Positions 1 to 34,513 of a stretch of 34,513 nucleotides of DNA are shown piece after piece. This DNA comes from a virus. Positions within the stretch are counted from its first letter, which is position 1, and each line of letters begins with the position of its first letter. The notes under the pieces are model-generated. The model was not told where the DNA came from. It made no database searches and saw nothing but the letters and a program-made list of their open reading frames with translations. The stretch lies in IMG/VR virus record IMGVR_UViG_3300032315_000148, positions 1-34,513 of that record. One strand, written 5' to 3'. Position numbers and translations under genes: made by a program.

Positions 1-1
1 C

Positions 2-196
2 ATTTGGTGGTTTCCAGAATGGCCACCAACTAAACAAAAAATGAAGCAATGGAAGCAAGCAAAAGCAATCTGTTCCGAATGCACTATGAAAGATGAATGC
101 CTTGCTTATGGCAAAGCAACAAACTCATATGGCATTTGGGGCGGTATCACACTAACAAACGGCAAAGCCGACTACAGAAAGAACAAAAGAAAATGA
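2..196 (+). CDS. WhiB-like Fe-S transcriptional regulator, C-terminal part
   Basis: This open frame enters from the left edge without a start and stops at 194-196. It reads WWFPEWPP, then a C-x2-C-x5-C cysteine set (AICSECTMKDEC), then the GIWGG turn and a short basic tail. These are the hallmarks of WhiB-like proteins, which bind a 4Fe-4S cluster through four cysteines and act as redox-linked transcription regulators, often with the primary sigma factor. The first of the four cysteines normally lies just before the FFPE-like stretch and would be outside the window. The stop overlaps the next start by ATGA. WhiB proteins are restricted to Actinobacteria and their phages, so this fixes the host group. 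Phage WhiB proteins can block host WhiB function or control phage genes; which applies here cannot be seen. Confidence 0.9.
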   Translation: MWWFPEWPPTKQKMKQWKQAKAICSECTMKDECLAYGKATNSYGIWGGITLTNGKADYRKNKRK

Positions 197-711
197 AAAA
201 CGGAATCACATATTCAGAAAAGTTTGACCAAACTCTCCGTGAGATTGACCAAGCAATAGCAGACAAACTAGGAGACTCATTCGAGCAATCACCAGCATTA
301 CTATTTGCTATTGATTATGTTCGTGGTGAAGTTCCAGTCATCAAGCAAATCGCAGAAGACACAGATGTTTACGAAATGCTTGACGACACATTCAACGCAG
401 TAATGTTGCACGACACTGGTTACAGCGGATTTGCAATCAGCACTGTTGGTTGGGCTGCACCAATCGGAGACAATGATGCAGAAGATGAAGTAGCACCATC
501 ACAACATCCAGAACGCAAGCGTGTTCGTCTTATGACGCTCTGCCATCGTGGTCAAATGGGCTCTTCCATCCGATTCAAGGATGAGAAAGACGTTACATAT
601 GACCAAGGTAACGCAAGAGGCTCATTAGCAAGTGCCATGCGAGATATGTACGATATTGTTCGTGCACTGAAAGTCTCATCTACAACAGAAACAGAAAGGC
701 AAATGCCGTGA
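193..711 (+). CDS. conserved phage/actinobacterial protein of unknown function
   Basis: 172 residues. I chose the ATG at 193 because it overlaps the WhiB stop by ATGA; the longer frame from 97 would run through WhiB codons. The N-terminal part is acidic and helical. The middle holds the best-defined block, a TVGWAAP stretch followed by an acidic run, then SQHPERKRVRLMTLCHRGQ and SSIRFKD, which looks like a small alpha/beta domain. The GWAAP...PS-HP-R-RVRL pattern recalls uncharacterised proteins of aquatic actinobacteria and their phages, but I know no function. The next gene starts inside its stop codon (GTGA), so the two are probably translationally coupled. Placement beside WhiB suggests an early or regulatory role, by inference only. 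Confidence 0.8.
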   Translation: MKNGITYSEKFDQTLREIDQAIADKLGDSFEQSPALLFAIDYVRGEVPVIKQIAEDTDVYEMLDDTFNAVMLHDTGYSGFAISTVGWAAPIGDNDAEDEVAPSQHPERKRVRLMTLCHRGQMGSSIRFKDEKDVTYDQGNARGSLASAMRDMYDIVRALKVSSTTETERQMP

Positions 712-932
712 GGAAACAAGAACCAACATTGGAGGTATCACTAACCCTGTCCGAATTGCGGGCGGTCGTAAAGTCTTTGAGCATTGGCATTGACCAATTA
801 GCAAAGAAGATACAGCGACTTGGCGATGGTAAGCGAGCAGATTCAACTCACACAGAGTTTGTTGAACTGCTTTCTGCAAAGCAGGAAATGGAAACAGTCC
901 TATCCCTAGCATTACAAGGAGATGATTCTTGA
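708..932 (+). CDS. small helical protein, unknown function
   Basis: 74 residues with a GTG start that overlaps the previous TGA stop; GAAAGG lies shortly upstream as a possible ribosome site. The sequence is largely amphipathic helix: LTLSELRAVVKSLSIGIDQLAKKIQRL near residues 12-40, then a second helix with FVELLSAKQEMETVLSLAL. This would fit a small coiled-coil or helical-hairpin protein. There are no cysteines, no membrane segment and no recognised motif. Its stop overlaps the TTG start of the following gene. I do not recognise the family; the tight packing and normal codon use support that it is real. Confidence 0.75.
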   Translation: MRKQEPTLEVSLTLSELRAVVKSLSIGIDQLAKKIQRLGDGKRADSTHTEFVELLSAKQEMETVLSLALQGDDS

Positions 933-1348
933 TAGCAAAAGCAATACTTACACTTTCATTGGCTGTGGGGGGCGTACTGCCCCCCACTTCCGTAACCAAA
1001 CACGACTTGTCTGAGCCAGTTGATATTCCTGTCTCAGCACGCTGTCCTCAATGGTGGCAACTAGCCGTTGATGCAGGGTGGCGACAGTCGCTACTACCAA
1101 CGCTGGATTATCTGATGTGGCGTGAAAGCAGGTGTAACCCTGCCCAGCACAACACAGATGACCCAATGGGTGGTTCTAGGGGCTTAGCGCAAATCAATGG
1201 GTTCTGGACGCCGTGGTTGGCTAACAGGGGCATTGTGAAGCGTTCTGAGGGGCTATTCAACCCATATCGCAACCTCAGAGCGGCACTAGCCATCTACAAC
1301 TACTCAGACGACAGGAACGACAACGGGTTCGCTCCTTGGAACATGTAG
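929..1348 (+). CDS. secreted lytic transglycosylase-like (SLT/lysozyme fold) protein
   Basis: 139 residues from a TTG start. An AAGGAG ribosome site about 8 nt upstream and a TTGA overlap with the previous stop support this start. Residues 1-18 (MIAKAILTLSLAVGGVLP) look like a signal peptide or membrane anchor. The core reads LMWRESRCNP with E66 as the likely catalytic glutamate, then GSRGLAQIN at about 82-90 and a terminal AIYNYSDDRNDNGFAPW. That order (ES-xxNP, then GxxGLxQI, then A-xxY) is the SLT/goose-lysozyme-like signature of enzymes that cleave the glycan backbone of peptidoglycan. The protein is short for the family but holds the whole motif set. It sits among early-type genes, away from the late lysis genes, so it could serve lysis, local wall opening, or superinfection control. 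It is the last gene before a new promoter. Confidence 0.85.
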   Translation: MIAKAILTLSLAVGGVLPPTSVTKHDLSEPVDIPVSARCPQWWQLAVDAGWRQSLLPTLDYLMWRESRCNPAQHNTDDPMGGSRGLAQINGFWTPWLANRGIVKRSEGLFNPYRNLRAALAIYNYSDDRNDNGFAPWNM

Positions 1349-1353
1349 TACCC

Positions 1354-1381
1354 TTGACCCCGTTCCCCTCTCATGTACAAT
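1354..1381 (+). promoter_or_regulatory. sigma70-type promoter for the replication cassette
   Basis: TTGACC at 1354-1359 and TACAAT at 1376-1381 are separated by 16 nt, close to the consensus housekeeping promoter. It follows the stop of the transglycosylase-like gene and points at the Cas4-like gene at 1465. The start of transcription would fall in or just after the G tract at 1382-1400. This is the best promoter match noticed in the non-coding DNA of the window. Confidence 0.6.
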
Positions 1382-1400
1382 GGGGGGGGAAAGGGGGGGG
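1382..1400 (+). other. G-tract pair, possible G-quadruplex
   Basis: Eight G, three A and eight G follow the -10 box directly. Such a tract can fold as a G-quadruplex in the non-template strand or the nascent RNA. A similar, longer G-rich tract lies at 32902-32925 in the leader of the other main rightward unit, which suggests function rather than chance. Confidence 0.5.
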
Positions 1401-1411
1401 CACTAACCCGT

Positions 1412-1436
1412 GCGACCGAACCTTTCGGTTCGGCGC
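1412..1436 (+). promoter_or_regulatory. leader stem-loop
   Basis: CCGAACC (1416-1422) pairs with GGTTCGG (1427-1433) across a TTTC loop. GCG at 1412-1414 and CGC at 1434-1436 extend the stem past one bulged A. No T run follows, so it is not a standard terminator. It lies in the expected 5' leader of the 1465 gene. Confidence 0.6.
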
Positions 1437-1444
1437 AACCAATC

Positions 1445-1453
1445 ACTAGCACA
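1445..1453 (+). repeat. leader motif ACTAGCACA, copy 1
   Basis: The nonamer lies between the leader hairpin and the AAGGGAGAAG ribosome site of the gene at 1465, ending 11 nt before the start. The same word occurs at 32976-32984 and 33956-33964 in the same position relative to a hairpin and a start codon. Confidence 0.5.
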
Positions 1454-1464
1454 AGGGAGAAGCA

Positions 1465-2334
1465 GTGAGAATAGAAAACAATGGTGGATACGACGTTACC
1501 AAGATTTACATAAGACAATCTTGGCTTGGTGATGCGTTGATGTGTCCAGAGCGTGCAAGGCTCATTGCCCTGCATCCTGAGACACGCAAAGAGAATGACT
1601 CAGCAATGATGGGTACGGCAGTTCATGCCGGTATTGAAGCGGTGCTTCGTGGCGAGATTGTGCCAGCCGACATTGCAGACCATTCAGTGAATGCTTTCCG
1701 AACAAAAGAAAAAGAATTATTGTCGGAAGGTAAGTCAATCAACATCACAAACACAGAACCAAGAAACTGGGACAAGCACATTGCCTCAATGGCAGAAGCA
1801 TGGGCACGAGACATTATGCCCCATGTGCCAGAGGGCGGTGACTGTGAATGGAAGTTTGAATCCAAGATTGCACATGTAAGCAACGAAGTGTTTGAGTACG
1901 AACTGTGGTTTGAAGGCACGATGGATTACTTCCATCCCCAAGGTATTTGGGACTGGAAGACTGCGGCTCGTAAGTATTATCAAGCAGAAAAGCAAACACA
2001 AAACATACAGTCTGCTGTTTATGCAGAAGCAGCAACCCGACTGGGGTTGATTGATTATGACGTTGAATTCAACTTCGGCGTCATGATTCGCAATGCATCA
2101 AGTACTGGTCAAATTGTGCCAGTCGTAAGAACAGCAAAACACGGTGAGTGGATTACAGAGCAAACAATTGCTCTGGTAAATAATCTTCTTACTGTTAAAC
2201 TACACATGCCATCAACACGATGGCTTGTGAACGACCAGCACTTTCTCTGTTCGCAGAGATGGTGTCCAGTCTGGGAACACTGCAAGGGCTCGTACATACC
2301 GAGCGACGACAACAACGCCGAGGAGGCAAACTAA
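1465..2334 (+). CDS. Cas4-like PD-(D/E)XK exonuclease with Fe-S cluster cysteines
   Basis: 289 residues from a GTG start with AAGGGAG just upstream. The sequence shows the RecB-type nuclease order: GTAVHAGIE at 50-58 (histidine motif), acidic D154 in FEGTMDYF, DWKT at 163-166 (the D-x-K catalytic pair), and Q182 to Y186 in the QxxxY motif. One cysteine (C27) lies near the N-terminus and three (C262, C267, C273) near the C-terminus, the arrangement that holds a 4Fe-4S cluster in Cas4 and AddB nucleases. It likely degrades or trims DNA ends in replication and recombination. It heads the cassette with helicase, primase and RusA, with its stop overlapping the next start (TAATG). There is no cas1 or cas2 nearby, so an adaptation role is unlikely. 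Confidence 0.88.
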   Translation: MRIENNGGYDVTKIYIRQSWLGDALMCPERARLIALHPETRKENDSAMMGTAVHAGIEAVLRGEIVPADIADHSVNAFRTKEKELLSEGKSINITNTEPRNWDKHIASMAEAWARDIMPHVPEGGDCEWKFESKIAHVSNEVFEYELWFEGTMDYFHPQGIWDWKTAARKYYQAEKQTQNIQSAVYAEAATRLGLIDYDVEFNFGVMIRNASSTGQIVPVVRTAKHGEWITEQTIALVNNLLTVKLHMPSTRWLVNDQHFLCSQRWCPVWEHCKGSYIPSDDNNAEEAN

Positions 2335-2765
2335 TGGACAAAGACAGAGCAATCATCACACAAGTCTGTGCAAAAATTGCAGCAGACCTAACAGACAAGA
2401 CCATCGGAGTAGACGAGCGCATTGGCGAGTTCGCAACTCTGTTCTCAAGTATCAACGAGATGTTGATGGAACAGATTTACGGACAGAGCACACTCCAAGA
2501 GAACAATGCTCGAATCGTGTCAATGGTCAAGGAAACATTCAACGCTGAAGAAGTAACTAAGCCAACTGCTACGAGCACAGGTGGTGTACAGATTGCTGGT
2601 CAGCAACATGGCGAGATTCCAGACTGGCTCATCAAAGCGTGCAAGCGTGATGGTGTAACCAAGGTGTATGACAACCGTGATGGACTGGCGCAAAATCCAA
2701 AGCGTCCTTGGTTCAAAGCAGTTGACGACAAGGAAAAGGCCTACTGGCCACCACGAGGTAAGTGA
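2334..2765 (+). CDS. unknown replication-cassette protein with W/P-rich C-terminal domain
   Basis: 143 residues. The ATG at 2334 shares its A with the previous TAA stop and has GAGGAGG upstream, so I prefer it to longer frames. Residues 1-60 are acidic and helical. A Thr/Ser/Gly linker near 78-90 leads to a compact domain from about residue 92: IPDWLIKACKRDG, KVYDNRDG, NPKRPWFKAVD, then YWPPRGK at the end. The DNR...NPKRPWF pattern looks like a small nucleic-acid-binding module seen at the C-termini of phage proteins, but the zinc-binding cysteines common in such modules are absent. A single-stranded DNA binding protein or helicase partner would fit its place between nuclease and helicase; that is inference. 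Confidence 0.8.
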   Translation: MDKDRAIITQVCAKIAADLTDKTIGVDERIGEFATLFSSINEMLMEQIYGQSTLQENNARIVSMVKETFNAEEVTKPTATSTGGVQIAGQQHGEIPDWLIKACKRDGVTKVYDNRDGLAQNPKRPWFKAVDDKEKAYWPPRGK

Positions 2766-3799
2766 TGAGACTTTCCGCAGAAGAAATATCTGCGGGATGG
2801 GAATCAGTGGGGAGACCGAATCCGACGGTCTCCTCACATTCCGATTACAGGATGTACACGCCTCTTGCTGAAGCCGCTGACTCTTTCGTCAGATGGGCAC
2901 AGTCTCCCCAAGAGCGTGTACATCTTGGTATATCCCGCATTGACCAAGAACTAAGAGGCATTGCACCGGGCGAAGTTTGCATGATGCTTGGGTTTGCGCA
3001 TGGTGGTAAGACGCTCTTACTACTTCACGCACTCCGAAACAATCGTGACAAACACATTGCAATGTTCATACCTGACGAGCCTCGCCAACTCGTATTGACC
3101 AAACTCACCTGTATTCATCACAACATTGATGCACGAGAACTGGAACAACGAGTAGCAGACGATGACCAAGATGCCATCCATCTACTACGCAGTACAGCAG
3201 AGGAACACTTTCCAAACCTTGCTGTGTTTGACCAGCCACTTACTTCCTCCGACATGGAGCGAGCCTATGGAGAGGTTTGCGACGTGTGGGGGCAAGCACC
3301 TGAACTGGTAGTCGTTGACTATCTAGATTTGGTAGAAGCAGGAGAAACTGTGCCAGACAAAGCGACCTTCCTCAAAGGATTCGGTCGTCGTCATGACATT
3401 CCAATGTTGGTATTGCACCAAACATCACGCACCGCAGGTGCTGATGGTGCGAAACTAACTATGTCATCTGGTTCATACGGTGGTGAGCAACAAGCAACAT
3501 CAATCATTGGTGTCCGTCGCAAGAAGTATCAAATTGCTGCGGAGATAAATGAACTCATTGAGAAACTTGACCGCTCGCACAGTGAACGTGCACAGGACAG
3601 ACTTGACTACCTCAGACTTGAGCAAAGGATTCACGAACACACTGTCACCGTGTCGCTGTTGAAGAACAAGCGACCCGCTGGACAGTTGGTTGATGACATT
3701 GACTTCGAGTTAGACCAAGCAACTGGCAGACTCCGTGACCTCAACGATGGTGAACTACCAGACCAGTACAAACAGATGGGGCTTCCTTATGCAGATTGA
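2765..3799 (+). CDS. DnaB-type (RecA-fold) replicative helicase, single domain
   Basis: 344 residues from the ATG at 2765, which shares its A with the previous TGA; GTG at 2762 is the alternative start. It carries a Walker A loop GFAHGGKT at about 76-83, an acidic MFIPDEP segment in the place of the catalytic glutamate, a Walker B strand ELVVVDYLDLV ending near residue 189, LVLHQTSR as the sensor segment, and a terminal SLLKNKRPAGQ. That succession matches the C-terminal motor of DnaB/gp4-type helicases, which unwind ahead of the replication fork. A full N-terminal primase-interaction domain is missing: only about 50 residues precede the motor. The charged stretch near 255-300 (KKYQIAAEINELIEKLDR) looks like an inserted coiled coil. 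The AEP primase starts inside its 3' end, an 11-base overlap that suggests joint expression. Confidence 0.88.
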   Translation: MRLSAEEISAGWESVGRPNPTVSSHSDYRMYTPLAEAADSFVRWAQSPQERVHLGISRIDQELRGIAPGEVCMMLGFAHGGKTLLLLHALRNNRDKHIAMFIPDEPRQLVLTKLTCIHHNIDARELEQRVADDDQDAIHLLRSTAEEHFPNLAVFDQPLTSSDMERAYGEVCDVWGQAPELVVVDYLDLVEAGETVPDKATFLKGFGRRHDIPMLVLHQTSRTAGADGAKLTMSSGSYGGEQQATSIIGVRRKKYQIAAEINELIEKLDRSHSERAQDRLDYLRLEQRIHEHTVTVSLLKNKRPAGQLVDDIDFELDQATGRLRDLNDGELPDQYKQMGLPYAD

Positions 3800-4688
3800 T
3801 GCAGTGGAAGACTTTATGAAACTCTTTGGTGGTCGCACAGATGCGTATGGAAGTTGGGAAGGTGGCTCAGTAAAGAAAGAAGTCACCTATTCAACTTTTG
3901 CACGACACCTATACGGAGATGAACTGGTCGGTATCTACCCTCTGACCGACGGGAACTCTGTTCGTTGGGGTTGTTCAGACATTGATGTTGATGACATTGA
4001 CTCTGCACGAAACCTACAGACCGCACTCAAGATAAAGTCAATACCTTCATTTGTGGAAAAGACACGCAAGGGTTATCACGTGTGGGTCTTTGCCAACGAC
4101 TGGGTTCCTGCGCCAATCATGCGTAGGGCTTTCCTCGTAGCACATGAAGTTATTGGCTTGCCACCAAAAGAGGTCAATCCAAAGCAGGAAGAATGCACCG
4201 GACTAGGCAACTATGTCAGGCTTCCGTATCCAAATGGATACAACGAAATACCTGAAAATAGATATGTCATGTTTGAGCGTGAAGACTCACCCATGACACT
4301 GAAACAGTTCATTGATGAAGCGATTGCTAATCGTGTAAGCATCAACTTGCTTCAGCCTTTGGCTGAACGCCATCGTCCGAAGCAAAGAGCCGTGCTCGAA
4401 ATGCCTACTTCAATGTCTGTTCGTGAAGCATTAGACCATGCAGATGGTTTGGTGTATTGGATTTGGAAACATGGTCCAGATGAAAGTCACGACCGTTCAA
4501 ACACACTTGTACGTCTTGCACACAAGGCGTATGAGTGTGGTATGCCGATTGGCAAGGCTTACATAATTCTCGTTGACGCCGACAGAAGATGGGGTAAGTT
4601 CCATCTACGCAGTAATGGCGTTGAGGAGTTAGTTAAGATTGTTGAAGGAGCATACGGAACTGACAATCAGGAGGGTTTCAACCCATGA
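3789..4688 (+). CDS. AEP-type DNA primase (PrimPol / TOTE-like)
   Basis: 299 residues; ATG at 3789 lies inside the end of the helicase gene. The N-terminal half shows archaeo-eukaryotic primase motifs: VRWGCSDIDVDD with D64 and D66 as metal ligands, VEKTRKGYHVWVF with the basic-G-x-H motif at 94-97, and GLGNYVRLPYP with R144. This order is typical of the AEP domain of TOTE-type and phage primases. The C-terminal 130 residues are helical and charged and may be a PriCT-like or DNA-binding segment; I could not assign them. It would make primers for the adjacent helicase, or act as a primase-polymerase. No other polymerase is visible in the window, which makes polymerase activity worth testing. 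The next gene begins at its stop (ATGA). Confidence 0.85.
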   Translation: MQIDAVEDFMKLFGGRTDAYGSWEGGSVKKEVTYSTFARHLYGDELVGIYPLTDGNSVRWGCSDIDVDDIDSARNLQTALKIKSIPSFVEKTRKGYHVWVFANDWVPAPIMRRAFLVAHEVIGLPPKEVNPKQEECTGLGNYVRLPYPNGYNEIPENRYVMFEREDSPMTLKQFIDEAIANRVSINLLQPLAERHRPKQRAVLEMPTSMSVREALDHADGLVYWIWKHGPDESHDRSNTLVRLAHKAYECGMPIGKAYIILVDADRRWGKFHLRSNGVEELVKIVEGAYGTDNQEGFNP

Positions 4689-5047
4689 AGAAACTTCAAT
4701 ACCATCAAATGTTTTCAACAAGACCGAAATCAAAAGGGAGACCACGTGTTACAAAAACAGGTCACGCATTCACGCCGAAAGAAACGGTTGAGTATGAGAA
4801 GAAAATTGCAGAAGCCTACAAAGGCCCACTCTTTGAAGAGGGCATGCTCTCAATGAAACTTCGTTTCACTGTTGAAGGAACAGAGATGATGATTGAACGA
4901 GTTGAACCAGACCCAGACTTTCCTCTACCAAAGGGGAAACTTACTGGAGATATTGACAACTATGCCAAGTCAATATTAGACGCACTCAACGGTGTGGCGT
5001 ACACCGATGACAAGCAGATTGTATGTCTGTACTTGGAGAAAGCATGA
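4685..5047 (+). CDS. rusA: RusA-like Holliday junction resolvase
   Basis: 120 residues, the usual RusA size. Residues 12-21 (TRPKSKGRPR) match the N-terminal basic, substrate-facing segment. The catalytic block reads GDIDNYAKSILDALNGVAYTDD, with D89, D91, K95, D99 and D108/D109 in the places expected for the metal-binding acidic residues and the essential lysine. RusA cuts four-way junctions, here probably to resolve recombination or replication intermediates before packaging. ATGA links it to the primase upstream and to a micro-ORF downstream. Confidence 0.92.
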   Translation: MKKLQYHQMFSTRPKSKGRPRVTKTGHAFTPKETVEYEKKIAEAYKGPLFEEGMLSMKLRFTVEGTEMMIERVEPDPDFPLPKGKLTGDIDNYAKSILDALNGVAYTDDKQIVCLYLEKA

Positions 5048-5106
5048 TTGTCTACGGCATGTTTGCAATGGGAGTGGCTGTGCTAGCAGTCGTATTTTTT
5101 TCATGA
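5044..5106 (+). CDS. 20-residue hydrophobic membrane micropeptide
   Basis: ATG at 5044 overlaps the RusA stop by ATGA, and the TGA at 5104-5106 overlaps the next ATG at 5103 in the same manner. Between them are 20 codons reading MIVYGMFAMGVAVLAVVFFS, a single uninterrupted transmembrane-length helix with no charge after the start. The double perfect coupling is hard to explain by chance, so I call it a gene. A membrane micropeptide could disturb membrane potential, regulate a partner, or serve mainly to carry ribosomes from rusA into the next gene. No homologue is recognised. The word TGTGCTAG occurs inside it at 5079-5086. Confidence 0.6.
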   Translation: MIVYGMFAMGVAVLAVVFFS

Positions 5107-5528
5107 AACCAATATCCAAACCATTTGACAGGAATCTGTATAACGCAGATGACTCAGTAAAAGAAATCTTCTTAGACTGGCTTCATTCCAAAGGATATGA
5201 AGCAGAAGTTAACCCGGATAAATATGGGATTGATATTCTGTCAAACTGGTTTGGTGAGGACACTGGTGTTGAGATAGAAATCAAACACAACTGGCGTGGT
5301 GCAAACTTCCCATTTGACAGTGTTCACTTTGCTTCACGTAAGTACAAGTTTCTTGAAGGCAATCAGCATGTGAAGTTTGTGATGTTCAATCACGAACGAA
5401 CACACATACTTATTGTTGATGCAAAAGAGTTCAACAAGATAGTTACCAAGAACACCATCTATACAGAAGGTGAATCATTCTTTGAGATACCCGTTGAAAA
5501 CACGGAGATTGTAAGTCTTGAAGAATAG
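5103..5528 (+). CDS. PD-(D/E)XK-type endonuclease-like protein
   Basis: 141 residues. I take the ATG at 5103, coupled to the micropeptide stop; the longer frame would overlap rusA. The core shows helix VKEIFLDWLHSKGYEAEVN, then YGIDIL with D44, then TGVEIEIKHNW with E57, E59 and K61. That is the D...E-x-K pattern of restriction-endonuclease-fold nucleases, with the expected helix-strand-strand order. A strand-rich C-terminal half follows (VKFVMFNHERTHILIVDAKEF). Its size and G-x-D...E-x-K spacing fit small Mrr- or VSR-like single-domain nucleases, but the substrate is not evident. Being third in a row of recombination enzymes, it may process DNA ends or branched DNA, or degrade host DNA. Confidence 0.78.
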   Translation: MKPISKPFDRNLYNADDSVKEIFLDWLHSKGYEAEVNPDKYGIDILSNWFGEDTGVEIEIKHNWRGANFPFDSVHFASRKYKFLEGNQHVKFVMFNHERTHILIVDAKEFNKIVTKNTIYTEGESFFEIPVENTEIVSLEE

Positions 5529-5538
5529 AGAAGTCTCA

Positions 5539-5901
5539 ATGACTCCATACCACGAAGCAAACCTTCGTGGTAACAGGAGACCTGAAACGCCAATAGAGGC
5601 GTTGATGATGGCTGCAAGTGGTGAGAACATTGTTGAGTCTGTTGTAGAACTCCAGCCTTTACGTGAAGCAATAGCAGAATGCATTGAGCAACTCGGAGAC
5701 CAAGACCGTTTTATCATTGATGCAATCAATTCAGAAATGATTTCATTGGAGGAATTGGGCGGTCGGCTTGGCGTGTCAAAGCCACATGCTTGGAGGTTAC
5801 GCAACGCCGCTTACGAGCGGTTACGATTGCACCTCTTAGAGAATCAGATTATTAGAGAAAGGCTCGGACTTGAAGACACGGCAGATAACGGTGGGTTTTG
5901 A
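5539..5901 (+). CDS. sigma-70 region-4-like HTH protein
   Basis: 120 residues from ATG 5539 with AGAGAAG five nt upstream; an in-frame TTG at 5518 is a weaker alternative inside the previous gene. Residues 42-100 read LREAIAECIEQLGDQDRFIIDAINSEMISLEELGGRLGVSKPHAWRLRNAAYERLRLHL. A 'L...L...DR.II.....LEELG..LGVSK....R...A...LR' pattern is that of sigma factor region 4, the helix-turn-helix that contacts the -35 box. No region 2 is present, so it is not a complete sigma factor. It could be a regulator or an appropriation factor that steers host RNA polymerase to phage promoters. It is the last strong regulatory candidate before the late, leftward genes. Confidence 0.75.
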   Translation: MTPYHEANLRGNRRPETPIEALMMAASGENIVESVVELQPLREAIAECIEQLGDQDRFIIDAINSEMISLEELGGRLGVSKPHAWRLRNAAYERLRLHLLENQIIRERLGLEDTADNGGF

Positions 5902-6046
5902 TGTTGAGGTCAATCCGCAAGAGATTGCTATCGTGCTTGCACAGGTGTATGGCAACGTGGTTGTGGGTGAAGGAATACCAAAGAATGGTTTGCCCTTCGG
6001 GAGTATATATGTTGCTAATAAGAAAAGGAAGAAAAAAAATGGCTGA
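5870..6046 (+). CDS. small protein with basic tail, unknown function
   Basis: 58 residues in a frame different from both neighbours. I infer a TTG start at 5870 with AGAAAGG seven nt upstream; GTG at 5891 is an alternative. The translation begins MKTRQITVGFDVEVNPQEIA and continues with strand-like IVLAQVYGNVVVGEGIPKNG, then a lysine-rich tail (NKKRKKKNG). The overlap with the sigma-like gene is 32 nt and with the next gene 8 nt. The amino-acid make-up is far more protein-like than the competing reading from ATG 5898, which is cysteine/arginine-rich and looks like a shadow. The function is unknown; the basic tail might bind nucleic acid. Confidence 0.6.
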   Translation: MKTRQITVGFDVEVNPQEIAIVLAQVYGNVVVGEGIPKNGLPFGSIYVANKKRKKKNG

Positions 6047-6317
6047 ACAGGAAGATTGGATTTATGACATTGTGCCAAGAGCACAAGTTGAATCTATGAA
6101 CACGAACGCCAAAAAAATTGAGAAGAACATGGAAGGTGGAGTAACCCTTGTTCTTTCTTCCGACAACGAATCAGCAATCGAGTTATGCAACTACTGGAGA
6201 AACGCACTTCAAGGTGATGCAATGAGTTGGTTGCGCATATCATCTTTCATGGCTGGAATAATTGAAACAATAGAAATACATCTATCAGAAGAGGGAATCA
6301 ATCCATATGAAAACTAA
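6039..6317 (+). CDS. small acidic protein, unknown function
   Basis: 92 residues from ATG 6039 with an AAAAGGAAG ribosome site upstream. An earlier in-frame ATG at 5898 would add 47 unlikely residues and lacks such a site. The protein reads MAEQEDWIYDIVPRAQVESM, then a lysine-rich helix, a strand pair VTLVLSSDNESAIEL, and a helical C-terminal half with MSWLRISSFMAGIIETIEIHL. It has an alpha/beta look and no catalytic motif. The stop overlaps the next gene by 11 nt. I do not recognise the family. Confidence 0.75.
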   Translation: MAEQEDWIYDIVPRAQVESMNTNAKKIEKNMEGGVTLVLSSDNESAIELCNYWRNALQGDAMSWLRISSFMAGIIETIEIHLSEEGINPYEN

Positions 6318-6723
6318 AGACGTTAAATCAGAATGGGCATTAGTCGTTATTCATTGGCGTGATGCTTTTGATGGCGAGAACGGCTGGACAGACTTAGACA
6401 AGTACACACCAGAAGACACAACAGTTGTTACTGTTGGCTGGCTTGTGCCAGACATGCTTGCCAACTACGTGACCGTAGTAAACTCATACTTCCCTGATGA
6501 AGTTGAAGACCCAAAAACAGTTGGTATGCCAATTCACATTCCGATAGGAATGGTTATCAAAACAGTCACGCTACATCAGCCAACTGTTTCTATTCCTGAT
6601 TCGTCGGAGTCTCCTCAGGAATCACCAAGTTCGCAAAAGCCTGCTTTACCTTCTCAGGGCTATCCGCCATTTCTGGAGAAATCTCAAAGTGGAGCCAGTC
6701 CCCACTTCCACCGCCATGAATAG
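6307..6723 (+). CDS. conserved phage protein with W-rich beta domain, overlapping late gene
   Basis: 138 residues from ATG 6307. The N-terminal 95 residues, with EWALVVIHWRDAFDGENGW, VVTVGWLVPDM, NYVTVVNSYFPDE and HIPIGMVIKTVTL, resemble a small beta-rich family common in actinobacteriophages (a 'WxD...VGWLV...IPxGMV' pattern) of unknown function. From about residue 96 the sequence turns into a Ser/Pro/Gln-rich tail. That tail is coded by DNA which, on the other strand, encodes the end of the M15 peptidase (overlap 6590-6723). So the domain is complete before the overlap, and the tail may be a by-product of a missing stop. It is the last gene of the rightward unit. Confidence 0.75.
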   Translation: MKTKDVKSEWALVVIHWRDAFDGENGWTDLDKYTPEDTTVVTVGWLVPDMLANYVTVVNSYFPDEVEDPKTVGMPIHIPIGMVIKTVTLHQPTVSIPDSSESPQESPSSQKPALPSQGYPPFLEKSQSGASPHFHRHE

Positions 6724-7105
6724 TTTCCTTCTTGTAGTTCAACCAAGCATTGCGGTCACACATCCAAGCACGACCATGTGGCTTGACGATGTAATCAAAA
6801 ATTGCTTCAACGCCTAACGCATCAGCGTTGGCAACAATAATCTTCAACACACGTAGTGCTTCCATACGACCGTTCTTGATGCCCTTCTTTGGTGGCATGT
6901 GACGGTATGACAAGTCAACTGCTCGCCCCGTTGCGTGGACGCTGAGCGACTCCTTGCCCCTCATTGGTCTAACACCCCAGTCACCGTTGTTCCAGAGCGC
7001 ACCATTACTCAACTTGATTACTTCGTCAATGAACACTTTCATGCCCGGACGAAGACTCTTTGCTGCACCATCTTTGTTTCCCGTGTACGGTCTACCCTTT
7101 TTCAT
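6590..7105 (-). CDS. peptidase M15-like peptidoglycan hydrolase (endolysin candidate)
   Basis: 171 residues. The zinc-site signature of the M15/D-Ala-D-Ala carboxypeptidase fold is clear: SVHATGRAVDLS gives H57 and D64 (H-x6-D), and GDWLHFEIS near 135-143 gives the second histidine, H139. The WGVRPMRGKESLS segment before it is also typical. Such enzymes cut peptide cross-links in bacterial wall. There is no signal peptide, so export would need a holin, or the enzyme could be virion-borne. Its start overlaps the end of the 3020-residue gene (ATGA), making it the last gene of the leftward unit. The 3' end overlaps the opposite-strand gene. A lysin at the end of the morphogenesis operon is usual, although the likely holins lie more than 20 kb upstream in the same unit. 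Confidence 0.88.
   Translation of the reverse strand: MKKGRPYTGNKDGAAKSLRPGMKVFIDEVIKLSNGALWNNGDWGVRPMRGKESLSVHATGRAVDLSYRHMPPKKGIKNGRMEALRVLKIIVANADALGVEAIFDYIVKPHGRAWMCDRNAWLNYKKETIHGGGSGDWLHFEISPEMADSPEKVKQAFANLVIPEETPTNQE
6592..6622. repeat. inverted repeat at the convergent gene ends
   Basis: ATTCCTGA at 6592-6599 is repeated inverted as TCAGGAAT at 6615-6622, with a small GGAG/CTCC stem inside the loop. It straddles the stop of the leftward peptidase and lies where opposing transcripts meet. No T run follows on either strand, so calling it a terminator would be weak. Confidence 0.35.
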
Positions 7106-10100
7106 TCAATGTTCCCAATCGCTTTCTGTTCGTTCATGAACGCTTCAAGAGACTTCTTAAGGCGTGTTAGTTCTGATGCTTTCATCTGCGGAGTCACTTG
7201 CTTCACTGGAGCACCAACGTATCCAAGCCATTGATTACCAGTTCCCCTCTGTTGATATGTCTCTGTTGAAGGAACAAGTCGCTCAAGTGTTCCAAGAGTT
7301 GGCGCTATGCTCCTAACTCCGTAGAAGAATTTATCGTTGATAAATTTCTCACCCTTAGCATTTGTTGTTCCCATCCCCAAGGCTTGTGCTAGTGGTTGAA
7401 GCACAGAACCAAATCCACCCTCTACTTGCACAGGCGTTGACGAGAATGGTCTATTTGAATACAACTGCCTGTTGCCCATCAACTCAATTGGAACTCGTAT
7501 CGCTGGGTTCACGTTTGACATGAGTCGTGCTGGGTCAGAGAACTCATTTAGAGTTGCACCAATTCTGTTGAACCCAAGGTCTGGGTTCGCATACAAGTCT
7601 TTACCGAATGGCAACTTGAATGCACCAAGTTCCTTGAAGTAGTTAGGCACAATATCGCCTTCTTTATCATCACGCAAGTTGCGGACAATCGAGTTGTAGA
7701 TTGCGTAAGGCTTAGGGTTCATCCACATGTTCTGTATGTGCAATGGCAAGTTGCGTGAAGTCCACATCCAGAACGGAATGACCTGACGCAAAGCCTTGTC
7801 AACAGTTGACACATCTTGGTAGTCAACAAAGAATCGCTTTGTGCGAGCCGCAGCCATACCAACATCAAACCCTTGCATACTTGCGTCATATCCAAAGATG
7901 AATCGTGCATGGTCGTCTGCAAACTGACCAAACTTCTGACTTGCCTTAAGAATCTTGAGATTCCACCATTGGTCTCCGTTGCGTATTTCATTCAATGTAT
8001 CTGAATACACACCACCACCAGATGCTGCTGTTGACATGCGTGCCACGTTTGCGTGGACACGCTGTGCCTCTGGAAGTTCCTGCAAGAACTGTTCCCAAGT
8101 CTTATTAGCACCCTGAGCCTCTGTCCACTTGCGTGACACGATAAGACCTTCCTTGAGGAACTCACCACGCCCACCGCCAAAGAACAACATCATTCCGTTT
8201 GATATTGCGTTGCGAACATGGAATCCGGGTGACGCAGTTGCATAAGCCTTGAAGAACTTGGTGTATGAACCAAGGAAGTTAGACAACGCACGAACAGAGT
8301 CTGGTTCAATTAGTCTGTGTGCGTTCTGGAATATTTCTGCAATCTCAGGTGTAACCTGAAGATTCTGGTATGGGCCACCAAGACGAACCCAACCCTCTTT
8401 GAGAATCTCATCAATTCTTACACCACTCAAAACTTCTGCTGGAACATTTCCTCTACGTGCGGCTAGCACAAGTTCGTTCTGACCTGCGCCACGAGCAATC
8501 ATTGCTTCAAGACCACGAGCATAAGCCAAGTCTCTTTGTGCATCAGAAAGACCTGCAAGCAATGTCTGGTGTTCAATCAACTGCTCTGCACGCTGAGTCA
8601 TAATGACCTGCATGTTCTTTTCCATCTTCATGTTCTTCATACCAGAAAGTACTGGTAAAAGTTCAGCGGTAATCATGTCAACTTCATTGACCCAAGTCAT
8701 ATCCTGCGGATTGACTTTCTTCCTAATCAAAGTCTCACGAACACGTGCAGAAATTGCATTCAACTTATCCAGTCGCTGTTGAGCAGCATCAATGTACTGC
8801 AAAGTCCAATACCTCTGTGCAGCATTTTCATCATAAAGAATCTGAGCCTTGTTCCATGCTTCAGCCTTTTTAGCAACAACGTCATCTGCAGTCTGAACTT
8901 TCTTCGTGACCTTAGCGTCAATGTCGGCAAGTTTCTTTTGAGCCAGTTGAAGTGCATCAAACTGTTCTCGCTCAAACATAAGAACAGAAAGCATTTCTTC
9001 AAACTGTCTGTAACGTGGTGACTTCTCGCCAAACTCTTTCCTGATAGCACCAAGTGCTTCTTTGAGTTGAGGATTCGATTGAATAATAGGTTGCAACTTC
9101 GCATGGCGAAGATTGAACGACAAGTCATCAAGTTGAGTTGGCAAATCAGCAATAGTTGTCTCTACAATTTCAGTTGACTGACTTGCTGTTGCAGGTGCAT
9201 TCAACTTATCCAAGTCTGCAGTTGTTGCTGCAATCTTCTCATCAATAGCGGCCAAGTCGTTCTGCAAAGAAATAATGCTCTCAGCATCCTGCTGACTCAT
9301 CTTCTTGAATCTTGGCTGTCCATCTGGCGTGAACATAACACGACCAGTTTCATCACGCAAATACTGAGCAACAGTTGCAGTCTGAAGTTGTTCCTCAAGA
9401 GCATTCTTAGTCTCACGCAAAGGAGCAATCTGGTCTTTAAGAACCTGACGCTGAGAATTACGCTCAACAGTTGACTGGGCTTGTGCCAGTCGTTGTTCAG
9501 CAGTAGCAGTCTCATACGGAATCTTTGCAACCTTGTCACCAACAACTGGTCGTATATCACCAAGCAAACCTTCAACACGACGAATTGTGTCTTTTGTTCT
9601 TTCATTGAGACTATAAGCAAGACGTGCATCATCAGCGGCCTGTTGATACTGAACAGCCTGCTCAAGTTTCATTCTGGTGTTCTTGTAATACTCAGTGAAC
9701 TGAGCAGCAGAAACTTCACCCTTAGCCTTGGCTAGTTCGCTAACAATCTTTCCCTCTTCACTTGCACCAAAGCGTGCTCGCACAACCTGCGAGCGTGCTT
9801 TAGCAACCTCTTCACCACGATGAACAATCTGCCAACGCTGAACCAAAGCATCAGCAATCTTTGACGGGTTCTGTGATGCACTATCCGACAAACCAAGAGC
9901 CTTACCAAGTTCTGGTGTCAACTGTTCAATAAGTGAATTGAACTTTGATTCAGCATTAGCACGTGCAGAAATGATTGCAATCTGTCTCTGTCTTGAAGCA
10001 ATCTGTGCTTCAACCTGTATGCCTGCCTCTTTTTGAGCCTTTGTCAAATTGCGTGCAGTTGTAGGCAACTTCAATTCAAGTTTCTTTATTTCTGCTCGAA

Positions 10101-13100
10101 GTTGAGGAACAGTCTTTACGTCAACAGGTCGTTCAAATATCTCAGAAATCTTCTTGTTGATTGCTTCAATCTGTGCATCAATCTTGGCAACTTTTTGCTT
10201 ATCAACTTTTCTAACAAGAGCCTTACCTTGAGGGACAACAGGCTTCAACTTTTCAAGTTTTGCAATCTGGTCTTCAAGTTGACGAATAGTTTGTTCTTCC
10301 GCTATCTGCGGTGGCAAAAATAATGAATGCCATTCCTGTTCAGTAAACGACAAGGGTCTGCCGTTGTGCGTGAATGCAAACTGACTAGGCCCATAACCCG
10401 GAACGCTATTACCCCAAGGCAATCTAATAAACATTTCTGGTTTGGCTTCTTGCACAATTCCACCAGTACCATACGAGGCTGCTTCTGACACAGCCTTTTC
10501 ATCTGGAACTCTAATCCAAGTCTTGCCGGGGTCATATGAATTTCCAGAACGAACAAGTGCGTTCTGCAACGCAATTGAATCTTTAGAACCAATTCCTTCT
10601 GAAACCATGTTCCCACTCTGGATTGGCTTCAACGTCGTGAATGCTTCACCTCTTGAATACTTTTCAATTGCATCTTGAAGTTGAATTGTGTTTCCATTTT
10701 CGTCAATGAAGATGAATGAGCCAGTACCACGATTACGTGCATCCAATGCTTCTTTGAAGTTAACAACATCCATTTGATAAACTTCATGTTGCAATCCTCT
10801 AGGTGCACGTGAAAAACCACCACCAGAAATTATTGCTTCTCCAGTTGGGGACAATGTGACAGTTGAGTTACCCATTTGCTGAAAATGCCTGTCAAGCAAG
10901 TTTGTATCAATGTTTGATGTAATTGGATTACCAGCAACATCAACAGCACCCGGTCGTGCTTCGTTCCAAATGAAATCCTTAGGGCGAGAGAACGGGTCTA
11001 ATACAAACTCACCAGCCTGATTCTGCAACATGTGCAAGTCACTACCAGAAAGTTTTCGAGCAATATCAAAAAACTGTTTACGCTTCTGAGCAACTGGAAG
11101 CAAAGGATTTGCTTCCAAACGTGCAACAGTAGCCTTTAGGTTTCTGTAATCACGAATCATCTGTCTTACATCTTCTGGGAACTTAGCCCAGATTGACGGG
11201 TCAGCATCTGCGTACATCAAGGCAATACCACGTTTACCAGCGTTCTGCCATGTAGTTACAGTTGGTTCCAACTCATACATTGTTCGCAGATTCTCTGCAA
11301 CAGCCTGCATCTGCTCAAGCGTCATCGTTCCGTCTCGCACAGCCTGAGCATTTACATCAGCAAGTTTTGCTGCTTGCAACAACTCAGCATCTTGCGCTAT
11401 TGACGCACGCAACTCCTTGGCAAGTTGTTCTGCTTGGTCTGCATAAGCAAGTGGACCCCATACCCCTGCACCACCCTTGCCAGCAGAACGGTCAAGACCC
11501 GGAACAATTTCTGAACCAACAATTCTTGCTGTATCAATCTCTGGGTCAATCAAGTTCAAAAGAGTGCTAATTCTTTCTTGGCTTGCAGCAAGAGTCTTAC
11601 CAGCATAAGAAGTTTCAAATGGAACTTCCTTGATTCTTGCAGCCTGTCGGATTTCACGACCAATAGTTGCAATATCAAACTTCATTGGGTCTGCTACAGC
11701 GTTGTATTCAAACGTACCACCAAGCAACTCACCAAAGAATATTCGAACCTTTGTGCGAGACGAAGATGCTTTGATTGCATCAGAGAACAACCCAGCAAAA
11801 CCATATGACAATCCACCACCAACACGACCTCTAACAGTTCGTGATGCGGTCTTTACACCAAATTCAATACCAGCCTTTTGTGCTGCTTCTTTTGAAGCGG
11901 CACGTTCTTTCTTTAGTCGGTCGGTAATTTCGTCCCATTCTTTTTTCAGCATCTCAAGTTCTCTGCCAAACTTTTCTGCTGGAGTAAGTGTTTCAACAAA
12001 GTTGCCAGTTATCTCAGGGCGAATCATTTGAACTTTTCTACCCTCAGCAGAGTATGGCAACTCGTTTTCAAACCTGTTGGTAATTCTTCCAATTACCTGA
12101 CCTTGCTCTGTTCTAGCAAGAGCATCAGCAACTGGTGAAACCTCATCATCAAGAATCTTTCTTATCTGATTGTAAAGTTTTTCAGCAGAAAGGTTCTGCG
12201 ACCTAGAAGCAATCTTTGCCAACTGCTCTTCTGTTGATGCAACACGCTGAACACGCATTGCACCCATCGCATCCCTCGTTGCGTCAATTGTTTCCACAAC
12301 CGCACCTGTGCTAGCCCTTGGTCCAGCACTTCTACCAGTCTCCATAGCAGCACGACCGCTACGTGTACCAGTCTGTGCTGTCGTATCAATGATGCCAAGC
12401 ATTTCTTGCATACGACTAATAATCTCTTGGCTTCGTGGGTTCTGAGCATGAAGTCGTGAAATTTCTTTCATGCCACTACGGTTCAAAATCAAATCAAAGT
12501 CTGGGAAGAATCTGCGTACTGAATCTCCATTCTCAGAGTTGAGCAACTTGACCATTTGCTCACGTAGTATCGCCCATTGCTCTCCAGCAGTTCCGGCTTG
12601 CACAACAGTCTGAACTTCACGAAGAAGTTCCACCACTCCACTAAACTCACGAGAGAATTGTTTTGCTCCAGCAACCTGCTGACGAGCAACCTCATGAAAC
12701 ACACGTTGCCAAACACCAGCGTCAACAATTGTTCCAAGCGGTGCCATTGCAGATGCAAGCCTCTTGAAGTGCATGTTTGTTTCAGATATGAGATAGTAAG
12801 ACAACGCACGGTCTGAGTATTCACGTGTCAGTTCTTGATAACTTCCATATCTTTGTAATTTGTTGTATGCAGTTTTTTCACCACCAGAAAGCCTCATGCC
12901 GGCAGTCTTTATTTTGTCCTGCAATTCTTTTTGACGTGTTTGTAAATCAACAATTTCTTTACCCAAACTGTCATACTTCTGAACGTCATATGCACGCTCA
13001 ACAGAACCTAATCCACGTGCGTTGTTCTGTCTCCATTGTGTCAGTTGATTGATTGTTTCTTGGAACTGTTCATAAGTTGCACCAGTTGAATATTGTTCAT

Positions 13101-16100
13101 CCAAAAGATTTGCAATATCTGCTTCACCAGCAGCAGTCAAATCCAATATGAACTCGTCAATGTCTCGCTGAGACATTTGTCCAGTTTTTCCAAGCCATGC
13201 AAGTTCGTAGTTTGACTGAACCATTTCAAGTTGAAGCGTTGACATAACATCAGCACCAGCCATGTTTGCACGTTCAATTATGCTCTCGTTAATTTTTGTG
13301 CTTACTTCACTCAATTCAGTAACAAGGTCGTCAACAATAACAATATCGTCATCAGACAATCCAACTGCGATTCTTTGCAACACATCATTCATTCGACCAA
13401 CTTCTTCGTTCAAATCACGAAGTCCAGCAAGTCGTCGTACTATGGCGTTATCCACATTACCTGCAACCAAATCTTTAGCAAGTTCTGGGTTAGCCCTCAA
13501 GTCACGCAAAATCAACCACGTGACTGCTTCCTGCATATCAAGAAGATTGTCACCAGTTGTTGTTGAACGAATCAAACGATTCCTAACTTCTTCAAGAGTA
13601 AGTTTCTCAAGTGCACTCTTCTTGATTACATTGCTTGGGTCAAGAAGTTGCTGTACTGCTTGAGCCTCTGGGTTTAGTGCAGCAGCCCTAGTACCCCACC
13701 ACTCACCAACAGTCTTGCCAAGATAGAAACTTGGTTGTCCACCTTTTCTGCTCTTTGACATTGGAAGTGCTTCCATTTTTTCTTTGATGGAACGACGCAA
13801 ACCTTCTGAAATATCAAACGAATCAAGAACTCGTTCAGGGAAGTCAACACCTGCTTGACCAGTAATTGCATCATCTAACGCATTGTAGAAGTCACCAATG
13901 TCGTTGCCAAATGCTTTAGCAACGCTGTAGGACTCAGCAATAGTTCTGAGTTCCCTTCTCAGTAACTCAACTTCTTTTTTGACTTGAGCAATTCTTTCTG
14001 CCCTATCAATACCGGTAATTGCATTGAGCCTGTCAACTGGCTTGAGTCCAGTTGTTAAACCTTCAACATAAGGTCGTGAAATCTCATTTATTTTTCCACT
14101 ATTAAATGACTCAAGCAAATCTCCCGGAAGGGCATTCAATCGTTCGCTGATTGCCTGAAACCTTCCCTCAATCTGTGCAACCAAATCTTGTGCCATTCCA
14201 AGTTCGCCATAAGCCAAATAACGTGCCTCATAAGCCTTACCAAGTGCTGCAACAAGTTGATTATGTAATTCCAAAATCTTCTGTTCATTTGCTGCAAGAA
14301 TATCGTCTGTGACGAGATTCTTTGAAACGTTATCCAATTCCTTTACACCAGCCTCTGTGGCTTGTGCCAGTATTGAATCAATGTTTTCAAGTGTTGTATC
14401 AAGAACAGCAGTAATCTCTGCATCTGAGGCTTGCACAGCGTTGAGACGGTCGGAGACCGTTGATACAAACTTTGCCATAACATCTGGGTCATAAGAGATT
14501 TCGGTCTTGATGTAATCCATCAAATCTGGATTACGCAAAAGATGTTGCATAAATGCAGCAGAACCCATTTGCTCTGAATAGTGAGTTCCATACTTTGCAA
14601 GAACTCTCTTTGCATCTGTTTCAAACAGGTCAAAGCCTAATTTCTTTTTAGCAATTGCATTTAGTTTTGCAACAGTCAAATCTTCTTTGGCAAGAGTTAC
14701 ACCAAAGAACTCCATTCCAGCACGAATGTTTCGTGACCTAAACGAACTTGCAGGGTTTGTTATGTCAATAGACATAAACTTCAAAATGTCTGCAACCCAA
14801 GGATTTGAGGTATCTCGAATGTGCTTGATGCCTTGGTCGCTAAGCATGTGTGGGAAGTACTCTTCAATTTTACCCAACTTGTAGTTAGGGTCAATTGCTT
14901 TCATTGTTTTATCAATTTCATCGTGCATGTTAGAAAGAGTCTGCCTGATTTCATCAGCCAGTTTTCTTTCAGCAGCAGGTGCACCATTCAAACGCTCAAG
15001 ACTTGGATTCTCCAACAACTCGTGAACAGTCTTGCCAAAGTTTTCCATCTCCGGATTCTTGAACAATGGGTCTAGTTTTCTGTTAGCAATATCAAGTGCT
15101 ATGTTGAAACCAATACGACGTTCTTCTTCTCCAGCAAGCAGTTGCAACGAACGACGTGAGTCAACTGCTTTACCACGTGCCAAATCAATACGTGACTGTC
15201 TAATAATCTTTGGGTCAATCTGTCCAACAGCATCAATACCCATTGGTGTAAAGGCTTCCTGAATCTTGCCACCAATACGAGTGTTAACAAATCCCATTCG
15301 AGATTTAATAATGCCACGCTCAACCAAGTCAGCAATTGGGCCAGAGCCAGCAATCTTTACCTGACCACCAAACAAATAGAAAGCAGGCTTTGCTGAACGA
15401 AGACCAGTCTCCATCGCAATCTGCTGTGGAACAGCACGAACACCTCTTGCCGCAACATCACCAATTGTGCGAGCAATCTCTTGGTCTGTGTATTTGATTC
15501 CACCTTCTACAAGGTTTGATGCAAGCATTCGTTTCTCAACGAATCTTGCAAGAGCCTCCCGTGATGAACGACCAGCAATACGTGAAGCACCACCAGCAAC
15601 TAACTGACGAGTAGCCTGCTTACCAATAACCTCTACACCTTCAAGTGCAAGTTTGCCCGGAACGTTTGTACCAAGTGACAAATATGTAATTGGGTCTAAA
15701 GCAATGTCTCCAACAAGACCAATGATTCTTCCCTTCCAACCACTAATTGGGAATGCTGTACCAAACCCATAAGCAGGGTCTTTAGCCTGCTGAATAAAGT
15801 CACCAAATCTTGCACGAGTCTCAGGGTTGCTGTCCATTGCATCAGCGAGTTCTCGCACACCAGAGATGGCTGCACGACGACCAGTATCCAAAACAATCAA
15901 AGGTTTCAATACATTTCCAACAATTGGATTGCTGAAAATCTTTTGTGCAGTATTTAACTGTGGCTTGCCAGCAGCAATCTCTTGGATTCTATTCCTAAGG
16001 TTGGGTGCACTAGCAATTGAGTTAAGACGGTAGTCATTAAAACCCAACTGAGCCTTTGACAACGTTGTGCTAGCCGTTGTAGCCATTGGTGCTGTCGGCA

Positions 16101-16164
16101 AAGGTTTTGCCGCAGCAATACTCTTCAATTGGTCAAGGAATTGTTGATTTGGGTCAACAGCCAT
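7102..16164 (-). CDS. giant (3020 aa) virion-associated / internal virion protein
   Basis: This single frame fills 26 percent of the window. After a Gln/Ala-rich start, residues 100-160 form a membrane-like or helical block (IVLDTGRRAAISGVRELA ... GDIALDPITYLSLGTN). Long coiled-coil, Gln/Glu/Lys/Ala-rich segments fill most of the rest. A more globular beta-rich region lies at about 1800-1950 (SQFAFTHNGRPLSFTEQEW). A conserved-looking block at about 2640-2800 has ASPGFHVRNAISNGM and later IPFWMWTSRNLPLHIQ. Those two blocks recall very large phage proteins of the polyvalent or MuF-associated type and T7-like internal core proteins. It shares a base with the previous stop and follows three genes that look like internal virion proteins, so an ejected or tail-inner protein is likely. 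No lysozyme or protease site was recognised. Confidence 0.85.
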   Translation of the reverse strand: MAVDPNQQFLDQLKSIAAAKPLPTAPMATTASTTLSKAQLGFNDYRLNSIASAPNLRNRIQEIAAGKPQLNTAQKIFSNPIVGNVLKPLIVLDTGRRAAISGVRELADAMDSNPETRARFGDFIQQAKDPAYGFGTAFPISGWKGRIIGLVGDIALDPITYLSLGTNVPGKLALEGVEVIGKQATRQLVAGGASRIAGRSSREALARFVEKRMLASNLVEGGIKYTDQEIARTIGDVAARGVRAVPQQIAMETGLRSAKPAFYLFGGQVKIAGSGPIADLVERGIIKSRMGFVNTRIGGKIQEAFTPMGIDAVGQIDPKIIRQSRIDLARGKAVDSRRSLQLLAGEEERRIGFNIALDIANRKLDPLFKNPEMENFGKTVHELLENPSLERLNGAPAAERKLADEIRQTLSNMHDEIDKTMKAIDPNYKLGKIEEYFPHMLSDQGIKHIRDTSNPWVADILKFMSIDITNPASSFRSRNIRAGMEFFGVTLAKEDLTVAKLNAIAKKKLGFDLFETDAKRVLAKYGTHYSEQMGSAAFMQHLLRNPDLMDYIKTEISYDPDVMAKFVSTVSDRLNAVQASDAEITAVLDTTLENIDSILAQATEAGVKELDNVSKNLVTDDILAANEQKILELHNQLVAALGKAYEARYLAYGELGMAQDLVAQIEGRFQAISERLNALPGDLLESFNSGKINEISRPYVEGLTTGLKPVDRLNAITGIDRAERIAQVKKEVELLRRELRTIAESYSVAKAFGNDIGDFYNALDDAITGQAGVDFPERVLDSFDISEGLRRSIKEKMEALPMSKSRKGGQPSFYLGKTVGEWWGTRAAALNPEAQAVQQLLDPSNVIKKSALEKLTLEEVRNRLIRSTTTGDNLLDMQEAVTWLILRDLRANPELAKDLVAGNVDNAIVRRLAGLRDLNEEVGRMNDVLQRIAVGLSDDDIVIVDDLVTELSEVSTKINESIIERANMAGADVMSTLQLEMVQSNYELAWLGKTGQMSQRDIDEFILDLTAAGEADIANLLDEQYSTGATYEQFQETINQLTQWRQNNARGLGSVERAYDVQKYDSLGKEIVDLQTRQKELQDKIKTAGMRLSGGEKTAYNKLQRYGSYQELTREYSDRALSYYLISETNMHFKRLASAMAPLGTIVDAGVWQRVFHEVARQQVAGAKQFSREFSGVVELLREVQTVVQAGTAGEQWAILREQMVKLLNSENGDSVRRFFPDFDLILNRSGMKEISRLHAQNPRSQEIISRMQEMLGIIDTTAQTGTRSGRAAMETGRSAGPRASTGAVVETIDATRDAMGAMRVQRVASTEEQLAKIASRSQNLSAEKLYNQIRKILDDEVSPVADALARTEQGQVIGRITNRFENELPYSAEGRKVQMIRPEITGNFVETLTPAEKFGRELEMLKKEWDEITDRLKKERAASKEAAQKAGIEFGVKTASRTVRGRVGGGLSYGFAGLFSDAIKASSSRTKVRIFFGELLGGTFEYNAVADPMKFDIATIGREIRQAARIKEVPFETSYAGKTLAASQERISTLLNLIDPEIDTARIVGSEIVPGLDRSAGKGGAGVWGPLAYADQAEQLAKELRASIAQDAELLQAAKLADVNAQAVRDGTMTLEQMQAVAENLRTMYELEPTVTTWQNAGKRGIALMYADADPSIWAKFPEDVRQMIRDYRNLKATVARLEANPLLPVAQKRKQFFDIARKLSGSDLHMLQNQAGEFVLDPFSRPKDFIWNEARPGAVDVAGNPITSNIDTNLLDRHFQQMGNSTVTLSPTGEAIISGGGFSRAPRGLQHEVYQMDVVNFKEALDARNRGTGSFIFIDENGNTIQLQDAIEKYSRGEAFTTLKPIQSGNMVSEGIGSKDSIALQNALVRSGNSYDPGKTWIRVPDEKAVSEAASYGTGGIVQEAKPEMFIRLPWGNSVPGYGPSQFAFTHNGRPLSFTEQEWHSLFLPPQIAEEQTIRQLEDQIAKLEKLKPVVPQGKALVRKVDKQKVAKIDAQIEAINKKISEIFERPVDVKTVPQLRAEIKKLELKLPTTARNLTKAQKEAGIQVEAQIASRQRQIAIISARANAESKFNSLIEQLTPELGKALGLSDSASQNPSKIADALVQRWQIVHRGEEVAKARSQVVRARFGASEEGKIVSELAKAKGEVSAAQFTEYYKNTRMKLEQAVQYQQAADDARLAYSLNERTKDTIRRVEGLLGDIRPVVGDKVAKIPYETATAEQRLAQAQSTVERNSQRQVLKDQIAPLRETKNALEEQLQTATVAQYLRDETGRVMFTPDGQPRFKKMSQQDAESIISLQNDLAAIDEKIAATTADLDKLNAPATASQSTEIVETTIADLPTQLDDLSFNLRHAKLQPIIQSNPQLKEALGAIRKEFGEKSPRYRQFEEMLSVLMFEREQFDALQLAQKKLADIDAKVTKKVQTADDVVAKKAEAWNKAQILYDENAAQRYWTLQYIDAAQQRLDKLNAISARVRETLIRKKVNPQDMTWVNEVDMITAELLPVLSGMKNMKMEKNMQVIMTQRAEQLIEHQTLLAGLSDAQRDLAYARGLEAMIARGAGQNELVLAARRGNVPAEVLSGVRIDEILKEGWVRLGGPYQNLQVTPEIAEIFQNAHRLIEPDSVRALSNFLGSYTKFFKAYATASPGFHVRNAISNGMMLFFGGGRGEFLKEGLIVSRKWTEAQGANKTWEQFLQELPEAQRVHANVARMSTAASGGGVYSDTLNEIRNGDQWWNLKILKASQKFGQFADDHARFIFGYDASMQGFDVGMAAARTKRFFVDYQDVSTVDKALRQVIPFWMWTSRNLPLHIQNMWMNPKPYAIYNSIVRNLRDDKEGDIVPNYFKELGAFKLPFGKDLYANPDLGFNRIGATLNEFSDPARLMSNVNPAIRVPIELMGNRQLYSNRPFSSTPVQVEGGFGSVLQPLAQALGMGTTNAKGEKFINDKFFYGVRSIAPTLGTLERLVPSTETYQQRGTGNQWLGYVGAPVKQVTPQMKASELTRLKKSLEAFMNEQKAIGNIE

Positions 16165-17459
16165 TACTTACCCTTCGTTACGTTTAGACCTTGCAGGTAG
16201 TTTGCTAAATCAACCATAAACGGTGTGTAACCAGCCTTCTCTATTGTTTTCTGACCTTTTGCTTCAAGTGCTTTTCTTGCAAGCATCGCAAATGGGTCGT
16301 ATGTACGAGCCATTGTGGATTCACCACCAGCAGGACCAACATACTTACCTGAACCAACATCTGGAACAGTCTTGTACGTATCTCCTTGTGACACAATTCT
16401 TTGTGCCTCTTGAATCTTTGATTGATTCTTTTCCAAAAAGTTTGTGTATTTATTTTGAGCACTCAAATATTGTTTATACTTGAAATCATTTCCGGGGTCT
16501 TTTTCGTATGCTGCTTTCGCTGCATCAAGTGTTTCTTTTCTTGTATCAAGACCAACTTTTGGACCAGCAGCACTTTCAAGAATATTTGTAGCACCACGCA
16601 TTTCATCGTAACGCTGTTCACCCTTTTGTTTTTGAGAAGACTTAAATTGGCTATTGAGTTTGTCAAAAATACTTTTCATTGCCTTCAAATTTTTTTCAGC
16701 ATCCTTTAGTACCTGCTTTGCAGACTCACGATTCTCTGGTGTAGCAGTTGTCAACATTTGTTTTGCTGTGTTGTAATTACGCTGAGCAACAGTCATGTTG
16801 CTTTGTGCATCGGCAAACCCCGCTGGTTTACCAGATACAGCATTCTGTGAAACACCACGTGCACCCATGCGACCAAGAGCATCCATAGCGTTCTCATCAA
16901 CGCCACCAGACATAAGTTTTGCGCCACTACCAACAGCGCCAGTCTCGTAACGAGGTCTAGCAGCCTCAATAGCGTTGCTCATCTCACCAATGAACGGAAA
17001 CACATCCTGTGGAGTGAAACGAGCATTAGGGTCACGCAAACCAATCTGTTGCCAATATGGCTGGTTACTTGGTTGAGACAAGGCAGTAGTATGAGACTGC
17101 CTTTCACTAATCAATGTGCTAGTCAAATCAAACAAATCTTTTGAAGTTATGTTTGCTGGAGCATTGCCACTCTCAATCGAGTTAATAATGTCCTGCTTGA
17201 TTTGCCACTCAGGAACACCATCTTCAACCATCTTTGCAATGGACTTTCTAATGTCCATTGGGTCAGGGATACCCTCAACCTGCAACCAAGTAGGTCGGTA
17301 CTGCTGGAATAGTTGTGCTTGGTCTGGCTGGTTATTTATGCCAAGTTGTGGGCCAAATAACTTCATCACCTCGTCTTGGGACATACCACCAGCACGCAAG
17401 CGCTTAATCAGCGCTAGGAGTTGGTTGTTGTCCTGATTAGGGTCTACTTCTCCAGCCAT
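16164..17459 (-). CDS. putative internal virion protein (coiled-coil)
   Basis: 431 residues, rich in Gln, Lys, Ala and Asn, without cysteine or a membrane span. The N-terminus (DPNQDNNQLLALIKRLRAGGMSQDEVMKLFG) is helical. The middle has SGGVDENAMDALGRMGARGVSQNAVSGKPAGF, and residues 220-350 are nearly continuous charged helix (YNTAKQMLTTATPENRESAK, EKNLKAMKSIFDKLNS). This composition is like the inner-core and ejection proteins of short-tailed phages, but no specific family was recognised. GTAACAA lies 14 nt before its ATG, and no purine-rich ribosome site is evident. Its stop overlaps the start of the giant gene, so the two are probably made together. Confidence 0.78.
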   Translation of the reverse strand: MAGEVDPNQDNNQLLALIKRLRAGGMSQDEVMKLFGPQLGINNQPDQAQLFQQYRPTWLQVEGIPDPMDIRKSIAKMVEDGVPEWQIKQDIINSIESGNAPANITSKDLFDLTSTLISERQSHTTALSQPSNQPYWQQIGLRDPNARFTPQDVFPFIGEMSNAIEAARPRYETGAVGSGAKLMSGGVDENAMDALGRMGARGVSQNAVSGKPAGFADAQSNMTVAQRNYNTAKQMLTTATPENRESAKQVLKDAEKNLKAMKSIFDKLNSQFKSSQKQKGEQRYDEMRGATNILESAAGPKVGLDTRKETLDAAKAAYEKDPGNDFKYKQYLSAQNKYTNFLEKNQSKIQEAQRIVSQGDTYKTVPDVGSGKYVGPAGGESTMARTYDPFAMLARKALEAKGQKTIEKAGYTPFMVDLANYLQGLNVTKGK

Positions 17460-17476
17460 ACTGTATGCGGACTTTG

Positions 17477-18472
17477 TTACCTACCAGAACCAAAACCCGG
17501 TCCAAACATGTTGTTCAAACCCGAAAAGTCAATTTGGCTCAAGTCAAGTGGAAGATTGGAAAAATCCTCTACTGGTGGTGGTGTAGGTGGATTCAATTTT
17601 GTAACGTCAATACCCGCTTGTGCCAGTAGTTGGGCAAGAGCAAACTTTTGCTGTTCAGCCTGAGCCTCAGCCTCAGCCTTTTTCTGAGCAATTTGGTTAG
17701 CCAAGTCAACAAGAGCCTGACTAGCGTTAGTCTGCAACTGACCCTGATAGTTGGCACGATTTGCACCAAGATTTGCCTGAGCAAACTGATTAGCAAGTTC
17801 TGCCTCAGCAGAACGTGACTGCTGACCACTTGACGAAATTTGTGCTAGTGCTGATAACAGGTCTTGTTGGTTGGATTGACCAGACTGAAGTTCTGCATTC
17901 AACATGTTCTGATAATCGCCAATATTTGCATTATTGGCGGTTAGCAAACCTTCAAGAGCATTTCTAACTGGCACAGCCTGAGGTGCCTGCATGCCAGCGT
18001 AAGGGTTCTGATAACCCGACAACGCTTTCACTAAGTTCTGGTATCCGGTATCGGTGAAACCTTGAGCCTGAGCATAACCCTCATTCAAAGAAGCAAGACT
18101 TCGTGCAAGTTGCTCATTGATTCCCTGTTCTGATGTTCCCTGCATTTTATCAAGAGCCGAAATATAGTTCCTTGAAGAATCACCATAAGCACCAGATTTA
18201 TACAGATTGGTTAATGCTGCATTTTGTGCAGCAAGATTTTCTGCAGCCTTATTTGCTGCTCCAGTTTCTTTTTGTACTTGGTACTGAAACTTTAGTTTGT
18301 TGAGAATGTCTGACGCTTTTGTTTTACTTCCAGTTCCAGAACCAGTTCCACCACCAAGATTCAATCCCGGCAAATCCCAGTTTTGACCATCAGCCCAATC
18401 TTGAAATTGTTCTATGGTCATATCACCAATGCCCTGATTATTCATTGGTCCTCTTCCGCTATAAACAGTCAT
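17477..18472 (-). CDS. putative internal virion protein, Gln/Ala-rich
   Basis: 331 residues. Residues 1-50 are Gly/Gln/Trp-rich (QFQDWADGQNWDLPGLNLGG, then GTGSGTGSKTKA). Residues 60-280 are an almost unbroken Ala/Gln/Asn/Leu helix series (AAENLAAQNAALTNLYKSG, RSAEAELANQFAQANLGAN). The end is a Pro-rich linker and a short FSNLPLDLSQIDFSGLNNMF tail. Such Q/A-rich helical proteins next to a giant protein fit the T7 gp14/gp15 type of ejection protein, by position and composition only. The start shares a base with the stop of the upstream gene. The word TGTGCTAG (plus strand) occurs at 17841-17848 within it. Confidence 0.75.
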   Translation of the reverse strand: MTVYSGRGPMNNQGIGDMTIEQFQDWADGQNWDLPGLNLGGGTGSGTGSKTKASDILNKLKFQYQVQKETGAANKAAENLAAQNAALTNLYKSGAYGDSSRNYISALDKMQGTSEQGINEQLARSLASLNEGYAQAQGFTDTGYQNLVKALSGYQNPYAGMQAPQAVPVRNALEGLLTANNANIGDYQNMLNAELQSGQSNQQDLLSALAQISSSGQQSRSAEAELANQFAQANLGANRANYQGQLQTNASQALVDLANQIAQKKAEAEAQAEQQKFALAQLLAQAGIDVTKLNPPTPPPVEDFSNLPLDLSQIDFSGLNNMFGPGFGSGR

Positions 18473-18903
18473 TAGAATCCCGCCCTTCTAGCCATAACAA
18501 TTTGCGCATCTTCCGCAATTTGTCGCAGTTTTTCTGCTTCTAAATCTAAATTACCACCCCTAATTGCATCAAGTGCCTGCTTTTCCTGCAAGTCATACTG
18601 ACCCAACTCTCGCAACATTGACTGTTGCAAATCTGACTCAGATTGCATTCTTTGCTTAGCAAACTCCATCAATCCCTTTTTGTATATTCCAGAACGAACA
18701 TTTGGTGAAGACACTCCACGCTTACCAAACGTTGCTTGATATGGCTGTAGTTGTTTGTCGTAAGACTGTGCAAGGTCACGAAAACTTCTTCCAGAACTCT
18801 GGACAGCACCTTCACGTGAATACCTAGCCATAGCGGCCTGCGGCGCATACTGTTGCTCCAAGGCACGTCTGCGTGCTTCATAAATGCTTGGGTCAAACGC
18901 CAT
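18472..18903 (-). CDS. putative small virion protein
   Basis: 143 residues. It opens MAFDPSIYEARRRALEQQY and is dominated by Arg/Gln/Ala helices, with a looser Ser/Gly/Arg middle (SSGRSFRDLAQSYDKQL, KRGVSSPNVRSGIYKKG). No cysteines, membrane span or catalytic motif were seen. It sits between the fibre-like gene cluster and the internal virion proteins, with base-sharing stop/start overlaps, and has the same Gln-rich character as its neighbours. A minor internal structural protein is the likeliest role. Confidence 0.7.
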   Translation of the reverse strand: MAFDPSIYEARRRALEQQYAPQAAMARYSREGAVQSSGRSFRDLAQSYDKQLQPYQATFGKRGVSSPNVRSGIYKKGLMEFAKQRMQSESDLQQSMLRELGQYDLQEKQALDAIRGGNLDLEAEKLRQIAEDAQIVMARRAGF

Positions 18904-19075
18904 ATTGTTTTACTGCCTTCCTGTCTTCCTGAGCCTTCTTACGGTTGGCTTCCATGTCGTCTATCCTCTTATTCAACTTGTCAATCTCCATAATCAAAGA
19001 CGACGCAATCTGACGGATTGCTGTCGCATCCGTTGACTTGAGTGCTGTCAATGCTGGAATTGAAAAAGAATCCAT
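18893..19075 (-). CDS. small coiled-coil protein
   Basis: 60 residues. The first half, MDSFSIPALTALKSTDATAIRQIASS, leads into a coiled coil, LIMEIDKLNKRIDDMEANRKKAQEDRKA, with heptad-spaced Leu/Ile/Met. The gene overlaps its neighbours by 11 bases on one side and one base on the other. The function is unknown; a minor structural or chaperone role in the tail module would fit. Confidence 0.65.
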   Translation of the reverse strand: MDSFSIPALTALKSTDATAIRQIASSLIMEIDKLNKRIDDMEANRKKAQEDRKAVKQYGV

Positions 19076-19341
19076 TATCCAAATACCTGACCTGCTAGCA
19101 CAATCTGGTCATTTTCAGCAACGCTAGAATCAAGTTTTGCATAAGTTACAGCACCATCTGCAATCTTGAGAGTTGATACAGCGTTAGTTGCAAGTTTTGC
19201 GTTTGTAATAACCGAAGAATCAATGTTTGTTCCATCTGACAAACCGTTGACATACAACGATATAGCCGTCATGTTGGCATTCATTTCTGATGCTTCAGCA
19301 ATAGTTCCGCTAACAAACGAGTGTGGAATTATAATTGCCAT
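19075..19341 (-). CDS. short tail-fibre-like structural protein
   Basis: 88 residues. The start, PHSFVSGTIAEASEMNANMTAISLYVNGL, matches the virion-attachment region of many phage tail fibres (the 'xFVxGTxAxAxxxNANxT' pattern). The remainder has the repeat-like NAKLATNAVSTLKIADGAVTYAKL typical of fibre shafts. It is much shorter than a complete fibre, so it may be an adaptor, a trimeric shaft piece or a remnant. AGGAT lies just before its ATG, together with GTAACAG at 19346-19352. The word CTAGCACA (plus strand) is at 19095-19102, inside the C-terminal codons. Confidence 0.75.
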   Translation of the reverse strand: MAIIIPHSFVSGTIAEASEMNANMTAISLYVNGLSDGTNIDSSVITNAKLATNAVSTLKIADGAVTYAKLDSSVAENDQIVLAGQVFG

Positions 19342-20957
19342 TATCCTGTTACCTTTCGTGAATTAAACTTGTATGAGATACTGTCAATACCCCATGACAG
19401 ACCAGTTGGTCCAGTAAAGAGCAACTGCACAGAACGTGCCAGTCCAAGGTTTGAGCCACGCACAACCTGTGCACCTTCGGCCTGTACACCCCATCTTCCA
19501 GAACCCCAACGACCTTCACCCCAAACCATTCCGGTTGCGGATGCATCAATAGAAATATCAAACGTCTTACGTTCGTTTCCACTAGCCTCTTCAAAGTTGT
19601 GAAACACTTTGACATTGACTGTGCGAGCAGTATCTGACTGTTTGATAACAATGTCTGGTCTACGCCACATTTTCTTCATTGAGTAAGAACGACCATCAAC
19701 CCAACCAGTTCTGTAATAAGAAATAAAATTTGTTTCAACAGTTGCCAACAAATCGGTTTCAGCCTCAAAGGCATCAACCCTTAGAACTCGTGGAATGTTT
19801 GGGTGAATAACAAGACCGTATGTTGTACCACTAGAAGATGTGAAGTCTGTTCCACCAATAACACCATAATTGTCAGCGGTTGAAACCAATGTGTATGCAC
19901 CACGCTGACCAATGCTTGGGTCAAAAATCAAGTTAACAGTTGCGTTTGAAACAGTTGTTGTCTTTGAGTAAGGCAAAGACAACCAAACACGACGGTTGAC
20001 ATAAGACACAGAAATAGTTGATGTAGCGGCATCATTCACATAGTTGTTTGGGTAAATGGAGTTAAAGTTGTCAGATAAATCAACAATGCTCGAACCGTTG
20101 TAGAAAAACAAACCATTTGGGTGTGAGTAAAAGTAAATGCCGTTCTCTGCAACAGCAACCTTGTTTGGCGAGTCAACACCAAGCCGTGCTGTGAGTTCAA
20201 CAATAGCAAAGTCTGCCGTTTCGTAGCCGTAAACAATGTAAATTGAGTTTGGTTTGAAAACAATCAACTGACCTGCATAGACAGCAAGTGCCTTGATTCC
20301 ATCTCCACCACCGAGGAAATCAATATAATCATCAGCAGCCCAGTCATTTGGCTCAGCCTCATGAGACCAATGAAGCCTGTTTACATGAGTGGTTAAGTCG
20401 GTTCTAACTCCTGCAGCAAACATTTTGTTTGCATGCACGGCAATATGTTCACATTGTGGAAAACGATTTCGTGCTGGAGAGTTGTAGTTATTGTTAAAGT
20501 CTCCAGCCGCATCTATAATTGCAATAGCGGTTGCATAGGTGCTACCAGTCTCCCAATAATAAGTAGAAGTCCCACTTGTTCCAGTTGCAATATAAAGTTG
20601 ACTACCCCAGTTGGAAAACGATGCACCATAAGTATTAGATGCGACAATGTTATTTCCAGAAGAATACTGTAACTGCGTAAAATTAGTACCACTAGAATGA
20701 AACACCCCAGTACTACTGGCAAGCATTACTCTAGGTGATGCGCCATAAAAAGCATGCAGACGATGTGGGTTCCATGTGCCAGTTATAGCCGTTGAGTTAA
20801 TCTCACGCATAGCACCACGAGTAAACAAACCACCACGTGGGTCAATTTCAACATTCAACATGTCAGGTGACTCATTGCGAGCCAACTGAAATTGGTCTGC
20901 CCTGAGGTTTAGACCACCTGTGAAGTCGTCGTAGCGTTCAACGGATACATTGCTCAT
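19341..20957 (-). CDS. tail nozzle / tail tubular protein B-like
   Basis: 538 residues, almost entirely predicted beta. The N-terminus, YDDFTGGLNLRADQFQLARNESPDMLNVEIDPRGGLFTRGAM, is the conserved opening of short-tailed-phage nozzle proteins (the 'F.GG.N.r......nE..d..N.d....G....R.G' pattern). Repeated strand blocks follow (HVNRLHWSHEAEPNDW, IKALAVYAGQLIVFKPNSIYIVYG), suggesting a beta-propeller like T7 gp12 or P22 gp10. In the virion it would continue the channel below the head-tail adaptor encoded next door. The start overlaps the adaptor stop by four bases (ATGA). Confidence 0.78.
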   Translation of the reverse strand: MSNVSVERYDDFTGGLNLRADQFQLARNESPDMLNVEIDPRGGLFTRGAMREINSTAITGTWNPHRLHAFYGASPRVMLASSTGVFHSSGTNFTQLQYSSGNNIVASNTYGASFSNWGSQLYIATGTSGTSTYYWETGSTYATAIAIIDAAGDFNNNYNSPARNRFPQCEHIAVHANKMFAAGVRTDLTTHVNRLHWSHEAEPNDWAADDYIDFLGGGDGIKALAVYAGQLIVFKPNSIYIVYGYETADFAIVELTARLGVDSPNKVAVAENGIYFYSHPNGLFFYNGSSIVDLSDNFNSIYPNNYVNDAATSTISVSYVNRRVWLSLPYSKTTTVSNATVNLIFDPSIGQRGAYTLVSTADNYGVIGGTDFTSSSGTTYGLVIHPNIPRVLRVDAFEAETDLLATVETNFISYYRTGWVDGRSYSMKKMWRRPDIVIKQSDTARTVNVKVFHNFEEASGNERKTFDISIDASATGMVWGEGRWGSGRWGVQAEGAQVVRGSNLGLARSVQLLFTGPTGLSWGIDSISYKFNSRKVTG

Positions 20958-21649
20958 TGTCCAAGTGTCGCTCCAAGCGTCTGCAACCAGCGACGCATAG
21001 TTGGATACTGGCGACCACCAGACATAATAACCGGCTGTGCGCTTGATGCTTTCATCAAGTCACGGCGAGCAAGACCAACACCCTCTTCAAATGAGTTCAT
21101 GTACATCTGCGACAACTGTGCATCTTCTTGACGCTGATACACACGGGCTAGCACAAAATAAGGCAACAAAGCATGAAACCATTCATCAAGGTCAATGGTC
21201 TCGCCAGTATTAGTCAACCATGTGTACAGAGGGTTTCTAAAAGCACGAACAGTCATTGGATAGATGGCATCAGGCTTAGCCCACAACTGAATCTTCTTAT
21301 CCCAGAATGAATAAAAGTATGGTCGTGAAGGCACATCAGTATTTCCAAGCCAAATATCTTCTGCTTGGTTGTAATCAATCAAAGTCAGACGATTACCAGA
21401 TGTGCTCGAATCCACAACCGAGATAATCTCACGAATGTCACCAATTGTAGAGATTGTGTATTCACGTTGACCAATTACAGTGTTAAAGGTGTAAGTCTCT
21501 TGAAGGTACGGCCATCTGCGCTCTAAAGAATAAATACGTTGGAAGCCCTCACGAGCAAACTGGTCAACAATACTGTCAGGCAAATCCACTTCATCAAGGT
21601 CAGCCATATTCCTAACTTGGGTGCGAAGTTGTGTGAGAGTAATGCTCAT
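20954..21649 (-). CDS. head-tail adaptor / tail tubular protein A-like
   Basis: 231 residues. The first 45, LTQLRTQVRNMADLDEVDLPDSIVDQFAREGFQRIYSLERRWPYLQE, form the helical start typical of podovirus adaptors (T7 gp11, P22 gp4 and related proteins). A strand-rich middle (QREYTISTIGDIREIISVV, KKIQLWAKPDAIYPMTVRAF) and a helical DEWFHALLPYFVLARVYQRQED block follow. It would dock onto the portal and carry the nozzle protein encoded just downstream. The ATGA overlap with the next gene supports joint expression. The word CTAGCACA is at 21148-21155. Confidence 0.8.
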   Translation of the reverse strand: MSITLTQLRTQVRNMADLDEVDLPDSIVDQFAREGFQRIYSLERRWPYLQETYTFNTVIGQREYTISTIGDIREIISVVDSSTSGNRLTLIDYNQAEDIWLGNTDVPSRPYFYSFWDKKIQLWAKPDAIYPMTVRAFRNPLYTWLTNTGETIDLDEWFHALLPYFVLARVYQRQEDAQLSQMYMNSFEEGVGLARRDLMKASSAQPVIMSGGRQYPTMRRWLQTLGATLGQ

Positions 21650-21864
21650 TTAGCCTGCCCTTGTGACCTTAGGTGTCCGATGCAGTAGTCCGTACCCCGT
21701 GCCTTTGGACCTTCACAGGTATCCTCTTTGGCGATACAACGGTTGCGACCTACGTATGGCGCAGATGGAGCAGCAATCTTTGCTCCCGCTGTTGGGGCTA
21801 GGCGGATACCAGATACTGGCGTTCCGTAATACGATTGGGCAGGTACGGCGTTTTTCATATACAA
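21646..21864 (-). CDS. small putative zinc-binding protein
   Basis: 72 residues from ATG 21864, or 70 from ATG 21858, which would better match the 14-16 nt spacing from GTAACAA (21875-21881) seen before other late genes. The N-terminal half is Ala/Pro/Gly-rich and flexible. The C-terminal half holds C43, C50, C61 and H64 in NRCIAKEDTCEG and TDYCIGHLRSQ, a likely four-ligand zinc site of a kind I know from actinophage small proteins. Placed between adaptor and capsid genes, it may be a minor head or assembly factor. The function is unproven. Confidence 0.75.
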   Translation of the reverse strand: MYMKNAVPAQSYYGTPVSGIRLAPTAGAKIAAPSAPYVGRNRCIAKEDTCEGPKARGTDYCIGHLRSQGQAK

Positions 21865-21884
21865 CTACCCCAATTTGTTACATA

Positions 21885-21904
21885 TCCCCACCTTTCGGTG
21901 GGGA
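21885..21904 (-). promoter_or_regulatory. intercistronic stem-loop with GNRA loop
   Basis: Read leftward, TCCCCACC pairs with GGTGGGGA around a GAAA tetraloop: eight perfect base pairs in the gap between the genes ending at 21914 and starting at 21864. The transcript continues as TATGTAACAAATT, not a U run, so an RNA-processing or stability element fits better than a terminator. Confidence 0.55.
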
Positions 21905-21913
21905 CAATGTTAA

Positions 21914-22273
21914 CTACTTTTTGCCAGCCTTCTTTGCTTTTTTTTCGCCAGCACGCTTTGCCTGGTCTACACCACGTTGAGCAGTTCGTCCGTATGGACC
22001 AACTCTAACTATTTCACCAGTTCTCCTAGAAGTATAAATTCCAGTACCACTTCTTGTTGGCATTTTTTTCATTGATTCAGCACTGGTATTTGTTCGGGTC
22101 CGAGTTCCAGCCAAATCGTTGTAAAACACACCTGTAGGACCTTTCCCACGCTTGTCAACATAACTTTGACCACTCTTTTTTCGTGCTGCAGCATCTTGTG
22201 TTAAGCGTGCAGATTGTGCTTTAATTGCTTTATCCGATGCACCAGTATTCTTTTTTGCTTTTCTCATTGCCAT
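21914..22273 (-). CDS. small very basic protein, unknown function
   Basis: 119 residues with a TAAGGAG ribosome site before the ATG. It is rich in Lys, Arg, Thr and Gly with few hydrophobic residues: it starts MAMRKAKKNTGASDKAIKAQ, has KRGKGPTGVFYNDLAGTRTRTN in the middle, and ends in a lysine/alanine tail (DQAKRAGEKKAKKAGKK). Only the segment near GIYTSRRTGEIVRVGPYG looks folded. A DNA-binding or head-internal basic protein is possible. The next two genes on both sides are also small and partly basic. I do not recognise a family. Confidence 0.7.
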   Translation of the reverse strand: MAMRKAKKNTGASDKAIKAQSARLTQDAAARKKSGQSYVDKRGKGPTGVFYNDLAGTRTRTNTSAESMKKMPTRSGTGIYTSRRTGEIVRVGPYGRTAQRGVDQAKRAGEKKAKKAGKK

Positions 22274-22284
22274 GACTATTCTCC

Positions 22285-22416
22285 TTAATACTTACTCTTT
22301 GATTTTGATTGCTTCTTGCTTTTACCACCCTTAGTTGGCGGGTAGGTAGAAGTCTTTGTGCCAGCCTTAGGACTTGCATCCGCATGGCTAGAAAGAATTG
22401 AATACTTGTAAGGCAT
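22285..22416 (-). CDS. 43-residue basic small protein
   Basis: This gene is very short but convincing. ATG at 22416 has a perfect AAGGAG seven nt upstream, and the reading frame is open to TAA at 22285. The product begins MPYKYSILSSHADASPKAGT and ends in a lysine/serine tail (KGGKSKKQSKSKSKY). It lies between the terminator-like hairpin at 22438-22463 and the basic protein at 22273. It may be a small structural peptide; the function is unknown. Confidence 0.65.
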   Translation of the reverse strand: MPYKYSILSSHADASPKAGTKTSTYPPTKGGKSKKQSKSKSKY

Positions 22417-22437
22417 TACTTTGCTCCTTTTGAAATA

Positions 22438-22463
22438 GGGGAGTGGGTTTCTGCCCACCCCCC
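22438..22463 (-). terminator. terminator-like hairpin after the capsid genes
   Basis: Read leftward, GGGG-x-GTGGG-type arms pair around a six-base loop: 22438-22441 with 22460-22463, and 22443-22447 with 22454-22458, with one mismatch. The transcript continues TATTTC, a weak U-rich end. It could lower transcription after the highly expressed capsid and decoration genes while allowing read-through. Confidence 0.5.
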
Positions 22464-22475
22464 AGATTCAATTAC

Positions 22476-22889
22476 TTATGCTCGGTAAATTGATACCGTG
22501 TTTGCTGCAGTGAATACTGCAACGAACGACGCTGACGATGCTGCTGCAACGGTTGCTGAACCCACAAGGGTCACTCCCGAAGCACCTGCAGTCAACGTAA
22601 TTGCATGTGTTGCGCTAGCAAGGTTCACCACGGTGAATCGGAAACTTGAACCGACTCCTTCGTCTGTGAACGCTGCACCCAACTCCGCACCAGTTGGTGT
22701 TGTCAACGCACGACCCGTTGTTGGGGTCATGGTGTAAACAACCTGTGCTGCACCAGCGAGTGTTGCTGCTGACTGTGTGGTAGCAGCGTCGGTTGCGGCA
22801 ACAACAGTTACCTTCTCCTCTTTTGCTGCCCACTCTTCAAGACGCTTACGTGTTACTGCGCCCTGTGTGTCGTTTGCTAATAGTGGCAT
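22476..22889 (-). CDS. putative capsid decoration/cement protein
   Basis: 137 residues from ATG 22889, preceded by AAGGAG. Longer frames start inside the capsid gene and lack support. The first 25 residues are mixed and charged (RKRLEEWAAKEEK). The rest is Ala/Thr/Val/Gly-rich beta sequence (VVYTMTPTTGRALTTPTGAEL, SFRFTVVNLASATHAITLTAGAS) resembling the small jelly-roll or beta-sandwich proteins on phage heads. Position directly after the major capsid gene and the strong ribosome site favour an abundant decoration protein. A proof would be its presence in virions; a tail or fibre role is the alternative. Confidence 0.65.
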   Translation of the reverse strand: MPLLANDTQGAVTRKRLEEWAAKEEKVTVVAATDAATTQSAATLAGAAQVVYTMTPTTGRALTTPTGAELGAAFTDEGVGSSFRFTVVNLASATHAITLTAGASGVTLVGSATVAAASSASFVAVFTAANTVSIYRA

Positions 22890-22915
22890 GTTTTTCTCCT
22901 TATTGGTTAGTGGTC

Positions 22916-23860
22916 TTAGGCGGTCTTTGCCGTGAGTTTGCCCTGCTTCGCACGGTTGCGACAGGTGAGGTTGCCGTAGCACATGATGAGCGCATAGCGA
23001 GCATCGGTGTCTTCTGGCTTGATGAAGTCCGTCTGAGCGAACCACTTGTTGCTGTGACCTACCAAGGTGAGGTACTTCGTGTTAAGGAAGTAGAACACAC
23101 CAGCGGTGCAATGCACGTCGTACATTACAGGAGCAGCCTTGAACAACAGGTTCTGGAATCCAGCATCTGCGGTCTTGGTGTCCGTGTAACGGAGGTTTGG
23201 CTGAAGCAATGCTTCGTACTTCTCAAACAAGGTCTGAGTTGTCAACAAGGTGTCTGGGTGGTCATTACCAACCGAAACGCTGTTGTAAGCGGTGCTCATT
23301 TGTGCAAGAGTCAACGCAGTTGCGGTGTTCTCTTCGTATGAACGCCAGAACTCGTTGCCTGAAGTTGCTGAGTTGATTCCACCAACGGTGTTGCCGGATT
23401 CAACCAAGTTACCAAGACCGTTCCAGTCCTTTGAACTGTTGCCAGTTCCGTCAGCAAAGAACATCTGGTTGAACGATTCACGCATTGACTCTTCTGCCTG
23501 CATAATCTTGGCTTCGAGCAAGTTGATGATTTCTTGTTCACCATTGTTCTTGGCTTCTTCAATACCGCTGATTGCGATGGATGCAGCGTACTGCTTCCAT
23601 TCGTACTCAGCAGCCGAGATGCCTTCCTGTGGTGCCAATGACAGCGAATCGTATCCGCTGTATGAAGCCACAGTTGAGTTCTTGCCGTAGATGAGTGGTT
23701 CAACAATCTTCGTACCGCCGTTGAGCATACGAATGCGACCGTTGTCCATCAACTTGTAGGTCAAAGGACGTGCTGTGAACACGTTGTCGGTTAGTTGCGA
23801 ACGGTAGTTCGCAAGGGTGGTTGAGAGCAACTGGTCAAAGTTGCTGTTTGCTGATGGCAT
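22916..23860 (-). CDS. major capsid protein (HK97-type fold likely)
   Basis: 314 residues with AAGGAG before the ATG. N-terminal sequence SNFDQLLSTTLANYRSQLTDNVFTARPLTYKL, then MLNGGTKIVEPLIYGKNSTVASYSGYDSL, and a long helix AKNNGEQEIINLLEAKIMQAEESMRESFNQMFFADGTG are typical of the N-arm, E-loop and spine helix of HK97-fold coat proteins in environmental phages. The later DHPDTLLTTQTLFEKYEALLQPNLRY and YGNLTCRNRAKQG are the usual A-domain and closing strands. Portal, scaffold, coat and adaptor occur in standard order, which makes the call firm. Confidence 0.88.
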   Translation of the reverse strand: MPSANSNFDQLLSTTLANYRSQLTDNVFTARPLTYKLMDNGRIRMLNGGTKIVEPLIYGKNSTVASYSGYDSLSLAPQEGISAAEYEWKQYAASIAISGIEEAKNNGEQEIINLLEAKIMQAEESMRESFNQMFFADGTGNSSKDWNGLGNLVESGNTVGGINSATSGNEFWRSYEENTATALTLAQMSTAYNSVSVGNDHPDTLLTTQTLFEKYEALLQPNLRYTDTKTADAGFQNLLFKAAPVMYDVHCTAGVFYFLNTKYLTLVGHSNKWFAQTDFIKPEDTDARYALIMCYGNLTCRNRAKQGKLTAKTA

Positions 23861-23881
23861 GATTTCTCCTTAAATAGAACG

Positions 23882-24667
23882 CTAGACGTTTAGTTGCCGT
23901 TTTGCGGCTTCAAAAGCATCTCGCAATGATGTGATTGGTTTTGCTGATACATCTGCAGACTTTGCTGTGCTAGTACTACTCACAACTGATGCTTGACGTT
24001 TTGCTTCTGTAACTTTGTTTTTCACTTCGTTTTGCTTTGCAGCATTTTCACGAATTGAACGACTCTGCTCATAAACACGGTCAAACGCAATTTGCTTGTA
24101 GATTGACTCCAAATCTGTTGAACCTGTGGCTAACGCCTTGGCTACAACTTCGTTGGCATCAAAATCTGCTCCGTATCGGGTTTGAAGCGTCTGGACAGTT
24201 CTTTCCAACTCATCCATAGCCTTTTGTTGTTCAAAAGCCTGAATACGTTGTTCCAACTGTCGGTACTGCTTTTCAACTGGGTCCATGAACAGGTCTTCTT
24301 CTTCAGAAGTTGTCTGTCCAACACCGTAATGTTGTGAAAGAAGTGCCAAAGTACCAGAAGGGTCGTTTTGCAAGGCTTCTTGCAAAGCGACTCCAAATTG
24401 TACTTGTCGCCTTTGCTCACTGAGTTCCTGTGTCTTGCGGGTATAGTCCGCTTGACGCTGGTATCCAGAAAGCGCCTCTTTCAGAGGGACATTAACTTCC
24501 TCTCCGTTAACTAGCACAGAAACATATTTGTCTCCAAACTCGTCTACAGGGAGAAGGTCAATCTCTTCTGCTGTAAGGGCATCAACTACATCCGCAACTT
24601 CTTGAGATTGTCCTAGGTCTTCTAGGGTCTCTTCGGTTGTGATTTCATTGCTATTTATATCGCTCAT
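23882..24667 (-). CDS. capsid scaffolding protein
   Basis: 261 residues. The start is very acidic (NEITTEETLEDLGQSQEVADVVDALTAEEIDLL). A short folded piece, KYVSVLVNGEEVNVPLKEALSGYQRQADYTRKTQEL, is common in scaffold proteins of environmental phages. The rest is Gln/Glu/Lys/Ala coiled coil ending in FEAAKRQLNV. Composition and location between portal and coat genes both indicate a scaffold that guides procapsid assembly and then leaves. No protease motif was seen. A GGAGGA ribosome site precedes the ATG, with GTAACGA 40 nt upstream; this is the largest spacing in that series. Confidence 0.85.
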   Translation of the reverse strand: MSDINSNEITTEETLEDLGQSQEVADVVDALTAEEIDLLPVDEFGDKYVSVLVNGEEVNVPLKEALSGYQRQADYTRKTQELSEQRRQVQFGVALQEALQNDPSGTLALLSQHYGVGQTTSEEEDLFMDPVEKQYRQLEQRIQAFEQQKAMDELERTVQTLQTRYGADFDANEVVAKALATGSTDLESIYKQIAFDRVYEQSRSIRENAAKQNEVKNKVTEAKRQASVVSSTSTAKSADVSAKPITSLRDAFEAAKRQLNV

Positions 24668-24710
24668 TTAAGAGTCCTCCGTGGGTTGCTCTACTGATAG
24701 GGTTTATTCG

Positions 24711-26525
24711 TTACATTCCCGGCGGCATTCCACCTTGCTGTGATAACAACGCCAAGATTTCTGGTGGCAATTCCTCGCCACCCATTTGTTCTACGCCAGC
24801 CTCACTAGGAGCCATACCACCTTGTGGTGGCATCATTCCTTCAGGTGGCATCATTGCCTCTGGTGGTGGAGTCCCCTGTGGAGTTATTTGCTGTGCTGGC
24901 ATTTGTGGTTGAATAATGAACGAAGCACCCGAACGGATGCCAAACCCTTGTTGAAGTACAAAACTAGCCAACTTTGGCATATCAATAATTCCTGCAGAAG
25001 CAAATGGCGCCATTGCGTCAACAACCTGCATTGCCATCTGACGACGGAATGATTCGTTAACTGGCTGAGTTGAACCACCCTCTACCTCAAAGTCAAATTC
25101 ACCTTGAATATAATCACGGTCAAATTCGAGCCAAAATGGTTGTGCTTCCTGTCCAGCAATACGTACAGCCTGCTGACCGGTCATGTATTGCTGTGCAAGG
25201 ATAATCAATCGTTTTGCAATCTCAGCAATTGACAATTCAACAATAGCCAACTTCTCAGATGCACGAGCATTGGCATTATCTTGAATAATGCCCGCTTCGG
25301 TTGCTGTACGCCTAATTTCTGGCAAACCACCACGCATGTATTCAGACACACCAGATACACGGTCAATGTCTCCAGAGATGAGGCTTGACTGGTTGTAGAA
25401 CTCTGGTGGACTGATAACTGCTGGCATTGGTGTAATAACGTTTCCAATACCTTCTTCTGAAATAACTGGAACCATCACGTTATCTTCATCTGACTCCAAC
25501 GCTGCACGACCATCAGCGTCAAATGCTGATTCCTTGTACAACCACTTGCGTGAGAAACGCTTACGATGGTTCATCATCTGGGTACGAGTTGCGTTCAATT
25601 CCTGTTGCAATGGTTCAATTGCTTCCAACTCACCCATTGGGTAAAAGTATTCAGGAATTTCATAATTACGCAACATTACAAATGGATGACCAAACTTAAA
25701 TGGTATTTCTGTTGGGTTAATCAAAAACTTGTCCGAACCATCACAGAACACCGACATGGTATTTCTATCAATGTCATACCATTCCCAAATTTCTACATAA
25801 GAATCACTTGGGTCTGTTGAACGACGTGGTGAATAACCATCTTGACCATACTTTGAATAATGCGATGGTGCAGCCTCGTTTCGTGCTACAGAGTTATAGC
25901 GCTTATCTTTTTTAACATCTAGCAATGGTCTGCGTACTCGCTGTGCAATCCATTTAATGTCATACATTGTCGTAGCATCTGGGTCAACAAAAATATCAAA
26001 TGGACTAACACGTTCAATAAATGGTCGGTCTTCTTTAATGATAAGTTCCGATTCCATATTTGACTCTGGAGCATCTGAAACAAGTTCGTCGTAAGAATCA
26101 AAGTTTGCTTGCGCAACCTTTTCCTCTTCAACAAACCTATAACCGGTCTTAATCCAACCATGTCCAAGAATCAAGAAGTCACGAACTGCACGCTTAAATT
26201 CTTTTTGGCATTCGTAATGTCTCCACCAGTAGTTAACAATTGATTCTGTAAGAATCGCCTTGTCACTATCTTCGTATTTACGAGCATTAACCGTAATCTT
26301 TGGATAACTAATAGAAACAGACGGTGCAACAACGTTAATTGTTGCAAAAGCAATGTTCACCAACAAACGGTCTTCTTCTGAAACACCTTTGTAATGCTTA
26401 CCACGATAAAGGTCAATCATCCGTCGCCAAACTTCGTCACAGGCTTCTTCATGCCTCCAGCGACGTGACTGGTCTAACTTGTCACGATACTTTTTAAGAA
26501 CTTCGCTATTTGGTGTACGTGCCAT
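24711..26525 (-). CDS. portal protein
   Basis: 604 residues. The N-terminus is RRWRHEEACDEVWRRMIDLYRGKHYKG, then LLVNIAFATINVVAPSVSISYPKITVNARK, the clip-and-wing opening common in portals of short-tailed environmental phages. The stem/crown region has EAIEPLQQELNATRTQMMNHRKRFSRKWLYKE and SGVSEYMRGGLPEIRRTATEAG. The last 70 residues are Pro/Met/Gly-rich and probably disordered (TPQGTPPPEAMMPPEGMMPP). It forms the dodecameric DNA gate, receives the large terminase during packaging and later the adaptor. The TAATG-type junction with the upstream membrane protein gene shows close packing. Confidence 0.88.
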   Translation of the reverse strand: MARTPNSEVLKKYRDKLDQSRRWRHEEACDEVWRRMIDLYRGKHYKGVSEEDRLLVNIAFATINVVAPSVSISYPKITVNARKYEDSDKAILTESIVNYWWRHYECQKEFKRAVRDFLILGHGWIKTGYRFVEEEKVAQANFDSYDELVSDAPESNMESELIIKEDRPFIERVSPFDIFVDPDATTMYDIKWIAQRVRRPLLDVKKDKRYNSVARNEAAPSHYSKYGQDGYSPRRSTDPSDSYVEIWEWYDIDRNTMSVFCDGSDKFLINPTEIPFKFGHPFVMLRNYEIPEYFYPMGELEAIEPLQQELNATRTQMMNHRKRFSRKWLYKESAFDADGRAALESDEDNVMVPVISEEGIGNVITPMPAVISPPEFYNQSSLISGDIDRVSGVSEYMRGGLPEIRRTATEAGIIQDNANARASEKLAIVELSIAEIAKRLIILAQQYMTGQQAVRIAGQEAQPFWLEFDRDYIQGEFDFEVEGGSTQPVNESFRRQMAMQVVDAMAPFASAGIIDMPKLASFVLQQGFGIRSGASFIIQPQMPAQQITPQGTPPPEAMMPPEGMMPPQGGMAPSEAGVEQMGGEELPPEILALLSQQGGMPPGM

Positions 26526-26758
26526 TATTTGTCCTCTTGTCCTTCGTGCCAGCCAATATGGTTGTCAAGTTTGCTACCAATTTTGTCAACTTTACCGCCA
26601 ATCATTTTGAGCAGTATTCGACCTTCTTCGTGTTGTTCGGTATTCTCTTTCCGCAGTTTTTGCAAAACGACCACGAGGGGTCCCGATATGATTGCGACAA
26701 CAATCGGCACCCATACCATCTCCATCTCAAATCCAACGACTTCCGACAGGCTCGGCAT
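26525..26758 (-). CDS. DUF2746-like single-span membrane protein (possible lysis protein)
   Basis: 77 residues. Residues 11-34 (EMEMVWVPIVVAIISGPLVVVLQ) form one membrane span. A charged helix follows (KLRKENTEQHEEGRILLKMIGGKVDKIGSKLDNHIGWHEGQEDK). A span followed by 'LxxxxGKVDxIxxxLDxHIxWHE' is a pattern I know from DUF2746 proteins in actinobacteriophages, which are suspected holin or spanin-like proteins. Here it lies between terminase and portal rather than by the endolysin. The start region overlaps the previous zinc-ribbon gene by 32 nt. Confidence 0.72.
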   Translation of the reverse strand: MPSLSEVVGFEMEMVWVPIVVAIISGPLVVVLQKLRKENTEQHEEGRILLKMIGGKVDKIGSKLDNHIGWHEGQEDK

Positions 26759-26954
26759 TGATGCCGGCTTCTTTGGCTACACGAACTTGCTCATCTGCCC
26801 GTTCTTTGACAGTTGGGCCGTGAAAGTCCTCTTGACCGTAGGTAAATCCTAGGCGAATAGTCTTAATATGGCATTTGAAGCAAATTGAGCCACGACGAGG
26901 TAATTCATCTACTACAAACGTCGTCAAACACTCTAAACAGCGGAATTCTTTCAT
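26727..26954 (-). CDS. zinc-ribbon protein
   Basis: 75 residues. C6-x2-C9 and C25-x2-C28 in FRCLECLTTFVVDELPRRGSICFKCH form a treble-clef or ribbon zinc site. The C-terminal half is helical and charged (VKERADEQVRVAKEAGIN). The start has GTAACGA 15 nt upstream but no clear purine-rich ribosome site. Small ribbons like this next to terminase may aid packaging or nucleic-acid binding. The role is unproven; the family is often annotated only as hypothetical. Confidence 0.75.
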   Translation of the reverse strand: MKEFRCLECLTTFVVDELPRRGSICFKCHIKTIRLGFTYGQEDFHGPTVKERADEQVRVAKEAGINAEPVGSRWI

Positions 26955-26972
26955 AACTATACGCCTAGTTCG

Positions 26973-28559
26973 TTACTCCCGTACATTGAAAGCACCAATA
27001 GGTGACTTGGGTTCTTGTTTTTCTTTCATTATGAACTTTTCCCACCATCCAAGTGTATTTTTAACTGGCGCTGGGTCATAACGATATTCTGGAAGCCAAA
27101 CATACTTAAGCATCTGATTGCCAATGGCTAAAGACATTACACGGTCGTCATGCGGGGAGCCATGCATCTTGCCATTGGCTTCACGCACAAAAGTGCGCAA
27201 TTCAGCAATAGTGCTTTTATCATAAATGAGTATTGATTCGTCTCGCACAGCAGCGTTAAGTTCATCAATGGCTAAAGGCTTAGAAACAGCAGTTGTTCTC
27301 CAACCCATAGTGTCACTAATCTGCGGATTTCTGCTATTCATTTTTCTCTGTCGGTAAATGTTTCTATATCCGACTCTTTGCAAACCTTTAATTGTTGTTA
27401 AACCATGGTTGTTGGACTCAACCCCAATAAGGGCATGGTTGTAGTAATAACCTAAAGCCCTGAGAATTACTTCACCAAAAACGTCTGGGTCAACGTGACC
27501 ATGCCATTGGGCAACTAATAGTCCAGTATTGGCTGAAATAATGTGGGCTGAACTAAAGTCACCATGCCCAAGACCTTCAGCAACGTCGGCACCAATTACA
27601 TAAATTTCTTGACTATCTGGTAACTCCCAAATTGAAAGTTCTCCACCATCTTCAATAAATGTGTAATGGTTTCTACCAATCTCATTTTTTAGATAACCAC
27701 GCTTTGGTTCAATTGGTTCAATATTTCGCAAAGCATCAATATCAAATACAGGACGACCAGAACGAATGAACGCTTCATCTGGATTGTCCGGATACTCCTG
27801 AGCCAACTGCCAGTCAGGAAGGTCACGCTTCTTAGCCTCATACCAGTTTTCATCACGGTCTCCAGCAGACCATGGAAAGAACACACCAGTAAATCGGTTT
27901 GTGCTAGTTTGCGAACCAACCCATAGTTGGTGAAAGATATTGCCCTCACCGTTGGCTGTGCTCAAACAGATAACACGACCACCAACGTCAGCAATAGGTT
28001 CAATAGATGCCCACGCTTCTTCAGCGTTGGGCAAGAACGCCATTTCGTCAATGATTACTCGATACACAGATTCACCACGAGCAGGGTCATTACCAGATGG
28101 TAAAGACTCAATAGCAGAGTCATTAGCAAATACCATCTTCAACTGGTTATCAGAAAGTAAGTCTGGTCCACGCACACGCATCCACGCAGGAAGCATCTTG
28201 TATCCATACTTGGTCTTCTGCAACAACTTGGATGCTTCACGCTCGGTACGTGAAAGCATGACCGTAAAGCGGTCAGCCCAAAAGAATGTTTCCCAGAATG
28301 TGAATGCAGCAGCCAGAGTAGAGAACCCAATCTGTCGTGCCTTCAGAACAATGCTGTAGCGAGAGTCAATCCAAACCCGCACAGTTTCTTCTTGCGCTTC
28401 ACGCAATACAAACTTGATACGACCCCGCTCAGGGTGTCGAATCATCCAATGGGTAGCACAAAAGTGTGAAAATGCAGCCACCAATTCCTCGGTGGTTGCA
28501 CCCTCACGACCTTTGCATTTCCTCCACTCCTTCTCATTGAGAAGGTCAGTGAGTTCCAT
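26973..28559 (-). CDS. terL: terminase large subunit
   Basis: 528 residues. The ATPase half has LKARQIGFST (Walker A, about 72-81), VIIDE at 168-172 (Walker B with catalytic glutamate) and ICLSTANGEGN (coupling motif, about 197-207). The nuclease half has VIGADVAEGLGHGDFS (D325 and D334), LIGVESNN (E381) and SPHDDRVMSLAIG (D471/D472), the acidic RNase H-like triad. It pumps DNA into procapsids and cuts it into genome lengths. Length and motifs are complete. Its start shares a base with the stop of the small membrane gene at 28559. The small terminase is 3.8 kb away, beyond the fibre and lysis-type genes. Confidence 0.95.
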   Translation of the reverse strand: MELTDLLNEKEWRKCKGREGATTEELVAAFSHFCATHWMIRHPERGRIKFVLREAQEETVRVWIDSRYSIVLKARQIGFSTLAAAFTFWETFFWADRFTVMLSRTEREASKLLQKTKYGYKMLPAWMRVRGPDLLSDNQLKMVFANDSAIESLPSGNDPARGESVYRVIIDEMAFLPNAEEAWASIEPIADVGGRVICLSTANGEGNIFHQLWVGSQTSTNRFTGVFFPWSAGDRDENWYEAKKRDLPDWQLAQEYPDNPDEAFIRSGRPVFDIDALRNIEPIEPKRGYLKNEIGRNHYTFIEDGGELSIWELPDSQEIYVIGADVAEGLGHGDFSSAHIISANTGLLVAQWHGHVDPDVFGEVILRALGYYYNHALIGVESNNHGLTTIKGLQRVGYRNIYRQRKMNSRNPQISDTMGWRTTAVSKPLAIDELNAAVRDESILIYDKSTIAELRTFVREANGKMHGSPHDDRVMSLAIGNQMLKYVWLPEYRYDPAPVKNTLGWWEKFIMKEKQEPKSPIGAFNVRE

Positions 28560-28828
28560 TATGCCTTCTTAGCGGCTGCCTTCTTTGCTGCAATCTTTTG
28601 AGGACTTGCACCAAATGCTGCATCAATTTCATCTTTGGTGAGAACACCATCAATGCTTGCCTTAGCAAGACCTTCTGCAACTTTGAAGATGGAAACTGCG
28701 CCAGCAATCAATGCTGACTTCCATACTTCCAAGTCAGGAGCGATTACCGCAGCACCAGTCACCACGCCGAGGGCGTTGGTGAGGAAAAGTGCAACAATTC
28801 TGCCTGCAATATCTTTTGCCTTATTCAT
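28559..28828 (-). CDS. holin-like small membrane protein
   Basis: 89 residues with an AAGGAG ribosome site. Residues 11-32 (IVALFLTNALGVVTGAAVIAPD) and 37-55 (KSALIAGAVSIFKVAEGLA) look like one or two membrane helices. The end is a Lys/Ala tail (KIAAKKAAAKKA). This layout, short N-terminus, two weak spans, acidic middle (TKDEIDAAFG) and basic tail, resembles actinophage holins. Its ATG is overlapped by the end of another two-span gene, giving a likely lysis pair. A role in packaging is less likely. Confidence 0.7.
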   Translation of the reverse strand: MNKAKDIAGRIVALFLTNALGVVTGAAVIAPDLEVWKSALIAGAVSIFKVAEGLAKASIDGVLTKDEIDAAFGASPQKIAAKKAAAKKA

Positions 28829-28988
28829 TGTTCTCCTTGAACATTACGCCGAGTAAATGGATTATCACGGCTATTACGGTGATTCCCCAACCCAAAACCT
28901 TGGTTTGCCCAGACAGCGTAATAAGCACCATACCGGTGCCTGCAAGTGTCCAAGTCAAAGCATGGATTTCGGATAAGAGTTTCTTCAC
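28821..28988 (-). CDS. 55-residue two-span membrane protein (second holin candidate)
   Basis: GTG at 28988, open to TAA at 28821. Residues 7-25 (EIHALTWTLAGTGMVLITL) and 31-49 (VLGWGITVIAVIIHLLGVM) are two hydrophobic segments, with charged ends MKKLLS and FKENNE. No good ribosome site is visible, but GTAACGA lies 14 nt upstream, as in other late genes. The 3' end overlaps the next ATG by eight bases, so both membrane proteins are probably coupled. The size and two spans fit a class II holin or an antiholin. Confidence 0.65.
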   Translation of the reverse strand: MKKLLSEIHALTWTLAGTGMVLITLSGQTKVLGWGITVIAVIIHLLGVMFKENNE

Positions 28989-29005
28989 GCTAATAGCCCA
29001 ATTCG

Positions 29006-30364
29006 TTACGGCTTGCGTGAAGACACAGCAATGGCTGTAGCACCTGCGGCCACAGCAATCAGGGTGCGACGGGTATCTACTGGCACAGATGAACCCAGAG
29101 GCACGTAGTCACCAAAGTCGTCGGAGAAGATGTCAATGGTGTCCTCAAATGCTTGTCGCACCTCTAAGGGTGCGGACTGGACAGCCTCTGTGACCGCATC
29201 TTTTTCTTCTTCGCTTATCTCCGCTACATCCAAAGACTCAAAGATTTCAACTGCCTGCTGTGGGCTGATAACAGATAGTACCTCTGGGCTGGTCGCCAAA
29301 GCGACAGCCTGCTCAGGGGTGGGTGGTTCTTCTTGTGCCACAATCTGGTCAACAACCTGCTCTACCTGTTCAGGGGTAAGTTCCTCAAGCACGGCAACAA
29401 GTTCTTCTGTGGTTGTGGCTTCTTCAATCAAAGCCAATACTTCTTCTTCGGCCAATGGCTTCAAATTTGGCTCTAAATCTGGCTCTACCGTTGTGGTAGT
29501 CTCTTCAGGTGCTTCAGATGTTGTGGTCACTTCCTCAGTTGTTGTGGTCACTTCTTCAACTGTCGTGGTTGTTTCTTCTGGAAGCGTCTCCTCTGGAATG
29601 GGTTCCTCTTCTACTGGCTCTGTGGTGCTTGTCGTTGTTTCTTCAGGCTCTTCGGGAACGTAAATTTCAACGGGTGCTGGAAGAGTTGAACTTGTTGTTG
29701 TAGTAGTTGTCGTTGACGATGTTGTAGTCGTCGTACTTGTCGTCGTGGTTGTCGTAGTTGAAGTAGACGTTATGGTCGTCGTTGTACTCGTACTTGATGT
29801 TGAGGTTTCTGGAACCGTCGTAGAAGTCGTGCTGGTGGCAGGGACAGTCGTTGACGGGGCAATAGTAGTAGTTGTCGTCGTTGTTGGGATTGTGGATGTT
29901 GTTGTAAATTCCCATAATGAAAGGTCGCTTATCGTTAAGTGACCCGGCTGACAACACGAATCAATTGAATACTGTCTGAATGTAAATATATCACCAGCCG
30001 TTACTTCAACAGTCAAAGACCCTGTGGCTTGGTTCAACCGTGTCAGTAATGTGTACACACCATTGACGCCATACTGTGGCGGGTCATAGACCCAGCCATC
30101 AGCAGTCCAATACGACCATGTAAACGAAACACTATTTACACCCTCTGGGATTGTGGTCTCAATCTTTACCCAGTTAGCCCCACCACACCCACCACCATCA
30201 GGCCCTGTAATAACAATCGAGTTTTCAACTACGTTCACAGAACCTGTGGCACAGGACTGCGAAGCGGTCCAGTCGCCTAAACCATCTGCTTTAGCAACTG
30301 TTGACCATAATGCCAGTAAGGCTACTGGAACAAAAATTATCCAGCGTCTGGAATTGGAAGCCAT
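29006..30364 (-). CDS. secreted protein: signal peptide, beta-sandwich domain, Thr-rich stalk, acidic region
   Basis: 452 residues. Residues 1-26 (NSRRWIIFVPVALLALWSTVAKA) are a classic signal peptide with an AKA cleavage site. Residues 27-152 form a beta-rich domain with C38, C60, C137 and C138; its FTWSYWTADGW, YGVNGVYTLLT and TVEVTAGDIFTFRQYSID blocks match a domain found in secreted environmental bacterial proteins. From about 154 comes a Thr/Ser-rich stalk, then a Glu/Thr/Pro-rich acidic repeat, a helical region (EVLALIEEATTTEELVAVLEEL) and a short hydrophobic end LIAVAAGATAIAV flanked by RR and RK. Phage virion proteins do not normally carry signal peptides, so it is likely displayed or released by the infected cell. 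The Thr-rich stalk recalls acidimicrobial secreted proteins, hinting at host origin. Its start lies within the end of the previous gene. Confidence 0.85.
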   Translation of the reverse strand: MASNSRRWIIFVPVALLALWSTVAKADGLGDWTASQSCATGSVNVVENSIVITGPDGGGCGGANWVKIETTIPEGVNSVSFTWSYWTADGWVYDPPQYGVNGVYTLLTRLNQATGSLTVEVTAGDIFTFRQYSIDSCCQPGHLTISDLSLWEFTTTSTIPTTTTTTTIAPSTTVPATSTTSTTVPETSTSSTSTTTTITSTSTTTTTTTSTTTTTSSTTTTTTTSSTLPAPVEIYVPEEPEETTTSTTEPVEEEPIPEETLPEETTTTVEEVTTTTEEVTTTSEAPEETTTTVEPDLEPNLKPLAEEEVLALIEEATTTEELVAVLEELTPEQVEQVVDQIVAQEEPPTPEQAVALATSPEVLSVISPQQAVEIFESLDVAEISEEEKDAVTEAVQSAPLEVRQAFEDTIDIFSDDFGDYVPLGSSVPVDTRRTLIAVAAGATAIAVSSRKP

Positions 30365-30690
30365 GACAATGATTCCTCATCCCAATAAAAATTACCCTCT
30401 GGCTGTGGAACTGGTGGTTGCCAATCGTAGTTGCTATTCAATGTCCAAGAAGCAAAATGTTGTGGTGCAATAAACACATCAGCATCAACATTATATGTAA
30501 AGCCAATACCAGCATATTGTTTACGGAAATTATTGTTGTAACTTGTTTGAACCCATGTTCCACCAAAAAGATTTTGACAAAACTGCCTACCTTTTTGTTC
30601 ATTTTCAATACCATCAACTAAAAGTTCATTATTGTGAACAACAATGATATTAGTGACAATTCCATTTTCTATTTGTGCAAAGTGTGCCAT
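30337..30690 (-). CDS. tail-fibre-associated conserved protein
   Basis: 117 residues. The sequence MAHFAQIENGIVTNIIVVHN, then GRQFCQNLFGGTWVQTSYNNNFRKQYAGIGFTYN, VDADVFIAPQHFASWTLN and FYWDEESLSWLP, matches a family I know well from marine cyanophages and other aquatic phages. There it accompanies tail fibres and is annotated as a fibre or structural protein of unknown detail. Its place next to the glycine-rich adhesin fits a host-recognition module. The start shares a base with the stop of the adhesin gene. AGGAAG lies 13 nt upstream, rather far for a ribosome site. Confidence 0.82.
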   Translation of the reverse strand: MAHFAQIENGIVTNIIVVHNNELLVDGIENEQKGRQFCQNLFGGTWVQTSYNNNFRKQYAGIGFTYNVDADVFIAPQHFASWTLNSNYDWQPPVPQPEGNFYWDEESLSWLPIPDAG

Positions 30691-31544
30691 TAGAAAGTAA
30701 TGCTTCCTGTGCCAGTAAATGTGTAAACATGATAACCAGACCTAGAAGAACTACTATAGGTTGGTGAACCAGTTGTTGCAGTTGCTTCAGCAAAAGTTGA
30801 AGGGTATGCAATAATAACAACACCAGAACCGCCAGAGTTAACAGTATCAGCGACGTTAGTGGTTCCATTCCATGAGCCACCATTACCAGTGTTTGCACCA
30901 CTTACTAAAACAATGTCACCACCATGTCCACCTCTTGCACGAGTAACAGCCGAACCAGTTATAGAACTTGATGTTCCCACACCAGCAGTAGAAAATTGAC
31001 TTGGAAGCCCACCAGAACCACCACCACCAGGGTTTCCTGACGATGATGCTTGAACTCCGTCATAACCTTCTGCTGGAGTGTAATTACCTACGTTTCCTAA
31101 ACCTTTAGCACCGTAACCCTGACCGCCGTTGCTCGCACCAGCCGAACCACCCGAACCACCGCTACCGCCCGCACCATAAATACCGCCACCAGAACCACCA
31201 CCTGAAGCACTATAAGAAAATGCTGATGATGCTCCACCAGTACCAGAACCATACGAGTTCTGGTTTCCAGTACCATTACCGCCACCGCCAACAGTGATTG
31301 TGTATTGAGTTCCAGCAGTTACAGCCGTTCCAGTAAATGAACGATAACCACCAGCACCTGCACCACCAAGAGCGCATCCACCGCCGCCAGCAATAAGCAA
31401 AAAGTCAATTGCTGTTGGAGGCAATAACGAACCACCAGACCAATAAGATGCTACCTGTGCAGTACTAGCACGGCGTGAGCGTGGAGCCAACGAACCACCG
31501 CTGATGGCTTTACCACCTGATGTGTTTCTAATGAAGGAAGGCAC
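30690..31544 (-). CDS. glycine-rich adhesin / tail tip protein
   Basis: 284 residues from a GTG start with AGGGG upstream. After a short basic head, residues 45 onward are dominated by Gly, Ser and Ala. It opens with IDFLLIAGGGGCALGGAGAGGYRSF and continues with GGG-x-GG patches that recall the polyglycine sandwich of T-even gp38-type adhesins and the glycine-rich fibre ends of cyanophages. The closing segment (SGVVIIAYPSTFAEATATTG ... GYHVYTFTGTGSITF) is the standard ending of these domains in environmental genomes. It probably determines receptor binding. The Gly loops are expected to vary fast between related phages. Confidence 0.8.
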   Translation of the reverse strand: MPSFIRNTSGGKAISGGSLAPRSRRASTAQVASYWSGGSLLPPTAIDFLLIAGGGGCALGGAGAGGYRSFTGTAVTAGTQYTITVGGGGNGTGNQNSYGSGTGGASSAFSYSASGGGSGGGIYGAGGSGGSGGSAGASNGGQGYGAKGLGNVGNYTPAEGYDGVQASSSGNPGGGGSGGLPSQFSTAGVGTSSSITGSAVTRARGGHGGDIVLVSGANTGNGGSWNGTTNVADTVNSGGSGVVIIAYPSTFAEATATTGSPTYSSSSRSGYHVYTFTGTGSITF

Positions 31545-31554
31545 TTAGTACCCC

Positions 31555-31935
31555 TTAAGCAATACGGTTGACGTACCCGTACAAAACAATTGCAGTTGCA
31601 GTTGCGGCAATAGCCGAAACAACTCTTGCCGTAGCATTACCTTGCAGAACAAGACCAGGCACAATTAGATACAAACCACTTTCTGCTTTAACGGTATACT
31701 CAATTTCGTTTGTTCCAGCAGTTGCACCACCCCACTGAATGGTGAGTTTGCGGTCTGTTGTGTCGTAGTTCTGTGCGTAAATCCACACTTCGTCAATAGT
31801 TGCAGGTGTTGTCGAACCAGTATGAATAACTGTTCCTACGGTTCCGACTGTTGTTGCTGTGACCGGGATACCCAAACCTGTTCCAACGGAAGAACCACCA
31901 GAAGGATTTAGTGAAAGTTTTGTGAAAGTTGCCAT
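31555..31935 (-). CDS. small beta-sandwich virion protein
   Basis: 126 residues, ribosome site CAGGAGAAC, GTAACGA 15 nt before the ATG. The content is mostly strands: FTKLSLNPSGGSS, TVIHTGSTTPATIDEVWIYAQNYDTTDRKLTIQWGG, then LYLIVPGLVLQGNATARVVS and AIVLYGYVNRI. The 'DEVWIYAxNxxTxxxxLTIQWGG' block is known to me from small structural proteins of marine phages. It is probably a minor head or fibre-base protein; its presence in the adhesin cluster leans to the fibre. Confidence 0.75.
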   Translation of the reverse strand: MATFTKLSLNPSGGSSVGTGLGIPVTATTVGTVGTVIHTGSTTPATIDEVWIYAQNYDTTDRKLTIQWGGATAGTNEIEYTVKAESGLYLIVPGLVLQGNATARVVSAIAATATAIVLYGYVNRIA

Positions 31936-31957
31936 ATATGTTCTCCTGAATCGTTAC

Positions 31958-32275
31958 CTAACCAATAAAAATATCTTGTTCAACCGTATCGACACGGCTA
32001 AATATCTGTAACTCCAACCATTCATCAGGGTCAGAGTAATCAAAGTTCTGTATGTCAAACTCCAACGGGTAAACCCGTGAAAAGTAATCATTTGCCAAAT
32101 CACCTAAAGTTGTACCCGTAGCACCATTTGCTACATAGAACTCATACTCCAAAGTTCCACGATACTGCAAACCCTTCTCAGACCAGAATGCATACAGCAA
32201 GTCACCAAGGGTCTGACCGGCAGATGGATACGAGCCCGAAAGGGCCGTAAACATTGCATCGTTAGTTGTCGCCAT
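31958..32275 (-). CDS. small virion-module protein, unknown function
   Basis: 105 residues from ATG 32275 with a GAGG/GTGAGGG site upstream. The first part, TNDAMFTALSGSYPSAGQTLGDLLYAFWSEKGL, occurs in short phage proteins found near fibre genes. A second repeat-like TLGDLANDYFSRV follows, and the end is acidic and aromatic (NFDYSDPDEWLELQIFS). It overlaps the zinc-ribbon gene by 14 nt. Tail or fibre assembly is possible; no function is established. Confidence 0.7.
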   Translation of the reverse strand: MATTNDAMFTALSGSYPSAGQTLGDLLYAFWSEKGLQYRGTLEYEFYVANGATGTTLGDLANDYFSRVYPLEFDIQNFDYSDPDEWLELQIFSRVDTVEQDIFIG

Positions 32276-32402
32276 AATCCCTCACCTCAAACACCGCCAT
32301 CTTCGGCTGTGCCCTGTCATCAATCCCGCACGCTGGACAAATCCAATGTGTTGCCACAGGTGGATACTCTTCGCCACACTCAGGACATTCAACCAAGGTC
32401 AC
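32262..32402 (-). CDS. 46-residue zinc-ribbon protein
   Basis: GTG at 32402 overlaps the small-terminase stop by GTGA, with GAAGG four nt upstream. The frame is open to TAA at 32262. C6-x2-C9 and C22-x2-C25 in VECPECGEEYPPVATHWICPACG make a compact zinc ribbon, followed by a short strand-rich tail (MAVFEVRDYG). Tiny ribbons like this often bind nucleic acid or stabilise a partner. Location right after the small terminase hints at a link to packaging, by inference. Confidence 0.75.
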   Translation of the reverse strand: MTLVECPECGEEYPPVATHWICPACGIDDRAQPKMAVFEVRDYGDN

Positions 32403-32833
32403 AATGCCTTCAAGTGTGTACGTTGAGCCTTCTCTCGCTCCGCTACCGCAGCAATCAAAGAATCCAACTCAGCATCAGAAAGTTCTGCTGCCTTCTTATT
32501 AGACTGAACCGTTACCGTAGGCGGAGCCATACGGTTAGTCGCCTGCAAATACAACTGTGCAGACTTGGTATCGCCATCAAGAGCCTTGGCATACAAAGTG
32601 TCTAGGAGTCGCTGAGTGCGCTCAGGCGACCCCTGAACTTCGTCCACCGCCGTTTTCCACTGGCTGACGAAGATTTCTTTTTTTTCCCAACGGCGTAGCG
32701 TTGTCACGTTTACACCAAGATGCATTGCCATCTTTTCTTTTGAAGATGGATTGCGTTCAGACGGGGCTGTACACAACCAATCCAAATACTCTTGTTGCTG
32801 TGCTGTAACTGTTAACTCTTCGTTCTGTTTCAT
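32399..32833 (-). CDS. terminase small subunit-like HTH protein
   Basis: 144 residues, first gene of the leftward unit. An N-terminal helix-turn-helix reads SSKEKMAMHLGVNVTTLRRWEKKE (about 30-53). A helical middle follows (RTQRLLDTLYAKALDGDTKSAQLYLQATNRM) and then a charged end. The 'KxxxAxxLGVxxxTLRRWxK' and 'A..GD.KSAQLYLQA' pattern is that of phBC6A51-type small terminases, which bind the packaging site and regulate the large subunit. GTAACGA lies 15 nt before the ATG; no strong ribosome site is seen. Its position beside the largest non-coding gap suggests the packaging site may be nearby. Confidence 0.8.
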   Translation of the reverse strand: MKQNEELTVTAQQQEYLDWLCTAPSERNPSSKEKMAMHLGVNVTTLRRWEKKEIFVSQWKTAVDEVQGSPERTQRLLDTLYAKALDGDTKSAQLYLQATNRMAPPTVTVQSNKKAAELSDAELDSLIAAVAEREKAQRTHLKAL

Positions 32834-32848
32834 TGCTAATAAGGCAAA

Positions 32849-32855
32849 TCGTTAC
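32849..32855 (-). repeat. late-gene start-associated motif GTAACRA (first of a series)
   Basis: On the minus strand GTAACGA ends 15 nt before the small-terminase ATG. The same word, or GTAACAA, occurs before other leftward starts: 31951-31957, 29003-29009, 26970-26976, 24708-24714, 21875-21881 (CAA form), 17474-17480 (CAA form) and 16175-16181. Gaps to the start are 15, 14, 15, 40, 10 or 16, 14 and 10 nt in that order. In several cases the TAA of the motif is the stop of the upstream gene. Confidence 0.45.
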
Positions 32856-32870
32856 GACCACTTTCCGTGT

Positions 32871-32879
32871 TGTGCTAGC
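32871..32879 (-). repeat. GCTAGCACA motif upstream of the leftward unit
   Basis: On the minus strand this is GCTAGCACA, 37 nt before the small-terminase start. It matches the ACTAGCACA words of the rightward leaders except for the first base. Confidence 0.4.
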
Positions 32880-32901
32880 CACTCAAAGATATGTAACGAA
32901 C

Positions 32902-32925
32902 GGGGGGGAGGGTAGGGAGGGGGGG
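32902..32925 (+). other. G-quadruplex-forming tract in the divergent region
   Basis: Runs of 7, 3, 3 and 7 G are separated by A, TA and A, a strong G-quadruplex pattern on the plus strand. It is preceded by GATATGTAACGAAC. The tract lies between the leftward small terminase and the rightward gene at 33002 and parallels the G tract at 1382-1400. Confidence 0.6.
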
Positions 32926-32943
32926 AAGGACAGAACTGTCTGA

Positions 32944-32961
32944 GCCACCCCTAAGGGTGGC
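32944..32961 (+). promoter_or_regulatory. leader stem-loop
   Basis: GCCACCC (32944-32950) pairs with GGGTGGC (32955-32961) across CTAA. As in the leader at 1412-1436 it has seven pairs and a four-base loop, follows a G tract and precedes ACTAGCACA. No T run follows. Confidence 0.6.
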
Positions 32962-32975
32962 GAACAACCAGTCCG

Positions 32976-32984
32976 ACTAGCACA
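32976..32984 (+). repeat. leader motif ACTAGCACA, copy 2
   Basis: It lies 14 nt after the leader hairpin and ends 17 nt before the ATG at 33002, with GAGAGG between. CAACCA precedes it by a few bases, as in copy 1 at 1445. Confidence 0.5.
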
Positions 32985-33001
32985 GTTTGAGAGGTGAACA
33001 C

Positions 33002-33166
33002 ATGGCAACTAAAAAAGCATTTTGGGATAAAAAGAACCCAAATAAAAAGTCAACATCGTTGACCCCTGCGCAAAAAGCATCTGCTAAAGCCCGTGCCAAA
33101 AAGGCTGGACGCCCATACCCTAACCTTGTAGATAACGCCGCAGCCAAAAGGTCAAGCCGTGGCTAA
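33002..33166 (+). CDS. 54-residue basic protein
   Basis: ATG at 33002 with GAGAGG seven nt upstream, open to TAA at 33164-33166. The product starts MATKKAFWDKKNPNKKSTSL and continues TPAQKASAKARAKKAGRPYPN with a final AAKRSSRG. It is about one quarter Lys/Arg. It is first in a short rightward unit and its end overlaps the next start. Such small basic proteins in phages may bind DNA or be packaged; the function is unknown. Confidence 0.75.
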   Translation: MATKKAFWDKKNPNKKSTSLTPAQKASAKARAKKAGRPYPNLVDNAAAKRSSRG

Positions 33167-33422
33167 GACAGCAGCATGGCAACGCAAAGAAGGAAAAAAC
33201 CCTAAAGGCGGACTTAACGCTAAAGGACGTGCATCCTACAAAGCCCAAACAGGTGGCACCCTAAAACCACCAGTGTCAGCCAAGGCTGCAAAGTCATCAC
33301 CAGCCAAAGCCAAGCGTAGAAAATCGTTTTGTGCACGTATGGGTGGTATGCCGGGGCCTATGAAGGACAAAAAGGGTAGACCAACCCGAAAGGCACTAGC
33401 CTTAAAAAAGTGGGATTGCTAA
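33159..33422 (+). CDS. conserved small basic aquatic-phage protein
   Basis: 87 residues from a GTG start inside the end of the previous gene. The sequence AWQRKEGKNPKGGLNAKGRASYK, TGGTLKPPV and, near the end, RRKSFCARMGGMPGPMKDKKGRPTRKALALKKWDC matches a family that is very common in marine and freshwater phages, usually annotated as hypothetical or a DUF. It is strongly basic with two cysteines (C58, C87). The repeated occurrence of this protein next to packaging genes in other phages suggests a DNA- or packaging-linked role; that is inference. A terminator-like hairpin follows directly. Confidence 0.82.
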   Translation: MAKTAAWQRKEGKNPKGGLNAKGRASYKAQTGGTLKPPVSAKAAKSSPAKAKRRKSFCARMGGMPGPMKDKKGRPTRKALALKKWDC

Positions 33423-33432
33423 TAAAAATAAG

Positions 33433-33449
33433 GAAAAGGTACCCTTTTC
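33433..33449 (+). terminator. probable intrinsic terminator
   Basis: GAAAAGG (33433-33439) pairs with CCTTTTC (33443-33449) around TAC, and outer pairs can extend the stem. TTCTAT follows. It lies eleven bases after the stop of the 33159 gene and would end that unit. Confidence 0.5.
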
Positions 33450-33525
33450 TTCTATCCCCCACCCCCTTTTAGAAATTAGTCTGTACGGCTCTGCGCTAGA
33501 ACCATCCATTGATGAAAGCCGTGCA

Positions 33526-33577
33526 CCCCCACCCTATGCACCCACCCTGCTTGTGCGAGCGTTTGCGGGCGTTTGCG
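33526..33577. repeat. C-rich tract and tandem GCGTTTGCG in the non-coding gap
   Basis: The non-coding stretch 33423-33663 holds C runs of 5, 3, 3 and 3 at 33526-33547 (a G-quadruplex pattern on the minus strand). GCGTTTGCG then occurs twice at 33559-33567 and 33569-33577, a ten-base step. These could mark an origin, a packaging site or a protein-binding array; the sequence alone cannot decide. Confidence 0.4.
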
Positions 33578-33638
33578 CTTATTCGTACATTTGCCCACAC
33601 TTCTAGGGTAGGAACTGGTGCGCACACAGCGTTACCAC

Positions 33639-33668
33639 TTGACAATGAAAGCGAGTAAAGCCTATGCC
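33639..33668 (+). promoter_or_regulatory. possible promoter upstream of the small Cys-containing gene
   Basis: TTGACA at 33639-33644 is a perfect -35 box. The best -10 is TATGCC at 33663-33668 with an 18-nt spacer, which is weak. If used, transcription would start inside the frame annotated from 33664, favouring ATG 33694 as the true start. Confidence 0.35.
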
Positions 33669-33858
33669 TGTTGTTTATTCCAATGGTGAAACGATGACTG
33701 AAGATGAATTCCAGACATTGTTATTCCTAGTGAAGAAGAAGAAGTGCGTATGCGATAGTTGCGTAGAAGTTGCACATTACCAATTTGAGACAATGGTTTG
33801 GTACAACGGTTACGGAATAGAAAATTGCAAAGGATTTATTGATAGTCCGTTCGCATAA
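33664..33858 (+). CDS. small cysteine-containing protein, unknown function
   Basis: 64 residues from ATG 33664, or 54 from the in-frame ATG 33694; neither has a strong ribosome site. The protein reads ETMTEDEFQTLLFLVKKKKC, then C38-x-C40-x2-C43 in CVCDSCVEV, and ends with an aromatic stretch YQFETMVWYNGYGIENCKGF. Three clustered cysteines plus a later Cys and His could hold a metal. It stands alone between a terminator-like hairpin and the palindrome region. No family was recognised. Confidence 0.6.
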   Translation: MPVVYSNGETMTEDEFQTLLFLVKKKKCVCDSCVEVAHYQFETMVWYNGYGIENCKGFIDSPFA

Positions 33859-33877
33859 CTAATCGGTAATGAATTCG

Positions 33878-33910
33878 GCAACATCAGTAAGACCATCTTA
33901 TTGGTGTTGC
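33878..33910 (+). promoter_or_regulatory. 15-bp stem-loop A (related to stem-loop B)
   Basis: Bases 33878-33892 pair with 33896-33910 over all 15 positions, two of them G-U in RNA, around a CCA loop. The inner part contains an imperfect copy (33886-33902) of the AGTAAGACCGTCTTACT palindrome. AACATCA and TTGGTGTT are shared with stem-loop B at 34449-34482. No U run follows. Confidence 0.6.
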
Positions 33911-33913
33911 TCA

Positions 33914-33942
33914 TTGACTACCGAGTAGTCACTACTTAGTAA
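33914..33942 (+). promoter_or_regulatory. possible promoter overlapping a palindromic operator
   Basis: TTGACT at 33914-33919 could be a -35 box. The 17-nt spacer contains AGTAGTCACTACT (33924-33936), a second palindrome. The would-be -10 TAGTAA at 33937-33942 is weak and overlaps the palindrome at 33938-33954. This placing would let a bound repressor block transcription. Confidence 0.3.
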
Positions 33943-33954
33943 GACCGTCTTACT
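33938..33954 (+). promoter_or_regulatory. 17-bp palindrome AGTAAGACCGTCTTACT, upstream copy
   Basis: Eight-base arms meet around a central C. It is followed directly by ACTAGCACA and the start of the gene at 33986. An exact copy is at 34412-34428 after that gene, and an imperfect one is in stem-loop A. It may be an operator in DNA or a seven-pair hairpin in RNA. Confidence 0.6.
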
Positions 33955-33955
33955 A

Positions 33956-33964
33956 ACTAGCACA
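33956..33964 (+). repeat. leader motif ACTAGCACA, copy 3
   Basis: One base after the palindrome at 33938-33954 and 21 nt before ATG 33986, with GAGAGA between. The order hairpin, ACTAGCACA, ribosome site, start codon is the same as in the leaders at 1412-1465 and 32944-33002. Confidence 0.5.
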
Positions 33965-33985
33965 ACATACAAAGAGAGATAGACA

Positions 33986-34408
33986 ATGACAACAGCACAA
34001 ATCATCAACTTGACAAAGGTTGCTTACGCAAAGAACGAAGACGCTCGTGTCGCTCGTTGGAATTTGGGTAACGCATTGCTCAAAGAGTTCTATGTCAAGT
34101 CAAGTGGCGAGTGGTTCACCAATCGTTCGCAAGATGCAGAAGCGCAGACCGTTTCGGAATTCGCAGAAGCAAATTGCAAGTTGGTTGGCAAGACCCACGA
34201 AGCACTCAAGGTGTTCTACTCCGAGGCAATCAACTTTGCCAAGAAGCACAAGACCGTTGAGAGTGCAAAGAAGAATACAATCAAGAAGAAGAATGACAAG
34301 CCAAAGAAGTTCAGCGCAAAGGCTTCGGCTAACAGCGCAATCAATCGCCTTGGCGAAGATAATGCAGTAAAGATGGCAAAGGCAATTCTTGCCCTTGCTG
34401 GTGAATAA
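33986..34408 (+). CDS. basic helical protein flanked by palindromes (candidate autoregulator)
   Basis: 140 residues with GAGAGA nine nt before the ATG. The N-terminal 85 residues are helical and balanced (MTTAQIINLTKVAYAKNEDA, ARWNLGNALLKEFYVKSSGEWF, EAQTVSEFAEANCKLVGKTHEALKVFYSEAINFAKKH). A Lys/Asn/Ser linker (KKNTIKKKNDKPKKFSAKAS) follows. The C-terminus is a short helical piece (SAINRLGEDNAVKMAKAILALAGE). A bipartite helical protein joined by a basic linker could bind DNA or RNA, although no standard HTH was recognised. Matching palindromes on both sides make it a candidate for regulating its own expression or that of neighbours; that is inference from position. Confidence 0.75.
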   Translation: MTTAQIINLTKVAYAKNEDARVARWNLGNALLKEFYVKSSGEWFTNRSQDAEAQTVSEFAEANCKLVGKTHEALKVFYSEAINFAKKHKTVESAKKNTIKKKNDKPKKFSAKASANSAINRLGEDNAVKMAKAILALAGE

Positions 34409-34411
34409 TCT

Positions 34412-34428
34412 AGTAAGACCGTCTTACT
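34412..34428 (+). promoter_or_regulatory. 17-bp palindrome, downstream copy
   Basis: An exact second copy of AGTAAGACCGTCTTACT starts four bases after the stop of the 33986 gene. It could be an operator for the next rightward gene or an RNA hairpin ending the message. Confidence 0.6.
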
Positions 34429-34448
34429 GATATCCACGGAAGTGGTGA

Positions 34449-34482
34449 GAGAACATCAAGTATTCCCCTGCTTGGTGTTCTC
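34449..34482 (+). promoter_or_regulatory. 12-bp stem-loop B near the right edge
   Basis: GAGAACATCAAG at 34449-34460 pairs with CTTGGTGTTCTC at 34471-34482, one pair being G-U, around a ten-base loop. Its arms share AACATCA and TTGGTGTT with stem-loop A. CTCCAC outside can pair with GTGG-type bases upstream. ATG at 34495 follows twelve bases later but runs off the window after six codons. Confidence 0.6.
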
Positions 34483-34513
34483 AACTCCACGGCTATGGCT
34501 GATGGAAAACATA

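Follow-up and report, generated by a model that had tools for sequence, protein, structure and literature searches.

The leader element ACTAGCACA is an instance of a phage-private DNA word of eight bases, CTNGCACA (complement TGTGCNAG), which recurs every ~0.7 kb on both strands of the analysed stretch of DNA (34,513 nucleotides, here called the window). This private word is kept genome-wide and is likely to be read by the helix bundle of the phage primase, with its copies as priming sites and the leaders carrying a G tract as possible replication starts.

The window is the genome of a freshwater actinophage. A WhiB-type protein is encoded at positions 35-154 and likewise in 17 of the 21 long genomes of the family, which indicates an actinobacterial host; whiB is also present in cultivated Planktophila phages (PMC10202952). 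The relatives were taken from IMG/VR via the terminase, the exonuclease and the G tract of leader A, and their genomes are metagenomic. Most of the long ones carry a single copy each of leader A and leader B, which point the same way. Identification of the host via the pattern G7-AYTATA-G7 was abandoned: its 25 matches in bacterial genomes, none of them with the upstream GTAACG word, are low-complexity noise. A small protein with weak similarity to sigma-70 region 4 (5518-5901, plus strand; in 20 of 21 genomes) is a possible phage sigma-like factor, and a small basic protein (33159-33422, plus strand) is conserved in cyanophages, pelagiphages and Methylophilales phages, its homologue from a Synechococcus phage being annotated as DUF6321. 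Coordinates of the window and the words of its relatives are collected in Table 1.

Table 1. Features of the window (position, strand) and over-represented words of related genomes.
Feature	Position or genomes	Strand	Remark
Leader B promoter TTGACC-16 nt-TACAAT, G tract immediately 3'	1354..1381	+	Sequence and spacing (sigma70-like)
Leader B double G tract G8-AAA-G8 = GGGGGGGGAAAGGGGGGGG	1382..1400	+	Same element precedes exonuclease gene in relatives
Leader B hairpin GCG-A(bulge)-CCGAACC-TTTC-GGTTCGG-CGC	1412..1438	+	p=0.00, z=-3.1; covariation
Primase-type site CTAGCACA, leader B	1446..1453	+	11 nt upstream of exonuclease GTG start at 1465
PD-(D/E)XK exonuclease gene, downstream of leader B	1465..2334	+	Pfam PDDEXK_1 1.7e-7
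CTNGCACA site in gene	1659..1666	-	
CTNGCACA site in gene	1824..1831	-	
CTNGCACA site in gene	2115..2122	-	
DnaB-like helicase gene	2762..3799	+	Pfam DnaB_C 2.4e-11
CTNGCACA site in gene	3349..3356	-	
CTNGCACA site in gene	3574..3581	+	
Archaeo-eukaryotic primase gene, proposed word reader	3735..4688	+	Pfam AEP-TOTE 8.7e-17; AF2 and Foldseek
Part of primase gene for C-terminal helix-bundle domain (residues ~226-317)	4410..4688	+	Divergence tracks word; model helices 229-307
CTNGCACA site in primase gene	4515..4522	+	
CTNGCACA site	5079..5086	-	
CTNGCACA site	5936..5943	+	
CTNGCACA site	6444..6451	-	
CTNGCACA site	7385..7392	-	
CTNGCACA site	7425..7432	+	
CTNGCACA site	7840..7847	-	
CTNGCACA site	8463..8470	+	
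CTNGCACA site	9482..9489	-	
CTNGCACA site	9777..9784	+	
CTNGCACA site	10449..10456	+	
CTNGCACA site	11031..11038	-	
CTNGCACA site	11334..11341	+	
CTNGCACA site	11752..11759	-	
CTNGCACA site	12307..12314	-	
CTNGCACA site	12597..12604	+	
CTNGCACA site	14363..14370	-	
CTNGCACA site	14430..14437	+	
CTNGCACA site	15466..15473	-	
CTNGCACA site	15852..15859	+	
CTNGCACA site	16066..16073	-	
CTNGCACA site	17115..17122	-	
CTNGCACA site	17619..17626	-	
CTNGCACA site	17841..17848	-	
CTNGCACA site	17968..17975	+	
CTNGCACA site	18767..18774	-	
CTNGCACA site	19095..19102	+	
CTNGCACA site	19620..19627	-	
CTNGCACA site	20775..20782	-	
CTNGCACA site	21148..21155	+	
CTNGCACA site	22357..22364	-	
CTNGCACA site	23301..23308	-	
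CTNGCACA site	23966..23973	-	
CTNGCACA site	24511..24518	+	
CTNGCACA site	25192..25199	-	
CTNGCACA site	27242..27249	+	
CTNGCACA site	27900..27907	-	
CTNGCACA site	29080..29087	+	
CTNGCACA site	30708..30715	-	
Site CTAGCACA, leftward terminase leader	32871..32878	-	RCTAGCACA form spans 32871-32879
ATGTAACG, conserved promoter-like word upstream of leader A	32891..32898	+	Information content
Leader A four-run G tract G7-A-GGG-TA-GGG-A-G7 = GGGGGGGAGGGTAGGGAGGGGGGG	32902..32925	+	
Leader A hairpin GCCACCC-CTAA-GGGTGGC	32944..32961	+	
Site CTAGCACA, leader A	32977..32984	+	17 nt upstream of ATG 33002
CTNGCACA site	33552..33559	-	
Third-leader promoter TTGACT-17 nt-TAGTAA	33914..33942	+	
Operator-like palindrome AGTAAGACCGTCTTACT, not leader hairpin	33938..33954	.	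Further copies 33886, 34412
Site CTAGCACA, third leader	33957..33964	+	
Word CGNAGACA	G004, G005		
Word CANGCACA	G006, G007		
Word CCNACACA	G008, G009		
Word CGTNCACA or CGNACACA	G010-G012		
CGT/CGG-type CACA words	G001-G003, G017		
Word CGNCCACA	G018		
Word CANCTACA	G020		
Word GCACTACA, one-base shift of frame	G013		

In the window CTNGCACA has 49 copies versus 5.6 expected (z 17.9); the best word in 15 simulated (order-3 random) genomes reached a z of at most 5.8. After shuffling of synonymous codons, with proteins and codon usage kept, 6.5 copies were found in genes versus 43 observed, and the remaining one-base variants of the word stay at or near background. The copies lie on both strands and mostly within genes; over 17 genomes 310 word sites are sense, 234 antisense and 64 intergenic. 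This distribution, together with the codon shuffle, indicates that the word acts at the level of DNA and not of mRNA, and a role in RNA or translation was rejected on these grounds. Nor is the word start-specific, since its RCTAGCACA form (16 in the window versus about 0.55 expected) is also present in the terminase leader and 12 of the 16 copies are away from any leader.

The first-pass annotation had proposed an independent analogue of the start-associated sequences (SAS/ESAS) of Cluster K, where, as here, a repeated word near starts is combined with upstream inverted repeats in an actinophage (PMC3203893). A start-associated signal of translation or of the leader, acting in mRNA together with the hairpin, would agree with the sense orientation of the word in most leaders and with its distance of 10-24 nt from the start codon where measured. 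It is nevertheless very improbable: the word occurs mainly within genes, its 608 sites include 234 that are antisense to the gene hosting them, synonymous codons are chosen to create the word within genes, and sites of Cluster K lie at start codons (PMC3203893). The SAS is moreover a different word of different length (13 bp, GGGATAGGAGCCC, the non-structural half; PMC3203893), and its authors saw little support for hairpins in mRNA (PMC3203893), whereas the hairpins described here covary in sequence. With a word that is genome-wide, mostly in genes, on both strands and different between relatives the analogy does not hold.

Per strand the sites are spaced by 1.4-3.3 kb, and the strands of successive sites alternate beyond chance (Fisher p 8e-6, 10 non-redundant genomes). 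Since the sites are just slightly more even than expected at random (window p 0.015; p 0.08 when genomes are combined), strand alternation alone is used as support. At 43 of the 49 sites in the window a purine follows the word; over all genomes this bias is mild (76% vs 63% background), with C avoided (6% vs 16%).

Most of the 21 genomes possess their own word of the frame C-x-N-y-z-ACA, private to the genome or clade, and genomes whose word is different mostly contain few copies of it. The words that two leaders have in common are longer when leaders A and B come from a single genome (7.33 bases) than when the leaders come from different ones (6.15 bases; permutation p=0.0016, 18 genomes), and the word common to A and B of a genome ranks among its most over-represented 8-mers. 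In 26 of 34 G-tract leaders (19 genomes) the genome's own word is found in sense and in one in antisense, 1.7 being expected; 8 of the 34 are without it. The word follows the hairpin, in most cases at a distance of 41-65 nt from the G tract. Here it has been switched in place, as seen between G013 and G020 in leader B (GCACTACA/CAACTACA) and between G008 and G011 in leader A (CCAACACA/CGTACACA). The earlier proposal to look for RCTAGCACA near start codons of related phages thus has a divided outcome: ACTAGCACA is not a conserved leader word, as it is wholly missing from distant homologues, but at the same place these have a word of their own. A search for over-represented words gave no such word in G016 or in the more distant related phage MW202803 (primase annotated). 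In G013 (L376-L377) a second private word, TAATCCCG, has 13 copies versus 0.4 expected.

That the leaders at 1382-1464 and 32902-33001 share a G tract, a 7-bp stem with a 4-base loop, CAACCA, ACTAGCACA and a ribosome site was correctly noticed at first reading and can be read directly from the window. In leader B the core stem-loop CCGAACC-TTTC-GGTTCGG (1416-1433) is followed by CAACCA, by ACTAGCACA at 1445-1453 and by the ribosome site ahead of the exonuclease gene; in leader A hairpin and CAACCA precede ACTAGCACA at 32976-32984, and ATG 33002 opens a small basic gene. Related phages retain the order of G tract, hairpin, word and ribosome site. They also keep the extended -10 pattern TGnTAnnnT of leader B, and their leader A G tract reads G7-A(C/T)TATA-G7 or G6-AGGGGTAGGGGA-G6. 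A promoter for a T7-like phage RNA polymerase, which ACTATAGGG resembles, was set aside on weak evidence, with 0 RNA polymerase matches in 16 genomes and the control search equally silent. An Rfam search of the leaders gave no match at gathering scores, the best weak matches being low-complexity miRNA models.

Several variants of these parts occur elsewhere. G7-(A/T)AA-G7 stands directly 3' of -10-like boxes (TTGACA..TATAAT) in L245, L266, L269, L282, L301 and L322, in L240, L272, L279, L283, L320, L328 and L332, and in L238, L261, L267 and L270; the search pattern itself demanded a T preceding the G run. In other phage lineages this element, often without a hairpin, appears as a separate promoter-proximal G element. 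In leader B of L083 (9891-9930), L087, L088, L096 and L098 the place of the G tract, downstream of a TATAAT box, is taken by CCCCC-N4-GGGGGG-N18-GGGGGG, a sequence that does not appear quadruplex-like. An inverted repeat ACCACT-nnn-AGTGGT, degenerate in the window, separates the terminase leader from the leader-A promoter in L022, L024, L113, L200 and others. Another phage group (L115, L123, L125, L129, L132, L140) combines the leader-A G tract with two hairpins, the second around CGGGGC-GAGC...AGCCCCG, and with unrelated genes downstream.

What is conserved in the hairpin is its structure. Of 61 dereplicated leaders from related freshwater actinophages, 52 have a best hairpin that outperforms dinucleotide shuffles (p<=0.05), with a median z of -2.8 in class A and -3.6 in class B; tested singly, the hairpin of the window is significant in leader B (p=0.00) and not in leader A (p=0.12). 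As had been supposed, the plan is kept while stem sequences differ: own arms pair at -18.2 kcal/mol and arms swapped between leaders at -7.5, and in 57 of 61 leaders the own arm is preferred over 95% of others, loops being variable. The proposed covariance check revealed compensatory changes, with two-sided changes in 13 cells of seven aligned leader-B hairpins, a count that none of 500 shuffles reached; a one-base shift of the partner abolishes the pairing. Retention of the hairpin under changing sequence makes the plan of the leader genuinely conserved, and the hairpin may act as RNA or as single-stranded DNA. It does not belong to every word site, as sites outside leaders have ordinary flanks (median folding -2.7 kcal/mol; random -2.4, leaders -11.4).

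Strong, covarying hairpins would also suit a 5' stabiliser of mRNA made of G tract and hairpin, in which the G tract, directly following the -10 box, would sit at the 5' end of the transcript and the word would be unrelated and present by density. We hold this to be unlikely, as chance density predicts the word in far fewer leaders than observed; a stabilising role of hairpin and G tract may, however, hold alongside the reading of the word by the primase.

The third leader (33938-33985) had been thought to keep the hairpin plan. Its architecture differs, since its inverted repeat is the dispersed palindrome AGTAAGACCGTCTTACT, of which close relatives carry 5-6 copies and the window also a degenerate one at 3005. 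Two copies are 52 bp apart, and that at 33938 overlaps the -10 of the TTGACT-17-TAGTAA promoter, so that AGTAAGACCGTCTTACT is better read as an operator; at 33938 it is probably at or before the transcript start. The palindrome AGTAAGACNGTCTTACT, found in the window at 33886, 33938 and 34412 (degenerate at 3005) as well as in L051, L053, L062 and L110-L112, is a likely operator set of the near clade. The words AACTGATA/TATCAGTT are strongly over-represented (~12 copies vs 1-2) in G001, G002, G003, G006 and G017 (L344-L349, L352-L353, L362-L363) as well as in L071, L072 and L091, and may serve other clades as their operator word.

Identities of orthologous proteins were compared between close genomes that carry the same word and between close genomes that carry different ones. 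In two pairs with different words the primase is much less conserved than its neighbours, namely 76% identical versus 95% for the helicase and 97% for the exonuclease (G005-G006), and 83% versus 97% and 96% (G013-G020). The divergence is concentrated in one domain: the C-terminal helix bundle is 89-95% identical in same-word pairs (catalytic/helix-bundle 86/93, 92/95, 81/89, 100/91) and 53-73% in different-word pairs (87/54, 84/53, 89/68, 90/73, 86/73), the catalytic domain being 81-100% identical in both. Comparison of close pairs thus shows an association of helix-bundle domain and word at the sequence level (partial Mantel p=0.008; independent switches are few, about three). Even at full length the primase best separates same-word from different-word pairs among 15 testable ortholog groups. 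Against the link counts the pair G011 and G019, whose words are similar and whose bundles are just 75% identical. Because divergence of its C-terminal domain follows the word and that of its catalytic domain does not, the phage archaeo-eukaryotic primase is probably the reader of the word.

The structural predictions are consistent with this assignment. An AEP catalytic domain is recognised by Pfam (AEP-TOTE, 8.7e-17) and by Foldseek (CRISPR-associated prim-pol CAPP, E 1e-12), and the DID motif is invariant in 18 primase sequences. The AlphaFold2 model (mean pLDDT 83) has an AEP core and five C-terminal helices at 229-307, i.e. a predicted helix bundle after the catalytic core as in the primases of pRN1, NrS-1 and RSF1010 (RepB'). 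Whole-length Foldseek matches are RepB' (3h20, E 6e-5) and the pRN1 primase (9aam, 3m1m), with low TM-scores (0.26-0.32) that perhaps result from differing domain orientation.

Two other readings of scattered words have to be weighed against the primase. Chi sites are scattered, over-represented and asymmetric, and an asymmetric, over-represented 8-mer scattered over both strands could be such a site that protects from or directs a recombination nuclease, either a host enzyme of the AdnAB/RecBCD type or the phage PD-(D/E)XK enzyme. This appears highly unlikely, since the exonuclease is 96-98% identical in close different-word pairs (G005-G006, G013-G020) and just 72% in a same-word pair, a site set by the host is not expected to track a phage primase domain, and leader position and in-place switching are left unexplained. 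Stoperators of cluster A phages are phage-private words with tens of copies and variation among close relatives, features shared by the words described here. Asymmetric sites of that kind, bound by a phage repressor for a genome-wide halt of transcription with heteroimmune variation, are the least probable alternative, as the sense and antisense counts given above reveal no clear orientation to transcription, no other protein among the 15 ortholog groups follows the word as well as the primase does, and the phages have separate palindromic operator-like repeats.

Primases with known recognition sites offer the closest parallels to the proposed reader. In pRN1 and NrS-1 the helix bundle binds a recognition site in the template, GTG or TTTGGTTA (PMC8718748), and synthesis begins at the first base upstream of it (PMC8718748). 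The NrS-1 primase-polymerase is likewise a phage-encoded AEP primase with a helix-bundle domain (PMC8718748, PMC7102993), and its recognition sequence 5'-TTTGGTTA-3' of 8 nt, with short GTG recognition and priming beside the site (PMC8718748, PMC7102993), compares with an 8-base word here. In contrast, NrS-1 carries just two copies of its sequence, both in the middle of the genome, whereas tens occur genome-wide here and the word switches between close relatives; there is also no fused polymerase or ring-helicase domain here, a separate DnaB-like helicase adjoining instead. ORF904 of pRN1 shares the AEP core with C-terminal helix bundle and the whole-length fold match (3m1m, 9aam). Its bundle reads 5'-GTG-3'; GTG is contained in TGTGCNAG and TGTG in the complements of most words, with TGTCTNCG and TGTAGNTG as exceptions that lack GTG. 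However, the ORF904 site has three bases versus 6-7 specified here, and in the plasmid pRN1 a large stem-loop origin follows the primase gene. RepB' of RSF1010 has the same succession of catalytic domain, linker and helix bundle (whole-length match to 3h20), and in ssiA/ssiB a short hairpin lies beside the primase site, matched by the leader hairpin directly before the word. In ssiA, hairpin and GTG share a strand, with GTG on the 3' side (PMC4434180). Since here it is on the strand complementary to the order hairpin-word, the leaders depart from the RSF1010 type of ssi in this feature; besides, RSF1010 has one ssi per strand, in contrast with many plain sites and few hairpin leaders here. No report of genome-wide, switchable primase words was found in the open-access literature.

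Mechanistically, the helix-bundle domain would bind the word on the single-stranded template and the primase would lay primers beside it, so that the scattered copies would be lagging-strand priming sites; the per-strand spacing and strand alternation would suit this. If a lineage gained a different helix bundle, its genome would be re-populated with a new C-x-N-y-z-ACA word. In the G-tract leaders a covarying hairpin directly precedes a sense copy of the word, and we tentatively suggest the hypothesis that they are replication starts similar to single-strand initiation sites, which promoter transcription running into the G tract might open. GC skew follows gene direction and offers no separate indication that replication starts at the leaders. 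A more extended proposal, to which we give an even chance, is a switchable priming code: a modular bundle reads C-x-N-y-z-ACA, its exchange rewrites the dozens of sites in a genome, own DNA is favoured over that of rivals or satellites, and the leaders are replication starts opened by transcription.

Few primases with long recognition sequences are known. The ~20 natural primase-genome pairs represent paired sequences of domain and word, which are enough to start on a recognition code. As a caution, a word seen at gene starts may really be a genome-wide replication site. If true, the proposal would show how dozens of sites are regained across a genome once specificity has switched, and it would give freshwater actinobacterial phages a mark that distinguishes self from non-self in replication.
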